Of a DNA stretch of 64,000 nucleotides, positions 1 to 64,000 are shown one piece after another. The position numbers and the translations under genes are program-made. The notes under the pieces were generated by a model that saw nothing but the letters and a program-made list of their open reading frames with translations, ran no database searches and was not told the origin of the DNA. The stretch covers positions 1 through 64,000 of the forward strand of contig CACGJX010000003.1 of NCBI GenBank assembly GCA_902573465.1, written 5' to 3'. Every line of letters starts with the position of its first letter. The stretch's first letter is position 1. The DNA comes from an uncultured Pelagibacteraceae bacterium (GTDB lineage: Bacteria > Pseudomonadota > Alphaproteobacteria > Pelagibacterales > Pelagibacteraceae).

Positions 1-1407
1 TACCAACTCTCCAACAGATCTAACTCTTCTATTACCTAAATGATCAATGTCATCTACTTCATCTTTACCATCGCGTAAATCGAGCATTTTATGAATTATT
101 GCTATAATATCATCATTTCTTAGAATTGTTATTTTATCTGAACATTCTAAATTTAATCTTGAGTTCATCTTAACCCTACCAACATCAGAAAGGTCATATC
201 TATCAGAACTAAAAAACAAATTGTTAAAAATTTGTGTTGCTATTTCGATAGTCGGTGGCTCTCCCGGTCTTAACATTTTATAGATTTCTGTAATTGCCTC
301 TTCTTTATTATTATTTTTATCGTTAAAAATTGTTGTTAATAAATAACCACCTTTATTTATAGAATTTGTTACTGATACTTCGAGAGAGTGTATATTTGCG
401 TCTAAGATTTGTTGGATAATTGTTTCATTCAATTCAGATCCAATTTTTAGAGTACCGTTTTCATCCTCATTTATCTTAACATCGCTGTGTAAGAATTTAC
501 CGTATAGTGACTCTTTTGATACTAATATATTCTTTAAACCATCATTAAATAGTTTTTTTGCATTCAAATAATTTATTTTATCACCTAACTTAATAACAAC
601 TTTTCCAGTGTTAGCATCAATTACCTCCTCTGAAAAATTTTTGGCTTTATAATTTTCAGGGTTAAATTTTGTTTTCCATTTTTGTGTATTTGTATCGTAT
701 GTGTATTTTTCGCTATCATAAAATTCATTTACAATATCAGATTTACTAAATCCAAGAGCAAGTAATAATGATGAAGCTAAAATCTTTTTTTTTCTATCTA
801 TTTTAAAATATAACAAGTCTTTAACATCATACTCAAAATCTAACCATGAACCCCTATTTGGTATTACTCTACAATTGAATAATAGTTTTCCACTTGCATG
901 GGTTTTTCCTTTATCATGATCAAAAAAAACACCAGGACTCCTGTGCATTTGATTAACAACAACTCTTTGAACACCATTTGTTATAAAGGTTCCGCTATTG
1001 GTCATCATCGGCACTTCTCCCATATAAACTTCTTGTTCTTTAGCAGATAGAATATCTTTAGTATTATTTTCTTGATCAATTTCATAAACAACCAATCTAA
1101 GAGTGCATTTCAATGCTGATGAATAAGTCAAACCTCTAGCAATACATTCTTCAACATCAAATTTGGGTTTTTCTAATCTATAAGATACATATTCTAAAGT
1201 TGCTTTATCATTTAAATCTTCAATAGGGAATATACCTTTAAAAACTCTATCAAAACCTTTGCTTATTTCTATTGTATCTAAATCTAGTTCTGTGAGTTCT
1301 TTATAGGAGTTTTTTTGAACTTCTATTAAGTTAGGAATTGATAAACTTTCTTTAAGTTTACCAAAACTCTTCCTAATGTTTTTCTTTTCAGTAAAAGATA
1401 TTTGCAT
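1..1407 (-). CDS. rpoB: RNA polymerase beta subunit, N-terminal part (runs off window)
   Basis: The open frame on the minus strand starts with ATG at 1407 and continues to base 1, giving 469 residues without a stop. The N-terminus reads MQISFTEKKNIRKSFGKL and is followed by IPNLIEVQ and then by GEVPMMTNSGTFITNG and the RSPGVFF segment, all typical of the RpoB protrusion and lobe. The last visible residues include NRRVRSVGEL, just before the family's rifampicin region, which therefore lies outside the window. It is the last visible gene of the secE-nusG-rplKAJL-rpoB operon and lies 55 bp after rplL. It builds the catalytic core of RNA polymerase with beta' and alpha. Confidence 0.97.
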   Translation of the reverse strand, partial: MQISFTEKKNIRKSFGKLKESLSIPNLIEVQKNSYKELTELDLDTIEISKGFDRVFKGIFPIEDLNDKATLEYVSYRLEKPKFDVEECIARGLTYSSALKCTLRLVVYEIDQENNTKDILSAKEQEVYMGEVPMMTNSGTFITNGVQRVVVNQMHRSPGVFFDHDKGKTHASGKLLFNCRVIPNRGSWLDFEYDVKDLLYFKIDRKKKILASSLLLALGFSKSDIVNEFYDSEKYTYDTNTQKWKTKFNPENYKAKNFSEEVIDANTGKVVIKLGDKINYLNAKKLFNDGLKNILVSKESLYGKFLHSDVKINEDENGTLKIGSELNETIIQQILDANIHSLEVSVTNSINKGGYLLTTIFNDKNNNKEEAITEIYKMLRPGEPPTIEIATQIFNNLFFSSDRYDLSDVGRVKMNSRLNLECSDKITILRNDDIIAIIHKMLDLRDGKDEVDDIDHLGNRRVRSVGELV

Positions 1408-1462
1408 TTATGTTTTATACTGATCAATAAAATTAATCAGCACTTAAAAAATCCTTATTTAT

Positions 1463-1828
1463 TTACTTAAGTTCTACTTTAGCGCCTGCGGCTTCTAACT
1501 TAGCTTTAATTTCCTCAGCTTCTTTTTTAGGAACACCCGTTTTAACTTCCTTGGGAGCACCTTCAACTAAATCTTTAGCTTCCTTAAGACCAAGAGATGT
1601 TGCTGCTCTTACTTCTTTGATAACATTAATTTTTTTATCACCTGCAGAAACTAACATGATCGTAAAATCATCTTTCTCCTCTGCTGCTGCTGCTGCACCC
1701 GCTGCTGCTGGAGCTGCTGCTGCGATTGGTGTAACTCCCCATTTTTCCTCTAGTTGTTTAGAAAGATCTGCTGCCTCAGCAACAGTCAAACTTGATAAAT
1801 CTTCAATAATTTTATTTAGATCAGGCAT
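1463..1828 (-). CDS. rplL: 50S ribosomal protein L7/L12
   Basis: This 121-residue protein has the L7/L12 plan: a helical N-terminal dimerisation domain (about 1-35), an Ala-rich hinge (about 36-50) and a C-terminal domain containing EKKDF-like and [14 protein letters not shown] sequence that recruits translation GTPases to the ribosomal stalk. It lies 3 bp downstream of rplJ, with which its product forms the stalk. The Ala-rich hinge creates long antisense open frames that are not genes. Confidence 0.98.
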
Positions 1829-1831
1829 AAT

Positions 1832-2353
1832 TTACTCTTTAGGTTGTGTTTCAGAATTTTCTGCAGGTAAACTACTCATTTTTTCCGATCGTGCAAGCAA
1901 AATACTGACCAATTTTGATGCAGCTACATTCAAAATACCTACAATATTTGCTCTAGCCTCATCTAAAGTGGGTAAATTAGCTACATTTAGGACCCCAGCT
2001 TGATCAAGAATTTCATTATCCATCATTCCGCCAATTAATTTAAGATTCTCATTATCTTTTGCAAATTTTGATAAGATTCTTGCTGACATTATTGCATCTT
2101 CTCCGAATGCAACTGCTGTAGGTCCGGTAAATAAACTTGATAAATCTTTACACTTTGTTTTCTCTAATGCTAATTTTGTAATTCTATTTTTTGTAATTTT
2201 AAAAACAATACCATGTTCTCTCATCTTAGATCTAAGTTCATCTAATTGCGGCATAGTTAATCCTTGATAATGAGTAACCATTACAGCTTTACTTTTTTCA
2301 AATTGCGAACTTATTTCATTGATATAATTTTGTTTTTGCTCTTTGTTCATCAT
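1832..2353 (-). CDS. rplJ: 50S ribosomal protein L10
   Basis: This 173-residue protein anchors L7/L12 dimers on 23S rRNA. Its N-terminal half carries the L10 signature region (VMVTHYQGLTMPQLDELRSKMRE) and the KITKNRITKLAL segment; the C-terminal helix binds L7/L12. It starts with two Met codons (2353 or 2350), and the choice between them is not decided. The gap to rplA is only 5 bp, so the long L10 leader that controls rplJL in enteric bacteria has no room here. Confidence 0.97.
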   Translation of the reverse strand: MMNKEQKQNYINEISSQFEKSKAVMVTHYQGLTMPQLDELRSKMREHGIVFKITKNRITKLALEKTKCKDLSSLFTGPTAVAFGEDAIMSARILSKFAKDNENLKLIGGMMDNEILDQAGVLNVANLPTLDEARANIVGILNVAASKLVSILLARSEKMSSLPAENSETQPKE

Positions 2354-2358
2354 GATTA

Positions 2359-3048
2359 TTATATATTTTTTCCAATTTTTAATTTGTAAGATACACCCAT
2401 AGTAGATGAAATAAATGATGATTTTATTAAGTCACCTTTGATAGTATTATTGTTTTTCTCTTTTTCTAGAGTTTCTATTATTGCTTCAAAATTTTTTATT
2501 AATTTTTCATCACTAAATGATTTTTTTCCTATACTTACTCCAATATTTCCATCCTTATCATTTCTGATTTCTGCTTGACCAGATTTTGCGTCAATAACTG
2601 CTTTTTTAATATCATTAGTTACTGACCCTAATTTTGGATTAGGCATTAGGCCTTTTGGTCCTAAAACTTTTCCAAGTTTTGAAAGTTTAATCATCATTGC
2701 TGGAGTACAGATTAGTTTTTCAAAATTCATCTCCCCGTTTTTAATTTTTTCAATGAAATCATCACTACCTACTATATCTGCACCTGCATCTTTTGCTTCT
2801 GATGTTTTTGCATCCTCACATACAACAGCTACCTTTACTTTCCTACCTGTTCCTCCAGGAAGATTAACAACTGTTCTTATGTTTATTTCACTTTTTTTTT
2901 GTTTGTTATTAATTTGGAAGCTTAAGTCAACTGATTCATCAAATTTAGTCGTACAGTTTTTTTTAATAGTAGGTAATATTTTTTCGATTGACTCTGGTCC
3001 ATTTTCTAAAGTTTTCTCAGGTAATTTTTTGTATCGTTTTGAAGACAT
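2359..3048 (-). CDS. rplA: 50S ribosomal protein L1
   Basis: This 229-residue protein matches the family length. The segments VVNLPGGTGRKVKVAVV, AGADIVGSDD and KLGKVLGPKGLMPNPKLGSVT are L1 hallmarks; the last is the conserved rRNA-binding motif. Its ATG overlaps the rplK stop codon (TAATG), so translation is probably coupled. L1 forms the mobile stalk beside the ribosomal E site and in many bacteria represses its own operon. Confidence 0.98.
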   Translation of the reverse strand: MSSKRYKKLPEKTLENGPESIEKILPTIKKNCTTKFDESVDLSFQINNKQKKSEINIRTVVNLPGGTGRKVKVAVVCEDAKTSEAKDAGADIVGSDDFIEKIKNGEMNFEKLICTPAMMIKLSKLGKVLGPKGLMPNPKLGSVTNDIKKAVIDAKSGQAEIRNDKDGNIGVSIGKKSFSDEKLIKNFEAIIETLEKEKNNNTIKGDLIKSSFISSTMGVSYKLKIGKNI

Positions 3049-3479
3049 TATTCTTTTACCTCAATACCCATCGATCTTGCTGATCCTGCTATAATCTTTA
3101 TTGCTTGTTCCAAATCAACAGCATTTAAGTCATTCATTTTTTGTTTTGCTATTTCCTCAGCTTGTTTTTTTGTTATAGATGCAACTATATTTCTTCCAGG
3201 TTCTTTTGAACCACTTTTTAGTTTTGCTGCTTCTCTAATAAAAAAAGATGCAGGGGGAGATTTAATTTTAAAATCAAATTTTTTATCCTTATAAACTGTT
3301 ATTTCTACTGGAACAGGTTTACCTGATAACGATTTCGTCTTATCATTAAAAGCTTTGCAAAACTCCATAATGTTAACACCTCGTTGACCTAAAGCTGGTC
3401 CAACAGGTGGTGCAGGATTTGCTTGCCCACCCTTGATTTGTAACTTAATGAAACCACTTATTTCTTTTTTAGCTGCCAT
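3048..3479 (-). CDS. rplK: 50S ribosomal protein L11
   Basis: This 143-residue protein has the expected N-terminal segment [37 protein letters not shown] (split here as the L11 NTD, binding thiostrepton-region rRNA and factors) and the C-terminal [25 protein letters not shown] rRNA-binding part. It overlaps nusG by one base and rplA by one base. L11 shapes the GTPase-associated centre of the large subunit. Confidence 0.98.
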
Positions 3480-4009
3480 TAACTTGTTTTCTCCACTTGG
3501 TTATATTCTAATTCAACAGGTGTTGGTCGTCCAAAAATAGAGACTGAAACTTTCAGTCTCGACTTTTCCTCATCAATACCCTCTACCATTCCACTAAAGG
3601 AGGCAAATGGTCCATCAACTACCTGAACTTTTTCTCCAACACTGTACTCTATACCAGATTTTGGTTGAGCTACACCATCTTTAATTTGACCTAAAATCTT
3701 TTCTATTTCTTTGTCAGAAACTGGAACTGGAACACCCTTTGAACCTAAAAATCCACTCACTTTCTTTATATTCTTAATCATATGATAAATATTGTTATCC
3801 ATTTCACTCTTAATTAATACATAGCCAGGAAAATACTTTTTTTTTCTTTGAATTCTTTTACCTCTTTTTACCTCAGTAACATCGTGGGTTGGAACTATTA
3901 TTTCTTCAAATTTTTCTGAAATTTTTGCCTTTTCAGCTTCTTCTTTAATTAATCCAGCTACTTTATTTTCAAAACTTGAGTGGGATTGAACTATGTACCA
4001 ACTTTTCAT
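3479..4009 (-). CDS. nusG: Transcription termination/antitermination protein NusG
   Basis: The 176-residue protein begins with [15 protein letters not shown], the NGN domain that binds the RNA polymerase clamp, and has a FPGYVLIK segment in that domain. The C-terminal KOW domain (about 120-176) contains [19 protein letters not shown], which contacts Rho or ribosomal protein S10. It overlaps secE and rplK by one base each, so the whole operon is translationally coupled. Confidence 0.98.
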
Positions 4010-4200
4010 TAAATACTCACTTTAAGTAGTAATTCTAAAAAAAATTTCAGAACTTGATCAAGAAGAAGAAAAAAAATTGACATTACAACAGCCATAGCAA
4101 ACACCATTAAAGCGCCCTGAACAGTTTCTTTTCCAGTTGGCCAAGTGACTTTGAATGCCTCTTGTTTAACTTCTTGAATAAATTTAATTGGGTTTTTCAT
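4009..4200 (-). CDS. secE: Preprotein translocase subunit SecE
   Basis: This 63-residue protein has the short bacterial SecE plan: an amphipathic N-terminal helix with the motif FIQEVKQEAFKVTWPTGKE and one membrane helix at about 31-58. SecE clamps the SecY channel. Its location between tRNA-Trp and nusG is the classic one. Confidence 0.97.
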   Translation of the reverse strand: MKNPIKFIQEVKQEAFKVTWPTGKETVQGALMVFAMAVVMSIFFLLLDQVLKFFLELLLKVSI

Positions 4201-4221
4201 ATTTTAAATTTTTTATCAAAT

Positions 4222-4297
4222 TGGCAGGAGCGGAGGGACTCGAACCCTCAGCCTCCGGTTTTGGAGACCGGCGCTCTACCAATTGAGCTACACTCCT
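4222..4297 (-). tRNA. trnW: tRNA-Trp (CCA)
   Basis: On the minus strand the 76-nt gene folds as a cloverleaf with 7-bp acceptor stem AGGAGTG/CGCTCCT (one G.U), anticodon loop CTCCAAA with anticodon CCA, T-arm with GGTTCGAGTCC, and an encoded 3' CCA. It sits between tuf and secE as in many proteobacteria. Confidence 0.97.
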
Positions 4298-4316
4298 ATA
4301 GAGAGTTTACTCTATA
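4297..4316 (-). other. Short hairpin between tuf stop and tRNA-Trp
   Basis: A 7-bp perfect stem, TATAGAG (4297-4303) with CTCTATA (4310-4316), encloses a 6-nt loop that holds the tuf stop codon. It touches the first base of tRNA-Trp. No T-run follows on the minus strand, so it looks more like an mRNA/tRNA processing structure than a terminator. The role is inferred. Confidence 0.4.
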
Positions 4317-5497
4317 ATTTTAGTTACAACTCCTGCTCCTACAGTTCTACCACCCTCTCTAATTGCAAAATTTAACTTTTCAGACATCGCAATCGGAGTA
4401 ATTAATTTCACAGTAAACTTAGCATCATCGCCAGGCATAACCATTTCTGTTCCAGCTGGTAATTCAACCTCTCCTGTTACATCAGTAGTTCTAAAATAAA
4501 ACTGTGGTCTGTATTTTGTAAAAAATGGTGTGTGTCTACCACCTTCTTCCTTTTTAAGCACATACGCTTGCGCCTCAAATTTAGTATGAGGAGTAACTGA
4601 ACCAGGTTTACATAAAACTTGACCTCTTTCAATATCAGTTCTCTCAACACCTCTTAAAAGTACACCAACATTGTCTCCTGCCTCACCAGAGTCTAATAAT
4701 TTTCTAAACATTTCTACACCAGTACAAACTGATTTTTTTGTTTCTCTAATACCTACTATCTCCAGTTCATCACCTGTTTTAAGAACACCAGACTCTACCC
4801 TACCAGTTGCGACAGTACCTCTTCCTGAAATTGAGAATACATCCTCAACAGGCATTAGAAAATCTTTATCCTTCGGTCTATCAGGTTGTGGAATGAATTC
4901 ATCAACATTTTTCATCAATTCTAGAATAGATTTTTTTCCAATTTCTTCATCTCTTCCTTCAACTGCCGCAAGAGCTGAGCCTTTTGCTATTGGGGTTTTG
5001 TCACCTGGAAATTTATAAGATGTTAATAATTCTCTAATCTCTTCTTCTACGAGATCAATCATCTCCTTATCATCAACTTGATCCACTTTATTTAAATATA
5101 CACAAATCGCAGGAACACCAACTTGTCTAGCCAAAAGAATATGTTCTCTCGTTTGTGGCATTGGTCCATCAGCTGCATTAACCACTAAAATTGCTCCATC
5201 CATTTGTGCTGCACCAGTTATCATATTTTTAACATAGTCAGCATGTCCAGGACAATCTACGTGAGCATAATGTCTTTTTTCTGTCTCGTATTCAACGTGT
5301 GCAGTTGATATAGTAATACCTCTCTCTTTTTCTTCTGGTGCTTTATCAATTTGGTCATAAGCTATTGCTTGTGCACCTCCTGTTTCAGATAAAACTTTAG
5401 TTATCGCTGCTGTTAAAGTAGTTTTACCATGATCGACATGTCCGATTGTACCTATATTACAATGCGGTTTATTTCTTACAAATTTTTCTTTTGACAT
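4307..5497 (-). CDS. tuf: Translation elongation factor Tu
   Basis: The 396-residue length is exactly typical of EF-Tu. GTPase motifs are visible: [10 protein letters not shown] (G1, about 19-27), RGITI (G2), DCPGHADY (G3, about 81), NKVD (G4, about 136) and the SA-type G5. Domains 2 and 3 include [11 protein letters not shown] and [22 protein letters not shown]. It delivers aminoacyl-tRNA to the ribosome. The gene lies between tRNA-Gly and tRNA-Trp and is probably cotranscribed with them. Confidence 0.99.
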
Positions 5498-5537
5498 TAC
5501 TTTTTATCCTCACATTCTTTAATTTATTTTATTTTCT

Positions 5538-5611
5538 TGGAGCGGGTAAAGGGAATCGAACCCTTACATCCAGCTTGGAAGGCTAGCGTTCTACCATTGA
5601 ACTACACCCGC
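5538..5611 (-). tRNA. trnG: tRNA-Gly (UCC)
   Basis: A 74-nt cloverleaf on the minus strand: acceptor GCGGGTG/TACCCGC, anticodon loop CTTCCAA with anticodon TCC, T-arm with GGTTCGATTCC and encoded CCA. It is 41 bp upstream of tuf. Confidence 0.97.
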
Positions 5612-5656
5612 ACGACCCCAAGAGTTACACTCCAGTATCATTAAAAGCTTATTGAT

Positions 5657-5742
5657 TGGTGGAGGGGGAAAGATTCGAACTTTCGAAGACCGAAGTCAAC
5701 GGGTTTACAGCCCGCCCCATTTGACCGCTCTGGAACCCCTCC
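5657..5742 (-). tRNA. trnY: tRNA-Tyr (GUA)
   Basis: An 86-nt class II tRNA with a long variable arm on the minus strand: acceptor GGAGGGG/CCCCTCC, anticodon loop CTGTAAA with anticodon GTA, T-arm GTTCGAATC and encoded CCA. It precedes tRNA-Gly and tuf, the usual tyrT-glyT-tufB style order. Confidence 0.97.
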
Positions 5743-5871
5743 CTTAGGGGAAGTGTCCCCTTGTTCAATAAAGCTTCAAACAACATGCGTTTTATATATT
5801 TTATTTATCCAAATGCAATATGTGATTTATTAAGAAAATATTCAAAAAAACGTGTAAAACTAGGTAAATTT

Positions 5872-6618
5872 ATGAATAAATCATCATTTTTCATTGTTGG
5901 ACAACACGCTGTTATTGAAGCTCTAAAAAATCCGAAAAGGAAAGTTTTAAGAGTTTTTTTAACGGAGGAAAGTAAAAAAAATGTTCATAGAACAAGTCCA
6001 AATAGAAATCTTTTAAGTAATATAAAAGTGTATTTTAAAACAAAAAAAGAATTGGATAAATATTCTACTAAAGAAAACTTGTTGCACCAAGGATACGTTG
6101 CTGAGGTAGAGCATCTTGATAAGCCAATCCTAAAAGAATTTATCAAACAAAGAAATGATATTACATTTGTGTGTTTAGATGGAGTGACTGATCCTAGAAA
6201 TATTGGTGCACTTGTAAGAAGTGCTGCTTCATTTAACATTGATGGACTTATAATAAAAGAAAGACATTTTCCAAGTGAAAGCAAATTGATGTACAAGGCT
6301 GCAAGTGGGTCAATGGAATATCTAAATATTTTTGAAGTGTCTAACATAAATTCAACTTTAAAAAATTTAAAAGATAAAAATTTTTGGGTTTATGGTTTTG
6401 ATGGTAAAGCTGATAAAGATTTTACTGATGTTGAGTGGAAGGGTAACAATATTCTTTTATTTGGATCTGAGGGCATGGGAATGCATCTTCACACATCTAA
6501 ATATGCTGACTTTTTAGTTAAAATTAATATTAATAAAAAAATTGAGAGTTTAAATATATCTAATAGTGCAGCAATAGCGTTTCATCACTTAAGTTATATG
6601 AAAAAAAGAGTTGATTAA
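5872..6618 (+). CDS. rlmB: 23S rRNA (guanosine-2'-O)-methyltransferase RlmB (TrmH/SpoU family)
   Basis: The product methylates G2251 of 23S rRNA in the peptidyltransferase P-loop. The N-terminal substrate-binding domain begins FIVGQHAVIEAL; the C-terminal SPOUT domain has the knot motifs DGVTDPRNIGALVRSA, LFGSEGMGM and IESLNISNSAAIA. An upstream in-frame ATG at 5761 would add 37 residues rich in Phe/Tyr/Ile that are unlike the family, so I take ATG at 5872, which gives 248 residues. It is divergent from the tRNA-Tyr/tuf operon, as in many proteobacteria. Confidence 0.92.
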   Translation: MNKSSFFIVGQHAVIEALKNPKRKVLRVFLTEESKKNVHRTSPNRNLLSNIKVYFKTKKELDKYSTKENLLHQGYVAEVEHLDKPILKEFIKQRNDITFVCLDGVTDPRNIGALVRSAASFNIDGLIIKERHFPSESKLMYKAASGSMEYLNIFEVSNINSTLKNLKDKNFWVYGFDGKADKDFTDVEWKGNNILLFGSEGMGMHLHTSKYADFLVKININKKIESLNISNSAAIAFHHLSYMKKRVD

Positions 6619-6647
6619 TTTATAAATACTTAATAATTATTGCGCAT

Positions 6648-6723
6648 GCCCTTGTAGCTCAGCTGGTAGAGCAATTGATTTGTAATCAATAGGTCCGCGG
6701 TTCGAATCCGTGCGGGGGCACCA
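6648..6723 (+). tRNA. trnT: tRNA-Thr (UGU)
   Basis: A 76-nt cloverleaf: acceptor GCCCTTG/CGGGGGC, anticodon loop TTTGTAA with anticodon TGT, T-arm GTTCGAATC and encoded CCA. Its 3' half (6676-6708) is repeated exactly at 8590-8622, which marks it as the integration site of a small island. Confidence 0.97.
6676..6708 (+). repeat. Left attachment-type repeat (inside tRNA-Thr)
   Basis: This 33-bp stretch, from the 5' side of the anticodon stem into the T-loop, is identical to 8590-8622. It is the attL-like copy and keeps the tRNA complete. Confidence 0.85.
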
Positions 6724-6788
6724 TCACTCAATAAATTCAACACTAATTTTTTTTCCAAAACTAAATTTTAATTAAAATTCTACAGTGA

Positions 6789-6810
6789 GTGTGACGCTAG
6801 TGTGACGGTA
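6789..6810. repeat. Tandem 11-bp repeat at left inner end of tRNA-Thr island
   Basis: Two adjacent 11-mers, GTGTGACGCTA and GTGTGACGGTA, differ at one position. They begin 66 bp after the tRNA and abut the MORN gene stop codon. A related pair lies at 8512-8533. The one-helical-turn spacing suggests cooperative protein binding, for example by a recombinase or directionality factor; that role is inferred. Confidence 0.6.
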
Positions 6811-7662
6811 TCAGATGGTTGGTTTTATTTTTTGAAACAAAGTTCTTTTATCAACATTTTCGTTATCACCATTTGAAAATTTTCGTGTACCTTTTAAAAA
6901 TACACCTTTTGTTTCTTCAATATATTCTGTCGTTAAATGTAACGTTCCTTGATTTAAAATTCCAAATTCTCCAGACTCTTCTCTCCCATCTTCATAAATC
7001 TTTAAACCAGAACCATATGGATATCCATTTAACCAATTTCCTTTATAGGAAAAACCATTTTTAGCTACTAACTCTCCATAACCATTAGCCAAACCATACT
7101 CAAATTCTCCATCAAAAGATCCTAATTCTTTATCAGTTTTCATTTCTTTTATATATTCTTCTTGAGTATCAAATTTTGGACAACCAGGTATATCAATATA
7201 ATTATTATAAACACCAAAGTTAGCTGTGTGAAAAGAAATTTTAAATTTTGCTTTCCCATGCAAACTTCCTCCTCTCCAATCGCCTTCACAAAATAATTTA
7301 TCGTTGATAAACATTTTGCCTTTTCCATTAGGCAAATCATTTTCCCACATTCCCTTAAACTTAATTTTTATATCTCTTAATTTTCTATCTGGATGTTGTT
7401 TTTCATCATAATCATATCTTTTATGTTCAGGTCCTAAACTTTGATCCAATGCCCATTCTTCGAATCTCCATTGACCTGTAATATCCAATGTCCACTCAAC
7501 TGATCCATTGCCATGTCTTTCTTTTTTAGAATTTCTTTCACCTGTATATTTTTCATTCCAGAAACTATAAACTGCACCTTCAAATGGTTTTGCTTTGTTT
7601 GTTGTGTCTAAACCTTCATAATGAGTTTTGTTATCATCTAAAGAATGAAAATATTTTGCCAC
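6811..7662 (-). CDS. MORN-repeat protein
   Basis: The 283-residue protein has several MORN-like units: KFKGMWENDLPNGKGKMF and FCEGDWRGGSLHGKAKF around residues 100-140, SFDGEFEYGLANGYGELV around 190, and YKGNWLNGYPYGSGLKIY around 207-225. Each has the YxGxWxxGxxxGxG pattern. MORN repeats form beta-hairpin arrays often linked to membranes or scaffolds; the specific role is unknown. There is no signal peptide. It is the last gene of the island's minus-strand cluster, 8 bp beyond the 59-residue membrane ORF. Confidence 0.75.
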   Translation of the reverse strand: MAKYFHSLDDNKTHYEGLDTTNKAKPFEGAVYSFWNEKYTGERNSKKERHGNGSVEWTLDITGQWRFEEWALDQSLGPEHKRYDYDEKQHPDRKLRDIKIKFKGMWENDLPNGKGKMFINDKLFCEGDWRGGSLHGKAKFKISFHTANFGVYNNYIDIPGCPKFDTQEEYIKEMKTDKELGSFDGEFEYGLANGYGELVAKNGFSYKGNWLNGYPYGSGLKIYEDGREESGEFGILNQGTLHLTTEYIEETKGVFLKGTRKFSNGDNENVDKRTLFQKIKPTI

Positions 7663-7670
7663 TAAATTAA

Positions 7671-7850
7671 CTACTTATATTTATTTCTAGTCTCATCATT
7701 AATTTTTTTTCCATATTCTCTTATCTGCATTCTTTCGATTGCCTCTGCTTCTTTTTGAGCTTCTTTCTTTCTTTGATGAGAATAATAAATTGGCATTATA
7801 ATAGATAATGCAACAATAATTATTGCCAGTATAATTTGCCAAGTTGTCAT
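7671..7850 (-). CDS. Small single-span membrane protein (59 aa)
   Basis: The ATG at 7850 opens a 59-residue frame beginning MTTWQIILAIIIVALSIIMP, a clear membrane helix, followed by a charged Lys/Glu-rich helical tail. It lies 3 bp after the 20-residue ORF and 8 bp before the MORN gene, so it fits a single operon. I do not recognise a family. Confidence 0.55.
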   Translation of the reverse strand: MTTWQIILAIIIVALSIIMPIYYSHQRKKEAQKEAEAIERMQIREYGKKINDETRNKYK

Positions 7851-7853
7851 AAA

Positions 7854-7916
7854 TTAATCCGTTAATAATTTGTACGTTAAAAATGTTAATTCAATAATAA
7901 TTAGGGCCTCAAGCAT
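7854..7916 (-). CDS. Possible 20-residue hydrophobic peptide
   Basis: A minimal frame MLEALIIIELTFLTYKLLTD has its ATG overlapping the stop codon of the preceding gene (TAATG), and the next ORF starts 3 bp after its stop. The exact junctions on both sides argue that it may be translated, but 20 residues is too short to be sure. Confidence 0.3.
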   Translation of the reverse strand: MLEALIIIELTFLTYKLLTD

Positions 7917-8287
7917 TATTTATCTCTATTAATTTCATCATCATTTAAAAAATAATTCAAGTCATCAATTCTTTCAGATTTATCATCTTTATTTTGATTA
8001 GAGTTAACCTCAGTTTTTTCAATTGTTTTTTTTGCTTTTGATAAAAATCTATAAAAGTAGAAATAACTTAAAGTGACAATTAAAATTAAACTATTTTTAA
8101 TAATAAAAGATAAACCAATATAATTTGCTGAAGTTTTTTCTTTGAATTCTACATAATTTAAATATTCGCTATGAATATAAATAATTAAAAAAATCAAAAT
8201 AGCAGTGAATGATATCCCAACTATTCTCTCTTTTATAAAATTATAGATTTGTCTGTATATGAATAGTTTAGTTAAAAATTGAAACAT
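7916..8287 (-). CDS. Two-span membrane protein, function unknown (123 aa)
   Basis: Two hydrophobic segments, about 25-43 (ISFTAILIFLIIYIHS) and about 58-80 (FIIKNSLILIVTLSYFYFY), are followed by a hydrophilic Lys/Asp/Asn-rich tail. It overlaps the upstream 69-residue gene by one base. I recognise no family. Confidence 0.5.
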   Translation of the reverse strand: MFQFLTKLFIYRQIYNFIKERIVGISFTAILIFLIIYIHSEYLNYVEFKEKTSANYIGLSFIIKNSLILIVTLSYFYFYRFLSKAKKTIEKTEVNSNQNKDDKSERIDDLNYFLNDDEINRDK

Positions 8288-8496
8288 TAAAAATTAGCTA
8301 TACCAAACATTGCTAAAATTGTTGTGGCTGCACCCTTCACACCCCAACCTTGCAAGATTTTTTTTTCTTCCTTAACAATTAAATCTCTTAATTCATCCTT
8401 TGTATAATCTGATGGTTTCTTTTGAAGATAGGCAATTTTTTCATTAACGTTAGCAATTGCTTTTTTTCTTATAATCTTTTTTGCCTTATCTATCAT
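8287..8496 (-). CDS. Small protein, function unknown (69 aa)
   Basis: A Lys-rich, probably helical N-terminal part (1-50) is followed by a short C-terminal segment ending GVKGAATTILAMFGIANF, hydrophobic enough to insert in or lie on a membrane. It is the first gene of the island's minus-strand cluster and overlaps the next by one base. I recognise no family. Confidence 0.5.
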   Translation of the reverse strand: MIDKAKKIIRKKAIANVNEKIAYLQKKPSDYTKDELRDLIVKEEKKILQGWGVKGAATTILAMFGIANF

Positions 8497-8511
8497 AATG
8501 AGACTCTATCA

Positions 8512-8533
8512 CTGTGACGTTAGTGTGACTAGA
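8512..8533. repeat. Tandem 11-bp repeat at right inner end of tRNA-Thr island
   Basis: Two adjacent units, CTGTGACGTTA and GTGTGACTAGA, share TGTGAC at an 11-bp spacing and match the left-end repeat at 6789-6810. They lie 57 bp inside the right attachment repeat. Confidence 0.55.
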
Positions 8534-8589
8534 TCAATATTAAATATCAAATTTCGTTGGAAACAAATATTTATTTTTATTTTTATTCC

Positions 8590-8622
8590 TGATTTGTAAT
8601 CAATAGGTCCGCGGTTCGAATC
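8590..8622 (+). repeat. Right attachment-type repeat (tRNA-Thr 3' fragment)
   Basis: This stretch is identical to bases 6676-6708 of tRNA-Thr; beyond 8622 the match fades. It lacks the 5' half and a proper acceptor stem, so it is not a functional tRNA. Confidence 0.85.
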
Positions 8623-8636
8623 TGTGTGGAGTATTA

Positions 8637-9407
8637 TTAAGATGTTTCTCTTCTAATTTGCTCAATATTTATTTTTTTTTGTAGGCTTCTATCTTTATCA
8701 TAAAGAAGATTAAACTTTATTTTGTTATCAATTTTAATAGTAATTGATTTTGCATTTCTTACCTCTTGATTATCTGCGACTGCACTAATTGGTCGTTTTA
8801 AGGGATTCAAATTTGTTATAATAATTTTTGATTTATCATTTACTATTTTACCTTTCCATCTTCTAGGTCTAAAAGCACTTATTGGAGATATAGATAATTT
8901 TTTTGAGTTAAGACTTAAAATAGGACCATGAACTGATAAGTTGTATGCTGTACTTCCTGCTGGCGTTGATACTAATACCCCATCTGAAACTAATTTTTTG
9001 ATTATTTGTCTAGAGCCTTGCTTAATAGATAGTGAAGCTGCTTGACGACTTTGCCTGAGAACAGAAACTTCATTAATTGCAATCGATTTTCTTAACTGAT
9101 TTTTCTTATTTCTTACAATCATTTTTAATGGTGAGATGGTAATCTTTTTTGATTTTAAAATATTTTTTACTAAATTTTTTGAAGTGTATTTGTTCATTAA
9201 AAAACCATAATTTCCAGAATTAATTCCATAGAAGTTTTTATCTAACTTCTTATATTTCTTTAAAGTTTTAAGCATAAAGCCATCACCACCTATAACAATT
9301 ATAATATTTTTATTGACTAAATTACCATTTTCAAAATTTTTAAGAATTTTAGATTTTAACCTTAAAGACTTTTTATTTTTATCAGAAATTACAATAATTT
9401 TTTTCAT
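8637..9407 (-). CDS. nadK: NAD kinase
   Basis: The 256-residue protein phosphorylates NAD to NADP. It shows the GGDGFMLKTL motif (about 40-49), the INSGNYGFLMN segment, the catalytic-site region INEVSVLR and the TPAGSTAYNLSVHGPI motif (about 150-165). Its stop lies 15 bp from the island's right repeat, so in a strain without the island it would follow tRNA-Thr directly. Confidence 0.93.
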   Translation of the reverse strand: MKKIIVISDKNKKSLRLKSKILKNFENGNLVNKNIIIVIGGDGFMLKTLKKYKKLDKNFYGINSGNYGFLMNKYTSKNLVKNILKSKKITISPLKMIVRNKKNQLRKSIAINEVSVLRQSRQAASLSIKQGSRQIIKKLVSDGVLVSTPAGSTAYNLSVHGPILSLNSKKLSISPISAFRPRRWKGKIVNDKSKIIITNLNPLKRPISAVADNQEVRNAKSITIKIDNKIKFNLLYDKDRSLQKKINIEQIRRETS

Positions 9408-9459
9408 TTACGATTTACTATATAATAAAATTTCAAACATTTTAAAAAAAATAATTTTA

Positions 9460-10194
9460 TTACCAATTTAAGATATTTCTGTTTATATCAATTAATTTTC
9501 CTGAAAAGTTTGAATTATCTTCACCTAGTATATTTATTATTTTTTGAGCAGAAAATTCAGCTGAAATTATTCCTGAACTGTTCATTTTTGTTTTAACGTT
9601 GCCTGGTTGCAAACAAAATAAATTTATTTTTTTATTTTTAAGATCATAAGCAATATTTTTACTTATAGAGTTTAACATTGTTTTACTTGTTCTGTAATAA
9701 TAATAACCTCCATCATGACCATTGGTTAAACTTCCCATTCCACTAGTAATATTCATAATCTGTCTTAAATTATTACTTCCTAAACAAATTTGGATCAATC
9801 TCAGAGGAGCTAATACATTTATATTAATTATTTTTTGAAAATCTTTAGAGTTTATGTTTTCTAAAAATTGGTTCTCTGGGCCAAAATTAGCTGCAGAATT
9901 AATCAATATATTTGGTTTAAAATCATTTAACTCTTCAATAAAAGTCTCATCGAATTCTAGATTTTCAAAGTTATTTTGAATTATTTTTATATTCTTTTTA
10001 TAATTTATATTTTCAAGAGATTTATTTACCAGAGCAATAATATTATTTTCTCTTGATAATTTATTTAATAATTCTAGTCCAATTCCTGAATTTGAACCTG
10101 TAATAATAATATTTTTACCTTTAATAATGAAATTTTTTGAGAAAAGATTACCTAATAAGATCGTTTTTCTTTTAATAGTCTTTAAAATACCCAT
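9460..10194 (-). CDS. SDR-family NAD(P)-dependent oxidoreductase
   Basis: This short-chain dehydrogenase has the cofactor motif TGSNSGIG (near residue 34), the NSAAN segment in place of NNAG, a catalytic Ser in ITSG and the YYYYRTSK motif supplying YxxxK. The substrate cannot be told. An in-frame upstream Met at 10230 lies antisense inside tRNA-Leu, so I choose ATG at 10194, giving 244 residues. Confidence 0.82.
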   Translation of the reverse strand: MGILKTIKRKTILLGNLFSKNFIIKGKNIIITGSNSGIGLELLNKLSRENNIIALVNKSLENINYKKNIKIIQNNFENLEFDETFIEELNDFKPNILINSAANFGPENQFLENINSKDFQKIININVLAPLRLIQICLGSNNLRQIMNITSGMGSLTNGHDGGYYYYRTSKTMLNSISKNIAYDLKNKKINLFCLQPGNVKTKMNSSGIISAEFSAQKIINILGEDNSNFSGKLIDINRNILNW

Positions 10195-10200
10195 CAGTAA

Positions 10201-10286
10201 TGGTGCCCTCGGCCAGACTCGAACTGGCACTCCGCAAGCGGCAAGGATTTTAAGTCCTTTGTGTCTACCAATTTCACCACGAGGGC
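10201..10286 (-). tRNA. trnL: tRNA-Leu (UAA)
   Basis: An 86-nt class II tRNA on the minus strand: acceptor GCCCTCG/CGAGGGC, anticodon loop CTTAAAA with anticodon TAA, long variable arm, T-arm GTTCGAGTC and encoded CCA. Its 5' half plus about 60 bp upstream is repeated at 19629-19730, marking the insertion point of the large island. Confidence 0.97.
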
Positions 10287-10349
10287 ATGAGTTATTTTCA
10301 TGAGTGTTTATGCCAATATTTATAATTGAACAAGATTAATAAGTAAAAT
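10248..10349. repeat. Left island repeat (tRNA-Leu 5' half plus upstream)
   Basis: The first 41 bp (10248-10288) match 19629-19669 exactly; the next 60 bp match with about eight to ten differences. The copy runs from the anticodon loop through the 5' end of tRNA-Leu and its likely promoter. Confidence 0.85.
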
Positions 10350-10370
10350 TTTTTTTATTTTATCTCTCCA

Positions 10371-10392
10371 TGCTCTAGTTGTGCTCTAGTCG
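10371..10392. repeat. Tandem 11-bp repeat at left inner end of tRNA-Leu island
   Basis: Adjacent 11-mers TGCTCTAGTTG and TGCTCTAGTCG differ at one base. They begin 22 bp inside the left island repeat. A related pair lies at 19484-19505 near the other end. Confidence 0.6.
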
Positions 10393-10497
10393 TCCGATTA
10401 AACCCAATAGAAATTAATCAATCTTTTCCTTAATGACGCAACATAGATTATATTGCCCGTAATTTTAATTAGATTTATAATGATTTGATTCTTAAAA

Positions 10498-11481
10498 ATG
10501 AAAAAAATAAAATTATTCGAAGCATTTGCTGGGTATGGAGGAGCATCTTTTGGATTAAAAAGATCAAAAGTTCCATTTGAAGTCATAGGTTTTTCTGAAA
10601 TAGATAGATTAACAAGCGAGTTTTATCAAAAAAATCATCCTGGAATTAAAAATTTTGGAGATATAAAAAAAATCAAACCAAAAGATATTCCGGATTTTGA
10701 TTTATTTACTGGAGGTTTTCCCTGCCAACCTTTTTCTCAAGTTGGAATGGGGTTGGGTGAAGATGACACCCGAGGAACTCTTTTTCATGATATAATTCGA
10801 ATTTGTAAAGTGAAAAAACCTAAACATATTTTACTTGAAAATGTCAAAGGTCTTAAAACAAGCAAACATGGTAGAACTTTGAAAACAATTGTAGAGAAGC
10901 TTACAAATTTAGGATATGACGTTGTAACTGAATTAATGAATTCTAAAGACTATGGAATTCCACAAAATAGAGATAGGATTTGGATTTATGCCTATAAAGG
11001 CATCCTGCCTCTAACATTCAAATTATCCCCAAAGAAAAAAAAACTAACAATTTTTTTTAAAGATCTTTTGGATAAAAATCCAGATCAATCATTATTTAAA
11101 AATCAAAAACAAATTAAACGATTAAAAGAGTTATATGACTTAGATTTTATAGTAAAAGAGCCCTCTTGCGCAGACTTGTATAATAAAAATATTCGTAAAG
11201 ATGGAATAAGTATAACTATACTTGAACCACATCACAACAAAATGAGAGTTGTGCACCCTCCTATAAATAAAAATTTACAAGTAAGAAAATACTCAGTCAC
11301 TGAACATTTTAAACTAATGGGATTTAAAAATGAAAAAATAGATTTATGTGATCAATCATATCAACAATTATGCAAAATGCTTGCAAATGGATGGGATGTT
11401 AATCTTGTTTCTCAAATTTTTAATAACATTTTTGATCAATTGAATAATTATAAATCTGGTTCTATACAGTTAGCATCTTAA
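10498..11481 (+). CDS. C5-cytosine DNA methyltransferase
   Basis: The 327-residue protein has the m5C methyltransferase motifs in order: motif I EAFAGYGGASFGL (about 8-20), motif IV GGFPCQPFSQVG with catalytic Cys (about 75-86), motif VI ENVKGL (about 118), motif VIII QNRDRIW (about 155), a target-recognition region (about 175-265), motif IX RKYSVTEHFKLMGF and motif X LANGWDVNLV. It transfers methyl from SAM to cytosine in a specific site. It converges with the probable restriction endonuclease gene at 11486, only 4 bp away, which suggests a type II restriction-modification pair. Confidence 0.93.
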   Translation: MKKIKLFEAFAGYGGASFGLKRSKVPFEVIGFSEIDRLTSEFYQKNHPGIKNFGDIKKIKPKDIPDFDLFTGGFPCQPFSQVGMGLGEDDTRGTLFHDIIRICKVKKPKHILLENVKGLKTSKHGRTLKTIVEKLTNLGYDVVTELMNSKDYGIPQNRDRIWIYAYKGILPLTFKLSPKKKKLTIFFKDLLDKNPDQSLFKNQKQIKRLKELYDLDFIVKEPSCADLYNKNIRKDGISITILEPHHNKMRVVHPPINKNLQVRKYSVTEHFKLMGFKNEKIDLCDQSYQQLCKMLANGWDVNLVSQIFNNIFDQLNNYKSGSIQLAS

Positions 11482-11485
11482 AAAA

Positions 11486-12364
11486 TTACAAATTAAACTT
11501 AGAAATTGCCTCTCCATAAACAATTATATTATCATTCAATTTGTTACTATTAAGATTATTAAGTAAATTTAAAGTATCTTTACTATACATATTAAATCTA
11601 ATTGATCGATACTTTGACTCGCTTTCATTTCTAACCTCAATTTCAATAATATTTTTAGATTTTCCTGAAGCTTGTTTATAGCAAATCAGTACTTTTTGAC
11701 CATCAACGTTAAAATCTTCTGGTACATGTCCTGCTTTTGATATTGATACAAATGTACTCTCAACAAGTATATTTAATACATCATTTTTATCAAATATCAT
11801 AAAAATATTATCTGATTCATTTTGATTATCTTTAATTGTTAAATAATCAACTTCATCATTATTAAATATGGCTTCATTATAAAAATTTCTTAATTTTGAT
11901 TTATCTTTTAAAGTGTCGCAAACTCTTAAATTATTATCTTTTAGAAAATACTTTGAACTTATATATAAATTCTTTCCAATATTTTTTGAAACTTCTTCGT
12001 TTGATAAAGCTTTTGCAGAAGTTCTTCCATATGTCTTTATATATTTTTCTTTAAAGGCAATGCATTTCTCTCTATCTCTTAAATAAGATTTGAAATTTGA
12101 TGGAAAAGACTCTTGAGAATACCTCAAAATATTCAGATTTAAACTCTGTGATATTCTAGAACAAGAGTATAGAAAAATTTGCCACTTTTTCCCACTTTTA
12201 ACAGAATGTAATTTTTTATTTCTATCCTTAACGTCTGCTTTTTTTGTTCCTTTTATTACTTGACCATTTATCAACGAAGCAAAAATATCCTCATTCTTAT
12301 GTCCTTTTCTTTTTTTTTCACTTGATATTTTACTCGATGGTGCTCTTCTTCTATTAATGGTCAT
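11486..12364 (-). CDS. Probable type II restriction endonuclease (PD-(D/E)xK-like)
   Basis: I do not recognise the whole protein, but the N-terminal region has a plausible nuclease core: Glu25 in GHKNED, Asp44 in KKADVKD, and Ser54-Val55-Lys56 in LHSVKSGKKWQIF, matching an E...D...xVK arrangement. The remaining 230 residues have no known motif and could give DNA specificity. It ends 4 bp from the convergent methyltransferase and overlaps the Cas4-like gene upstream by 11 bp. Call based on motif and context; moderate certainty. Confidence 0.5.
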   Translation of the reverse strand: MTINRRRAPSSKISSEKKRKGHKNEDIFASLINGQVIKGTKKADVKDRNKKLHSVKSGKKWQIFLYSCSRISQSLNLNILRYSQESFPSNFKSYLRDREKCIAFKEKYIKTYGRTSAKALSNEEVSKNIGKNLYISSKYFLKDNNLRVCDTLKDKSKLRNFYNEAIFNNDEVDYLTIKDNQNESDNIFMIFDKNDVLNILVESTFVSISKAGHVPEDFNVDGQKVLICYKQASGKSKNIIEIEVRNESESKYRSIRFNMYSKDTLNLLNNLNSNKLNDNIIVYGEAISKFNL

Positions 12365-13154
12365 TTAACTGTTGTTTAACAAAATCACAATAATTACAAT
12401 CTTCTGTGAAGTTTGGAATAGAGGGATTATTTAAAATGTCTATTATTTTTGTTATATTTTCAAAGAAATCTTTTTCATCTCTCTTTAATGGTGAATAAGA
12501 TATATTCATTCTCATATCGCAACTATTATTTTTGTGGCTTTGAATATCACTTGGATCAAATTGTAATATCCCCATATGAGTAATTGGGTTTAATAAAGGT
12601 GTTTTTTTACTTTTGGTAGATCCAGGTTTTGAAAATATTTGAGCGTAAGCCTCTAATTGGTATTTATAATTCTCCGATTTATCATCAGAAATTTTTGTAG
12701 TTTTAAAATCTATTATACCATAACCACCCTTATCAAATTTAATTACAATATCTGGTCTTCCACCTAAAATGAATTCTCTGCCCTTATTATCTTTTAATGT
12801 TTCTGAAACTACTCTACCTGGAAGTTCATCTTTATTCATTATTCTTCCAGAGGGTAATTCTTTTGTAAGATCAGAAGTATTTTTATCTTTATAATAAGCT
12901 TGTTGAACTACATCAAATCTTGAAAAAACTGGAGGAGGAAAATCTTTAGGTCCAATTTTATGATTTTTTTCTAGATAAAAACATCTTTGACATTTTTTAG
13001 GTTTATAATCTAACTCTGAAGGAGCTAAGACTAACATTCCATTTGAGTTTTTTCTTTTAATATTAATCAATGAACTCCCTATATCAATGATATTTGATTT
13101 TTTTATTGGTTTATTCTTTTTAATTTTTTTATCCATTTTTATTATCTTATTCAT
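12354..13154 (-). CDS. Cas4/RecB-like PD-(D/E)xK nuclease with four cysteines
   Basis: The 266-residue protein has the RecB-family nuclease motifs GRPD (Asp135), IIDFKTT (Asp149, Lys151) and QLEAYA (Gln166, Tyr170). CxxC pairs at Cys55/Cys58 and Cys253/Cys256 flank the core as in Cas4 and AddB, where they bind an iron-sulfur cluster. There is no CRISPR array or other cas gene in the window. It lies between a small zinc-ribbon ORF (1 bp upstream) and the probable endonuclease (11-bp overlap), so it may be part of the same defence module. Confidence 0.75.
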   Translation of the reverse strand: MNKIIKMDKKIKKNKPIKKSNIIDIGSSLINIKRKNSNGMLVLAPSELDYKPKKCQRCFYLEKNHKIGPKDFPPPVFSRFDVVQQAYYKDKNTSDLTKELPSGRIMNKDELPGRVVSETLKDNKGREFILGGRPDIVIKFDKGGYGIIDFKTTKISDDKSENYKYQLEAYAQIFSKPGSTKSKKTPLLNPITHMGILQFDPSDIQSHKNNSCDMRMNISYSPLKRDEKDFFENITKIIDILNNPSIPNFTEDCNYCDFVKQQLNDH

Positions 13155-13155
13155 T

Positions 13156-13332
13156 TTATATCCTTTTTTCTTTCAGCTTGAAATTAAGTTTAAATTTTTC
13201 TTCTAATAATTTTTCTTTGACTTTTAATTCTTTTAGATATTTTTGTTCTTTATCTCTTAAAATCTTTTTTAGTTCTTCATTTGCTGAAAATAATTTTTTG
13301 CAGTTAGGGCAAGTTATTTTAATTTGATCCAT
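13156..13332 (-). CDS. Small zinc-ribbon/coiled-coil protein (58 aa)
   Basis: ATG at 13332 follows an AGGAAAT ribosome-binding site. The product begins MDQIKITCPNCKKLFSA, with one CxxC knuckle, and continues as a Lys/Glu-rich helix likely to form a coiled coil. Its stop is 1 bp before the start of the Cas4-like nuclease, so it is the first gene of that operon. One CxxC alone would need a dimer to bind zinc. Function unknown. Confidence 0.6.
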   Translation of the reverse strand: MDQIKITCPNCKKLFSANEELKKILRDKEQKYLKELKVKEKLLEEKFKLNFKLKEKRI

Positions 13333-13352
13333 TATATTTCCTTTGTTTAATT

Positions 13353-13382
13353 AATATCCCCTGCAAAATAACAGGGGATATT
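13353..13382. terminator. Perfect 11-bp hairpin, likely terminator
   Basis: AATATCCCCTG (13353-13363) pairs with CAGGGGATATT (13372-13382) around an 8-nt loop. It stands between the 70-residue membrane protein gene and the zinc-ribbon gene, both minus strand, so it would end transcription of the former or limit read-through. No long T-run follows. Confidence 0.6.
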
Positions 13383-13391
13383 ATAGATGAT

Positions 13392-13604
13392 TTATCCACT
13401 TTTATTCCCTAAGTTTAAAAACATTGCTCCAGTTAGACCTGCAGCAAGTGGTGTGAACTGCGATAAAGGACCTAAGAATGCAGTTAAATTTGTGCCCATC
13501 CAAGACATTGCAAAATCAACAACTGCAAATCCTATTAGAAGTATTCCAATAATTTGAAATATTCCATTATCATTAGTGTTGTCTTCTACTTTTATTTTTT
13601 TCAT
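13392..13604 (-). CDS. Small membrane protein, function unknown (70 aa)
   Basis: After a charged N-terminus (MKKIKVEDNTNDN) come two hydrophobic segments at about 16-35 (FQIIGILLIGFAVVDFAM) and about 47-65, separated by a Thr/Leu/Pro-containing loop. It is followed by a strong hairpin and preceded by an AGAGGAAAA ribosome-binding site. No family recognised. Confidence 0.5.
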   Translation of the reverse strand: MKKIKVEDNTNDNGIFQIIGILLIGFAVVDFAMSWMGTNLTAFLGPLSQFTPLAAGLTGAMFLNLGNKSG

Positions 13605-13627
13605 TTTTCCTCTTTGTTAGTGTTTAG

Positions 13628-13794
13628 GATTAAGAGGAATTCACAAGTTGTAGAAAGTAAGGCTATGATGAACCTAGAAAGATCAACTTGCTCATTTCCT
13701 CTTAATCTTTGTGTGTTTAATTTAATAAACACATGGTTAATATAGTTAGAATAAAACGAATTACCCGTAGGTTAACTTTTGACTTTGCCTACGG
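13628..13794. ncRNA. Candidate structured RNA with three hairpins
   Basis: The 214-bp gap between divergent genes at 13604 and 13819 holds three inverted repeats: GATTAAGAGGAA (13628-13639) with its complement at 13696-13707, with an inner CAAGTTG/CAACTTG stem (13644-13650, 13684-13690); TGTGTTTA/TAAACACA (13712-13719, 13726-13733); and CCGTAGG/CCTACGG (13765-13771, 13788-13794). Such dense pairing in AT-rich DNA suggests a structured RNA or leader. Strand is not known and no known RNA family is recognised. Confidence 0.4.
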
Positions 13795-13818
13795 ATAAAT
13801 TTCTAATAATCTTAATTT

Positions 13819-14325
13819 ATGAATAAGAAAAAAGGTTATCCAAGAAAGCCCTATTCATTTGAAAGAGTTTTAAAAGATTTAGCTGACGATATTGGTTATG
13901 AAAATATTGAGACAGTTATTGAAAAGAAGAGAAAAGCTATAGAGCATATTAGTAATCCTAATTTTAAAGATCGTCAGCTTCATATACAAGATGGATTAGA
14001 ATTAGATATCCATTGCAAAAAGATAGGAAAAGGTACACCTTTTCTAACTGCTTATGAAACTTTACTAAGAAAAGAAGTTGAAAACAGAAAAGATCACGAC
14101 ACTAGTGATGAAATAATTAATAATTTACTAAGATTAGGAGAGTCTATAGGAGATGTCATGGAAGAAACTAGAAAAGCTCTTGATGATGATAAAGTAGACG
14201 AAAAAGAAAAAGAACAAATTTCAGTAGAGATTATAGAATTAGAAAAAAAGATCGCTGAACTAAAACTTAAACTCAATTTAGGTGAAAAAACAGACTATAA
14301 AAATCAAAAAAAAAGAGAGTTATAA
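13819..14325 (+). CDS. Hypothetical protein, possibly phage CII-like
   Basis: This 168-residue protein is hydrophilic and mostly helical. The end (about 115-158) has a pattern like GDVMEETRKALDDDKVDEKEKEQI followed by heptad-like IIELEKKIAELKLKL, reminiscent of phage regulatory CII-type proteins, but the resemblance is from memory and weak. It is the only plus-strand gene in the island's middle and ends 2 bp from the convergent channel operon. It could be an island regulator. Confidence 0.45.
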   Translation: MNKKKGYPRKPYSFERVLKDLADDIGYENIETVIEKKRKAIEHISNPNFKDRQLHIQDGLELDIHCKKIGKGTPFLTAYETLLRKEVENRKDHDTSDEIINNLLRLGESIGDVMEETRKALDDDKVDEKEKEQISVEIIELEKKIAELKLKLNLGEKTDYKNQKKREL

Positions 14326-14327
14326 AC

Positions 14328-15527
14328 TTAACTTAAAAATTTACTGCCTAAAAATAAACCCTTAGCAGCCTCTAAATTATAAAAATATGTTAATAAAATA
14401 AACAATACAGCAAAATAGCTTATTGGACCTATAAACTGAGCATACCTATCAACTACACTAAGATCTCTACCTGATTTTAATTTTCTTAGAAATGAATAAA
14501 CACATAGAATAGTTGCAGTACCAGTATAGAAATACGATAACAGTATAAAACAGTCTAAAAATGTTAAGTAAGCTAATTTTGGAAGGTCTTCATCAATAAT
14601 AAAGTTATAAGCAATTAAAGATAACAAGCATACTATCGTTACATTAACTTTAGCCTCTAATTGAGATCCTCTGACCCAAAATACGGACCATGATATCGAA
14701 AGAATAAAGATAATCGGTAAAATTATTTTAAATAAATAATAAGAAGATTGTCTCTGAACATCTAAATAAAGCATAAATCCTGTATAAGGATATCCATCGT
14801 TTTCAACATAAGAGTAATTTTCGTATTTGACATCTATAAGCTCCCAACCAGGAATAATTATTCCGTCCTCTTGATCTCCAAATGCATACAAGGTTTCTTT
14901 ATACTCTGTCATAGCTGGTTCATCAGGTATTATTTCAACCATGAATGATGGAAATTCTGACCACAATTCAAAAGATAAAGTTTGTTTATCAAATGGGAAT
15001 CTTCTAAAATCAAAATTAGCTTTAAATTTCGTTTTATCTCTCAACCTGGATTGAACTGTTCCATCACTAAAAATTTCAATCCAATCTTGCATTCCATATT
15101 GAAAATTAGGTTTTCCTTTTCTATTAAAAAATTCGACTACAGGATCAAATATTTTTCTTGTTTCTCCTATTACTTGAGTTGGAGAATAGTCACATAAGTA
15201 TAAAGGTTTACCTTCAGAGGTATAAAACCCCATATTTTTAAGAGTATTTGCTACTCTTTCATCTTTCCAATGAGCCCATAGAGTAAAAGATGACTCAAAA
15301 TCCAAATCTTTTCCATTGATAGAATGAATATCTTCGACCAATAAATCGGCCTTAACAATAATTGGGTCTTCTTTTGAATATGGAAAATTTGGTTCATTCA
15401 AATTTTCATATAAATTTTTGCAAAATTCTCCTCCCAAATTTTTTTTAGGATATTTATAAAAATTTAATGAGTAAGAATTAGTTTGAAAAAAAATTAATAG
15501 TAAAATTATTTTTATAAATAATTTCAT
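14328..15527 (-). CDS. Pentameric ligand-gated ion channel (prokaryotic Cys-loop receptor homologue)
   Basis: The 399-residue protein has a signal peptide (1-20), an extracellular ligand-binding domain (about 50-260) with the strand LLVEDIHSINGKDLDFESSFTLW-type opening and the family hallmark RRFPFDKQTLSFELW (FPFD at 177-180), and four membrane helices: M1 about 263-285 with conserved Pro, M2 about 291-311, M3 about 318-345, M4 about 366-385. The loop LPKLAYLT after M2 matches GLIC. Aligned to GLIC, M2 has Glu291 at -2' and Leu at 9', implying a cation-selective pore with a hydrophobic gate. The Cys-loop cysteines are absent, as in bacterial homologues. It is the last gene of the five-gene operon and overlaps the amine oxidase by one base. 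Confidence 0.93.
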   Translation of the reverse strand: MKLFIKIILLLIFFQTNSYSLNFYKYPKKNLGGEFCKNLYENLNEPNFPYSKEDPIIVKADLLVEDIHSINGKDLDFESSFTLWAHWKDERVANTLKNMGFYTSEGKPLYLCDYSPTQVIGETRKIFDPVVEFFNRKGKPNFQYGMQDWIEIFSDGTVQSRLRDKTKFKANFDFRRFPFDKQTLSFELWSEFPSFMVEIIPDEPAMTEYKETLYAFGDQEDGIIIPGWELIDVKYENYSYVENDGYPYTGFMLYLDVQRQSSYYLFKIILPIIFILSISWSVFWVRGSQLEAKVNVTIVCLLSLIAYNFIIDEDLPKLAYLTFLDCFILLSYFYTGTATILCVYSFLRKLKSGRDLSVVDRYAQFIGPISYFAVLFILLTYFYNLEAAKGLFLGSKFLS

Positions 15528-16852
15528 TAAATTAGACTTTTTGCTGTAATTTTTCCACTATCGTAAGCTCCTGCAACAGTACCCCACTCTTTAGCTGTTG
15601 CTTCACCAGCAAAATATATTCTATCTCCGACTGAGCTTCTTAAGATTTCTCTATATTTAAATGCATCAGGTTCAGCGGATGCCCATGAGCCTAAAAATAA
15701 AGGGTTTGATGACCAATCAACTGCATGAGATTTAATCAAATCTTTATCAATCTTATTACCAAAAATTTTCTTTAATTCACTTATTCCAAAGTCAATAGAT
15801 GCTTGTTCACCCGATTTTAATAATTCTTTTCCAAAGTCTCCTCCTGGATCACACATACATAATTTTGAATCAGATGGATTCACAGTAATACCAAAACCTT
15901 CTGGTGATTTAGAATTTTGACTATCAATCCTATAATATAAATAAGAATCTTTAGCTTTTTTCTTAAATAATTTTTTAAATTTAAATGTAATTCTGTTGTA
16001 ATGACCCATAGAAATTTTAGAAAATGACTCTTGTTTCTCAGTAGGTAAATTCGGGGTAAATTTAATTTGACCAGAGGCTAAAACTCCAGTCGAAACGGTT
16101 AAAATGCATTTGTTAGCTTTAATCTCTCCTTTATCAGTTGAAACCTTGACCCCACTTCCACTCCAATCAATTTTATTAACTTTTGTGTTTAATTGAACGG
16201 GAATGTTTTTAAACATTTCGACTACCAACGAGCCAAAACCTTCTTTACAATGCCATGGTGCAGACTCGGGAATTTCATAATCAAAATTATAATCTTTACA
16301 TGAGTAATCAGTAAAATCTTTACCCATTTCCCAAGCTCCTATGATCATGTGCATTGTGTCAAACCATCTATGATCTTGATAGGGAACTACTTCAGATGGG
16401 GAAATATCTTTTCTTGTTTTTACAATTGATGCTTCTATACCATCATAGACTTTCCATATTTCACCATCATTAGATATTTTCTTTGAACCACTGTAAAGGT
16501 CGTACATTTCCTCTGATCTCTCTTTGTATAAATTAAATTTTGAAATTTTTTCACCAAACAACTTAAAAGGATTTGTATCTCCATTATCTAACCATAAAGC
16601 ACCAAGATCATAAGGTTCACCAAAGATTTGATTGTCAGTTAGAGCCCTACCCCCAATTCTATTTGATGCCTCCAAACATATAACTTTTTTTCCTGATCTA
16701 ATTAATTCTTCTGTGGCAGCTAGCCCTGCAGCACCTGCTCCAATTACAATTACATCATAATCTTGATCAGCATTGACTTTAATTATGTTAGGAAAAGTTA
16801 AAGCAGTTAATCCTAATAAGGATGACTTAATAAATTGTCTTCTAGATTTCAT
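15527..16852 (-). CDS. FAD-dependent amine oxidase (monoamine-oxidase-like), Tat-exported
   Basis: The 441-residue flavoprotein begins with a Tat-like signal, SRRQFIKSSLLGLTALTF, suggesting folded export to the periplasm. The FAD-binding Rossmann motif is DVIVIGAGAAGLAATEEL (GAGAAG at 38-43) followed by EASNRIGGRA, and the C-terminal FAD motif is IYFAGEATAKEWGTVAGAYDSG. These define the MAO/polyamine oxidase family, which deaminates primary or secondary amines. The usual covalent-flavin Cys near the C-terminus is not seen, so FAD is probably non-covalent. It lies between DUF805 (4-bp overlap) and a pLGIC (1-bp overlap). Substrate is unknown; a related desaturase role is possible. Confidence 0.88.
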   Translation of the reverse strand: MKSRRQFIKSSLLGLTALTFPNIIKVNADQDYDVIVIGAGAAGLAATEELIRSGKKVICLEASNRIGGRALTDNQIFGEPYDLGALWLDNGDTNPFKLFGEKISKFNLYKERSEEMYDLYSGSKKISNDGEIWKVYDGIEASIVKTRKDISPSEVVPYQDHRWFDTMHMIIGAWEMGKDFTDYSCKDYNFDYEIPESAPWHCKEGFGSLVVEMFKNIPVQLNTKVNKIDWSGSGVKVSTDKGEIKANKCILTVSTGVLASGQIKFTPNLPTEKQESFSKISMGHYNRITFKFKKLFKKKAKDSYLYYRIDSQNSKSPEGFGITVNPSDSKLCMCDPGGDFGKELLKSGEQASIDFGISELKKIFGNKIDKDLIKSHAVDWSSNPLFLGSWASAEPDAFKYREILRSSVGDRIYFAGEATAKEWGTVAGAYDSGKITAKSLI

Positions 16853-17223
16853 TTCTTTTTATTTTTTTTCCTTGTAACCCTTTTTAATGAGTCAGGACCA
16901 AATCTATTTTTTCCTTTTGTGCCCTCTGAAATTAAAAAGAATAAAAGTATCAATCCTCCAATAAATGGAATTAAGCTTATTAATAGGAAAAATCCTGATC
17001 GATTTGTATCATGCAATCTTCTTACCCCTGCAGAGATTGCAGGAATTAATGTAAATAAAGTTATTCCAAGAAAAAAATATGAAAGTTCATTTTCTAAATA
17101 TGTAGAAATATAATATGAAGGTGAAACAATTAATTGAAACCACCAATATTCTGACCTACTAGCTCTACCTTGAAAGACAAAATACTTTTTTAAACACGTA
17201 GATACAGATTCACTAAAAGTCAC
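16849..17223 (-). CDS. DUF805 membrane protein
   Basis: The 124-residue protein has the DUF805 signature: FQGRASRSEYWWF (about 17-29), a Pro-rich membrane part, RRLHDTNRSGFFLLISLIPFIGG (about 68-90) and G-KNRFGPDSL at the end. Three to four membrane helices are predicted by eye. The family is widespread and of unknown function. It starts 3 bp after the PDZ-channel gene and overlaps the amine oxidase by 4 bp. Confidence 0.9.
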   Translation of the reverse strand: MTFSESVSTCLKKYFVFQGRASRSEYWWFQLIVSPSYYISTYLENELSYFFLGITLFTLIPAISAGVRRLHDTNRSGFFLLISLIPFIGGLILLFFLISEGTKGKNRFGPDSLKRVTRKKNKKK

Positions 17224-17226
17224 CCT

Positions 17227-18756
17227 TTATCTTACCATTGCCCAACTCAAAGCGTCAATTGTATTTTCAGGTACATTGCTAACACTTATAATAATTATAA
17301 TTAAAACAAACATTAAATAAGAAAAAATCCCATATCTTTTACTATATTGATCAATTTTTGAATTTAAGACTCTTTGTTTGGAATTTAATCCTAGCTGATA
17401 ACTAATTATAGCTAAAATGTTTGGAGCCGCTGCATATAAATAGGATAATAAAATAATCCAATCCATTATAGTTAGATAGTTTAGTTTTGGTATTTCATTA
17501 TCAATAACAAAATTATATGCTATTAAAGATAATAAACACACAATCGTAATAGTCAATTTTGACTCAACTTCCTTTCTATTTAACCAAACAGATGACCAAC
17601 AAATAAATAATATTAAGATTATTGGTAATATTATTTTGAAAATATAATAAAAATACTCTCTTTCAATATGAATCTCATATTCAAGCTTTGAAAATATAAT
17701 ATCCCTTAAAATTAAATTAGAATTGTTCAATTTTATATTTTCAAGTTCCCATCCTGGAATAGAAATTTTATCTTTTGAATAATCAATTAATCTATATGCA
17801 GAGTCATTATAGTCTAAAATTGAATCTTCAATATCTTCACCAATAATTGAAATTTTAATTATCTGTTTATCAAATGGAAAAGATGACAAATTAAAATCAT
17901 TTTTAATCTCCCAAGTACCAATAGAATTTCCAGTAAATTTTATCAGTTTATCATCACCATCTTTATGAGGGGAAATATCAACAAGCTCCTCAGTTAAATT
18001 TTTATTTTCCTCAATTAAATTTTCAAATCCTATAATTTCTATCGGATTTGGAATTCTATTTTCTTTTGAATAATCATAGTTTAAACCAATACATGGTGTC
18101 CCCGCGTATGTGCCATCATCTTGAAGTGGCATTATGGTTTTTTTTGCTAAATCTATGATTTGTGGATAGGCAGACTCATAATAGGATAGATCACTACCTA
18201 TATATGCAGAAAAAGTTACAGAGGAATTGATTACATCAATTTCTTTAATACTCTCTAATGAGAAATCTACTCCGTACCACGCTATTTCATATTTTTGAGG
18301 TTTAATTTTGAGTTTAATTTCTTTATTGTCACGTAACAAAATAATCTGACTTTCTTTATTAATATCTGGATAAAAAACAACATCAAAAATTTCTTGATCA
18401 CTCATTTTACTCAGATCGACATCATCTACTGAAATCAAAATATCACCCTTTCTAAACAAATCATAAGATTTATATGTCCATGCATTTGCAATAACTGGAT
18501 AATTATTACTTCTTCGAATTTTTGATGTTAAATCTTCTGTATATAAGCTAATGTCCTTTTCTGGTGGATCCATATTAAATGCAAAGCCAAAATCCTCAAA
18601 GGTATCAAGAGGTGTTTGCATACTGAACTTATCAAATTTCAAATTTTTATATTGCTCCACAAAATCATAACATTGAAAAGGTATAGAGGCATTAATTCTA
18701 GCTATTGATAATAAAATTAGGATAACAAAATAAATAAAAAAATTTATGATTTTCAT
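17227..18756 (-). CDS. PDZ-domain-fused pentameric ligand-gated ion channel
   Basis: The 509-residue protein has a signal peptide (1-23), an extra N-terminal region with a PDZ-like fold pattern (about 45-152; core LFRKGDILISVDDVDLSKMS with QIILLRDNKEIKLKIKP), then a channel ligand-binding domain (about 155-365) with the hallmark SSFPFDKQIIKISI (FPFD 293-296), and M1 369-391, M2 398-418, M3 424-453, M4 475-492. M2 has Glu398 at -2', Leu at 9', and shares TIVCLLSLIAYNF with the other channel of the operon. It overlaps the PrsW-like gene by 4 bp. The PDZ assignment is by pattern only. Confidence 0.88.
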   Translation of the reverse strand: MKIINFFIYFVILILLSIARINASIPFQCYDFVEQYKNLKFDKFSMQTPLDTFEDFGFAFNMDPPEKDISLYTEDLTSKIRRSNNYPVIANAWTYKSYDLFRKGDILISVDDVDLSKMSDQEIFDVVFYPDINKESQIILLRDNKEIKLKIKPQKYEIAWYGVDFSLESIKEIDVINSSVTFSAYIGSDLSYYESAYPQIIDLAKKTIMPLQDDGTYAGTPCIGLNYDYSKENRIPNPIEIIGFENLIEENKNLTEELVDISPHKDGDDKLIKFTGNSIGTWEIKNDFNLSSFPFDKQIIKISIIGEDIEDSILDYNDSAYRLIDYSKDKISIPGWELENIKLNNSNLILRDIIFSKLEYEIHIEREYFYYIFKIILPIILILFICWSSVWLNRKEVESKLTITIVCLLSLIAYNFVIDNEIPKLNYLTIMDWIILLSYLYAAAPNILAIISYQLGLNSKQRVLNSKIDQYSKRYGIFSYLMFVLIIIIISVSNVPENTIDALSWAMVR

Positions 18757-19457
18757 ATCTTTTTAATTTCATTTTCTCTCTTTTTCAATTTTTGTTTCTT
18801 CTTAAGTTCATTGTGTAAATAAAAAGAAACAATAACTAAAATTCCAATAATTATCATTGGATTTGGCCATACTAAGAAATTATAAAAACCATGAAATAAG
18901 TATGGTAAGGCTAGAGATAATATTAAAAATTTTTTATTCCCTGTAAAAGCGTACATTCCAAAATAGTAACCCATGACTGCACCATTAAGACCATGCATAG
19001 GTATAGCAGAATAAGATCTTGCTAATGCTATTATGTATGACAACTCAGCATAATCAACATTCTCTTCCTTAGCTATTATTTCTGCCCATTCATATACATA
19101 AGTATAATTTTCATATGTCGCAAAACCTAATGAAACAACAACTCCATAAACTAGGCCATCCATAGGTTCATTAAATTCATTTCTTTTTAATACAATTAAA
19201 TACAGAATTGAAAATTTTAATAATTCTTCTGCCCATGCTGGACCTAAAAAACTACTAGTAAGATTTTCTGAATATTTTGATCCGTCATAAAAAAAATCAT
19301 GACTTAAACCATTTAAAATTCCCGCAGGTAAACATATTAAAAATCCAAGAAAAAAAATTAAAACTATTGTTCCTTTAGGTTCCTTAAATCTATCTGATAA
19401 TGTAAAATATAGTAGTAAAACTATTGGTGGAACAAAAGTCAGTAAAATTGTAATCAT
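18753..19457 (-). CDS. PrsW-family intramembrane protease
   Basis: The 234-residue protein is a polytopic membrane protein with the PrsW/CPBP-like glutamic motifs: EELLK (Glu77, Glu78, Lys81), GFATYEN (Glu116, Asn117), and membrane His155 and His189 (PYLFHGFYNF). In Bacillus, PrsW cleaves an anti-sigma factor; no sigma/anti-sigma pair is in this window, so the substrate here may be another membrane protein, possibly the channels. It is the first gene of the operon and its last 4 bp overlap the PDZ-channel gene. Confidence 0.85.
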   Translation of the reverse strand: MITILLTFVPPIVLLLYFTLSDRFKEPKGTIVLIFFLGFLICLPAGILNGLSHDFFYDGSKYSENLTSSFLGPAWAEELLKFSILYLIVLKRNEFNEPMDGLVYGVVVSLGFATYENYTYVYEWAEIIAKEENVDYAELSYIIALARSYSAIPMHGLNGAVMGYYFGMYAFTGNKKFLILSLALPYLFHGFYNFLVWPNPMIIIGILVIVSFYLHNELKKKQKLKKRENEIKKI

Positions 19458-19483
19458 AAACTTATGATAATACTATCTATTCA

Positions 19484-19505
19484 TGCTCTTGTCTTGCTCT
19501 GGTTT
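19484..19505. repeat. Tandem 11-bp repeat at right inner end of tRNA-Leu island
   Basis: TGCTCTTGTCT and TGCTCTGGTTT repeat TGCTCT at an 11-bp spacing and match the left-end pair at 10371-10392. They lie 27 bp upstream of the PrsW-like start codon, so they could also influence the channel operon. Confidence 0.55.
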
Positions 19506-19581
19506 GAACAAATTAATTAATCATTATTTTCTAATCTTAATTAAGAATTAAATTTAATTATGAGATTTTATAGGAATTTTA

Positions 19582-19611
19582 GACTACCTTGGACTACTAT
19601 GGACTGACTCG
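19582..19611. repeat. Triple 10-bp tandem repeat beside the right island repeat
   Basis: Units GACTACCTTG, GACTACTATG and GACTGACTCG follow one another; the first two share GACTAC and a final TG. They lie 17 bp inside the right island repeat and may bind a recombination protein. Confidence 0.45.
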
Positions 19612-19628
19612 TCTCTGAATCCCTCGGC

Positions 19629-19730
19629 TTTTAAGTCCTTTGTGTCTACCAATTTCACCACGAGGGCATTAATGAATTTCATGAGTGTTTATGCTAATAT
19701 TTATAATTGAACAAGTCTAATAAGTAAATT
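19629..19730. repeat. Right island repeat (tRNA-Leu 5' half copy)
   Basis: This copy reproduces the tRNA-Leu 5' half (acceptor 5' strand, D-arm, anticodon 5' side) plus its upstream region. The seven bases CCCTCGG at 19621-19627 also match the tRNA 3' acceptor, so it may be a tRNA-Leu copy with an internal deletion. It cannot fold as a full tRNA. Confidence 0.8.
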
Positions 19731-19766
19731 TTTAAATTTTCTACTATATATATAGTAATAGAATAA

Positions 19767-20567
19767 ATGAAAAAAAAATTTACAGTTGTAATTTTTACTG
19801 ATTTAGATGGATCTCTTTTGCATAGAGATACTTTTCAATTCGACAGCATCAAAGATTATATAAAAAGTCTTGTAAATAAAGGTGTGATTATTATTCCAAA
19901 TTCTAGCAAAACTAAAAAAGAAATTGAAAAATTCAATGAAGAGCTTGGAGTAAATCTTCCTTTTATATCAGAAAATGGATCATCTATTCATGGATTAAAT
20001 TTTATTACCTCTAATTTTCCAGATAAACTTGTTCTTAGCAGAGAGAAAGAAGAACTAATTAAGATTTTTGAAAATAAAGTTCCTGAAAAATTAAAAGAAA
20101 AATGTTTTCAAATTTCAAAAATGAGTAAAAAAGAACAAGAAAATATATTGGGGCAAAAAGATGTAAAACTCAAAGATGCTCTAGATAGAAAGTATACTTT
20201 ACCTTTTTTATTTAAAGGAGACAAAAATGAAAAAAATAAATTATTAAAAGTTTTAAATTCCAATTCATTAACGCTTCAAGAAGGTGGCCGTGTTTTAAAT
20301 CTTTGTGATAATATTAACAAAGTTAAATCTATGAATAGAGTTATAAAAATTTTAAAAAAAACTGAGGAAAAAATTAAGACAATCGCAGTTGGCGACAATT
20401 ATAATGATCTAGATATGTTAAAAAGTTGTGACATCCCTTGTTTGGTATTCAATGATCAATTTATTCAAGATCAAATAAACATTGATAATCTTATATTTTC
20501 AAACAAGCCATCACCTGAAGGCTGGGCTGATGTGATCAAAACGGCACTACTTAAATTGAACTATTAG
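19767..20567 (+). CDS. Glucosyl-/mannosyl-3-phosphoglycerate phosphatase (HAD-IIB)
   Basis: The 266-residue HAD-family protein has motif I TDLDGSLL (nucleophile Asp12, Asp14), PNSSKTKKEI as motif II region, the ISENGSSIHG segment typical of MPGP, and AVGDNYNDLDML as motif IV. MPGP-type enzymes remove phosphate from mannosyl- or glucosyl-3-phosphoglycerate. The neighbour 15 bp downstream is a glucosyl-3-phosphoglycerate synthase-like gene, so the product is probably glucosylglycerate. Confidence 0.85.
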   Translation: MKKKFTVVIFTDLDGSLLHRDTFQFDSIKDYIKSLVNKGVIIIPNSSKTKKEIEKFNEELGVNLPFISENGSSIHGLNFITSNFPDKLVLSREKEELIKIFENKVPEKLKEKCFQISKMSKKEQENILGQKDVKLKDALDRKYTLPFLFKGDKNEKNKLLKVLNSNSLTLQEGGRVLNLCDNINKVKSMNRVIKILKKTEEKIKTIAVGDNYNDLDMLKSCDIPCLVFNDQFIQDQINIDNLIFSNKPSPEGWADVIKTALLKLNY

Positions 20568-20581
20568 GATAAAAACCCGCC

Positions 20582-21802
20582 ATGGGTGACTTTTCACAAA
20601 ATGGAATAATCTCAACTTTACATGACTTTGGAACTAAGTCCACATCAGTCATAGAAAGTGAATTGTCAAAATTTTCCGAACAAAGAAAAATGGAATTAAT
20701 TTTACCATGTCTTTATTCTGAATTGGAGGGAGAAGCTTTACCAAAAATTGTTGATGAAATAAGTAAAACCAAATATTTAGATCACATAATTATTGGATTA
20801 GATAAAGCAAATGAGGCTCAAGCAAAAAAAGCTTGGAAATTTTTTAAAAAATTAAAAACCCCCTTTTCTATCCTTTGGAATGATGGTCCAGCTTTAAAAA
20901 AACTTGATCAAGAATTAAAAAAAAATAATCTTGCTCCTAGTGAACTAGGTAAAGGAAGAAATGTTTGGTATTGCATTGGCATGTGTATTGCAAGAGACAG
21001 TGCTCGTTCAGTTGCTTTGCATGACTGTGATATAAAGACTTATGATAGAAGAATGCTTGCAAAACTTTTTTACCCAGTTGTAAATCCTCTTTTTAATTTT
21101 GAGTTTTGTAAGGGATACTATCCAAGGGTGGCCAATAACAAAATGAATGGTAGAGTTGCAAGATTACTTGTTTTTCCGTTATTAACAGCTTTAGAAAAAA
21201 CGATTGGCAAAAGTGATTACTTAAACTTTATGAAATCTTTTAAATACCCCTTGGCTGGAGAATTTTCATTTAGACGAAATGTTTTACCAGAGTTAAGAAT
21301 TTCATCCGATTGGGGAATTGAAGTAGGAATTTTATCTGAAATGCAAAGAAGCTTCTCGCCACAAAATATTTGCCAGGTTGATTTAGCTGATACCTACGAT
21401 CATAAACATCAAGTTTTATCTTTAGATGACGAAACTAAGGGACTATCCAGAATGTCTATAGATATAATTAAAACATTCATTAAAAAATTAGCGACTCAAG
21501 GTAATACTTTTAGTAGAGAAAAATTTAGATCATTAAAAGCGACATATTACAGATCTGCCCTTGATTTAATTGATATTTATAGAAGTGATGCAGCAATGAA
21601 TGGTCTAGAGTTAGACTCGCATACAGAAGAAAAAGCTGTTGAGTTATTTGCAATAAACATAATGAAAGCTGGGGAAGCATTTATCCAAAATCCAATGGAT
21701 ACTCCTTTTATACCTACATGGAGTAGAGTAAAAAGTGCCATACCGGATTTTCTTGGAAGACTTGAAAAAGTAGTTAATGATGATAATAAAAAACATTCTT
21801 AA
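20582..21802 (+). CDS. Glucosyl-3-phosphoglycerate synthase (GT81-like)
   Basis: The 406-residue protein has a GT-A glycosyltransferase fold: LILPCLYSELEGEALPKI near residue 38, IIIGLDKA, GKGRNVWYCIG, and the metal-binding ALHDCDIKTYDRR (DxD-like) near 150, followed by the GEFSFRR and SDWGIEVGI segments of GpgS enzymes. It transfers glucose from a nucleotide sugar to 3-phosphoglycerate. Together with the phosphatase upstream it makes glucosylglycerate, a nitrogen-free compatible solute. Mannosyl donor use cannot be excluded. Confidence 0.82.
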   Translation: MGDFSQNGIISTLHDFGTKSTSVIESELSKFSEQRKMELILPCLYSELEGEALPKIVDEISKTKYLDHIIIGLDKANEAQAKKAWKFFKKLKTPFSILWNDGPALKKLDQELKKNNLAPSELGKGRNVWYCIGMCIARDSARSVALHDCDIKTYDRRMLAKLFYPVVNPLFNFEFCKGYYPRVANNKMNGRVARLLVFPLLTALEKTIGKSDYLNFMKSFKYPLAGEFSFRRNVLPELRISSDWGIEVGILSEMQRSFSPQNICQVDLADTYDHKHQVLSLDDETKGLSRMSIDIIKTFIKKLATQGNTFSREKFRSLKATYYRSALDLIDIYRSDAAMNGLELDSHTEEKAVELFAINIMKAGEAFIQNPMDTPFIPTWSRVKSAIPDFLGRLEKVVNDDNKKHS

Positions 21803-23526
21803 TGCTATTTCAGAAAAACCAAAAAAAAATTAGTTCTATACTAAGGAATATTTATAAACCTTCCTTAAATGAAAAAGATATTGATCATTTAAAAGATCAA
21901 ATAATACAAATAATCAAAAAATTTAATCAAAATAATTCAAAAAAAAAACTTGATATCTCGGAAAAAACCACACTAGTAATTTGTTATGGGGATAACATCA
22001 ATTCAAATCAAAAAAGTTCAATTCAAGTTTTTCAAAATTTTTTTAAAGAAAATTTAAAAAAATACTTTAATGCTATTCATTTTTTACCTTTTTATCCATC
22101 CAGTAGTGATAGTGGTTTTGCTGTAAAAGATCATTACAAAATTGAAAAAAGAATAGGTAATTGGTCTGACATAAAAAAGATTTCAAAAAATAATCACGTG
22201 ATGGCTGATATTGTAATTAATCACTCATCAGCTAGAGGTTTGTGGTTTAAAAATTTTCTTAAAAAAAAAAGACCTGGTAAAGATTATTTTTTAACTGTTA
22301 ATTCTAAATTTAACACATCAAAAGTGGTAAGACCAAGAGATCACAAATTACTAAAAAAAATAGATATATTTAATAAATCTGATTATATATGGCGAACTTT
22401 TAGCGCTGATCAAATAGACTTGGATTTTAAGAATCCATCTGTCCTACTCAGATTTATTAAGATCATGGTTCACCTCGTTAGTAATGGTGTCACAATTTTT
22501 AGATTAGATGCTATTGCCTATCTTTGGAAAAAAAATGGTACCAATTGTATAAATTTAAAACAAACTCATGAAATAGTTAAACTACTTAGACTTATCAGTA
22601 ATCTCTTAAACGTCGAAACTATAATCATTACAGAAACAAATTTGCCAGAAAAAGAAAATTTAAGTTATTTTGGTAATAATAATGAAGCTAACTGGATTTA
22701 TAATTTTTCTCTTCCGCCCTTATTAATCCATGCTTTTTTATTTGAAAATAGTTCGTATCTCAGCAAATGGAGTAAAAAACTCCCCAATGCTAAATTCCAG
22801 AATAGTTATTTAAATTTCATTGCATCACATGATGGAATTGGCATGAGGCCTATAGAGGGAATACTGAACGAAAGATCATTAAATAATTTTCTTAAAAGAT
22901 TAAAAAAAAATGGATCAAAATTTTCGTATAGAAAAGTTCAAAATAAATCTAGAAAAGTTTATGAAGCTAATATCACTGTTTTTGATGCATTAAAAAAATC
23001 AAATACTGATCCTAATGGAAAATTTTTTTTAGAGCGGTATATTTCAGCTCATGCAATAATGATTTCTTTTGAGGGTATTCCAGCTATTTATTTCAATTCT
23101 TTATTTGGAAAATCTAACGATGAAGCAAAGTATGTGATAACTGGTAATAATAGAGATGTTAATAGATATAAATGGAGTTATGAAAATATTACAAAAAAAT
23201 TAAAAGATAAAAACTCTAAACAAAGTATTTTTTATCAAAATCTTGTAAAATTATTAGAAATAAAAAGAAAACAGAAAGCATTCCACCCTAATGCTAAAAG
23301 ATTAAATATCAATCTAGGGTCTAAAATTTTTTGTTATGAAAGAATTAGTCTAGATAAAAAACAAACTATAATCTGTATCTCAAATCTTTCTACTAAATTA
23401 CAATATATTAAAATTAATAAAAATTTAATTAAATATAGAGATTTACTTGGTAGAAAAATATTTTTTACATTTGATAAAAAAATTAAACTAGATCCTTGTC
23501 AGACAATCTGGTTATCTAATAGATAA
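21802..23526 (+). CDS. GH13 sucrose-phosphorylase-like enzyme, probably glucosylglycerate phosphorylase
   Basis: The 574-residue protein is a GH13 subfamily 18-type phosphorylase: HFLPFYPSSSDSGFAVKDHY, MADIVINHSS, nucleophile Asp in VTIFRLDAIAYLWKK, acid/base Glu in IIITETN, and the third Asp in IASHDGIGMRP. It overlaps the synthase gene by one base. In this operon the natural substrate is likely glucosylglycerate, split by phosphate into glucose 1-phosphate and glycerate, allowing recycling of the solute. Sucrose is the alternative. Confidence 0.78.
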   Translation: MLFQKNQKKISSILRNIYKPSLNEKDIDHLKDQIIQIIKKFNQNNSKKKLDISEKTTLVICYGDNINSNQKSSIQVFQNFFKENLKKYFNAIHFLPFYPSSSDSGFAVKDHYKIEKRIGNWSDIKKISKNNHVMADIVINHSSARGLWFKNFLKKKRPGKDYFLTVNSKFNTSKVVRPRDHKLLKKIDIFNKSDYIWRTFSADQIDLDFKNPSVLLRFIKIMVHLVSNGVTIFRLDAIAYLWKKNGTNCINLKQTHEIVKLLRLISNLLNVETIIITETNLPEKENLSYFGNNNEANWIYNFSLPPLLIHAFLFENSSYLSKWSKKLPNAKFQNSYLNFIASHDGIGMRPIEGILNERSLNNFLKRLKKNGSKFSYRKVQNKSRKVYEANITVFDALKKSNTDPNGKFFLERYISAHAIMISFEGIPAIYFNSLFGKSNDEAKYVITGNNRDVNRYKWSYENITKKLKDKNSKQSIFYQNLVKLLEIKRKQKAFHPNAKRLNINLGSKIFCYERISLDKKQTIICISNLSTKLQYIKINKNLIKYRDLLGRKIFFTFDKKIKLDPCQTIWLSNR

Positions 23527-23527
23527 A

Positions 23528-24253
23528 TTATTTTTCCCAATCAAATCTTGGGAAAGAATTAAAAATTTTAAAAATACCATCTGACCATTGATTACATACT
23601 TTTGAATATTCATCATCAGTAATATTTAAGCATTTTTGGGAGAGAATTTTATATCCATCTTTTTTATAAACCACAAAATCAATTGGTGGCCCAACAGTTA
23701 AGTCACTTTTTAAAGTTGAATCAATTGAAATTAAGGCACATCTAGAAGCATCTCCAATTGAAACATCAGGTTTAATTACTCTATCTAAAATTGGCTTACC
23801 ATATTTAACCTCGCCAATTACTAAATATGGTTTGCTATCTGCTGGTTTGATATAATTACCCTGTGGATAAACTAAATAAAGTTCCATAGGTTGATCTTTA
23901 ATTTGTCCACCGACTATAAAAGTTGATCCTAATAAAACCGTATCAGTATTAATTCCTTTTGGCATTGAATGTTCAACATTTAAGGACCCAACATAGGAAG
24001 CAATTTGATCAAAATCTTTACAAGTATTTAAATTTATAATTCCTGACGTATCTTTTAAATCTTTTTCAATAGACTTATATACGGCTTGTGAGGTACCTAA
24101 ATTTCCTGAGGTGACGATAATTATTGTTCTATCACCCACATCATAAGTAAACATTTTAGAGTAAATGTTTACGTTATCTAAGCCAGCGTTCGTTCTTGAA
24201 TCTGAAGCAAAAACTAGACCATCGTTTGCTTTTATACCGATACAATAAGTCAT
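23528..24253 (-). CDS. Anbu-type proteasome-like peptidase
   Basis: The product starting at ATG 24253 begins MTYCIGIKANDGLVFASDSRTNAGL, so Thr2 would be the exposed catalytic Thr1 after Met removal, with the following Asp and the Lys in NVNIYSKMF completing the Ntn site. The GDASRCALISIDSTLKSDLTVGPPID segment is typical of the Anbu family, which forms open helical rings. A longer frame from 24328 would bury the catalytic Thr, so I reject it. It is divergent from an ATP-grasp gene that normally belongs to Anbu clusters. Confidence 0.85.
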   Translation of the reverse strand: MTYCIGIKANDGLVFASDSRTNAGLDNVNIYSKMFTYDVGDRTIIIVTSGNLGTSQAVYKSIEKDLKDTSGIINLNTCKDFDQIASYVGSLNVEHSMPKGINTDTVLLGSTFIVGGQIKDQPMELYLVYPQGNYIKPADSKPYLVIGEVKYGKPILDRVIKPDVSIGDASRCALISIDSTLKSDLTVGPPIDFVVYKKDGYKILSQKCLNITDDEYSKVCNQWSDGIFKIFNSFPRFDWEK

Positions 24254-24362
24254 AATCTTTAAGAAATATTTATAAATTTGCTTAATGTATAATCTATTTC
24301 TTACATAACAGATATAACAATTATACAATTGAATAAATTAATTTAAAATTTGAAAATACTGA

Positions 24363-25805
24363 ATGACTTCTAAATTATGGAAAGATTATAACGCTAAAAA
24401 TGCATATGATGGTTATTTTACTGCAGATAACAAACTTAGAAAACACGCAAAAATAATATCTGGAATTTTAGAAAAGTACGGCAAAAAGAAATTACAAGAA
24501 ATTGAAAAAAATTGTCAGAGTACGATTAGCGCAAGGGGAATAAATTTTAGAGTATATGCTGCTAATAATAGAGCTGAAGAAAAAAAATGGCCTTTAGATA
24601 TTATTCCAAGAATAATACCTAAAACTGTTTGGAATAAAATTTCCAAAGGTTTAAAACAAAGAGCCAAAGCACTTAATCTTTTTATTGATGATATCTATAA
24701 TCAAAAAAAAATTTTCAAAGATAAGATAATACCTGCAGACTTAATTTTAAAATCTCCCTATTACATAAAACAGTGTGAAGGTTTTTCGCCAAAATTTAAG
24801 GCTTGGTCTAATATTTCTGGTATTGATTTAATAAGAAATAAAAACGGAGAATATTTAGTTCTTGAAGATAATCTAAGAGTGCCATCAGGTGTATCTTATA
24901 TGCTTGAGAATAGAATGGTTATGATGGATGTTTTTCCAGAACTATTTTCTAGATATAAGGTTTCATCAATTCATCAGTACACAAATAAATTATACAATTG
25001 TATGGTTGAGTGTATTCCGAAAAAGACATCTAATCCTCATATGGTTGTTTTAACTCCAGGAATTTACAACTCAGCTTATTTTGAACATTCATTTTTAGCA
25101 GAGCAAATGGGAATTGCTTTAGTTGAAGGTAAAGATCTTTTTGTTGAAGATGATAACGTTTATATGAAAACTGTTAAAGGGCCTCTTAAAGTTGACTGTA
25201 TATACAGAAGACTTGATGACAGTTTTTTAGACCCCAAAGTATTTAATAAAGAGTCTTTAATTGGAGTGCCAGGTTTATTTAAGTGCTGGTTAAAAAAAAA
25301 TGTTGGTATCTTAAATGCAATAGGAACAGGTGTTGCAGATGATAAAGTTGTCTATTCATATGTAAATAAAATGATAACTTATTATCTGGGTGAACAACCT
25401 TTGTTAAATCAAGTGGAGACATATTTATGTCATGAAGAACAACAAAAAAAATATGTTTTAGAAAATCTATCAAAGTTAGTTGTAAAACCAGCAAATGCCT
25501 CAGGTGGTTATGGATTAATGATAGGGCCCAAGGCGCCTAAAAAAGAAATTGAAGAGGTAAGACAAAAAATTTTAAAAAATCCTAGAGAATTTATTGCTCA
25601 ACCACTAGAAGTGTTATCAACTGGTCCAACTATAACTAATAATAATATTGAGCCGAGACATGTTGATTTAAGACCATTCGTTTTAACAGGAAAATCAAAT
25701 TATGTGACTTCAGGTGGACTAACAAGAGTAGCTTTGAGAAAGGGTAGTACTATTGTAAATAGTTCACAAGGTGGTGGATCCAAAGATACTTTAATTGTTG
25801 GTTAA
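24363..25805 (+). CDS. Circularly permuted ATP-grasp type 2 protein
   Basis: The 480-residue protein matches the DUF404/DUF407-type circularly permuted ATP-grasp family: QSTISARGINFRVYA-, GIDLIRNKNGEYLVLEDNLRVPSGVSYMLENR, CIYRRLDDSFLDP, GVADDKVVYSYV and LVVKPANASGGYGLMIGP. In other bacteria it is found with an alpha-E domain protein, a transglutaminase and Anbu. Here only Anbu is adjacent, divergently. It probably ligates a carboxylate to an amine, but no substrate is known. Confidence 0.85.
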   Translation: MTSKLWKDYNAKNAYDGYFTADNKLRKHAKIISGILEKYGKKKLQEIEKNCQSTISARGINFRVYAANNRAEEKKWPLDIIPRIIPKTVWNKISKGLKQRAKALNLFIDDIYNQKKIFKDKIIPADLILKSPYYIKQCEGFSPKFKAWSNISGIDLIRNKNGEYLVLEDNLRVPSGVSYMLENRMVMMDVFPELFSRYKVSSIHQYTNKLYNCMVECIPKKTSNPHMVVLTPGIYNSAYFEHSFLAEQMGIALVEGKDLFVEDDNVYMKTVKGPLKVDCIYRRLDDSFLDPKVFNKESLIGVPGLFKCWLKKNVGILNAIGTGVADDKVVYSYVNKMITYYLGEQPLLNQVETYLCHEEQQKKYVLENLSKLVVKPANASGGYGLMIGPKAPKKEIEEVRQKILKNPREFIAQPLEVLSTGPTITNNNIEPRHVDLRPFVLTGKSNYVTSGGLTRVALRKGSTIVNSSQGGGSKDTLIVG

Positions 25806-25810
25806 AATAT

Positions 25811-26212
25811 TTATTCAATAAGAGCTTTCTCTAAATATTTTATATTAAGTTTACAATCTTTGTACCCATGCTTGATTACATTTAGATATCTTTCTGTAGG
25901 AAATCTAAATGGCGTTTTTTTTGTCATGGTATAAGTCATTACTTTTTTACCTTCATACAAAAAATAATATTTTTTATATAAAATAGGAAAGTCTTCATAA
26001 ACATCTAGTTTTTTTTCATCACTCTTGGAAATTTCAAATAAACCACCTGGTACTATAGAATTTTTTTTTGGCTCAATATCAGCAGCTCTATACTTGCTTC
26101 TAAAAGTTAATCTAAAATCCTTAAGATTAATTTTTTTAATAAAAGTACTATCTTTACATCTTCTCTTCATTTGAAAATGATGAAGATTACTTCCGTAAGC
26201 AAAATAAAGCAT
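25811..26212 (-). CDS. Gamma-glutamylcyclotransferase-like protein
   Basis: The 133-residue protein opens with LYFAYGSNLHHFQMKRRC, the YGSN phosphate-loop-like motif of the GGCT fold, and has Glu in LDVYEDFP at the position of the catalytic acid. Such enzymes release 5-oxoproline from gamma-glutamyl peptides or related amides. It abuts the CinA-like gene (1-bp gap) and is convergent with the ATP-grasp gene. Confidence 0.8.
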   Translation of the reverse strand: MLYFAYGSNLHHFQMKRRCKDSTFIKKINLKDFRLTFRSKYRAADIEPKKNSIVPGGLFEISKSDEKKLDVYEDFPILYKKYYFLYEGKKVMTYTMTKKTPFRFPTERYLNVIKHGYKDCKLNIKYLEKALIE

Positions 26213-26962
26213 TTATCTATCGACAACTTCTATATTTTTATCACTAACAAATTTTAATATTTGAGAATTACATTGATCGATTTTAGATTGATTCTCTGAT
26301 CGAAGCACTATTGAAACTCCAAGTTTGCCAGCATGAAAAAAAGGATAGCTTCCTATCTCAACATCTTGATTTTCCTCTTGTACTTTTGTTAAAGAGTTTG
26401 CAATTTCACTTTCTACTGTTTTTAAACTAATAGTGTGACTTAAAATAGGGTCACCCCCCACAATCTTATTTTTTAGTCCACCCAACATTGATTTCATAAT
26501 TGATGGTACCCCTGGTAAACAAAAAACATTTTCTACACTAAAACCAGGAGCTCCACTTGTTGGATTAAGAATTAAATCTGCATTTTCTGGCATCCAAATC
26601 ATTTTTTGTCTTCCTTCATTAAACTCACCTGGTTGGTAATAAGCTTCTAATATTTTATATCCTTCTTTATGGAGTTCGTATTTAAGACCAAAAGCTTTTG
26701 CTACTGATTGAGCGGTTATGTCATCATGTGTTGGGCCGATACCACCAGTTGTGAAAACATAATTATTAGATTTCCTCAAAAGGTTTAGTGTCTCTACAAT
26801 TATTTCTTCCTGATCAGGAATTATTCTTACTTCATTTACTTTTACACCAATAGAATTTAACCATGTTGCTAATGTGCTTGTGTTAGTGTCTTGAGTTCGA
26901 CCAGAAAGAATTTCGTTACCGATGATTAATATCGCAGCATTTACTTTTGTGTTTTTACTCAT
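26213..26962 (-). CDS. CinA-like/MoCF-domain (molybdopterin-binding fold) protein
   Basis: The 249-residue protein has the MoCF-type N-terminus AAILIIGNEILSGRTQDTNTSTLATWL and FTTGGIGPTHDDITAQSVAKAFG, and GAPGFSVENVFCLPGVPSIM. It lacks the C-terminal nicotinamide-mononucleotide amidase domain of full CinA. In this form it may act as an ADP-ribose pyrophosphatase or be a molybdopterin-binding protein; context does not decide. Confidence 0.82.
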   Translation of the reverse strand: MSKNTKVNAAILIIGNEILSGRTQDTNTSTLATWLNSIGVKVNEVRIIPDQEEIIVETLNLLRKSNNYVFTTGGIGPTHDDITAQSVAKAFGLKYELHKEGYKILEAYYQPGEFNEGRQKMIWMPENADLILNPTSGAPGFSVENVFCLPGVPSIMKSMLGGLKNKIVGGDPILSHTISLKTVESEIANSLTKVQEENQDVEIGSYPFFHAGKLGVSIVLRSENQSKIDQCNSQILKFVSDKNIEVVDR

Positions 26963-26982
26963 TTTATATGTATAATTCGAAT

Positions 26983-27681
26983 ATGGAATTTACCAAGTCT
27001 TTATTAAAAGGCAAATTAATCAAAAGATATAAGCGTTTTTTTGTTGATGTAAATCTAAATAAAGAAATTGTCACTGCGCATTGTCCAAATACTGGATCTA
27101 TGAAAGGTTTGCTAGATGAAGGTAATGAAGTGCATTTATTCAAGCATGATGATCCAAAAAGAAAGTTAAAATATGGTCTAGAAATTATTAAGGCCAAAAA
27201 AAACTTTGTCGGAATAAATACTCATAGAGCAAATAAAATTGTACACCACGGCTTAAATAATAACCTCATCAAGGAATTCAAAAATAACGATAAGATTAAT
27301 TCAGAAGTTTTTTTTAATAAAGAGACTAGATTTGATTTTTTAATTGAAAAAAAAGGTCAAAAAAGTTTTCTAGAAGTGAAGAATGTTACTCTTTTTAGAG
27401 ATGAAAAAACAGCTGAGTTTCCAGATGCTATTACTACTAGGGGATCAAAACATTTAATTACTCTTATTGATGCCATAAAGAAAGGCTATAAATCTTACTT
27501 AATATTTTTAGTACAAATACAAAATATGGAGTATTTTAAAATAGCAAAGGATATTGATAATAAGTATTATCAAAATTATTTGATAGCTAAAAAAGCTGGG
27601 GTAAACTTTTTGGCTTATAGATGTAATATTAGTTCTAAAAAAATTTATATAGATAAAAAATTAAAAATTATTGATGAGTAA
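26983..27681 (+). CDS. sfsA: SfsA family DNA-binding/nuclease protein
   Basis: The sequence has SfsA hallmarks: GKLIKRYKRFFVDV, AHCPNTGSMKGLL (about 33-45), DFLIE and FLEVKNVTLF (nuclease-like Glu/Lys), AEFPDAITTRGSKHL. Of the in-frame starts at 26947, 26968 and 26983 I choose 26983, because earlier starts overlap the divergent CinA-like gene and add residues unlike the family. Length is then 232 residues. It overlaps map by 8 bp. Confidence 0.88.
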   Translation: MEFTKSLLKGKLIKRYKRFFVDVNLNKEIVTAHCPNTGSMKGLLDEGNEVHLFKHDDPKRKLKYGLEIIKAKKNFVGINTHRANKIVHHGLNNNLIKEFKNNDKINSEVFFNKETRFDFLIEKKGQKSFLEVKNVTLFRDEKTAEFPDAITTRGSKHLITLIDAIKKGYKSYLIFLVQIQNMEYFKIAKDIDNKYYQNYLIAKKAGVNFLAYRCNISSKKIYIDKKLKIIDE

Positions 27682-28444
27682 TTACACTGAAAAATTTGAA
27701 AAAATGAGAATTGCTGGAAAGCTAGCTGCACAAACTTTAGACATGTTAACGGAAAATATTAAAGAAGGTGTTTCAACAGCTTACATAGATAAACTTGGTT
27801 ATGAGTTTATAAGAGATAATGGTGGTTACTCTGCCCCACTTTATTATCGTGGTTTTACTAAATCTTTATGTACATCTCTTAATCATGTTGTATGTCATGG
27901 TGTGCCCTCAGAGGATAGAGTTTTAGTTGAAGGAGATGCGCTTAACGTAGATGTAACTGCTATCATTAATGAACATTATGGAGATACAAGTAGAATGTTT
28001 TGTATTGGAAAAACCTCGGTAAAATTAAATAATCTAATTGATGCAACTTATCAGTCTATGATGAAAGCAATTAACATCTTAAAACCTGGTATTAAGCTTG
28101 GAGATATAGGACATGAAATACAATCTTATATTGAAGAGAAAGGATTTTCTGTAGTTAAGGATTTTTGTGGTCATGGGATAGGTACATCATTTCATGAACC
28201 ACCAAACATTTTACATTATGGAACAAAGAATACAGGTATGGAATTAAAACCTGGTATGACATTTACAATAGAACCAATGATTAATGCTGGTAAATTTAAT
28301 GTAAAAATGCTTAATGATGGATGGACTGCAGTTACAAAAGATAAATCTTTATCTGCACAATTTGAGCATACTGTCGGAATTACTGAAAATGGTTATGAAA
28401 TATTTACAGAATCTGCTAAAGGTTATTCAAAGCCCCCGTACTGA
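27674..28444 (+). CDS. map: Methionine aminopeptidase type I
   Basis: The 256-residue enzyme removes N-terminal Met. Metal ligands are visible in VDVTAIINEHYGDTSRMF, HGIGTSFHEPPNI, FTIEPMIN and QFEHTVGI, and the substrate His in CTSLNHVVCHG. ATG at 27674 is preferred over the TTG three bases upstream. It overlaps sfsA by 8 bp and precedes purB by 6 bp. Confidence 0.96.
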   Translation: MSNYTEKFEKMRIAGKLAAQTLDMLTENIKEGVSTAYIDKLGYEFIRDNGGYSAPLYYRGFTKSLCTSLNHVVCHGVPSEDRVLVEGDALNVDVTAIINEHYGDTSRMFCIGKTSVKLNNLIDATYQSMMKAINILKPGIKLGDIGHEIQSYIEEKGFSVVKDFCGHGIGTSFHEPPNILHYGTKNTGMELKPGMTFTIEPMINAGKFNVKMLNDGWTAVTKDKSLSAQFEHTVGITENGYEIFTESAKGYSKPPY

Positions 28445-28450
28445 TAATTA

Positions 28451-29743
28451 ATGATAAAAAGATACTCTCGAAAAGAATTGACAGAAATTTGGTCTGAGGA
28501 AAATAAATATAAAATATGGTTGGATGTTGAGATTGCTGCAGCGCAAGCAATGGAAAAACTTGGTCAAATTCCAAAGGGTGTCGCTTCAATAGTTAGGAAA
28601 AGAGCTAGGATAAATGTAAAAAGAATTCATCAAATTGAAAGTAAAGTTAAACATGATGTAATTGCTTTTTTAACTTCCATCACAGAAAAAGCAGGAATTA
28701 AAGCTAGATACCTCCATCTTGGTATGACTTCATCTGATGTAGTAGACACAAGTTATAATATTCAATTGGTTCAGTCAGGTAAAATTATATTAAAAGACAT
28801 AGATCAAATTTTAAGAGTATTAAAAAAACAAGCTAGAAAATATAAATTTACTCCTTGTATAGGTCGTAGTCATGGAATTCATGCTGAGCCAATAACATTT
28901 GGATTAAAATTAGCTTCCTTTTATGAAGAGTTTAAAAGAAATAGAGAAAGATTAGTTTACGCTATTGATCAAATATCAACTTGTGCAATTTCTGGAGCTG
29001 TTGGAACATTTGCAAATGTAAACCCTAATGTTGAAAAATATGTTGCAAAAAGACTTGGATTAAAAGTTGAACCAATCTCTACACAAATAATCCCAAGAGA
29101 TCGACATGCATTTTATTTTTCAGTATTAGGAATTATCGCAGGAAGTATAGAAAGAGTTGCTATAGAAATAAGACATTTACAAAGATCAGAAGTTTACGAA
29201 TTGCAAGAATATTTTTCTAAAAGTCAAAAAGGTTCATCCGCGATGCCCCATAAAAAAAACCCAATTTTGAGTGAAAATTTAACTGGACTAGCAAGAATGG
29301 TAAGAAGTTCTGTTGTTCCAGCACTTGAAAATATTGCACTTTGGCATGAAAGAGATATTTCACATTCAAGTGTGGAGAGAAATATTGGTCCTGATGCAAA
29401 CATTACTCTAGATTTTGCACTTGTAAGATTAGCGAGTGTTTTAGATAATATGATTGTTTATCCAAAAAAAATGTTAGAAAATCTTAATCTTACTAAAGGG
29501 CTTATTTTTTCGCAAGAAGTGATGCTAGAACTGACAAAAACTGGTATCACAAGAGAAAAATCCTATAAGTTGGTACAGGGATATGCAAAAAAATGTTTTG
29601 CTGAAAATTTAGATTTGTTTAAAATTATTCAGTCTGACAAATTGATTATGAGTAAAATTTCAATCAAAAAATTAAAGTCTATCTTTAGTTACTCAAAACA
29701 CTTTAAAAATGTAAATCTAATTTTTAGGCGGGTTTTCAAATAA
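28451..29743 (+). CDS. purB: Adenylosuccinate lyase
   Basis: The 430-residue protein has the fumarase/ASL-superfamily signature [18 protein letters not shown] (about 258-275), with catalytic His in [13 protein letters not shown] and [10 protein letters not shown]. It acts twice in purine synthesis (SAICAR to AICAR, adenylosuccinate to AMP). It starts the purB-C-S-Q-L run and its stop overlaps the purC start by one base. Confidence 0.96.
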
Positions 29744-30528
29744 TGAAAAAAGGTAAAAAACTTTACGAGGGAAAAGCCAAGATAATTTATTCAACCTCAG
29801 ATAAAAATTTAGTTATCCAATACTTTAAAGATGATGCAACAGCCTTTAATAATGAAAAAAGAACTACTATTGAGGGTAAAGGAGTTTTAAATAATAGAAT
29901 TTCAGAACATATACTTACAAATTTATCTCAAATTGGTATTGAAAATCATTTAGTCAAACGACTAAATATGAGAGAACAATTAATTAGATTTGTAGAAATA
30001 ATTCCAATTGAATTTGTTATTCGGAATGTGGCGACAGGATCTTTAACTAAGAGACTTGGAATAGAAGATGGAACTGTACTCAAAGAACCTTTAATTGAAT
30101 ACTGTTTAAAAGATGACAAACTTGGTGATCCTTTAATATCAGAGGATCATATTTATGCATTTGATTGGGCAAATAAAAAAGAAATTGAAAAGATAAAAAA
30201 AATTATTTTTAGAATCAATGATTTTATGATCGGAATGTTTAGAGGAGTGGGAATAAAATTAATTGATTTTAAATTAGAATTTGGACGAACTAAAATTGAT
30301 GGAAAAAAAGAAATAATTTTGGCTGATGAAATAAGCCCTGATACTTGTAGATTGTGGGACTCAGCAACTGACAAAAAACTTGATAAAGATAGATTTAGAA
30401 AAGATTTAGGAGATTTATTACCTGCGTATTCAGAGGTTGCAAAAAGACTTGGAATTCTACATGAGCAATCGAATGTTTCTGCAGTAAATGTAACTAAACT
30501 ATCTTCAATTAAAAAGAAGCGAAAATGA
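29743..30528 (+). CDS. purC: SAICAR synthase
   Basis: The 261-residue protein begins [18 protein letters not shown], with [16 protein letters not shown] and [15 protein letters not shown], all SAICAR synthase motifs for ATP and CAIR binding. It joins aspartate to CAIR. Overlaps of 1 bp with purB and 4 bp with purS support one operon. Confidence 0.96.
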
Positions 30529-30767
30529 AAGTTTCTGCAGTAATAACTCTAAAAAAGGATGTTTTAGATCCACAAGGAAAAGTAATCCATGAAACATTAG
30601 ATGGTATGGGTTTTAATTCTGTCAATGAAGTTAGGCAAGGAAAATATTTTGAAATTGATGTGAAAGAAAACGATCCAAAAAAAGCTAAAGATCTTGTGGA
30701 AGATATGTGTAAAAAACTTTTAGCTAATCTTGTTATTGAAAACTACAAAATTATTGAAACACAATAA
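30525..30767 (+). CDS. purS: FGAM synthase subunit PurS
   Basis: The 80-residue protein has the PurS pattern [25 protein letters not shown]...[10 protein letters not shown]. It bridges PurL and PurQ in the three-part FGAM synthase. It lies directly before purQ (3-bp gap). Confidence 0.95.
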
Positions 30768-30770
30768 TTA

Positions 30771-31454
30771 ATGAAATCATCCGTTATAACCTTCCCTGGT
30801 TCAAATTGTGATAGAGACATGGATGTGGCTCTTACAAAATTTGGATTTAAAAATAAAATGGTTTGGCATAATGATCAAGAATTGCCCAAAAGTGATTTAA
30901 TTGTTTTACCTGGTGGTTTTTCTTACGGTGATTATTTACGTTGTGGCAGTATGGCCTCAAAGTCAAAAATTATGTATTCGGTAATTAATTTTGCAAAATC
31001 AGGTGGATTGGTTATGGGAATTTGTAATGGTTTTCAAATTTTGGTTGAGGCTGGATTAGTGCCAGGAGTATTATTAAGAAATAAATACCTTCAGTTTATT
31101 TGTAAAAACGTTCACGTAAAAGTTGACAACAAAGAGAACACTTTTTTTAAAAACCTTGATAAAAAAGTTTTGGAATTTCACATAGCCCACAATGAAGGTA
31201 ATTATTTTTGTACCAACGATCAACTCAAAGAAATTGAAGATAATAATCAAATAGCAATTTATTATTGTGATCAAAATGGCAATACAGATGACCATATAAA
31301 TCCTAATGGTTCAATAAAAAATATTGCAGGTATTTTTAATAAAGAAAAAAACGTTTTAGGTATGATGCCTCATCCTGAAAGAATGATAGATGAAAGTTTA
31401 TCTGGAGAAGATGGATCAATGTTTTTTAAAAATCTTTTAAATAATATTAAATAA
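30771..31454 (+). CDS. purQ: FGAM synthase glutaminase subunit PurQ
   Basis: This 227-residue class I amidotransferase has the nucleophile Cys in GICNGFQIL (about 86), [12 protein letters not shown] and the HPER motif near the C-terminus (MMPHPERM). It supplies ammonia to PurL. It overlaps purL by one base. Confidence 0.96.
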
Positions 31455-33643
31455 TGTTGGTTAACGAAAAAATTGCAATTGAACATGGTTTAAAATCAGA
31501 TGAGTATAAAAAGATTTGTAAATTATTAAAAAGAACACCTAATATTACTGAATTAGGTATATTTTCTGCAATGTGGAACGAACATTGCTCGTATAAATCT
31601 TCACGAATTCATTTAAAAAAATTACATACTAAAGGAAAAAAAGTAATTCAAGGACCAGGAGAAAATGCTGGAGTTATTGATATTGAAGATGGAGATGCAA
31701 TAGTTTTTAAAATTGAAAGTCATAATCACCCATCATTTATTGAGCCTTATCAAGGAGCAGCAACAGGAGTTGGTGGAATTATGCGAGATGTCTTTACTAT
31801 GGGCGCAAGACCCATTGCTAACTTAAATTCAATCCATTTTGGTTCAACTCAAAATAAAAAAACGAAAAATTTATTAAGAGGTGTTGTTCATGGAATTGGT
31901 GGTTATGGAAACTGTATAGGAGTACCTACTATAGCAGGACAAACATCTTTTGATAGATCATATAATGGAAATATCTTAGTGAATGCGATGACTTTAGGAT
32001 TAGTTAAAAAAGATAAGATATTTTACTCCAAAGCAGCTGGTTTAAATAAACCAGTTATATATGTTGGATCAAAAACGGGTAGAGATGGAATTCATGGAGC
32101 AAGTATGGCCTCTGCAAGTTTTGATGAAAAAATAGAAGAAAAAAAACCAACTGTACAAGTTGGAGATCCTTTTACTGAAAAACTTTTATTAGAGGCGTGC
32201 TTAGAATTAATGTCAGGAGATTCTGTTATAGCAATTCAAGATATGGGAGCAGCGGGACTAACCTCTTCAAGTATTGAAATGGCATCAAAGGGAAATTTAG
32301 GTATTGAAATTAACTTAAACAAAGTTCCATGTAGAGAAACCAAAATGACACCTTACGAAATTATGTTATCAGAAAGCCAGGAAAGAATGCTAATAGTGCT
32401 TGAGAATGGTAAAGAGGAAATAGCCAAAAAAATATTTGATAAATGGAATTTAGATTTTGCTGTAATTGGAAAAACAACCAATACAAAGAATATTGAATTA
32501 TTTTTTGATAACAAGCAAGTAGCTAATATTCCGGTCAACACATTGGTTGAAAATTCTCCAATGTATGATCGAAAATGGAAAAAATCAAAATTACCCAAAA
32601 AAAATAAAATAAATAAAACAATATTTAAAAGTCTTAAAATCAAAGATACATTAAAAAAAATCTTATCCAGTCCAAACGTTTGTAGCAAAGAATGGATTTG
32701 GCAACAATATGATCACACAGTAATGGGTGATACTATACAAAAACCAGGGGGGGACTCAGGTGTAGTAAGAGTTCATAAAACAGATAAAGCTATAGCTGCT
32801 ACAGTTGACTCATCTGCAACTTATTGTTGGGCACATCCACTCACAGGTGGAAAGCAAGTCGTTTGTGAAACTTGGAGAAATTTAATCTCAGTAGGTGCTA
32901 AACCTATAGCAGTTACGAATTGTTTGAATTTTGGAAGCCCAGAGAAAGAAGAAAATATGGGAGAGTTTGTCGAATGTGTTCAAGGTATCAGTGAAGCATG
33001 TAAATATTTAGATTACCCTGTTGTCTCAGGCAATGTATCTTTTTACAACGAAACTAAAGACATAGGGATTAAACCAACTCCTACAATAGGAGGCGTGGGT
33101 TTAATTAAAGATTACAAAAAAATGATCACAATGGATTTTAAGGAAATCGACAACATCGTATTAGTGATTGGTAAAACAGAGGGTCATATAGATCAAAGTT
33201 TATTATCCAGAATAATTTTAAATGAAAATAATGGACCCCCGCCTGAGGTAAATTTATTTAATGAAAAAAATAATGGTCTGACTTTACTAAATTTGATAGA
33301 GAAAAATTTTATTAAAAGTGCCCACGATGTATCTCTTGGTGGAATAATCACAGCGATAAGCAAAATGTGTATTAAAGGTAATAAAGGTATACAAATCAAA
33401 AACCCAAAATTTTTGATTAATGAAATTGAATACTTTTTTTCTGAAGACCAAGGAAGATATTTAATTGAAATAAATCCAAAAGATTTAAAAAAAGTTTCTG
33501 AGATTTTAGATAAAAATTCGGTACATTATGATGAGATAGGTAAAATCATTGATAAAGAGATGATAATTGATCAAAAGACGAAACTAACAATTGACGAATT
33601 AAAATCATATAATACTAATTGGCTTAAAAGTTACATGGTTTAA
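31454..33643 (+). CDS. purL: FGAM synthase catalytic subunit PurL (small form)
   Basis: At 729 residues this is the small PurL that needs PurS and PurQ. ATP/FGAR site motifs include [43 protein letters not shown]-type segments and GDPF. It makes formylglycinamidine ribonucleotide. Downstream bolA begins after 2 bp. Confidence 0.97.
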
Positions 33644-33645
33644 TT

Positions 33646-33876
33646 ATGGCAATGGATTTAAAAGAAATAGAGAATTTTATTCAAGAAGCAATCCCAGATG
33701 CTTCAATAGAAATACAAGATTTAGCTGGAGATGGTAATCATTATTCTGCTACTGTTACATCATCTCAATTTGCTGGAAAAAGTAAAATTGAACAGCACAA
33801 GATGGTTTATAATTCATTAAAAGGCAGAATGGGGAATGAATTACATGCTTTAGCTATAAAAACAAAGGAACAATAA
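33646..33876 (+). CDS. BolA family protein
   Basis: The 76-residue protein has the BolA fold pattern IEIQDLAGDGNHYSATVTSSQFAGKSKIEQHKMVYNSLKGRM. BolA proteins pair with CGFS glutaredoxins to handle [2Fe-2S] clusters. It overlaps the glutaredoxin gene by one base, which supports that partnership. Confidence 0.93.
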   Translation: MAMDLKEIENFIQEAIPDASIEIQDLAGDGNHYSATVTSSQFAGKSKIEQHKMVYNSLKGRMGNELHALAIKTKEQ

Positions 33877-34211
33877 TGGATGATAAAACAAAAAATATAA
33901 TTCGAAATCATATCGACACTAACGATGTATGTTTGTTCATGAAGGGAACTCCAGATGCTCCGCAGTGTGGATTCTCAATGGCAGTTTCAAACATGCTTAA
34001 AATTTTAGAGGTAAATTTTAAAAGTGTTAATGTTCTTGAAGACCAATCAATTAGGGAAGGAATAAAAGTTTATAGTGATTGGCCTACAATTCCTCAACTT
34101 TACATAAAAAAAGAATTTGTTGGAGGCTGTGATATTGTTAAAGAAATGTACGAAAATGGAGAATTAAAAAAAATACTTCAGGATAAAGGCATTACCTCAA
34201 AAAAAGATTAA
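33876..34211 (+). CDS. grxD: Monothiol glutaredoxin (Grx4 type)
   Basis: The 111-residue protein has the CGFS active site in APQCGFSMAV (about 31) plus FMKGTPDAP, WPTIPQLYI and GGCDIV for glutathione binding. It carries and transfers [2Fe-2S] clusters with BolA. Its end overlaps the convergent methyltransferase gene by 4 bp. Confidence 0.96.
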   Translation: MDDKTKNIIRNHIDTNDVCLFMKGTPDAPQCGFSMAVSNMLKILEVNFKSVNVLEDQSIREGIKVYSDWPTIPQLYIKKEFVGGCDIVKEMYENGELKKILQDKGITSKKD

Positions 34212-34840
34212 CTAAAGATAGATCTTATTTTTTTTGAGAAAAATTTTCTAAATAAAGTTAATAAACTAAATTTTTCGTAACTTTGCTCGTCATTTTTATA
34301 GTCATAATCTATCTTATTTTCCCAATAAAGTTCTAAAATTAAACTGGTTTTAAAATTTTTTCTTAATTTATGTGCCATGGATACAGTTAATATTGGTTCA
34401 ACAAACTGTAATTTTTTGGAAATAATTAACCTAGAATTCACATCATTGAAATCCATATGCCACAGATGATCTTTTTTGTTCTCAAAAACTAAATTATCTT
34501 CTAACTTTGTTGGTAATTCTATATAACCTTTATTAGAAACTCTCTCCAGCTCACTTATAAAAAATTTAAAGTCTTCAACATGTTCTAAAACATGACTTGC
34601 TATGACAAAGTCAAATTCATTATCTTTAAATGGCAGGTTTTTACTTTCTAGTTTTATAAAATTTTTATCTTTATAAAATTCTGATAAATCTTGGACATCA
34701 CAAATTGTTGTAGCAAATTCATTAGCAGAGTATCCGCAGCCAATATCTAAAATCTTCCAATTTTTTTTTTCAGAAAGAATTGATAGAATATGACTTTTGG
34801 ATGTTCTTTTGATCAATTTTTTATCTAGAGTAATATTCAA
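34208..34840 (-). CDS. Class I SAM-dependent methyltransferase
   Basis: The 210-residue protein has the SAM motif [13 protein letters not shown] (about 30-42), [23 protein letters not shown] and a less conserved C-terminal part. The substrate is unknown. Its start overlaps the end of rpsD by 20 bp, which is long for this genome, but I see no better start inside. Confidence 0.8.
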
Positions 34841-35438
34841 TTACTAAATTTGGCTCCATTACTATTGGATAAGGAACCTCATCTAGTTTGGGAATTCTTA
34901 CAAATTTAAATTTTTTATTTTTTTGATCTAATTGAATATATTCTGGTATTTCTCTTTCTTTATTTGCTAAAGCAATATCTACTATTGCCAATTGTTTTGA
35001 CTTATCTCTTATTTCTATTGTATCTTCTTCTTTCAAAACATAACTTGAAATATTAACTTTTTTACCATTTACTTTTACGTGATTGTGATTAATTAATTGT
35101 CTTGCTGAAAAAATAGTAGTTGCAAATTTTGCTCTGTAAATAACTGCATCAAGTCTTCTTTCTAACAAGCCAATGAGGTTTTCACTAGTATCACCTTTAA
35201 GCATTGATGCTTTTTTATATATATTTCTAAATTGTCTCTCATTAATGTTTCCATAATAAGCTTTAAGTTTTTGTTTTGCTTGTAATTGAATACCATAATC
35301 TGATGGTTTAGAATTTTTTGTTTGACCATGTTGGCCTGGTCCATAAGCCCTTTTATTAAATGGACTTTTTGGTCTTCCCCAAAGGTTTACTTTTAATCGT
35401 CTGTCTATTTTGTGTTTAGAGTTTAATCTTTTTGTCAT
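34821..35438 (-). CDS. rpsD: 30S ribosomal protein S4
   Basis: The 205-residue protein has the S4 N-terminal domain with [11 protein letters not shown], followed by the S4 RNA-binding domain [37 protein letters not shown]. It starts 30S assembly on 16S rRNA. It stands alone rather than in the alpha operon. Confidence 0.97.
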
Positions 35439-35478
35439 TTAATAAAGGGGTTTATAAACTTACTCATTATTTTGTCAA

Positions 35479-36192
35479 TCAACGTTTTTTTCCTAAACTT
35501 GCAAATACTCCTGATAAAATACGAGTTTCTTTATCAGATAAGTCCATTTTATAAAAAATATTTCTGAGGTTCTCGAGCATTTTTGGTCTCTTTTCCTTGG
35601 GTCTAAAAAAATTAATTTCATCCAAATTTTTAATACAAAGACTTAACATTGATTGAATTTCTTTTTTAGTGGCTGATTTAATTTTTTTTGATCTTTTAAA
35701 TGGAGTATTTTTTAGTTTGATAAGGCTAGATATGTATTGAGCAATAATAATCAGGCTATGAGATAAATTCAAAGATTTAAAATCAGGGTTAGCAGGTATT
35801 TGTAAAGTATAATTAGCATAACTGATTTCATCATTTGATAAACCTGACGCCTCTGAACCAAACAAAAAACCAATTTTCTTTTTAAAATTTATCTTTTTTA
35901 AATCATCTAAATTTATATGTTTGACATTTTTATTTCTAAATCTCGCAGAAGTGGCAATAACAATATCAATTTTACTTATTGCATCTTCTAAATTATCATA
36001 ATTTTTGCTTTGTTTGATAATATCTTTAGCTCCAACCGATGTAGCTAGAATTTTATCATTCGGAAAGGTAGGTTTAGGGTTTACCAAAATCAACTTGTTA
36101 AAATCAAAATTTTTTATTGCTCTAGCGCAGGCACCAATATTTTCTGATAATTGAGGTTTATGAAGAATAAACGAGATATTATTTTTACTCAT
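35479..36192 (-). CDS. tRNA (cytidine/uridine-2'-O-)-methyltransferase TrmJ-like
   Basis: The 237-residue SPOUT methyltransferase has FILHKPQLSENIGACARAIKNF, IVIATSARFRN, IGFLFGSEASGLSNDEI and SLNLSHSLIIIAQY, matching TrmJ, which modifies position 32 of tRNAs. It directly follows the citramalate synthase gene with no gap. Confidence 0.87.
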   Translation of the reverse strand: MSKNNISFILHKPQLSENIGACARAIKNFDFNKLILVNPKPTFPNDKILATSVGAKDIIKQSKNYDNLEDAISKIDIVIATSARFRNKNVKHINLDDLKKINFKKKIGFLFGSEASGLSNDEISYANYTLQIPANPDFKSLNLSHSLIIIAQYISSLIKLKNTPFKRSKKIKSATKKEIQSMLSLCIKNLDEINFFRPKEKRPKMLENLRNIFYKMDLSDKETRILSGVFASLGKKR

Positions 36193-37794
36193 TTATTTAC
36201 TTGCAGGCGCATTATCTTTAAATAATTTATAATCCAAACTATCAATCAATGCTTTGAATGAAGCTTCGATAATGTTTGTTGAGACACCAATAGTAAACCA
36301 ATTTTTTCCTTGGGAGTCTGTGCTTTCAATTGAAACTCTTGTAACAGCCTCAGTTCCTGTATTTAAAATTCTTACTTTATAATCTACTAGTTTTAAATCT
36401 TTTAAATATTTTGAATATTTTGCTAGTTTATCAACGTTTTGTCTGATGGCATTATCTAAAGCATTTACTGGACCATTTCCTTCTCCTTCACACATAATCT
36501 TTTCTCCATCAACTTCTAATTGAGCTTTTGCAGAAGAAACTATTTCGCCGGAATTATTTTTTTTTACTGAAACATCATATTCATTAATAGATATATATCT
36601 TGGTATTTCTCCAATTATTCTTCTTGCTAATAATTCAAATGATGCATCAGCACCATCATAACTATAACCAATGAATTCTCTGTCTTTTACTTCGTCTAAT
36701 AATTTTTTAATTTTTGGATCATTTTCTTGAATATCAATTTTGATACTTTTTAATCTTGAAATAATATTTGATTTTCCTGATTGATCAGAAACCACAATAT
36801 TTCTTGTGTTACCAACTTCCTCTGGATTGATATGTTCATAAGTTTTCGGATCTTTTTGTACAGCAGATACATGCAATCCTCCTTTATGTGAAAAAGCTGC
36901 TGCGCCCACATATGGTAAATGTTGGTTAGGTTTTCTATTTAAAATTTCATCTAAAAGTCTTGAACAATCAGTTAGATTTTTAATATTTTTTGATTTGATT
37001 CCAATTTCAAATTGAGATGAAAAATCATTCTTTAAAAAAAATGTTGGTATTAATGACATTAAATTTGCATTTCCACATCTTTCACCCAATCCATTTATTG
37101 TGCCCTGAATTTGTCGAACACCAGACAATACTGCTGCTAATGAATTAGCAACCGCATTACCGGTATCATTATGCGCGTGAATTCCCAAGTTTTTTCCTGG
37201 TACTACTTTTATAACCTCACTAACTATCTGTGTAATTTCATGTGGAAGCGTACCTCCATTCGTATCACATAATATCACCCACCTTGCACCTTGGTCGTAA
37301 GCAGCTTTAATACATGAGAGTGCATATTTTGGATTTGCTTTATAACCATCAAAAAAATGTTCTGCATCGAACATGAATTCTTTTTTTGCTTTAACAAAAT
37401 GTTTTGCACTTTCAGAAATATTATCTAAATTTTCCTCATTTGTTATTCCTAAGGCAACATCAACATGAAAATCCCAAGACTTACCAACTAAACATACTGC
37501 AGAGGTATTAGAATTCATGAGTGCAGATAAACCAGTATCATTTTCTGCACTTCTTCCAGACCTTTTTGTCATTCCAAAAGATGTTAGTTTTGAATTTTTA
37601 AAATCGTGTTTCTTTTGAAAAAATTCTGTATCGGTTGGGTTAGCTCCAGGCCATCCTGCTTCAATGTAATCCACACCCAAATTGTCCAAAGCTAAAGCAA
37701 TTTTTTCTTTGTCTTCCAAAGAAAAATCGACTCCTTGCGTTTGAGCTCCATCTCTTAGAGTTGTGTCAAATATGTATAATCTTTCTTTGCTCAT
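36193..37794 (-). CDS. cimA: Citramalate synthase
   Basis: The 533-residue protein has the DRE-TIM signature FDTTLRDGAQTQGVDFS, EAGWPGANP, HAHNDTGNAVANSL with metal-binding His, and a C-terminal allosteric-like domain (about 400-520). CimA-type enzymes condense pyruvate and acetyl-CoA to citramalate for isoleucine synthesis; the GWPGANP segment distinguishes it from LeuA. It overlaps cysS by 4 bp. Confidence 0.9.
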   Translation of the reverse strand: MSKERLYIFDTTLRDGAQTQGVDFSLEDKEKIALALDNLGVDYIEAGWPGANPTDTEFFQKKHDFKNSKLTSFGMTKRSGRSAENDTGLSALMNSNTSAVCLVGKSWDFHVDVALGITNEENLDNISESAKHFVKAKKEFMFDAEHFFDGYKANPKYALSCIKAAYDQGARWVILCDTNGGTLPHEITQIVSEVIKVVPGKNLGIHAHNDTGNAVANSLAAVLSGVRQIQGTINGLGERCGNANLMSLIPTFFLKNDFSSQFEIGIKSKNIKNLTDCSRLLDEILNRKPNQHLPYVGAAAFSHKGGLHVSAVQKDPKTYEHINPEEVGNTRNIVVSDQSGKSNIISRLKSIKIDIQENDPKIKKLLDEVKDREFIGYSYDGADASFELLARRIIGEIPRYISINEYDVSVKKNNSGEIVSSAKAQLEVDGEKIMCEGEGNGPVNALDNAIRQNVDKLAKYSKYLKDLKLVDYKVRILNTGTEAVTRVSIESTDSQGKNWFTIGVSTNIIEASFKALIDSLDYKLFKDNAPASK

Positions 37795-39134
37795 TTAAAT
37801 TTCCAGAGTGTTTTACCATCTTTATCTTCTATTAAAACACCTTTGTCTAAAAGCTCATCTCTAATTCTATCAGCTTCTTTATAGTTCTTATTTTCTCTAG
37901 CTTTATCTCTTAAACTAAGCATATTTTTAATTTCAGACTCGGTTATAGATACTCTTTTCTTTTTAAATTCATTCCATTGCTCGCTAGTTTCATTCATCAA
38001 ACCAATAAATTTACATGCTGAAACAAATAGATCTATATTTTCACCTTTGTTAGCTTTTTCAAATAACTTGTGAAGGTTGGCTATATATCCAGGTGTGTTC
38101 AAATCCTCATAAAGTGGTTTTAGAATTTCGTCTGAAACTTTGATGGATTTAAGATCAGATGAATATACTTTATACCACTTATCTAAAGTACTTTCACAAT
38201 CACTTAATAATTTATCGTTCCAATCTAATGGTTGCTTATAATGTGCACTCATTAAAGCCAATCTAATTATTTGGCCACTAATTTTATTTCTAAAATCTTT
38301 AATTTTTAAAATGTTGCCTTGTGACTTAGCCATTTTTTCATTAGACATAGTAATAAAAGCATTGTGTACCCAATAATTTGCAAAAACTTTTGTATCATTG
38401 GCGCATCTAGATTGAGCTATTTCATTTTCATGATGAGGAAAAATAAGATCTATACCTCCGCCATGAATATCAAATTCATTACCTAAGAATTTTTTTGACA
38501 TAGCTGAGCACTCTAAGTGCCATCCTGGTCTACCTTTGCCCCAGGGTGAATCCCAAGCAGGTTCATCATTATTTGATGGTTTCCAAAGAACAAAATCCTC
38601 AGAATTTTTTTTATTATCACTGATTTCTACCCTAGATCCAGCAATTAAATCGTCTAAATTTTTATTTGATAATTTTCCGTAATCTGAAAATTTTTTTACC
38701 TCAAAATAAACATGCTTTTTATTTTCATACGCAAATCCTTTTTTAATTAAATTGTTTATCATTTCAATCATTAGCTCAATATGCTCTGTTGCTTTTGGCT
38801 GATGAGTAGGATTTTCACAATTTAAAAACTCACAATCTTTAAAAAAACTTGAAGTTACTTTTTCTGTGAGTTCTTTTGTGGAAATTTTTTGCTCTTGTGA
38901 GGATTTAATTATTTTATCATCTATATCAGTTATATTTCTCACATATGTTACTGAAGGATATTTGTTTTTTAATAATTTAAATAAAATATCAAAAATTACT
39001 AAGGGTCTTGCATTTCCTATATGAGGATCATCATAAACTGTTGGTCCACAAACATACATTCCGACATTTTTTTTTTCTTTTGGAACAAAGTGTTCTTTTT
39101 TATTACTTAAATTATTTGTTAAAAAAATATCCAT
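37791..39134 (-). CDS. cysS: Cysteinyl-tRNA synthetase
   Basis: The 447-residue class I synthetase has the HIGN motif in DDPHIGNARP, CGPTVYDD zinc-site Cys, WHLECSAM, GGGIDLIFPHHENE and the KMSKS variant KMAKSQGN. It charges tRNA-Cys. The 4-bp overlap with cimA suggests cotranscription. Confidence 0.97.
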   Translation of the reverse strand: MDIFLTNNLSNKKEHFVPKEKKNVGMYVCGPTVYDDPHIGNARPLVIFDILFKLLKNKYPSVTYVRNITDIDDKIIKSSQEQKISTKELTEKVTSSFFKDCEFLNCENPTHQPKATEHIELMIEMINNLIKKGFAYENKKHVYFEVKKFSDYGKLSNKNLDDLIAGSRVEISDNKKNSEDFVLWKPSNNDEPAWDSPWGKGRPGWHLECSAMSKKFLGNEFDIHGGGIDLIFPHHENEIAQSRCANDTKVFANYWVHNAFITMSNEKMAKSQGNILKIKDFRNKISGQIIRLALMSAHYKQPLDWNDKLLSDCESTLDKWYKVYSSDLKSIKVSDEILKPLYEDLNTPGYIANLHKLFEKANKGENIDLFVSACKFIGLMNETSEQWNEFKKKRVSITESEIKNMLSLRDKARENKNYKEADRIRDELLDKGVLIEDKDGKTLWKFK

Positions 39135-39185
39135 ATCAGCTGATTAAGAAATATACCTTATTTAATGATTTGTTAATCTAATTGA

Positions 39186-39923
39186 TTAACTAGGAATCTT
39201 GCAAACTGGAATTGGCTCCATTTTATGCAAGTTTTGATTTCGAATTTTTTCGTATTGTTCTCTGTGAGGCGAATTTGGGTTGCCCATTGCGTCTTCAAGT
39301 TCTGAATAGTTAAATCCTAATTGACCTTCATCTGTTCTTCCATCATCCCATAATCCATCAGTTGGTGGAGCATCAATAATTTCTTTTAATATACCTAATT
39401 CTTTGCCAAGTTCCCATACTTCGGTTTTATTACAATCTGCTATAGGAGATATATCAACACCACCATCTCCATATTTTGTATAAAAACCTACTCCAAAATC
39501 CTCTACTTTATTTCCTGTTCCAACTACAATACCTTTGTTTGCTGCTGCAACTTGGTAAAGAGTAGTCATTCTAAGTCTAGCTCTAGAGTTAGCAAAACCA
39601 TGTTCATTATCAAATTTATTTAGGGTTGTTGAAAATGTTTCAAAAAGTTTATCTAAACTTAAGGTATGTGCTTCAACATTTTTAAAATTTTTTACCAGCC
39701 ATTGTTGATGCTTCAAACTAAGATCATGTTGATTTTCTTTTTGTTTAATCGGCATGGTTAAAACAATAGTTTTAATTCCAGTCATCGCACTCAGAGTGCT
39801 AGAAACAGATGAGTCTATACCACCAGATATTCCAATGACTAATGATTGTGCCTTGTTTGGCATTTGATCAACGTATGTTTTGATCCAATTTGAGATAAAT
39901 TTTACTTTTTCTGATGGTAACAT
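39186..39923 (-). CDS. nadE: NAD+ synthase, ammonia-dependent
   Basis: The 245-residue protein has the PP-loop SGGIDSSVSS (about 30-40), GTGNKVEDFGVGFYTKYGDGGVD and APPTDGLW, as in NH3-dependent NadE without the glutaminase domain. It converts NaAD to NAD. Confidence 0.94.
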   Translation of the reverse strand: MLPSEKVKFISNWIKTYVDQMPNKAQSLVIGISGGIDSSVSSTLSAMTGIKTIVLTMPIKQKENQHDLSLKHQQWLVKNFKNVEAHTLSLDKLFETFSTTLNKFDNEHGFANSRARLRMTTLYQVAAANKGIVVGTGNKVEDFGVGFYTKYGDGGVDISPIADCNKTEVWELGKELGILKEIIDAPPTDGLWDDGRTDEGQLGFNYSELEDAMGNPNSPHREQYEKIRNQNLHKMEPIPVCKIPS

Positions 39924-39961
39924 AACAAATATCTAACTATCTTAAAATTTTATGCAATAGC

Positions 39962-41347
39962 TTAAGATGCCGCTTGAATAGCATTTTTAGAATAGCTGCT
40001 ATTCTTTTTAATCTCATCAGAAATTAAAAACGCTAGTTCTAAAGCCTGGTCTGAATTCAATCTTGGGTCACAATGAGTGTGATATCTACTCGATAAATCA
40101 GCATCAGATATTTTTCTAGCTCCACCTGTACACTCTGTCACATCTTGGCCAGTCATTTCAACATGTAAACCACCTGCGTATGATCCCTCAGACTGATGGA
40201 CACCAAAAACATTTTTGACCTCATTCACTACATTGTTAAATGGTCTCGTTTTAAAACCAGTAGTTGATACTATTGTATTCCCATGCATTGGATCACATGA
40301 CCAAATAACATTTAGACCTTCTTTTTTAATTCGTCTTATTAACTTTGGTAAAAACTTTTCTACATTTTGATGACCAAATCTTGAGATTAAAGTTATTTTA
40401 CCTTTTTCATTTTTTGGATTTAATACTTCACAAATTTTTGCAATTTCCTCAGGTTTAGAAGTAGGACCACACTTTATTCCAATAGGATTTTCTATTCCTC
40501 GACAAAATTCAACATGTCCACCATCTAACTGTCTTGTTCTATCACCAATCCAGACAAAATGAGCAGATGTATCGTGATACTCACCAGTAGTAGAGTCTAC
40601 TCTGGTCATACTTTCCTCAAAGGGTAAGTGCAACGCTTCATGTGATGTCCAGAAATTTACAGTGTATAATCTGTTATTAAAGTCTGAAGTTATTCCACAT
40701 GCCTCCATAAAAGCTAGTGCATCTGCGATTTTATCCTCTAAGTCTTTAAATTTTTTTGCTTGAGGACTTTTTTTAATGTAATCTAAATTCCATAAATGAA
40801 CTTTGTTCAAGTCTGCAAAACCACCTTTTGAAAATGCTCTAAGTAAATTAAGCGTTGAAGCTGATTGAGAATAAGCTTTGTACATTCTTTTTGGGTCAGG
40901 TCTTCGAGCTTTTTCGTTAAAGTCTATTGCATTAATGTTATCACCTAAATAACTTGGTAATTCTACATCACCTTGTTTTTCTGTTGGAGCACTTCTTGGT
41001 TTAGAAAACTGTCCAGCAATCCTTCCGAGTTTTACAATAGGTAAAGATGCCGAGTATGTCATCACCAAAGCCATTTGAAGAATTACCTTAAAAGTATCTC
41101 TTATATTGTCAGGATGAAATTCTGCAAAACTCTCGGCACAGTCACCGCCTTGCAATAAAAAAGCTTTGCCATCAACTACTTTAGATAATTGATCTTTTAA
41201 ATGTCTTGTCTCACCTGCAAATACAAGTGGTGGAAATGTTTTTAATTTATTTAAAACACCATTAAGCTCCTTCTCATCACCATACGTTGGTATGTGTTTG
41301 ACAGGATACTTTCTCCAACTATTTACTTTCCAATTTTTCATGTTCAA
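39962..41347 (-). CDS. Class II DAHP synthase
   Basis: The 461-residue length and motifs FLLQGGDCAESF, GRIAGQFSKPRS, RVDSTTGEYHDTSAHFVWIGDRTRQLDGGHVEF and HVEMTGQDVTECTGGAR define the plant-like class II enzyme, which makes DAHP for aromatic amino acids. A second Met two codons in is an alternative start. Confidence 0.95.
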   Translation of the reverse strand: MNMKNWKVNSWRKYPVKHIPTYGDEKELNGVLNKLKTFPPLVFAGETRHLKDQLSKVVDGKAFLLQGGDCAESFAEFHPDNIRDTFKVILQMALVMTYSASLPIVKLGRIAGQFSKPRSAPTEKQGDVELPSYLGDNINAIDFNEKARRPDPKRMYKAYSQSASTLNLLRAFSKGGFADLNKVHLWNLDYIKKSPQAKKFKDLEDKIADALAFMEACGITSDFNNRLYTVNFWTSHEALHLPFEESMTRVDSTTGEYHDTSAHFVWIGDRTRQLDGGHVEFCRGIENPIGIKCGPTSKPEEIAKICEVLNPKNEKGKITLISRFGHQNVEKFLPKLIRRIKKEGLNVIWSCDPMHGNTIVSTTGFKTRPFNNVVNEVKNVFGVHQSEGSYAGGLHVEMTGQDVTECTGGARKISDADLSSRYHTHCDPRLNSDQALELAFLISDEIKKNSSYSKNAIQAAS

Positions 41348-41376
41348 CTCAGGATTGTTGTATCAGAGTTTTTCTA

Positions 41377-43197
41377 TTATTCAACGGTTACTGATTTAGC
41401 TAAATTTCTAGGCTTATCTATATCAAATCCTTTTTTGAGAGCTGAATAATAAGCTAATTTTTGTAAAGGTATTGTTAAAAGAAAGGGTAAAAGATCCTCA
41501 TTAGCACTCTCAACCTCTATTTTTTCCCAAATATTTTCTGAAACCACTTCATCACTACTTTTATTGGTTACTAATAAAACTTTTGCTCCTCTTGCAATAA
41601 CTTCCTGCATATTAGAAATAGTTTTTTTATAATAATTGTCTCTCGGTGCTAATATAACAACAGGCATTCCTTCTTCAATAAGAGCAAGCGGTCCATGTTT
41701 CATTTCACCGGCCGGATAGCCTTCAGCATGGATATAAGATAGTTCTTTTAATTTTAATGCACCTTCTAATGCTATTGGAAAAGAAAAACCTCTTCCTAAA
41801 AACATTGAACCTTTAGCCTCATTAAAGGTATTAGATATTGTCTGTATCTTATTATCGGTCAATAAAGTCTTTTCTGCTAATTTTGGGAGAGATTTAAGGT
41901 CTTTAAGTTTTTCATTAAATAACTCTTTTTTTAAATCTTTTCTTAATAATCCAATTTTTAAAGCTAAAATGTACAATATAAGTATTTGACCCAAAAAGGC
42001 TTTAGTAGATGCAACCCCTATCTCGGTCCCACAATGTATTGGTAAAACAAATTTAGAGTCCCTAGCAATCGAACTCTCGATTACATTAACAACCGCACAT
42101 GTTTTCATATTATTTTGATTACATAAATCTAATGCTGCATAAGTATCTGCAGTTTCACCTGATTGAGATACAAATATATATAAAGTTTCTTTCTTAAATC
42201 TGTTTTTTCTATATCTAAACTCTGACGCAATATCTATATTAACATCTAATGAAGTTAATTCTTCGAACCAGTATTTTGCAAGTAGACAAGAATGATAAGC
42301 TGTTCCACAACCAATTAGAGTTACTGATGAAATCTCATCTGTTTTCCACGGAAAATTATAAATATTGATATCATTATTTAATGTATCTACATATTCATTA
42401 ATTCCATTTTTTAACGTTGTTGGTTGTTCCTCTATTTCTTTAGCCATGAAATGTTTATAATCACCCTTGTCATATTTTTCATCTTCAAGAGATAATTCTA
42501 AAACTTTTTTATTTATCTTATCCCCATCCTCATTAAAAAATTCAACATGATCTTTTTTTATAATACAGAATTCACCATCATTTAGATAAGTAATCTTATT
42601 CGTCATTGCTTTAAGTGCATATGAGTCTGAACCTAAATAATTTTCATTTGGGCCATACCCTACAGCTAATGGAGAGCCTCTTCTTGCACCAACAATCAAA
42701 TCAGGTTGATCTTTAAATATTATACCTAGCGCAAAACTACCATGAAGAGATTTGAGAGTTTTTTTTATTGAATTAACAATATTTTCAGTTTTTAAATTTT
42801 CTGTAATCAAATGTACAATCACTTCAGTATCAGTTTGTGACTTAAATTTATGACCCTTGCTTACCAAAAATTTTTTTAATAACGTAGAATTTTCAATTAT
42901 TCCATTATGAACTACAGAAACATTTTGTGAAGAGTGAGGATGAGCATTAATACTATTTGGCAAACCATGTGTAGCCCAACGAACATGTCCTATACCAATG
43001 GTTCCTTCCATTTTTTGAACTAATAGATTATTTTCAAGATTATCAACTCTGCCTTTAGATTTAACTTCGTTAATTTCATTGTTTGAAAGCGTCGCTATAC
43101 CTGCTGAATCATATCCTCTGTATTCTAATTTTTTTAAAGAGCTGACAATTGTTGATGAAACAGGTCTATTACTATTTATTCCAATAATGCCACACAT
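41377..43197 (-). CDS. glmS: Glutamine-fructose-6-phosphate aminotransferase
   Basis: The 606-residue protein begins MCGIIGI, with Cys2 as the glutaminase nucleophile, and has EYRGYDSAG and GHVRWATHG. Two SIS domains follow (about 285-600) with VSQSGETADT and EIGVASTKAF. It makes glucosamine 6-phosphate. It lies 2 bp after the GlmU-like acetyltransferase gene. No glmS ribozyme is visible. Confidence 0.97.
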   Translation of the reverse strand: MCGIIGINSNRPVSSTIVSSLKKLEYRGYDSAGIATLSNNEINEVKSKGRVDNLENNLLVQKMEGTIGIGHVRWATHGLPNSINAHPHSSQNVSVVHNGIIENSTLLKKFLVSKGHKFKSQTDTEVIVHLITENLKTENIVNSIKKTLKSLHGSFALGIIFKDQPDLIVGARRGSPLAVGYGPNENYLGSDSYALKAMTNKITYLNDGEFCIIKKDHVEFFNEDGDKINKKVLELSLEDEKYDKGDYKHFMAKEIEEQPTTLKNGINEYVDTLNNDINIYNFPWKTDEISSVTLIGCGTAYHSCLLAKYWFEELTSLDVNIDIASEFRYRKNRFKKETLYIFVSQSGETADTYAALDLCNQNNMKTCAVVNVIESSIARDSKFVLPIHCGTEIGVASTKAFLGQILILYILALKIGLLRKDLKKELFNEKLKDLKSLPKLAEKTLLTDNKIQTISNTFNEAKGSMFLGRGFSFPIALEGALKLKELSYIHAEGYPAGEMKHGPLALIEEGMPVVILAPRDNYYKKTISNMQEVIARGAKVLLVTNKSSDEVVSENIWEKIEVESANEDLLPFLLTIPLQKLAYYSALKKGFDIDKPRNLAKSVTVE

Positions 43198-43199
43198 AA

Positions 43200-43823
43200 T
43201 TATTTAGATTTTCTTTTATAATTTTTTACCTCTAGTTGTTGGCTTCTAGTGAGCGCTAGAGATTTTTTACTTACATTCCTGGTAATTACTGATCCTGCTC
43301 CAACTATACTATTTTCTGCAAGCGTAATTGGGGCTACTAAAGAAGAGTTAGAGCCAATAAAAACATTATCTTTAATTCTAGTTTTATATTTTTTTATTCC
43401 ATCGTAGTTGCACGTAATTGTCCCCGCTCCAACGTTAACTGATTTGCCAATTGAAGTGTCGCCAATATAAGTTAAATGATTTACCTTAGATTTTTTTCCA
43501 AGTGTACTTTTTTTAATTTCAACAAAGTTTCCAATTTTAGACCCTTCCTTTAAAGTGGTACCAGGTCTTATTCGTGCATAGGGACCTATTTCAACTTTAT
43601 TTTCGATTTTACAATTCTCTAAATGACTGAAAGATTTAATAATAACATTGTTACCAATCTTCACTTTTGATCCAATAACTACATATGGTTCTATTGTCAC
43701 ATTTTTTCCAATTTTTGTATCTTTAGAAAAAAAGATTGTTTCTGGAGCAATCATATTTACTTTAGATTTTAAGAATTTTATCCTCAGTGAATTTTGTAGT
43801 TTAGTTATATTTAATTGTTTCAT
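43200..43823 (-). CDS. Stand-alone GlmU-type acetyltransferase domain (left-handed beta helix)
   Basis: The 207-residue protein corresponds only to the C-terminal half of Glm[77 protein letters not shown] and the end SLALTRSQQ. It would acetylate glucosamine 1-phosphate. The uridylyltransferase half (about 230 residues) is missing and there is no space for it, since gph starts 71 bp away on the other strand. It pairs with glmS 2 bp downstream. Confidence 0.88.
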
Positions 43824-43894
43824 CTAGAAAATTACTTACATTAAGTATATATCTTTCTTAATTCACAAAATATTTCTTAAAAATACTTTTAATT

Positions 43895-44578
43895 ATGAAA
43901 CAAATTTTTACAATTCTTTTTGATTTGGATGGCACTTTAGTGGATACAGCTCCCGACTTAATGAGAGCCCATAATCATGTTATGAGTAAATTTGGATATC
44001 CAACCAAGTCTACCGAGGAAATAAGAAACTTAGTGGGTCAAGGCGCTGGTGCAATGCTTGGTCGATCTATATGGGGTCAGGCAAAAAAAGAATTTGGAAA
44101 AGTCCAAGATGAAAAAATTAAAAAAGAAATGGTCAAAGAATTTGTAGAGTATTACGGAAATAATATTGTAAATGAAAGTAAATTAATTGATGGAGTTAAA
44201 GATTTTTTAATATGGTCAAAAGAAAAAAAAATTTCAATGGGTGTTTGCACAAATAAACAAGAACATCTAGCAATTGATCTTTTAAAAAAAATTGGAATTT
44301 ATGATTTTTTTGAATATGTAGCGGGTCACAATACATTTGATTATTGTAAACCTGATCCAAGACACTTAACGTCTGTAGTTGAAATTTTAGATGGGGACCT
44401 TAAAAAAACTTTAATGATTGGTGATAGTGAAACAGATGCTAACGCCGCAAAAGCTGCTGGAATTCCAGTTATTTTACTTGAGGATGGTTATACGGAAAAA
44501 AATACAACTGAAATTTACCATAATCACTTAATAAAAGACTTCATTGGTATTGAAAAAATTGTAACAAAATATCTTTAA
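43895..44578 (+). CDS. gph: HAD phosphatase, phosphoglycolate phosphatase-like
   Basis: The 227-residue protein has FDLDGTLVDTAPDLMRAHN (motif I), GVCTNKQE (motif II), and MIGDSETDANAAKAAGIPVI (motif IV), the pattern of Gph. It removes phosphate from 2-phosphoglycolate or a related substrate. It is divergent from the glmU-like gene. Confidence 0.88.
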   Translation: MKQIFTILFDLDGTLVDTAPDLMRAHNHVMSKFGYPTKSTEEIRNLVGQGAGAMLGRSIWGQAKKEFGKVQDEKIKKEMVKEFVEYYGNNIVNESKLIDGVKDFLIWSKEKKISMGVCTNKQEHLAIDLLKKIGIYDFFEYVAGHNTFDYCKPDPRHLTSVVEILDGDLKKTLMIGDSETDANAAKAAGIPVILLEDGYTEKNTTEIYHNHLIKDFIGIEKIVTKYL

Positions 44579-44629
44579 TATTGATTATTTTTTTTTAACT
44601 ATTAGAACAGTTTCCAATTAGGAGTTATT

Positions 44630-46132
44630 TTGATCATACATAACGTAAAAGTTTTTCCATCTAAAGTTCACTTACCCAAAAAAAAACAGCTGGCTTGGAA
44701 AATCGCAGAGATTGCAAGTGATAATGCAAAGTTAGATAAAGAGGCGATAGAGATGGTTATTAATAGAATTATTGATAATGCTTCAGTAGCAATAGCTTCT
44801 TTAAATAGACGTCCAGTTATTTCATCTCGAGAGATGGCCCTAAAGCATTTAAGAAAAAATGGTGCAACATTATTTGGAGTTGATAATAAATTAAAATTTG
44901 ATTGTGAATGGGCAGCATGGAGTAACGGAACAGCTGTAAGAGAACTTGATTTTCATGACACATTTTTAGCAGCTGATTACAGTCATCCTGGTGATAATAT
45001 TCCTCCCCTTATAAGTGTTGCACAACAAAATAAAAAAAGCGGATTAGATCTTTTAAGAGGGATAATTACTGCCTATTAAGTGCAAGTTAATTTAGTTAAA
45101 GGAATTTGTTTACATAAACATAAAGTAGACCACATCGCTCACTTAGGACCAAGTGTTGCTGCTGGATTAGGATCGATGTTAAAACTAAATACAGAAACAA
45201 TTTATCAAGCTGTCCAACAAGCTCTACATACAACCATTTCAACAAGACAGTCTAGAAAAGGTGAAATCTCTAGTTGGAAAGCTTATGCCCCAGCGCATGC
45301 CGGTAAACTTGCAATCGAGGCTGTAGATAGAGTTATGCGTGGTGAAGGTGCTCCAAGTCCAATTTATGAAGGTGAGGATAGTGTTATTGCAAGAATTTTA
45401 GATGGAAAAAAAGCGTTATATAGAGTTCCACTTCCAAAAAAAAACGAGACTAAGAAAGCTATTCTTGAAACTTACACAAAAGAATATTCTGCCGAATATC
45501 AATCTCAAGCATTAATTGATCTTGCAAAAAAACTAAAAAAGAAAATATCTAATCTTAATCAAATAAGAAAAATTGATATTTATACCAGTCATCATACTCA
45601 TTATGTGATTGGTACAGGTGCAAACGATCCTCAAAAAATGGATCCAAATGCAAGTAGAGAAACGTTAGATCATTCAATAATGTATATATTTGCTGTAGCT
45701 TTAGAAGATGGTAGTTGGCATCATGTAAAATCTTATTCGAAAGCTAGAGCAAAAAGAAAAAGCACAATTAAGATATGGAGATCAATCAAAACACATGAGG
45801 ATAAAAAATGGACCAAAAGATATCATGATCCAAACCCTAGAAAAAAAGCTTTTGGTGCAAAAGTCACAATTACCCTTAAAAATGGAAAAAAAATTACCGA
45901 AGAACAAGGAGTTGCAGATGCTCATCCTTATGGCTTAAGACCATTCAAAAGAAAAAATTATATAAACAAATTTTTAACACTTACCGAGAATATTTTAGAT
46001 AAAAAAGAAATAGAAAGATTTTTAAAAACAGTACAAAACTTAAGAAAACTAAAGTCAGGTCAATTAGGTAGATTGAATCTTATCGTTAAAAAGAGCAAAA
46101 TTAAACGAAATTTTAAAAAAGGAATTTTTTAA
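44630..46132 (+). pseudogene. prpD: 2-methylcitrate dehydratase PrpD, split by an in-frame stop
   Basis: Two adjacent open stretches, 44630-45079 and 45080-46132, are in the same frame and together make a full PrpD (about 500 residues): first half with SNGTAVRELDFHDTFLAADYSHPGDNIPP, second half with [22 protein letters not shown]. They are parted only by TAA at 45077-45079, where family members have Glu in the sequence ITAYEVQ; one G-to-T change explains it. The start is TTG at 44630, 5 bp after AGGAG. A GTG follows the stop at once, so reinitiation could still give two fragments. PrpD dehydrates methylcitrate in propionate use; prpB and prpC follow intact. Confidence 0.85.
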
Positions 46133-47028
46133 TGCATTTTGTCGAAAAAGAACCAATACAAAAAAGAAAAGATTTTACGGATAAATTAAAATCTAAAAAA
46201 ATATTAAGAGTTCCTGGTGCTTATAATCCTTTAACGGCAAAATTAATTGAGGAGATTGGTTATGATGCTGTTTATGTTTCAGGAGGTGTTATGGCAAATG
46301 ATCTTGGATTTCCTGATATTGGATTAACCACACTGCAAGATGTTAGTACGCGGTCGTACTTAATTTCTAGAGTTACAAATCTTCCTACAATTGTAGATAT
46401 AGATACAGGATTTAAATCATGTAAAGAAACTGTAGAAACTTTTGAAGAGTTTGGAATTACTGGAGTTCATTTAGAAGATCAAATCGAAAGAAAAAGATGT
46501 GGACACCTAGATAATAAAGAATTGATATCCACAGATTCAATGGTGAAAAAAATTAAAGAATGTGTTTCTGCAAAAAAAGATGAAAATTTTAAGATTATTG
46601 CAAGATCCGATGCAAAAAGTGTAGAGGGAATTGATAAAATGATCGAGAGATGTAAGGCTTATATCGATGCCGGAGCAGAAATTATTTTTCCTGAGGCGCT
46701 TCATGATGAAAAGGATTTTGAAAAAGTTAGAAAAGAATTATCGTGTTATTTGTTAGCCAATATGACTGAATTTGGAAAAACTAAATTATTAAATTATAAA
46801 CAATTAGAAGAACTTGGTTACAACATCGTTATTTATCCTGTTACAACTCAAAGGTTAGCAATGAAAAACGTTGAGGATGGTTTGAGGGACATTTATGCAA
46901 ATGGACACCAAAACAACATTATTGATAAGATGCAAACTAGAAAACGTTTATATGATCTTGTGGATTACGAGAAATATAATAGTTTAGATGAAAAAATTTA
47001 TAACTTTAACACCGATGGTCACGAATAA
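46132..47028 (+). CDS. prpB: 2-methylisocitrate lyase
   Basis: The 298-residue protein is of the isocitrate lyase/PEP mutase family: VPGAYNPLTAKLIEEIGYDAVYVSGG, DIDTGF, GVHLEDQIERKRCGH with the KRCGH active-site loop, and IIARSDA. It splits methylisocitrate into pyruvate and succinate. It overlaps prpD and prpC by one base each. Confidence 0.93.
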   Translation: MHFVEKEPIQKRKDFTDKLKSKKILRVPGAYNPLTAKLIEEIGYDAVYVSGGVMANDLGFPDIGLTTLQDVSTRSYLISRVTNLPTIVDIDTGFKSCKETVETFEEFGITGVHLEDQIERKRCGHLDNKELISTDSMVKKIKECVSAKKDENFKIIARSDAKSVEGIDKMIERCKAYIDAGAEIIFPEALHDEKDFEKVRKELSCYLLANMTEFGKTKLLNYKQLEELGYNIVIYPVTTQRLAMKNVEDGLRDIYANGHQNNIIDKMQTRKRLYDLVDYEKYNSLDEKIYNFNTDGHE

Positions 47029-48152
47029 TGAGTGATGATATTAAAAAAGGCTTATTAGGAATTGTTGTAGACGAAACAGAAGTCTCAAAAGTAATGCCTG
47101 AAATAAACTCTCTAACTTATCGAGGTTATGCTGCTCAAGATCTTTGTGAATATTGTAGATTTGAGGAAGTAGCTTATCTTATTTTAAATAAGGATTTACC
47201 TAATACTATTCAGCTAAGAAAATTTGAAAAGGACGAGAAAAATAATAGAGAATTATCTAAAGATTTATACTCAGTTATAAAAAAAATGCCTAAAAAATCT
47301 CATCCTATGGATGTGGCTAGAACAGCCGTAAGTATTATGGGCTTAGAAGATAAAGAAACAACTGATTCCTCTCCTGAAGCAAATATGAGAAAAGCGATTA
47401 GAATCCTTGCAAAAACTCCTACTGCATTAGCTGCCTTCTACAGAATTAGAAAAGGTAAAAAAATTATTAAACCAAATAAAAACTTAAATATGGCGGAAAA
47501 CTTTTTCCATATGTGTTTTGGAAAAGTACCTCAAAAAGAAATAGTTAAAGCTTTTGATGTATCTTTAATATTATATGCAGAGCATAGCTTTAACGTTTCA
47601 ACTTTTACTGCAAGAACTATTACCAGCAGCTTGTCTGATATTCACGGAGCAATTACTGGAGCAATAGCAAGTTTAAAAGGCCCATTGCATGGTGGAGCTA
47701 ATGAAGAAGTAATGCATATGATGAACAAAATTAAGGATCCTAAAAACGCTCTTAAATGGATAAATGATGCATTAGATAACAAAGAAGTTGTTATGGGTTT
47801 TGGCCATAGAGTTTATAAAAGTGGAGACTCAAGAGTTCCTACAATGAGAAAATATTTTGCTAAAGTAGCAAAAATTAAAAAAGATAAAAAATTTGAAAAA
47901 ATTTATGATATTGTTGAAAAAGTAATGATTGAGAGAAAAAACATCCATCCAAACGTGGATTATCCTACTGGACCGACTTATCACTTAATGGGTTTTGATA
48001 CAGATTTCTTTACACCAATATTCGTTATTTCAAGAATAACTGGTTGGTCGGCACATATTATGGAGCAACATGCTGCAAATAAACTGATCAGACCTCTTGC
48101 GAGTTACAAAGGTAACAAGCACAGAAAAGTTTTACAATTAAATCAAAGATAA
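47028..48152 (+). CDS. prpC: 2-methylcitrate synthase
   Basis: The 374-residue protein is a short citrate-synthase-family enzyme: SLTYRGYAAQDL, YAEHSFNVSTFTAR with catalytic His, GPLHGGANEEVM, MGFGHRVYKSGDSR and the C-terminal Asp region GFDTDFFTPIF. Operon context with prpB and prpD supports 2-methylcitrate synthase over citrate synthase. Confidence 0.93.
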   Translation: MSDDIKKGLLGIVVDETEVSKVMPEINSLTYRGYAAQDLCEYCRFEEVAYLILNKDLPNTIQLRKFEKDEKNNRELSKDLYSVIKKMPKKSHPMDVARTAVSIMGLEDKETTDSSPEANMRKAIRILAKTPTALAAFYRIRKGKKIIKPNKNLNMAENFFHMCFGKVPQKEIVKAFDVSLILYAEHSFNVSTFTARTITSSLSDIHGAITGAIASLKGPLHGGANEEVMHMMNKIKDPKNALKWINDALDNKEVVMGFGHRVYKSGDSRVPTMRKYFAKVAKIKKDKKFEKIYDIVEKVMIERKNIHPNVDYPTGPTYHLMGFDTDFFTPIFVISRITGWSAHIMEQHAANKLIRPLASYKGNKHRKVLQLNQR

Positions 48153-49169
48153 TTAACTAAAAGCTTCGACCCAAGTTCCTTGTGTAGATGCTTTAGAATA
48201 CTCAGTTGCACGACCCTCAAAGAAGTTCATGTGCTCAACTGCGTTTAACATTGTATCTAACCATCCAAGTGGATTTTTTTGTACATCGTAAATTGGTTCC
48301 AAGCCTAATTGAACTAGTCTTCTATTACCAATAAATCTAATATAGTCTTTTACTTCTTTTGCAGTTAATCCTTCCATTGGACCCATTTCAAAAGCTAAAT
48401 CTATAAAGGCATCCTCATGTTCAATAATAGTTCTGCAAGCTTCATATAATTCTTTTTTTAATTTTGGTGTCCAGATTTCTGGATTCTCTTTGATGAATTC
48501 TTTAAAAATTCTAATCATAGAATTGCAGTGAAGAGTTTCATCTCTTACAGACCAAGTAACTATTTGGCCCATTCCTTTCATCTTATTATGTCTCGGGAAA
48601 TTTAAAAGGATCGCAAAACTTGCAAATAACTGTAGACCCTCAGTGAAAGCACTAAAGACTGCAACAGTTTTAGCAATATCCTCTTTTGAATTAACATTAA
48701 ATCCTTGCATGTAATCATATTTGTCTTTCATTTCTTTATACTTCATAAATGCAGAATATTCTGACTCTGGCATTCCAATAGTATCTAATAAATGAGAATA
48801 AGCAGCGACATGAACTGTTTCCATTGCAGCAAAAGCTGTCATCATCATTAAAACTTCAGTTGGTTTAAAAACAGTTGTGTAATGTCTTAAATAACAGTTA
48901 TTAACTTCAACATCAGCTTGAGTAAAAAATCTAAAGATTTGAGTTAAAAGATTTTTTTCAGGTTGTGATAAATTTTTCTGCCAATCTCTAACATCATCAC
49001 CAAGTGGTACCTCCTCAGGTAACCAATGGATTCTTTGTTGTGTTAACCAAGCGTCATAACACCAAGGGTATCTGAATGGTTTGTAAACTGGATTTTCTAC
49101 TAAAAGACCCATCTTTTTAGGTTGGATAATTTCTTTTTTTTCTACTTTGATTTTCTCTGCTACTGACAT
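48153..49169 (-). CDS. nrdB: Class I ribonucleotide reductase beta subunit
   Basis: The ferritin-like beta subunit carries metal ligands in FAAMETVHVAAYSHLL and RDETLHCNSM and a C-terminal HMNFFEGRATEYSKA tail. It makes the radical needed by NrdA. ATG at 49169 has AGGAG 8 bp upstream; the in-frame GTG at 49178 is less likely. It overlaps the end of nrdA by 10 bp. Length is 338 residues. Confidence 0.94.
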   Translation of the reverse strand: MSVAEKIKVEKKEIIQPKKMGLLVENPVYKPFRYPWCYDAWLTQQRIHWLPEEVPLGDDVRDWQKNLSQPEKNLLTQIFRFFTQADVEVNNCYLRHYTTVFKPTEVLMMMTAFAAMETVHVAAYSHLLDTIGMPESEYSAFMKYKEMKDKYDYMQGFNVNSKEDIAKTVAVFSAFTEGLQLFASFAILLNFPRHNKMKGMGQIVTWSVRDETLHCNSMIRIFKEFIKENPEIWTPKLKKELYEACRTIIEHEDAFIDLAFEMGPMEGLTAKEVKDYIRFIGNRRLVQLGLEPIYDVQKNPLGWLDTMLNAVEHMNFFEGRATEYSKASTQGTWVEAFS

Positions 49170-51100
49170 GATAAACACTCCTCGTATTCTGGTTCTTCGT
49201 TAGTTTGTTGATTTTTAGATTTATATACATTGGCTGTAATATCAGTTGATTGAGCATTATTGATATTTTCAGCTCTTTGAATTGATTTTGATCTACAGTA
49301 ATAAAGGCTTTTCAAACCTTTTTTCCATGCATCAAAATGAATTCTATGTAATTCTTTTTTGTGAACGTCTGCTGGTAAAAACAAATTAACTGATTGTGCT
49401 TGAGAAATAAATGGTGTCCTATCACCACTCAACTCAATAATCCATTTTTGATTTAATTCAAAAGCAGTTTTAAAAACATCTTTTTCTAAATCAGTTAAAA
49501 AATCTAGATGCGAAACTGAACCTTGATTAGTAGTTATTGTTGACCATGTTTCATCATCATTCTTACCGTGACTTTCCAAAATCTCCTCAAGATATCTATT
49601 TCTTACATTGAAAGATCCTGACAAAGTTTTGTGAGTATAACTGTTAGCTGCAATAGGTTCTACTCCTGGTGATGCACCTCCGCAGATTATTGAAATGGAT
49701 GCAGTTGGTGCTATTGCGGTCTTATTTGAAAATCTCTCTTTAAAACCATATTCTGCAGCATCTGGACATGCACCTCTTTCTTCGGCTAAATCTTTTGAGG
49801 CTTGATTTACCTTTTCATGAATATTTTTAAAAATCTTTTTATTCCATGACTTTGCCATAACAGACTCGAGTGGAATTCTTTTTTTCTGCAAGAAAGAATG
49901 GAAACCCATCACTCCTAACCCAACACTTCTTTCTCTCTCAGCAGAGTATTTAGCATCTTTAAATTGCTCAGGGGCTTTGTTAATAAAATCAGATAAAACA
50001 TTATCTAAAAATCTCATTACATCTCCAATCATATCTGGATCATCTTTCCACTCATCATACTTTTCTAAATTTAATGAAGACAAACAACAAACAGCCGTTC
50101 TATCTCTTCCATCTTTATCAATACCAGTAGGCAAAGTTATTTCACTGCAAAGATTTGAAGTTTTAACAGTAAGGTTTGCAAGCTTATGATGTTGAGGAAT
50201 TTGTCTATTAACAGTATCGATATAAATAATATAGGGCTCACCTGTTTCAATTCTTGCTGTTAATAATCTAATCCATAAATTTCTAGCTGATAAAGTTTGT
50301 TGAACTGTTCCATCAACTGGACTCTTTAATGCCCATTGCTCATCATTTTCTACAGCTCTCATAAATGCATCTGAAACTAAAACACCATGATGTAAATTTA
50401 ATGCTTTCCTGTTAGGATCACCGCCAGTTGGTCTTCTCATTTCCATAAACTCTTCTATTTCAGGATGGTCAATTGGAAGATAACATGCTGCAGATCCTCT
50501 TCTTAATGAACCTTGGCTGATTGCCATGGTCAATGAGTCCATAACTTTTATAAAAGGAATAATCCCAGAAGTTTTTCCAACCCTTCCAATCTTCTCACCT
50601 ATTGATCTTAAATTTCCCCAATAACTTCCTATGCCTCCACCTTTTGCGGCTAACCAAACATTTTCACTCCAAAGATCTAGAATGCCACCTAAGCTATCTG
50701 ATGCTTCATTTAAAAAACATGAAATTGGTAGTCCTCTTTTAGTTCCACCATTAGATAAAACAGGTGTAGCTGGCATAAACCAGAGGTTACTTATATAATT
50801 ATAAATTCTTTGTGCGTGCAAATTATCATCTGCGTATGTGCTAGCTACTCTAGCAAATAAATCTTGAAAAGACTCATTATGACCAAGATATCTATCTTTT
50901 AAAGTTGCCTTGCCAAAATCGGTTAGCTTTACGTCTTTAGATCTGTCGATTTTAATTATTATGCCCTTATCATTTTGAAACAGCTCAGTTTCATTATTAA
51001 GAGAAAATAAGTCAGGTCTGTTGTTCTTTTGGACTTCTTTAATTTCGGGGCTATATTCAGAGACAGCTTTCTTTAATGCCAGCGATAGTATTTTATTCAT
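49160..51100 (-). CDS. nrdA: Class I ribonucleotide reductase alpha subunit
   Basis: The 646-residue protein has the active-site Cys in GLPISCFLNEASDS, NLCSEITLPT with Cys and Glu, and the C-terminal redox pair ECLSCQ. It reduces ribonucleoside diphosphates. The N-terminus goes straight into the alpha-domain without a recognisable ATP-cone (about 90 residues), so dATP activity control may be absent. Confidence 0.95.
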   Translation of the reverse strand: MNKILSLALKKAVSEYSPEIKEVQKNNRPDLFSLNNETELFQNDKGIIIKIDRSKDVKLTDFGKATLKDRYLGHNESFQDLFARVASTYADDNLHAQRIYNYISNLWFMPATPVLSNGGTKRGLPISCFLNEASDSLGGILDLWSENVWLAAKGGGIGSYWGNLRSIGEKIGRVGKTSGIIPFIKVMDSLTMAISQGSLRRGSAACYLPIDHPEIEEFMEMRRPTGGDPNRKALNLHHGVLVSDAFMRAVENDEQWALKSPVDGTVQQTLSARNLWIRLLTARIETGEPYIIYIDTVNRQIPQHHKLANLTVKTSNLCSEITLPTGIDKDGRDRTAVCCLSSLNLEKYDEWKDDPDMIGDVMRFLDNVLSDFINKAPEQFKDAKYSAERERSVGLGVMGFHSFLQKKRIPLESVMAKSWNKKIFKNIHEKVNQASKDLAEERGACPDAAEYGFKERFSNKTAIAPTASISIICGGASPGVEPIAANSYTHKTLSGSFNVRNRYLEEILESHGKNDDETWSTITTNQGSVSHLDFLTDLEKDVFKTAFELNQKWIIELSGDRTPFISQAQSVNLFLPADVHKKELHRIHFDAWKKGLKSLYYCRSKSIQRAENINNAQSTDITANVYKSKNQQTNEEPEYEECLSCQ

Positions 51101-51133
51101 TTTTTGTTAATATATCTTGTTAATGTAGCGAAA

Positions 51134-51148
51134 ACAACTATATGTTGT
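51134..51148. promoter_or_regulatory. Possible NrdR box upstream of nrdA
   Basis: ACAACTATATGTTGT lies 34 bp upstream of the nrdA start and resembles the NrdR repressor box (consensus close to ACACTATATATAGTGT) in its AC-rich ends and TATAT centre. A weaker second element may be at about 51159-51174. Binding is inferred; nrdR is not in the window. Confidence 0.4.
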
Positions 51149-51258
51149 GTGCGCTTGGTGTTAATATACTAAATATTATGTAAATCAACAGAACATTTAT
51201 AGAACAGTGAAAAAAAAATTCAACTATAAAAATGAAAAAAATGTAAGTAATTAACAGC

Positions 51259-52713
51259 ATGTCTGGATTAATAAAAATAGACCCCTTCGGTTTTAGAGAA
51301 TATGACGCAAGATGGATTTACGAAAAAGACATTAATGAGCCAGGAATCACGAATCTTGGGAAAGGTCTAGGTACCCAAATTAAAGAACATACTAAAAAAG
51401 AAAATCCAAGAGTAATAGTTGGACATGATTACAGATCATACAGCGAAAAAATAAAGTCAGCTTTAAAAAAAGGTTTGCTATCAACTGGATGTTTTATTGA
51501 AGATGTTGGTTTATCTCTATCACCAATGGTTTATTTCGCACAATTTAATTTAGATGCTGATGCAGTTGCTATGGTAACAGCTAGTCATAATGAAAACGGC
51601 TGGACGGGAGTAAAGATGGGAATCAAAAAAGGATTAACTCATGCGCCTGAGGAAATGAAAGAATTAAAAGAAATAACCTTAAACCAAAATTTTACTAAAG
51701 GTAACGGTAATGAAAAACAAATTAAAGATTTTGATAAAGTTTATAAAGAAGATTTAATAAATAAGAATAAGTTAAAAAAGAAGATCAAAGCTGTTGTTGC
51801 TTGTGGTAATGGTACAGCAGGAATTTTTGCTCCTGACATACTAAGAGGTATTGGATGTGAAGTAATAGAATTAGACTGTAATTTAGATTGGAATTTCCCA
51901 AAATATAATCCAAACCCTGAAGATTTAGAAATGCTCCATGCAATTGTTAAATCAGTAAAAGAAAACAATGCTGATATTGGTTTTGGTTTTGATGGAGATG
52001 GTGATCGTGTTGGTGTAATTGATAACGAAGGAAACGAAATTTTTTCTGATAAAATAGGCTTATTGATCGCTAGAAATTTGTCTCATTCACACAAAAATTC
52101 AAAGTTTGTTGTAGATGTAAAGTCAACTGGTCTTTACTCAACAGACAAAATTTTAAATAAAAATCAATGTGAAACTTTATATTGGAAAACAGGGCATTCT
52201 CACATCAAAAGAAAAGTACATAACGAGAAAGCTTTAGCTGGGTTTGAAAAAAGTGGACACTTTTTTTTCAATCAACCATTAGGTTACGGTTACGACGACG
52301 GAATTAATTCAGCAATTCAAGTTTGTCACTTATTAAACAATCAAGATAAAAAAATGAGCGAAATAATAAAAGAACTTCCAACCACTTACCAATCGCCAAC
52401 AATGGCACCTTTTTGTAAAGATGAGGAGAAATACAAAGTGGTTGATGAAATGATAAGAGAGTTTAAAAAAATAAAAGACCAAAAAATAAAAATAGATGAT
52501 CAAGAAATAAAAGAGATTATAACTGTTAATGGAGTTAGATTTTCTTTTGAAGATGGTTCTTGGGGTTTAATTCGAGCATCCTCTAATAAACCCTCATTAG
52601 TTGTAGTTACTGAAAGCCCTACTTCTGATGAAAGAAAATTAAATATTTTTAAATTCATTGATAAAACATTAATGAAAACTGGCAAGATTGGTGAGTACGA
52701 TCAAAAAATTTAA
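51259..52713 (+). CDS. Phosphomannomutase/phosphoglucomutase
   Basis: The 484-residue alpha-D-phosphohexomutase has the phosphoserine loop VTASHNENGWTGVKMG (Ser about 111), metal loop GFDGDGDRVGVID (about 240-252), sugar loop GFEKSGHFFF and a C-terminal phosphate-binding ESPTSDERK. It interconverts hexose 1- and 6-phosphates for surface sugars or storage. Substrate preference is not clear. Confidence 0.9.
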   Translation: MSGLIKIDPFGFREYDARWIYEKDINEPGITNLGKGLGTQIKEHTKKENPRVIVGHDYRSYSEKIKSALKKGLLSTGCFIEDVGLSLSPMVYFAQFNLDADAVAMVTASHNENGWTGVKMGIKKGLTHAPEEMKELKEITLNQNFTKGNGNEKQIKDFDKVYKEDLINKNKLKKKIKAVVACGNGTAGIFAPDILRGIGCEVIELDCNLDWNFPKYNPNPEDLEMLHAIVKSVKENNADIGFGFDGDGDRVGVIDNEGNEIFSDKIGLLIARNLSHSHKNSKFVVDVKSTGLYSTDKILNKNQCETLYWKTGHSHIKRKVHNEKALAGFEKSGHFFFNQPLGYGYDDGINSAIQVCHLLNNQDKKMSEIIKELPTTYQSPTMAPFCKDEEKYKVVDEMIREFKKIKDQKIKIDDQEIKEIITVNGVRFSFEDGSWGLIRASSNKPSLVVVTESPTSDERKLNIFKFIDKTLMKTGKIGEYDQKI

Positions 52714-52777
52714 TAAGGGAAAGATTCAACTAAAAAGTGTTCATAAAACTGTAAAGAATCATTTATTCTAAATATGT

Positions 52778-52815
52778 GAGGTGATGGAGGGAGACTGAAG
52801 TCACCTCTTTTTTTT
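52778..52815 (+). terminator. Rho-independent terminator abutting a start codon
   Basis: GAGGTGA (52778-52784) pairs with TCACCTC (52801-52807), followed by eight T. The T-run touches the ATG of the DUF2061 gene at 52816. It may end the phosphohexomutase transcript or act as an attenuator for DUF2061. Confidence 0.75.
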
Positions 52816-53016
52816 ATGGCAGATAAAAAAATTAGATCAATAGCTAAAACTTTTTCTTGGAGATTTATCATTTTTGTTTATTGGGTAATTTTTGGATACA
52901 TATACACCGGAACATTCACAGGTGCAGGAATTCTCGGTGTTGGATCAATAGTTCCACTTTTTTTTTACTATTTTCATGAGAGAATTTGGAACAAGGTTAA
53001 ATGGGGAACTGGTTAA
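52816..53016 (+). CDS. DUF2061 small membrane protein
   Basis: The 66-residue protein matches DUF2061: RSIAKTFSWRFIIFVYWVIFGYIYTGTFTGAGILG and FFYYFHERIWNKVKWG. Two membrane helices are seen. Function unknown. No ribosome-binding site is present between the terminator T-run and ATG, so the hairpin or leaderless translation may control it. Confidence 0.85.
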   Translation: MADKKIRSIAKTFSWRFIIFVYWVIFGYIYTGTFTGAGILGVGSIVPLFFYYFHERIWNKVKWGTG

Positions 53017-53018
53017 TA

Positions 53019-53855
53019 TTAATTTATTGATAAGTATTCAAAAAAAGATCTAATAGATACGATAATTAAGAATATCCCAAAAATCTTGCTCAATATATTT
53101 TTATCTATTTTATAAACTGCTTTCGCACCTATTCTAGCCATTATCATTGTCACTGGCACGAAAACTAGAAATCCAAGTAAATTCACATATCCAAGACTGT
53201 AGGGTGTATTAATATTATCTACAATTTTACCTCCAGTAATCATTGTAATTGTACCGAATACAGCAATCAGAAAACCAACTCCTGCTGCAGTCCCTATTGA
53301 TCTCCTAATATCGTATCCAAAAGTTCTCATAAAAGGAACCATTAATGAACCACCACCAATCCCCAGCAACACTGATATGAAGCCTATAATAATTCCTGAA
53401 ATATTTTTAGCTGAGTCAGAGATCATTTTTGGATTTTTTAAAAGTTGTTCTCTAAAAAAGATAAAGAATAAACCAACTATAAAAGCCATAATGGAAAAGA
53501 ATAAAACGAAAGCTGGTGTTTTTAAGTTTACTGCTAAAAATGTTCCCCCAATAACTCCGAATAAAATAAATATACCAAAGGATTTTATGAGTTTAAAATC
53601 AACCGCATCATACTCCATATGAGTTTTTGTTGATATGATAGAAGTTGGAATTATAATTGCTAATGAAGTACCAACTGAAAGATGCATTCTTGTAGCAATA
53701 TCAAAATCTAAAACAGTAAAAGCATAATAAAGAGCAGGCACTATTATAATACCACCACCAACTCCTAATAAACCCGCCATAAAACCAGCAACAGATGCTG
53801 CTAAAGATAAAACAAATAAAAGATTTATAATTTCATTTATGTCTAAAGTTTCCAT
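53019..53855 (-). CDS. Sulfite exporter TauE/SafE family protein
   Basis: The 278-residue protein has about eight membrane helices and duplicated Gly-rich signatures GFMAGLLGVGGGIIIVPALYY and ISVLLGIGGGSLMVPFM, which define TauE/SafE. It may export sulfite or organosulfonates or another anion. It overlaps dusA by one base. Confidence 0.9.
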   Translation of the reverse strand: METLDINEIINLLFVLSLAASVAGFMAGLLGVGGGIIIVPALYYAFTVLDFDIATRMHLSVGTSLAIIIPTSIISTKTHMEYDAVDFKLIKSFGIFILFGVIGGTFLAVNLKTPAFVLFFSIMAFIVGLFFIFFREQLLKNPKMISDSAKNISGIIIGFISVLLGIGGGSLMVPFMRTFGYDIRRSIGTAAGVGFLIAVFGTITMITGGKIVDNINTPYSLGYVNLLGFLVFVPVTMIMARIGAKAVYKIDKNILSKIFGIFLIIVSIRSFFEYLSIN

Positions 53856-54859
53856 TATGAGTTGGCCTGAATTGCCTTTTCATTATTCTGAACAATAGTC
53901 ATAATATGTTTTGCTTTTTGAAAATCAGAGTCTCTTGCCATCATGTTATCACTTAAATATCTTTTCCATTCTTTTGAGCCAACTTGTCCGTGATATAAAC
54001 CTACTGTATGTCTCATGATATGATTTATTTTTGTTCCTAATTTTACTTCTCTATCAGCATACTCTAAAAGTTTTTCTACAACTTGTTCCCTTGTAGGACT
54101 AATCTTTGTTTTGAATATTTCTTTTTCAATTTCAATTAAAGAATACGGATTTTGATATATTGATCTTCCTATCATTACTCCATCACAAAGCTTTAAATGA
54201 TTATTTATTTCCTCAACTTTTGTAATTCCACCATTTATAATTATTTCTAAATTAGGATTTTCTTTTTTAATATCATAAACCATTTTATAGTTTAATTTTG
54301 GAATGTTTAAATTTTGTTTGGGAGATAAACCTGTCAAGATTGCTTTCCTTGCATGCAATATAAATGTTTTTGAACCAGCATCTCTCATTTTGTGAATAAA
54401 ATTATTTAAATAATCAAATTCTTCTGTATCATCGAAACCAATTCTTGTCTTAGCTGTAACAGGAATTTTACATGCATTGACCATTGAATTAATGCATTCA
54501 GCAACCAAATCAGGTTCTTTAATTAAACATGCACCAAATTTATTTTTTTGAACTTTTTTGCTAGGACAACCAAGATTAATATTAATTTCATCATAACCCA
54601 TATCCTCTGCAATTTTAGCTACTTCTGCTAACTCCTCTTTATTAGATCCACCCACTTGTAGAGCTAATGGTTTTTCTTCAGAACTAAAAGATAAAATTTT
54701 TTTTCTATCGCCATGAATTGCAGATTTTGTTGCAACCATCTCAGTATAGAGCATTACATTTTTGCTCATTAGTCTTAAAAAGAAACGATCATGCCTATCA
54801 GTACAATCCATCATTGGGGCAACTGATATTTTTCTGTTTATTTTTTTTTTAGAATCCAA
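53855..54859 (-). CDS. dusA: tRNA-dihydrouridine synthase A
   Basis: The 334-residue flavoenzyme has SVAPMMDCTDRHDRFFLRL, INLGCPSKKVQKNKFGACLIK with the catalytic Cys, and INGGITKVEEIN and MIGRSIYQNPY. DusA reduces U20 in tRNA. It overlaps dctM by 11 bp and tauE by 1 bp. Confidence 0.94.
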   Translation of the reverse strand: MDSKKKINRKISVAPMMDCTDRHDRFFLRLMSKNVMLYTEMVATKSAIHGDRKKILSFSSEEKPLALQVGGSNKEELAEVAKIAEDMGYDEININLGCPSKKVQKNKFGACLIKEPDLVAECINSMVNACKIPVTAKTRIGFDDTEEFDYLNNFIHKMRDAGSKTFILHARKAILTGLSPKQNLNIPKLNYKMVYDIKKENPNLEIIINGGITKVEEINNHLKLCDGVMIGRSIYQNPYSLIEIEKEIFKTKISPTREQVVEKLLEYADREVKLGTKINHIMRHTVGLYHGQVGSKEWKRYLSDNMMARDSDFQKAKHIMTIVQNNEKAIQANS

Positions 54860-56180
54860 GGTCTTTACCCATTATTTTATCAGGTAACCATGTTACAATC
54901 TCAGGAAAAATACATAAAATTACTATAGCTAGAGCCATAATTATCATAAACGGTATAGATCCTTTCAAAATTTCTGACAAACTAACGTCTGGGGTAATTC
55001 CTTTTATAATATAAAGATTTAATCCAACTGGTGGTGTAATTAAGCCAATCTCCATATTGATTGTAAATACTATTGCAAACCAATATGGGTCAAAACCTAA
55101 AGTAGTAATAACTGGCAATAATATTGCTGAAGTCATTACAATAACTGCAACTGGCGGTAAAAAGAAACCAGCTATTAAAAGAAATATGTTTATAAGAATG
55201 AACACAACCCATTTGTTAGAGCTTAATTCGACCATGCTCTGTGCTAATGACTGAGTTACATACAGTTGAGATAGAGTGAATGCAAAAAGATATGAGGCAG
55301 CGATAATGAACATTATCATTACACTTTCTTTCATAGAAACTTTAACAATGTTCCAAATCTTTTTTGGCTGATAAATTTTGTAAACAACAGCTATTAATAC
55401 AAAAACTAAGAATGCCCCTACTCCTGATGCCTCAGATGGAGTTGCAACTCCTCCATAAAGCACATATAGCACTCCTGCTATAATTGCTAAAAAAGGAAGA
55501 ATTCTTGGTAAAACTTCAAGTTTTTCTTTTAGAGTTGGTCGTACTCTATTTCTTAAAGCTTTTGCTGCGTCTTTATCAATAAAATAACTGTGTATTAGAG
55601 CCCATATAGCAAACATACCTGCCAACATAAAACCTGGTACAAGACCACATAAAAATAATCTTCCAATAGATGTACCCGTTGCAATTCCATAAACTATTAA
55701 AACAATACTAGGTGGAATTAAAACTCCTAAGGTTCCACCTGCTGCAATGGTTCCTGTTGCGATTTGGTCGGAATAACCTCTTTTTCTCATTTCAGGTATT
55801 CCCATTGTCCCAATCGCAGCACAAGTTGCAGGACTAGATCCACTTAAAGCTGCAAAAATTGAACAAGCGCCAATATTTGAAATTACCAATCCACCTGGTA
55901 CTCTCCAAAGCCATCTGTCTAATCCTGTATATAAATCTTTTCCAGCAGGAGAATTGGCAACGGCCATTCCCATTAAAATAAACATTGGTATAGAAAGTAA
56001 AACAAATGAATTTAATCCTGCAAAAAATGTTTCAGCAAATACATCAAGCATTTGAAAACCTTCAAATGTAACCAAAAGAGCTATCGAAACAAAACTCAAA
56101 CCAAATGCAATTGGAATTCCAGAAAAAAGTACCAATAAAGTAAAGACCGCAACAATTAATGCTATAATCAATGGATCCAT
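54849..56180 (-). CDS. dctM: TRAP transporter large permease (DctM)
   Basis: The 443-residue protein has 11-12 membrane helices and DctM signatures VLLSIPMFILMGM, ALSGSSPATCAAIGTMGIPEM, GTLGVLIPPSIVLIVYG and EIGLITPPVGLNLY. It is the transport subunit of a sodium-driven TRAP system and lies 1 bp after dctQ. Confidence 0.94.
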   Translation of the reverse strand: MDPLIIALIVAVFTLLVLFSGIPIAFGLSFVSIALLVTFEGFQMLDVFAETFFAGLNSFVLLSIPMFILMGMAVANSPAGKDLYTGLDRWLWRVPGGLVISNIGACSIFAALSGSSPATCAAIGTMGIPEMRKRGYSDQIATGTIAAGGTLGVLIPPSIVLIVYGIATGTSIGRLFLCGLVPGFMLAGMFAIWALIHSYFIDKDAAKALRNRVRPTLKEKLEVLPRILPFLAIIAGVLYVLYGGVATPSEASGVGAFLVFVLIAVVYKIYQPKKIWNIVKVSMKESVMIMFIIAASYLFAFTLSQLYVTQSLAQSMVELSSNKWVVFILINIFLLIAGFFLPPVAVIVMTSAILLPVITTLGFDPYWFAIVFTINMEIGLITPPVGLNLYIIKGITPDVSLSEILKGSIPFMIIMALAIVILCIFPEIVTWLPDKIMGKDLGF

Positions 56181-56675
56181 TTATTTAAAATCCTTTTCAT
56201 CAGTTAATTTTATAATTTCTGCGATATACTGTAATATCATCAATAAAGCACCTAACATCATTGATGAATATGGTATCCATAGTGGTGGATCCCACACAGT
56301 TCCTGTTGAATAATTTTTGGTAAATGCTTCCTCGAACATTAAGAATCCAAAATAAAATAAAATTAGGAAAAATAACAAACTAATAGAAGATGTAAAAATT
56401 TTTAATCTAATTATATTTTTTTTGGATAAAAAATCGTAAATCCATTCCATGCTCACATGAGCTTTTTCACTTAAAACGTATACACTTCCTATAAAAGTTG
56501 AAGCGACTAACAGCATTGTTACAAGTTCTGTTTGCCATGTAATTGCTCTTTGAAAAAAATATCTCTCAAAAACAAGTTCAACGATTACTAAGATTGATAA
56601 GAGTAATGCTAATACAGCGAAAGCACCACATGCTTTAGCGATTAGATCACAAAATTGAAGATACTTTTTTTTCAT
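56181..56675 (-). CDS. dctQ: TRAP transporter small permease (DctQ)
   Basis: The 164-residue protein has four membrane helices and the DctQ-type segments ERYFFQRAITWQTELVTMLLVASTFIGSVY and VSMEWIYD. It stabilises the DctM subunit. A terminator-like hairpin ends at its ATG. Confidence 0.9.
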   Translation of the reverse strand: MKKKYLQFCDLIAKACGAFAVLALLLSILVIVELVFERYFFQRAITWQTELVTMLLVASTFIGSVYVLSEKAHVSMEWIYDFLSKKNIIRLKIFTSSISLLFFLILFYFGFLMFEEAFTKNYSTGTVWDPPLWIPYSSMMLGALLMILQYIAEIIKLTDEKDFK

Positions 56676-56712
56676 AAAAAAAACCCCTATTTAATAAGAA
56701 TAAATAGGGGTT
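56676..56712 (-). terminator. Terminator/attenuator hairpin between dctP and dctQ
   Basis: A 12-bp perfect stem, AACCCCTATTTA (56682-56693) with TAAATAGGGGTT (56701-56712), is followed on the minus strand by a run of T reaching the dctQ ATG. It would lower permease expression relative to the binding protein. Confidence 0.78.
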
Positions 56713-56726
56713 CTTTATATATTATT

Positions 56727-57737
56727 TTATTTAACTGCTAAAGCCATTTCCATTAGCTTATCGCCACCTGGAACTTTATCAGCAAATGCCTTATGAGAAG
56801 ATTTTTTCGCAATCTCTACCCATGCAGCATGGTCTTTTGCATCCATGTATACTAATTTTACACCTGCAGCTTTATAAGCATCTTCAAACTTTTTATCTAA
56901 GTTTTCTACTTGAGCTGTCATGTATTTCTCAGCAACTTTTCCAGCCTTCATTAAAGCTTTTTGCTGCTTAGAGTTTAAAGCATCAAAAGACTTTTTTGAC
57001 ATCAAAATTGGCTCATACATAAACCATAGACCAAATTTTCCTGGAGGAGTAGCACATGAAACTTGTTCATAAATTTTGTAACTTACAAAACTTCCTGAAC
57101 TTGTGTTAGCACCTGTTAATACACCAGTTTGTAAACCTGTGTAAATTTCAGATGAAGGCATACTTTGTATACCAGCTCCTGCAGCTTCTAACATTTGGTT
57201 AAATGCTTTTCCAGCAGCTCTCATAACTTGACCTTTTGCGTCGCTAGGATTTTTGATACATTTTGTTTTTGAAGCAAAACCACCACCTAACCAAGCATCA
57301 GATAAAACTACAACACCAGCATCATTAATGATTTTTTTAATTTCAGTCATCATTGGACCTTTATTAAATCTTAATGCGTGGTCATGATTTTTTACTGTTC
57401 CAGGCATTAAAGTTGCATCAAATTCTGGATGGAATTTAGAAGCATATGCTAATGGAAAAGCAGAAATATCTAATTGACCAGTTGTCATTGGTTTCCACTG
57501 TTCTTTTGGTTTGTATAATGATTTAGCTGGGTAAATTCTAATATCTACTCCAACGTTTGCTTTTTTAACCTCGTCAGCAATGATTTGAACCATTTCATGA
57601 CGTGGGTCATAAGATCCATCAGCTCTTGGTGTACCAGGCCATTGGTGACTTGCTTTTAGCGTAACTGCATAAGCAGAACCAATAGTAGTAAAAACAAAAA
57701 CTAATGAAGTTAAATATAAAGATATCTTTTTTAACAT
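56727..57737 (-). CDS. dctP: TRAP transporter substrate-binding protein (DctP)
   Basis: Starting at ATG 57737, preceded by AGAGGG, the protein has a signal peptide (MLKKISLYLTSLVFVFTT..AYA) and the DctP fold: LKASHQWPGTPR, IRIYPAKSLY, GQLDISAFPLAY, GQVMRAAGKAFNQMLEAAGA with the conserved Arg, and TGVLTGANTSS. It captures a carboxylate-type substrate in the periplasm. A longer frame from 57800 would hide the signal peptide. Substrate unknown. Confidence 0.92.
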   Translation of the reverse strand: MLKKISLYLTSLVFVFTTIGSAYAVTLKASHQWPGTPRADGSYDPRHEMVQIIADEVKKANVGVDIRIYPAKSLYKPKEQWKPMTTGQLDISAFPLAYASKFHPEFDATLMPGTVKNHDHALRFNKGPMMTEIKKIINDAGVVVLSDAWLGGGFASKTKCIKNPSDAKGQVMRAAGKAFNQMLEAAGAGIQSMPSSEIYTGLQTGVLTGANTSSGSFVSYKIYEQVSCATPPGKFGLWFMYEPILMSKKSFDALNSKQQKALMKAGKVAEKYMTAQVENLDKKFEDAYKAAGVKLVYMDAKDHAAWVEIAKKSSHKAFADKVPGGDKLMEMALAVK

Positions 57738-57831
57738 TTTTTTTCCCTCTATTGTTATTTTTAATAATTGAATTAAAGTGAACTTATTAATAAGAGTCAA
57801 GTCAACAAAAACTCATGATATATATAATTAT

Positions 57832-58974
57832 ATGGATGGACCGTTAAAAAACCTTCTAGTTGTTGATCTAACAAGGGTATTGGTAGGTCCTTACTGCACA
57901 ATGATACTATCAGATCTTGGTGCAAGAGTAATTAAAGTTGAGGCACCAGAAATAGGAGATGACTCAAGAAAATTTGGACCATTCATAAAAGATTACTCAG
58001 CTTATTTTATGTCTTTGAATAGAGGTAAAGAGAGTATTGCATTGAATTTAAAGAACAGTGAGGATAAAAAAATTTTTGATAAAATTTTATCTAAAGCAGA
58101 TATCTTAGTTGAAAATTTTAAACCAGGTACTTTGGAAAAGTGGGGTTATGGTTGGAAAGATATAAATAAAAAATATCCTAAATTAATTTATGCTTCTGCA
58201 TCTGGATTTGGACAAACCGGTCCTCTCAAAGAATTACCTGCTTACGATATGGTTGTTCAAGGAATGGGTGGATTAATGAGTGTAACTGGACAGCCTAATT
58301 CTGAACCAACTAGAGTTGGGACATCAATTGGTGACATCACTGCTGGTTTGTTTACAGCAATTGGAATTAATGCAGCTCTTTATGATAGACAAAAAACAGG
58401 TAAAGGAATGTACATAGATGTTTCAATGCTAGATTGTCAAATAGCAATTTTAGAAAATGCTATAGCTCGTTACTTAGCAAAAAATGAGATACCAAAACCA
58501 ATGGGGTCGCGTCATCCGTCAATTGCACCGTTCGAAGCTTTTAAAACAAAAGATAGTTACATTATTATTGCTGCTGGAAACGATAGATTATTCGATAAAC
58601 TTTGTGAACTTTTGGCAATGCCTGAGATAAGCAAAGATCCAAAATTTTCTGACAACTCATCTAGATCTAAAAATATGGATGAACTTAAAAATATACTTGA
58701 GAAAAAATTAGTTTCTAGGTCCACTAGTGAATGGGTTAAAGATATGGAAAAAGAAAAGATTCCATGTGGTCCAATATTCAATATTAAAGAGGCAGTAGAA
58801 AATCCTCAAGTAGAGGCAAGAAACATGATTGTTAAAGCATTCCATAAAGAAATTGGAGATTTTAAATTAGCAGGTAATCCAATTAAAATGTCTTCTTATA
58901 AAGACGAAAAAACTAGAGGTGATATCCCTGATTTAGACGAACACAGGGAAAAAATTTTAAAAGAATTTACTTAA
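57832..58974 (+). CDS. CaiB/BaiF family (class III) CoA-transferase
   Basis: From ATG 57832 the 380-residue protein shows [74 protein letters not shown] and the catalytic Asp in [14 protein letters not shown]. It moves CoA between carboxylic acids. The upstream in-frame ATG at 57778 adds 18 residues that overlap the dctP region. Divergent from the TRAP operon, whose substrate it may activate. Confidence 0.9.
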
Positions 58975-59504
58975 TTGTTCTCAGTTTCGTTTGAAGTGTC
59001 TTGCTCAGTAGCTTGATTTTCTGTCTCAGTTACTTCATCCAATGAAACATCACCTTGTTCATCACCTGTTTCATCTGTTGCTGCAGTATCAATGTCTGGC
59101 TTAGCAGTTTGAGATAGTTCTGCTAAATCCTCATTTGAAACTTGAATTTTCTCTGGAGTTTTTCTTGCTCTTTTAGACGGTAAAATAGGTGCACCACTTT
59201 TTGAAATTTCACCTTTATAGATACTTTCAAAGTCATCACCCACATCTTCATCATCTTCTGTACCATCATCAACTTGCTCTACATGCTTTCTTAATTTGTA
59301 AACTGCACTATCAGTTAGTTCATTTACTTTAATATTTTCTTCTGCAATTTCTCTTAGAGCAATAACTGTATTTTTGTCGTTATCTCTATCTAAAGTTGGT
59401 TCTATTCCTGTGTTCAATTGAGTTGCTCTTTCTTTAGCAACTAACACTAATTCATAAGGACTTTCTACTTTATCGATGCAATCTTCTACTGTTACTCTAG
59501 CCAT
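58971..59504 (-). CDS. rpoZ: RNA polymerase omega subunit with long acidic tail
   Basis: The N-terminal 75 residues are a standard omega subunit ([46 protein letters not shown]). The remaining 100 residues are unusually rich in Asp, Glu and Thr ([28 protein letters not shown]) and probably disordered. Typical omega is 60-130 residues; here it is 177. Omega helps beta' assembly. It overlaps the CoA-transferase end by 4 bp. Confidence 0.93.
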
Positions 59505-59547
59505 GCGGAGTATCTACACAGTGGGCTTTAAAAAATCAAGGAGAATT

Positions 59548-60753
59548 TTATAAATATTGTGGATTCAGCTTATTTCTAACAAAAAATAATAAGACGGCGG
59601 CAAAAGCAGTATAGATAAATGATACAAGAGCAACCTGTTCTATTGAAAATCCTGTATCAATTAAAAGACCAAACAATGCAGTACCAAATGCCGTTGAAAA
59701 AACCATTAATGCTGTAGTTAAGGCTTTTATAGATCCGATGTACCTTACGCCATAAATTTCTGCCCATGTTGAAGAGCCTAATACGTTTGCAAGTCCATTT
59801 GATATACCAATTAAACCTAAAAATAAGAAAGCTGAAAATGAAATATCAAAATACATTAAAACTATTGTTGAGATTAACAACGGTATATTCATAAAAATAA
59901 GCAACTTTCTGCTAGTGAATTTATCAATCAAGAAACCTGCAACTAGCAGAGTTATTACTGATAAAACTGAATAAACCATAAAAGACTGGGCAATTACATA
60001 AGTGCCCCACCCTTTAGATTCTGTAATAAAAGATTGGTAAACAAATACACCTGTTGCAATCCATGGCATCGCTAACATATTCAAACAAACAATATAAAAC
60101 CTATAATCTTTAAGCACTTCAATTCTTTTCCACTGTTTTATATTTTCATTAGACTTATTTTGATTTGTTTCTTCTCTAGACTCAAAGTTTAAATTCCTTA
60201 CCAAGATAAAAGAGGTAATTGGAAGAAATATTAAAACTAATATTGAAATATATATCCATAAATTTTGCCAAGAAGTAACAGTAAGTAAATATACAATTAA
60301 AACAGGTAATATAAATTCAGCAGTAGAGAGACCAAACCAACTTGTGCTTAAAGCTTTTCCTCTCGATTTTGTAAAATATCTTGAAATTGTCGTTGTTGCA
60401 GTATGAGACATCATACCCTGACCTGAAAATCTCATTAAAAAAATTGCAATAAATAAAAAAGTTATTGATGAAATTTTTGAGAAGAAAAAACATGAAAAAG
60501 ATAAAAGTATTGTAACAAAAAATGCAAATTTAAATATATTGATGTCATCTATTTTTTTTCCAACCCAAATTAACAAAAAACTGCTAAGCAAAGTTGCGGA
60601 TGCATAGATTGTTCCAAATTGTCCCTGGGTGATAGATAATGCATCTCGTATACTGGAATTAAAAAGACCAAGAAAAAAACTCTGTCCAAAACTAGAAAAA
60701 AATGTAAATATGAAACCAAATATAATTACTTTTAAACTTAAACTTTTAAACAT
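59548..60753 (-). CDS. MFS transporter
   Basis: The 401-residue protein has 12 predicted membrane helices, with the FFSSFGQSFFLGLFNSSIRDALSITQGQFGTIYASATLLSSFLL opening and RFSGQGMMSHTATTTISRYF, and a hydrophilic central loop (about 185-205). It looks like the nitrate/oxalate-formate-like or monocarboxylate MFS groups. Substrate unknown. Confidence 0.85.
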   Translation of the reverse strand: MFKSLSLKVIIFGFIFTFFSSFGQSFFLGLFNSSIRDALSITQGQFGTIYASATLLSSFLLIWVGKKIDDINIFKFAFFVTILLSFSCFFFSKISSITFLFIAIFLMRFSGQGMMSHTATTTISRYFTKSRGKALSTSWFGLSTAEFILPVLIVYLLTVTSWQNLWIYISILVLIFLPITSFILVRNLNFESREETNQNKSNENIKQWKRIEVLKDYRFYIVCLNMLAMPWIATGVFVYQSFITESKGWGTYVIAQSFMVYSVLSVITLLVAGFLIDKFTSRKLLIFMNIPLLISTIVLMYFDISFSAFLFLGLIGISNGLANVLGSSTWAEIYGVRYIGSIKALTTALMVFSTAFGTALFGLLIDTGFSIEQVALVSFIYTAFAAVLLFFVRNKLNPQYL

Positions 60754-60764
60754 ATTAAAAAATT

Positions 60765-61634
60765 ATGAGCTGTAATGTTGCTTTTATAGGTCTTGGTGTC
60801 ATGGGTTATCCAATGGCTGGTTATATATCAAAAGGTGGACACAATGTAACTGTTTTTAACAGAACAAAATCCAAAGCTGAAAAATGGATTAAAGAATACA
60901 ATGGTAATATGGCTGATACTCCAGCTGAAGCTGCAAAAGACGCAGAATACATTTTTACATGTGTTGGAAATGATAATGATTTAAGAGAAGTAACCTTTGG
61001 AGACAACGGTGCATTTAAAACAATTAACAAAGGTGCTGTTTATATTGATAACACAACTGCCTCTGCAACAATTGCAAGAGAGATACATGCTTATGCAAAA
61101 AAAAATGGATTTGGTGCATTAGATGCACCAGTATCAGGAGGACAAGCTGGTGCAGAAAATGGAGCACTAACAGTTATGATCGGTGGTGATCAGGCAGACT
61201 TTGATAAAGCAAAAGATAAGATTGATTGTTACAGTAAAAAAATGAAATTACTTGGTGGTCCTGGTAATGGACAGCTAGCTAAAATGGTTAATCAAATTTG
61301 TATTGCAGGTTTAGTTCAAGGTTTATCTGAAGCTATTAATTTTGGAATGAAGGCTGGATTGAACATGGAAGATGTCATTGAAGTTATTTCAAAAGGTGCT
61401 GCACAATCTTGGCAAATGGAAAATAGATATAAAACAATGATTGATGACAAATTTGATTTTGGTTTTGCAGTGGATTGGATGAGAAAAGATTTAAAAATTG
61501 CGATGGATGAAGCTAAGAATAATGGCTCATTATTACCTGTCACTGAACTCGTTGATAAATATTATAGTGAAGTACAAGGCATGGGAGGTAATCGTTGGGA
61601 TACTTCAAGCTTAATAAAAAGATTTAGGAAGTAA
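60765..61634 (+). CDS. 3-hydroxyisobutyrate dehydrogenase-like oxidoreductase
   Basis: The 289-residue beta-hydroxyacid dehydrogenase has FIGLGVMGYPMAGYISKGG for NAD(P), DAPVSGGQAGAENGALTVMIGG for substrate, and the catalytic Lys in GNGQLAKMVNQI. Substrates may be 3-hydroxyisobutyrate, tartronate semialdehyde or similar. It is divergent from the MFS gene by 11 bp and followed 3 bp later by a PNPOx-like gene. Confidence 0.88.
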   Translation: MSCNVAFIGLGVMGYPMAGYISKGGHNVTVFNRTKSKAEKWIKEYNGNMADTPAEAAKDAEYIFTCVGNDNDLREVTFGDNGAFKTINKGAVYIDNTTASATIAREIHAYAKKNGFGALDAPVSGGQAGAENGALTVMIGGDQADFDKAKDKIDCYSKKMKLLGGPGNGQLAKMVNQICIAGLVQGLSEAINFGMKAGLNMEDVIEVISKGAAQSWQMENRYKTMIDDKFDFGFAVDWMRKDLKIAMDEAKNNGSLLPVTELVDKYYSEVQGMGGNRWDTSSLIKRFRK

Positions 61635-61637
61635 AGT

Positions 61638-62237
61638 ATGCAGCCAGCATACTATGAAGATTTTGGGGAAATTCAAAATAAGTATTGGTCTATGTTAGAT
61701 GATGCTGTGACTAATAGAGGCTCACCATTTAGAATTCCGGTTTTTATGTGTGCTCATCAAGATGAAATTGATGGTAGAATAGTTGTATTAAGAAAATCAG
61801 ATAGGACAAATAATTTATTACAGTTTCATACAGATCTTAGATCTCCAAAAGTAGACATCTTAAAAAAGAATAACAAAGCATCTTTACTTTTTTACGACAA
61901 AGACGAAAAGATCCAACTTAGAGTTAAAGTTGAGTGTGAAATCAATAATCAAAATTCTACCACTGAGGAATCTTGGAAAAAAACTCAACATATTAGTAGA
62001 AGATGTTATTTAACAGATAGCCCTCCTGGAACATCCTCAGAAAATCCAACTTCTGGAATGATATCAAAATTAGAAGATTTTGATTACACTATGGAACAAA
62101 GTGAAGAAGGATATAAAAACTTTACTGTCATTAAATGTATGATTAAATCTATTGAGTGGCTATATCTTGCTGCTAAAGGTCACCGAAGAGCAAAGTTTGA
62201 TTTGGAAAATAAAAAAGAAATCTGGTTAGTTCCTTAA
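61638..62237 (+). CDS. Pyridoxamine 5'-phosphate oxidase-like flavoprotein
   Basis: The 199-residue protein has a split-barrel flavin-binding pattern: GRIVVLRKSDRTNNLLQFHTDLRSPKVDILKKNNKASLLFYDKDEKIQLRVKVEC, and a C-terminal SIEWLYLAAKGHRRAKFDLENKKEIWLVP like PNPOx. It may not be true PdxH because the family's conserved C-terminal motif is only partly kept. Confidence 0.75.
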   Translation: MQPAYYEDFGEIQNKYWSMLDDAVTNRGSPFRIPVFMCAHQDEIDGRIVVLRKSDRTNNLLQFHTDLRSPKVDILKKNNKASLLFYDKDEKIQLRVKVECEINNQNSTTEESWKKTQHISRRCYLTDSPPGTSSENPTSGMISKLEDFDYTMEQSEEGYKNFTVIKCMIKSIEWLYLAAKGHRRAKFDLENKKEIWLVP

Positions 62238-62441
62238 AAAATAAGTAGTTTAACTGATTACAAAACTTAAAAAGTAACTTCCCATAATTAATGAAATAAA
62301 TATGAGCAAATTTAAAATCATGAGTTCGTATTTAAAAATTCACAAATTTTTTAAAAATTAAATTATTTTTTTCATCATTAGTATATAAAAATATCTAAGT
62401 AAGAAATTTTAAATTAATTTAAAAGAAATATTAAGTTATTG

Positions 62442-62954
62442 TTAAAAAATTGATTTAGAATATCTTTTCCAATTATCTTGATAATGCTTTGTGTTTTCTA
62501 TAATAGCTTTTTTTTCATCTTCGGTAATTTCTCTTACAACTTTACCAGGTGAGCCAATCACTAAGGAGTTATCTGGAATTTCTTTATTTTCTGTAATTAA
62601 TGCTTTTGCTCCGATTAGACAATTTTTTCCAATCTTGGCATTATTTAAAATTACGGCTCCGATTCCAATTAAACTATTATCCCCTATCGTACAGCCATGA
62701 AGCATAACCATATGTCCAACGGTAACATTTTTTCCAACCCTTAAAGGATAGCCTGGATCAGTGTGTAAAACACTTCCGTCTTGTATATTAGAGCCTTCAC
62801 CAATATGAATATTTTCTACATCGCCTCTCAAGGTTGCATTAAACCAAATACTAGAATTTTTTTCTAAGGTAACATCACCTATTATAGTTGCATTAGGCGC
62901 TACCCAATTTTCGCCAGAGTTTTTTGGTTTTTTATCTTTTAAATCGTAAAACAT
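62442..62954 (-). CDS. Gamma-carbonic anhydrase family protein
   Basis: The 170-residue left-handed beta-helix protein has [48 protein letters not shown], and metal-type His in [10 protein letters not shown]. Related YrdA/PaaY-type proteins bind zinc; true carbonic anhydrase activity is uncertain. It is divergent from the thioredoxin-like gene. Confidence 0.87.
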
Positions 62955-62974
62955 AATTTATATATTATTACATT

Positions 62975-63529
62975 ATGCCTATACAAACTCCAATATGTGA
63001 TTTTGGTCAAAAAGCTCATGACTTTGAGCTTAAATCAACAGAGGGTAAAATCCTTTCCTTAGCAGATGTCAAAGGTGAAAAAGGTACATTAATAATGTTT
63101 ATCTGTAATCACTGTCCATATGTTAAAGCGATAACAAAAGATATTGTTGATGATTGTAATAAATTAAAAAATATGGGTATTAATTCTGTAGCTATTTGCG
63201 CTAATGATGCAGAAAATTATCCTGAGGATTCATTTGAAAATATGATTAAATTTTCAAAAGAAAATCAATTCGGTTTTCCATATTTAGTTGATGAAACTCA
63301 AGAAATTGCAAAAACTTATGATGCAGTATGTACGCCAGATTTTTTTGGTTATAACAAAGATCTGGAACTTCAATACAGGGGAAGAGTAAGAGAACTTAAA
63401 AAATTAATCCCGGTAAGAGATGGAGATAGTGATCTTTTAAAAGCAATGAAACTAATTGCAGAAACTAATAAAGGACCAAAGAAACAAATTCCTAGTGCTG
63501 GATGCGGTATTAAGTGGAAAACTAATTAA
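62975..63529 (+). CDS. Thioredoxin-fold redoxin (AhpC/TSA-like)
   Basis: The 184-residue protein has the peroxiredoxin/TlpA opening DFELKSTEGKILSLADVKGEKGTLIMFICNHCPYVKAI, where CNHC gives a CxxC pair, and the late segment DFFGYNKDLELQYRGR. It probably acts as a thiol redox protein in the cytosol as no signal peptide is seen. Its stop overlaps the next start (TAATG). Confidence 0.82.
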   Translation: MPIQTPICDFGQKAHDFELKSTEGKILSLADVKGEKGTLIMFICNHCPYVKAITKDIVDDCNKLKNMGINSVAICANDAENYPEDSFENMIKFSKENQFGFPYLVDETQEIAKTYDAVCTPDFFGYNKDLELQYRGRVRELKKLIPVRDGDSDLLKAMKLIAETNKGPKKQIPSAGCGIKWKTN

Positions 63530-64000
63530 TGTATATTCTTGTTACAAGGGCTTTTCCACCAGAATTAGGTGGAATGCAAAGTTTAATGTGGGGTTTATCT
63601 CGTGAAATGTCCAAAAATTTTATGATTAAAGTTTTTGCAGATTATCATGAAAATCACAAAAATTTTGATGAGCAAGCAAGTTTTTCAATTGAAAGAGTTG
63701 GTGGAATAAAATTTTTAAGAAAAATAAGAAAAGCTCAATTAATAAATGAATTTTTAAAAGAAAATAAAGTTGAGGGAATTATTGCAGATCACTGGAAAAG
63801 TTTAGAATTAATTAAGACTGATAAAAAAAAGTATTGTTTAATTCATGGTAAGGAAATCAACCATCCTATAAGAAGCTCACTTAATAAAAGAGCTGTAAAA
63901 GTTCTAAATAATGTAGAAAAAGTAATTGCGAATTCTGAATATACTAAAAACTTAGCAATAAATAATGGTGTAGACCAAAATAGACTAATAGTTATAAATC
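63529..64000 (+). CDS. Glycosyltransferase, GT4-like, N-terminal part (runs off window)
   Basis: The frame starts with ATG at 63529 and runs without stop to the end (157 codons). The N-terminus MYILVTRAFPPELGGMQSLMWGLSREMSK is the Gly-rich opening of GT-B family 4 enzymes, and VIANSEYTKNLAINNGVDQNRLIVIN is the typical linker to the second domain. Donor and acceptor are unknown. Confidence 0.85.
   Translation, partial: MYILVTRAFPPELGGMQSLMWGLSREMSKNFMIKVFADYHENHKNFDEQASFSIERVGGIKFLRKIRKAQLINEFLKENKVEGIIADHWKSLELIKTDKKKYCLIHGKEINHPIRSSLNKRAVKVLNNVEKVIANSEYTKNLAINNGVDQNRLIVIN

Follow-up and report, generated by a model that had tools for sequence, protein, structure and literature searches.

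A SAR11 accessory operon in which ligand-gated ion channels are encoded together with a PrsW-family protease and a FAD oxidase with a predicted Tat export signal

The purpose that homologues of neurotransmitter receptors serve in bacteria is poorly understood, and GLIC and ELIC have served mainly as structural models. In Bacillus subtilis, PrsW acts on the anti-sigma factor RsiW, and the proteases of the bacterial gasdermin systems act in the cytoplasm. Tasneem et al. (PMC549065) described operons and fusions of bacterial pentameric ligand-gated ion channels (pLGICs); the portion of the study considered here predicts that the channels act together with adjacent proteins that handle ligands (PBP-I, PBP-II, Cache), a feature shared with the locus described here, and names no protease partner. 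The terms amine oxidase and PDZ are absent from the whole text of that study. The operon that we report here is located within the first 64,000 nucleotides (hereafter the window) of a contig from an uncultured Pelagibacteraceae bacterium. The author of an earlier note on this DNA knew of no described system with this composition, and none was found by us in the literature either. In the reading that we prefer, and which we give an even chance of being correct, the operon encodes a protease-coupled, probably cation-selective receptor channel of the inner membrane, the periplasmic ligand of which is set by a Tat-exported oxidase.

Inspection of the open reading frames of the window revealed five intact minus-strand genes between positions 14328 and 19457 (Table 1), exactly as laid out in the earlier note, and separated in gene order by a 4-bp overlap, a 3-bp gap, a 4-bp overlap and a 1-bp overlap. 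All five genes had been correctly listed, but the convergently oriented gene for a CII-like protein (13819-14325), the sole copy found in this genome, had been overlooked. The Pfam matches of PrsW, DUF805, the oxidase (Amino_oxidase) and LGIC_B (Neur_chan_LBD) lie above the curated cut-offs. The operon is part of a SAR11 (Pelagibacterales) accessory region, and the content of the segment reaching from EF-Tu/tRNA to MPGP varies among relatives; the term tRNA island, used previously for this setting, applies loosely, as five tRNAs are present at 4222-10286 of the window but the nearest of them is 4 kb away from the operon. A promoter/terminator scan returned 35 promoter-like sites versus 43 in shuffled sequences, a number below that of the shuffles.

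Table 1. Features of the operon and of the convergent regulatory gene, with positions in the window.
Feature	Position	Strand	Basis
Glutamic intramembrane protease of the PrsW family (234 aa), encoded at the head of the operon	18753..19457	-	PF13367, E=2.2e-33
LGIC_A, pLGIC subunit, 509 aa, signal-like N-terminus and PDZ-like domain	17227..18756	-	predicted fold
PDZ-like domain of LGIC_A, approximately residues 51-151	18304..18606	-	model secondary structure, weak NCBIfam match, relatives
Small membrane protein with DUF805, 124 aa, start codon GTG	16849..17223	-	PF05656, E=1.5e-25
FAD amine-oxidase-family flavoprotein, 441 aa, twin-arginine (Tat) export signal	15527..16852	-	PF01593, E=6.7e-44
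LGIC_B, short pLGIC subunit, 399 aa, without PDZ	14328..15527	-	PF02931 (Neur_chan_LBD), E=2.6e-11
Periplasmic ectodomain of LGIC_B, residues 21-259, segment swapped among three sequence types	14751..15467	-	
Transmembrane pore of LGIC_B, residues 260-399, its best-conserved part	14331..14750	-	
CII/CP76-like regulator, 168 aa, convergent with LGIC_B	13819..14325	+	PF06892, 27.0 bits

Both channel subunits possess the pLGIC fold. In LGIC_A, Pfam recognizes only the transmembrane family (5.3e-05, under the cut-off), and it is the AF2 model (pLDDT 79), with pLGIC structures as its best fold matches, that reveals the relationship: Foldseek matches GLIC with an E-value of 8e-16, although the rmsd over the whole chain is 11.9 Å, and the ectodomain fits over 204 residues at 2.7 Å (Z 18.2). 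Judged from the model, a PDZ-like domain seems to have been inserted after the N-terminal helix, ahead of the beta-sandwich. PF00595 (PDZ) is matched by five of 18 aligned LGIC_A members (best 7.1e-06); the window protein has no PF00595 match of its own at E<=1, and its residues 73-152 match an NCBIfam PDZ model weakly (E=0.011). Among the best solved matches of a mixed channel profile are GLIC and two channels with chains of more than 600 residues, one of which we take to be DeCLIC. In LGIC_B, a ligand-binding domain recognized by PF02931 above its cut-off is followed by the four-helix membrane domain, for which PF02932 scores 23.6 bits (cut-off 28.1). The LGIC_B model, with a pLDDT of only 63, superimposes on a GABA-A receptor chain with a VIA Z of 21.8 (319 aligned residues, rmsd 4.1), and its Glu291 presumably occupies the position of the cation-selectivity ring. 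Neither subunit is a Cys-loop receptor proper: the FPFDxQ motif is kept, but cysteines are absent there in LGIC_A and LGIC_B, and the invariant cysteines of the latter (C36, C112) sit elsewhere. The best solved relative in a search with the LGIC_B family profile is sTeLIC (E=3.8e-30, positions 57-386), and ELIC is also among the best; since ELIC is opened by primary amines (PMC3119659), this kinship counts in favour of an oxidase that sets the ligand.

A near-constant companion of these channels is a protease. A genome scan with the PDZ-type channel yielded 117 relatives, and the best 80 of these correspond to 78 loci, to which all the following locus counts of this paragraph refer unless another set is given. 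A protease gene lies within 3 kb of the channel in 56 of the 56 loci that are flanked by 3 kb or more of sequence in either direction. The 22 loci lacking 3 kb on one side stand outside this count; four of them (L154, L185, L188, L196), each cut at most 340 bp from a contig end on one side, have no protease, the longer side included. The protease is either PrsW or a trypsin-like and/or caspase-like protein, the latter being encoded in 22 of the 78 loci (the count of caspase-like residues covered 14 proteins of 400-520 aa with strong hits), and locus L068 encodes a CHAT protein in addition. The protease proposed by the earlier note is thus a near-constant partner, but a reading confined to PrsW is too narrow, because the other types replace or join it elsewhere. 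The protease type switches several times on the channel tree. PrsW itself is present on the same strand within 3.5 kb of LGIC_B in 13 of 13 LGIC_B loci, and it is scarce in the genus, with 21 genes in 201 genomes; the invariable protease, its repeated exchange, and the presence of so rare a gene at LGIC_B all support the preferred reading. Against it counts that just seven of these 21 PrsW genes adjoin a channel, so that PrsW must have other partners as well. The residues E77, E78, H155 and H189, which we take to be the catalytic Glu-Glu and His residues, are identical in all 56 aligned PrsW sequences, that of the window included, and together with the profile match they mark the protein as a glutamic intramembrane protease of the PrsW family; it scores 113.8 bits against the NCBIfam equivalog NF033739 (cut-off 225), so that the family fold does not imply the same function as in the defining members. 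A gene of the CII-like family is found near the channel in 42 of the 56 fully flanked loci, and DUF805 in 11 of the 78. The window CII-like protein belongs to the CII/CP76 family by a borderline match (cut-off 26 bits) that covers only profile positions 69-141 of 146, and is a predicted regulator.

The oxidase is a clear member of the amine oxidase family (PF01593, 151 bits versus a cut-off of 19.8). Among the channel-linked oxidases, its RRxF motif and the FAD-binding GAGAAG motif are invariant in 12 of 12 proteins, and in all 12 loci possessing this type of oxidase, including the window, its gene is situated directly upstream of LGIC_B (junctions of -4 to +10 bp), with PrsW also present in the locus. 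The order of the surrounding genes is shuffled between loci, and the pair itself stays within 10 bp; this tight linkage favours a joint function, as do the trees, in which the channel-linked oxidases form one side of a 100/100 branch versus 22 unlinked SAR11 relatives (of 23 unlinked copies), and a branch with an SH-aLRT of 95 sets LGIC_B apart in a quick tree of 98 channels. The pairing of oxidase and channel suggested earlier is therefore a conserved one, but its partner is the short channel LGIC_B and not both channels. Three observations on the oxidase count against the preferred reading. First, in one of the 13 LGIC_B loci (L162), a 339-aa gene without a Pfam match occupies the slot of the oxidase. 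Second, any oxidase of the family is not enriched with any channel across 399 genomes of the genus (three shared, 2.4 expected, p=0.43); the link is confined to the channel-linked clade and does not extend to the oxidase family at large. Third, in structure-solved proteins the oxidase finds its best matches as split hits, among them LSD2 (a histone demethylase) and polyamine oxidase; with such mixed matches, and with Arg287 at the position aligning with the lysine of LSD2, a substrate cannot be assigned. The presence of LSD2 among these matches and the near-constant adjacency of the enzyme and channel genes would fit an oxidase whose target is not a free ligand but a side-chain amine of the channel or of another periplasmic protein, much as lysines are the targets of LSD-type relatives. 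We regard this as very improbable: the LSD2 match consists of two split stretches only, and three of eight unlinked oxidase relatives examined sit behind an apparent solute transporter, presumably TctABC, which suggests small-molecule substrates.

The exact five-gene order, for which a search of other genomes had been proposed, exists in three of the scanned loci (the window, L125 and L126), with the PDZ channel and DUF805 coming and going elsewhere; in genome G165, PrsW, LGIC_A and DUF805 occur in the same region at 97/95/89% identity without the oxidase or LGIC_B. The identical order in two other genomes and the oxidase/LGIC_B pair in 12 loci argue that the arrangement is not due to chance. 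One could still envision that these genes travel together through an accessory-gene hotspot without working together, given that the loci lie in variable regions beside unrelated accessory genes and that PrsW, DUF805 and the CII-like gene also accompany other cargo. This view is already disfavoured, and we consider it very improbable in the face of the pair kept amid shuffled surroundings, the unfailing protease and its changes of type on the channel tree. It is further contradicted by distantly related stand-alone SAR11 channels of the same genus, none of which (zero of seven examined) has these partners within 3 kb. In this control, L074 and L075 have less than 500 bp on one side, and in L078 an X203-like gene is found inside the 3-kb limit, with a PrsW-like gene at a distance of 5.9 kb; the control does not include five further hits of similar length (G035, G147, G282, G349, G385) or two fragments (L028 and the G328 hit). 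On the channel tree, the stand-alone branch also takes in the second channel of L164, which nevertheless sits in a PrsW locus. Outside SAR11, channel matches were found in three of 289 genomes of the class besides the window: one channel is located beside a CII-like gene, one is cut by a contig end, and one has neither partner. No protease was recognized within 3 kb in any of these three genomes; the protease link is thus not universal among pLGICs. For the alternative cargo, the gene that takes the oxidase slot in L162 and an 855-aa neighbour, Pfam identified nothing informative except Sel1 repeats.

The ectodomains of LGIC_B fall into three types that are exchanged between the more constant oxidase and pore segments. 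The loop-B-like residues W189-S190-E191 and the loop-C-like residues Y238, N243, D244 and Y248 are invariant in 13 LGIC_B proteins although ectodomain identity drops to 40%, as would be expected if one class of ligand is kept; the window LGIC_A lacks WSE at the loop-B-like position. The ectodomain type is not correlated with oxidase relatedness (Mantel r=0.05, p=0.29), a result that counts against the preferred reading, and the pore is so weakly (Mantel r=0.35, p=0.05). Co-diversification of oxidase and ectodomain is therefore not supported; enzyme and sensor do not diversify as a matched pair would.

If the preferred reading of a ligand-setting oxidase is followed through, the operon would represent one variant of SAR11 accessory loci that combine a pLGIC with a dedicated protease and usually with a CII-like regulator, the latter presumably setting expression. 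The Tat pathway would export the folded FAD oxidase to the periplasm, where its substrate may be the very compound that opens LGIC_B, a small molecule and probably an amine; it would either destroy this ligand, thereby ending the signal, or make an active product. Binding of the ligand between LGIC_B ectodomains would open the cation pore in the inner membrane and change the membrane potential or the ion content. LGIC_A might serve as a second receptor, and in the periplasm its PDZ domain may offer a docking site for the C-termini of proteins; PrsW could arm or silence the channel by cutting it or a partner within the membrane. Gene order, recurrent linkage, the predicted Tat signal, intact catalytic residues, the pLGIC fold and the exchange of ectodomains are read from the sequences; we infer that enzyme and channel share a ligand, that this ligand is an amine and that the pore selects cations, as well as the target of the protease and the outcome for the cell. 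It counts against this proposal that the literature was found to report no ligand, current or enzyme activity for any member.

With regard to the outcome, metabolic sensing and a gasdermin-like alarm are both candidates. As a full alternative, it is possible, though rather doubtful, that a threat to the envelope is sensed, the protease activates the channel, and the resulting ion flux stops or kills the cell, as in the bacterial gasdermin operons. With the same reserve, the sensor might be the variable ectodomain or the PDZ domain, the threat a phage, a toxin or damage, and the oxidase, again doubtfully, an added oxidative effector or a tuner of the trigger. The protease at every fully flanked locus is in keeping with this idea, since bacterial gasdermins are, in the part of PMC9612521 that we draw upon, encoded beside caspase-like (Peptidase C14, CHAT) and trypsin-like proteases; so are the patchy distribution of the channels (38 of 399 genomes), the swapped ectodomains, and the C5 methylase and PD-(D/E)XK genes that Pfam identifies in the same region of the window. 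However, the N-termini of eight trypsin-like and eight caspase-like proteases resemble signal peptides by eye, so that, in contrast to the gasdermin proteases, these enzymes would be active beyond the cytoplasm, and pLGIC pores are gated and narrow. Assignment to a known defence system was rejected, as PADLOC gave no match for the window PrsW, the channels or the CII-like protein; it matched a 39-residue stretch only of the window oxidase, and the trypsin-like and caspase-like proteins of relatives do match its protease models. A viral origin was likewise rejected, as no relative turned up when viral contigs were scanned with the alignments of LGIC_A, the CII-like family and the oxidase, and no phage link was thus seen. 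Still more speculatively, and in our view unlikely, the locus may be a synapse-like alarm module of SAR11: a protease-licensed, ligand-gated cation channel, with ectodomains exchanged like receptor alleles and an exported oxidase that terminates or generates the chemical signal, would answer phage, toxin or neighbour cues by membrane depolarisation and not by a large lytic pore.

The novelty of the operon is at the level of the system, as every protein family in it is already known; links that are kept while the sensing part of the channel is swapped point to a system for sensing or alarm that has not been described. The partners of the channels can be read from the genomes themselves: in nearly every case a protease, in most cases a regulator, and for one clade a likely ligand-handling enzyme. 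Native ligand, regulation and purpose thereby become directly testable in a defined set of two or three genes.

When compared with known systems, the SAR11 channels have their fold and family in common with GLIC, ELIC, sTeLIC and DeCLIC, and differ from them in the PDZ-like domain of LGIC_A, the neighbouring protease, and the exported oxidase paired with LGIC_B. The bacterial gasdermin operons, as presented in the portion of PMC9612521 used here, likewise place a pore gene beside a caspase-like, CHAT or trypsin-like protease; the SAR11 pore gene, however, encodes a pLGIC with a signal-like N-terminus and a four-helix membrane domain, which sets these loci apart from bacterial gasdermin systems, and the protease of the window is PrsW. 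With Bacillus subtilis PrsW, the window protein shares the protease family and the catalytic residues, but its neighbours are channels, and Pfam names no anti-sigma gene in the operon. Finally, the window oxidase has PF01593 and the FAD motif in common with the FAD amine oxidases MAO, polyamine oxidase and LSD, and differs from these in being, as predicted, exported via the Tat pathway and co-encoded with a channel.

The earlier note had described five minus-strand genes with near-contiguous junctions, and this description is borne out: all five are intact, follow each other in the order tabulated here, and are joined at distances of -4, +3, -4 and -1 bp; their families were confirmed by Pfam, within stated limits. 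The host genome is SAR11-like (1.08 Mb on 29 contigs; 88.6% complete), and the loci nearest to that of the window stem from Pelagibacteraceae single cells. The operon is flanked on one side by an EF-Tu/tRNA block and on the other by sugar-metabolism genes (the gene names are our presumption), homologues of which bracket variable content in relatives; the nearest tRNA gene lies about 4 kb away. A single copy of the CII-like gene was found in this genome. The same region holds a C5-cytosine methylase gene and a PD-(D/E)XK gene (weakly Cas4/DruK-like); the latter was found again adjoining a CII-like gene in three relatives (L066, L105, L106).

Features of the operon, its surroundings and related loci
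Location	Feature	Positions	Strand	Remark
Window	PrsW (glutamic intramembrane protease)	18753-19457	minus	operon gene 1
Window	LGIC_A (long PDZ-type pLGIC subunit)	17227-18756	minus	operon gene 2
Window	DUF805 (small membrane protein)	16849-17223	minus	operon gene 3
Window	FAD oxidase (amine-oxidase family)	15527-16852	minus	operon gene 4
Window	LGIC_B (short pLGIC subunit)	14328-15527	minus	operon gene 5
Window	CII-like gene	13819-14325	plus	convergent, ends 2 bases past LGIC_B stop; borderline CII/CP76 regulator family member (Pfam)
Window	Methylase and PD-(D/E)XK genes	10498-13154
L198	Caspase-like and trypsin-like genes	4199-6885		similar loci exist
L024	Tandem array	6131-9671
L065	Tandem array	8648-13864
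L061	Tandem array	733-5336
L106	Channel replaced	5740-10285
L107	Channel replaced	6072-10209
L227	Channel replaced	7230-10085
L216	CII-like/pLGIC pair	6475-8326
L202	Unlinked oxidase	4397-8714		also L203, L204

Of 399 genomes sampled from the genus, 38 (that of the window counted) contain a pLGIC by a 12-row channel profile, and 41 contain the CII-like family. The two occur together in 24 genomes, where 3.9 would be expected (Fisher p ~4e-18, a statistic that ignores species relatedness), and they lie at most 3 kb apart in 21 of these 24. A PDZ-type channel profile, run against 84,980 species represented by a single genome each, gave 78 loci from the best 80 of 117 relatives; by record title nearly all are from Pelagibacterales, the exceptions being a SAR86 locus and a small number from other alphaproteobacteria. 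L216 comes from a different alphaproteobacterial family; there, the gene for a 461-aa pLGIC has a CII-like gene (29% identity) 1 bp upstream, and no protease was recognised beside this pair.

The neighbour search picks up only families resembling the reference sequences, and among the 78 loci it placed PrsW within 3 kb of the channel in 44, a trypsin-like and/or caspase-like protease in 26, both kinds in four and neither in four; in each of the last four, a contig end cuts the locus near the channel on one side. Where at least 3 kb is available on both sides, a protease is present in 56 of 56 loci and the CII-like gene in 42 of 56, counts that are not independent trials, as the loci share ancestry and come for the most part from incomplete single-cell genomes. 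PrsW near a channel (n=49) is on the same strand in 46, upstream in 42 and at most 20 bp away in 31; few PrsW genes are present in the genus as a whole (21 across 201 genomes), and seven of these genes adjoin a channel. Seven examined short stand-alone channels of the same genus, which form a distant branch, had neither protease nor CII-like partner within 3 kb; at two of them (L074, L075) less than 500 bp is available on one side, and L078 has an X203-like gene within 3 kb and a PrsW-like gene 5.9 kb away. Among recognisable members, chosen by similarity to references, the residues that we take to be catalytic are intact throughout: E77, E78, H155 and H189 of PrsW (56/56), H147, D189 and S269 of the trypsin-like (29/29), and H310 and C363 of the caspase-like proteins (14/14). 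In a quickly built tree of 98 channels, 10 changes of protease label are needed in all, and the starred branches force at least five changes for PrsW and at least two for the trypsin/caspase type; hence, the protease partner switched more than once. We consider it highly probable that these channels are functionally coupled with proteases.

Several further arrangements were observed. At L068, a CHAT-domain protein is encoded after the trypsin-like gene. WIKKK-like motifs, candidate trypsin cleavage sites, occur in both the caspase-like (where they are repeated) and the trypsin-like neighbours of channels at L198 and similar loci; their presence in both proteases suggests a possible extracytoplasmic zymogen cascade. 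Beside channel loci of the trypsin/caspase type there are tandem arrays whose ~195-aa products diverge from one another and have signal-like N-termini; the one protein tested had no Pfam match. Elsewhere, PrsW together with DUF805, the CII-like gene or both is found with different cargo: the place of the channel is taken by two proteins of ~280-300 aa and, in some cases, a Sel1-repeat protein.

The channel-type oxidase occurs in 11 of the 78 loci and in the window, and the pairing with channels proposed in the earlier note stands for LGIC_B: the oxidase is directly upstream of it in 12/12 cases, with junctions of -4 to +10 bp across at least six different gene orders. PrsW lies within 3.5 kb of LGIC_B in all 13 LGIC_B loci; at the additional one (L162), a 339-aa gene without a Pfam match occupies the oxidase slot. 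The complete five-gene order, sought in other genomes, recurs in L125 and L126 and is altered in L135 (DUF805 and the long channel swapped) and in L160, L163 and L165 (no second channel). G165, a genome very close to that of the window, keeps PrsW, LGIC_A and DUF805 (97, 95 and 89% identity) with neither oxidase nor LGIC_B, and G230 also lacks the pair; because of these absences the oxidase/LGIC_B pair is, judged by gene content, a separable cassette. In all 12 linked oxidases, the FAD motif is accompanied by a twin-arginine signal. The family is found in 25 of 399 genus genomes, where only the window and G315 copies (86% identical) are channel-linked, the other 23 being 40-44% identical to the window copy; in the oxidase tree, a 100/100 branch splits 12 linked from 22 unlinked copies. 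The functional coupling of LGIC_B with the oxidase is, in our view, very likely. In three of eight examined unlinked neighbourhoods, the oxidase follows genes that presumably encode a TctABC transporter. At L202, it lies directly behind a three-gene set resembling a tripartite tricarboxylate-type transporter, a possible clue to its substrate.

The LGIC_A model (pLDDT 79) comprises an N-terminal helix, a small alpha/beta domain (~51-151) that reads, via its relatives, as a putative PDZ domain, a beta-sandwich and membrane helices. Foldseek matches it to GLIC (8e-16) with a whole-chain rmsd near 12 Å, so its domain angles are untrustworthy; the ectodomain superimposes on that of a GABA-A receptor at 2.7 Å over 204 residues. 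The LGIC_B model is weak (pLDDT 63; 13-row alignment), yet it matches pLGICs. All LGIC_B ectodomain types keep W189-S190-E191 and, near the expected loop C, tyrosines, an Asn and an Asp without change; by analogy with GLIC, ELIC and animal receptors, these residues would lie in the pocket and Glu291 would form the cation-selectivity ring. Two cysteines (C36 and C112 in LGIC_B) are situated away from the Cys-loop position, in columns occupied by cysteine in all 12 aligned channels, and perhaps form a different disulfide.

Among the 12 oxidase-linked LGIC_B proteins, mean identity is 84% in the pore (lowest 77%) and 57% in the ectodomain (lowest 40%). Three ectodomain types can be told apart, with identities of at least 70% inside a type and 40-52% between types. 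Ectodomain divergence is unrelated to that of the oxidase (Mantel r=0.05, p=0.29), and pore divergence shows a weak correlation with it (r=0.35, p=0.05). Compared in 100-bp steps, the sequences of the window and L160 are 84-94% identical in the oxidase, 52-73% in the ectodomain and 82-94% in the pore. Between L131 and L160, identity is 97-100% in the ectodomain and 61 to 97% in the oxidase; for L160 and L163, the corresponding values are 88-97% and mostly 73-80% (59-89% overall). Recombination of the sensing domain would best explain this identity pattern. LGIC_A shows a comparable pattern: between the window and G315, identity is 33% for its N-terminal domain, 40% for its ectodomain and 76% for its pore, with PrsW at 95% and the CII-like protein at 96%; LGIC_A of the close genome G165 is 95% identical to that of the window.

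We found no published description of a pLGIC system with an amine oxidase or PrsW in SAR11 among the open-licence papers searched. Among these papers, pLGICs are reported from Pelagibacter (Jaiteh et al., PMC4795631), and pLGIC operons with PBP-II, Cache and a Na+/H+ symporter by Tasneem et al. (PMC549065), in whose text 'amine oxidase' and 'PDZ' are absent. That the coupling acts via a small-molecule ligand common to LGIC_B and the oxidase has, in our estimate, slightly better than even chances, and a constant class of ligand would be in keeping with an oxidase that the different ectodomain types have in common. One purpose that fits is chemical sensing, with the ligand removed or produced locally. 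A protease-licensed alarm fits as well; the exchange of ectodomains and the patchy location of the loci point to a receptor on which selection would be changing, in line with an alarm. Such an alarm would resemble the gasdermin operons, which are likewise described as placing a pore gene next to genes for caspase-like, CHAT or trypsin-like proteases (PMC9612521).
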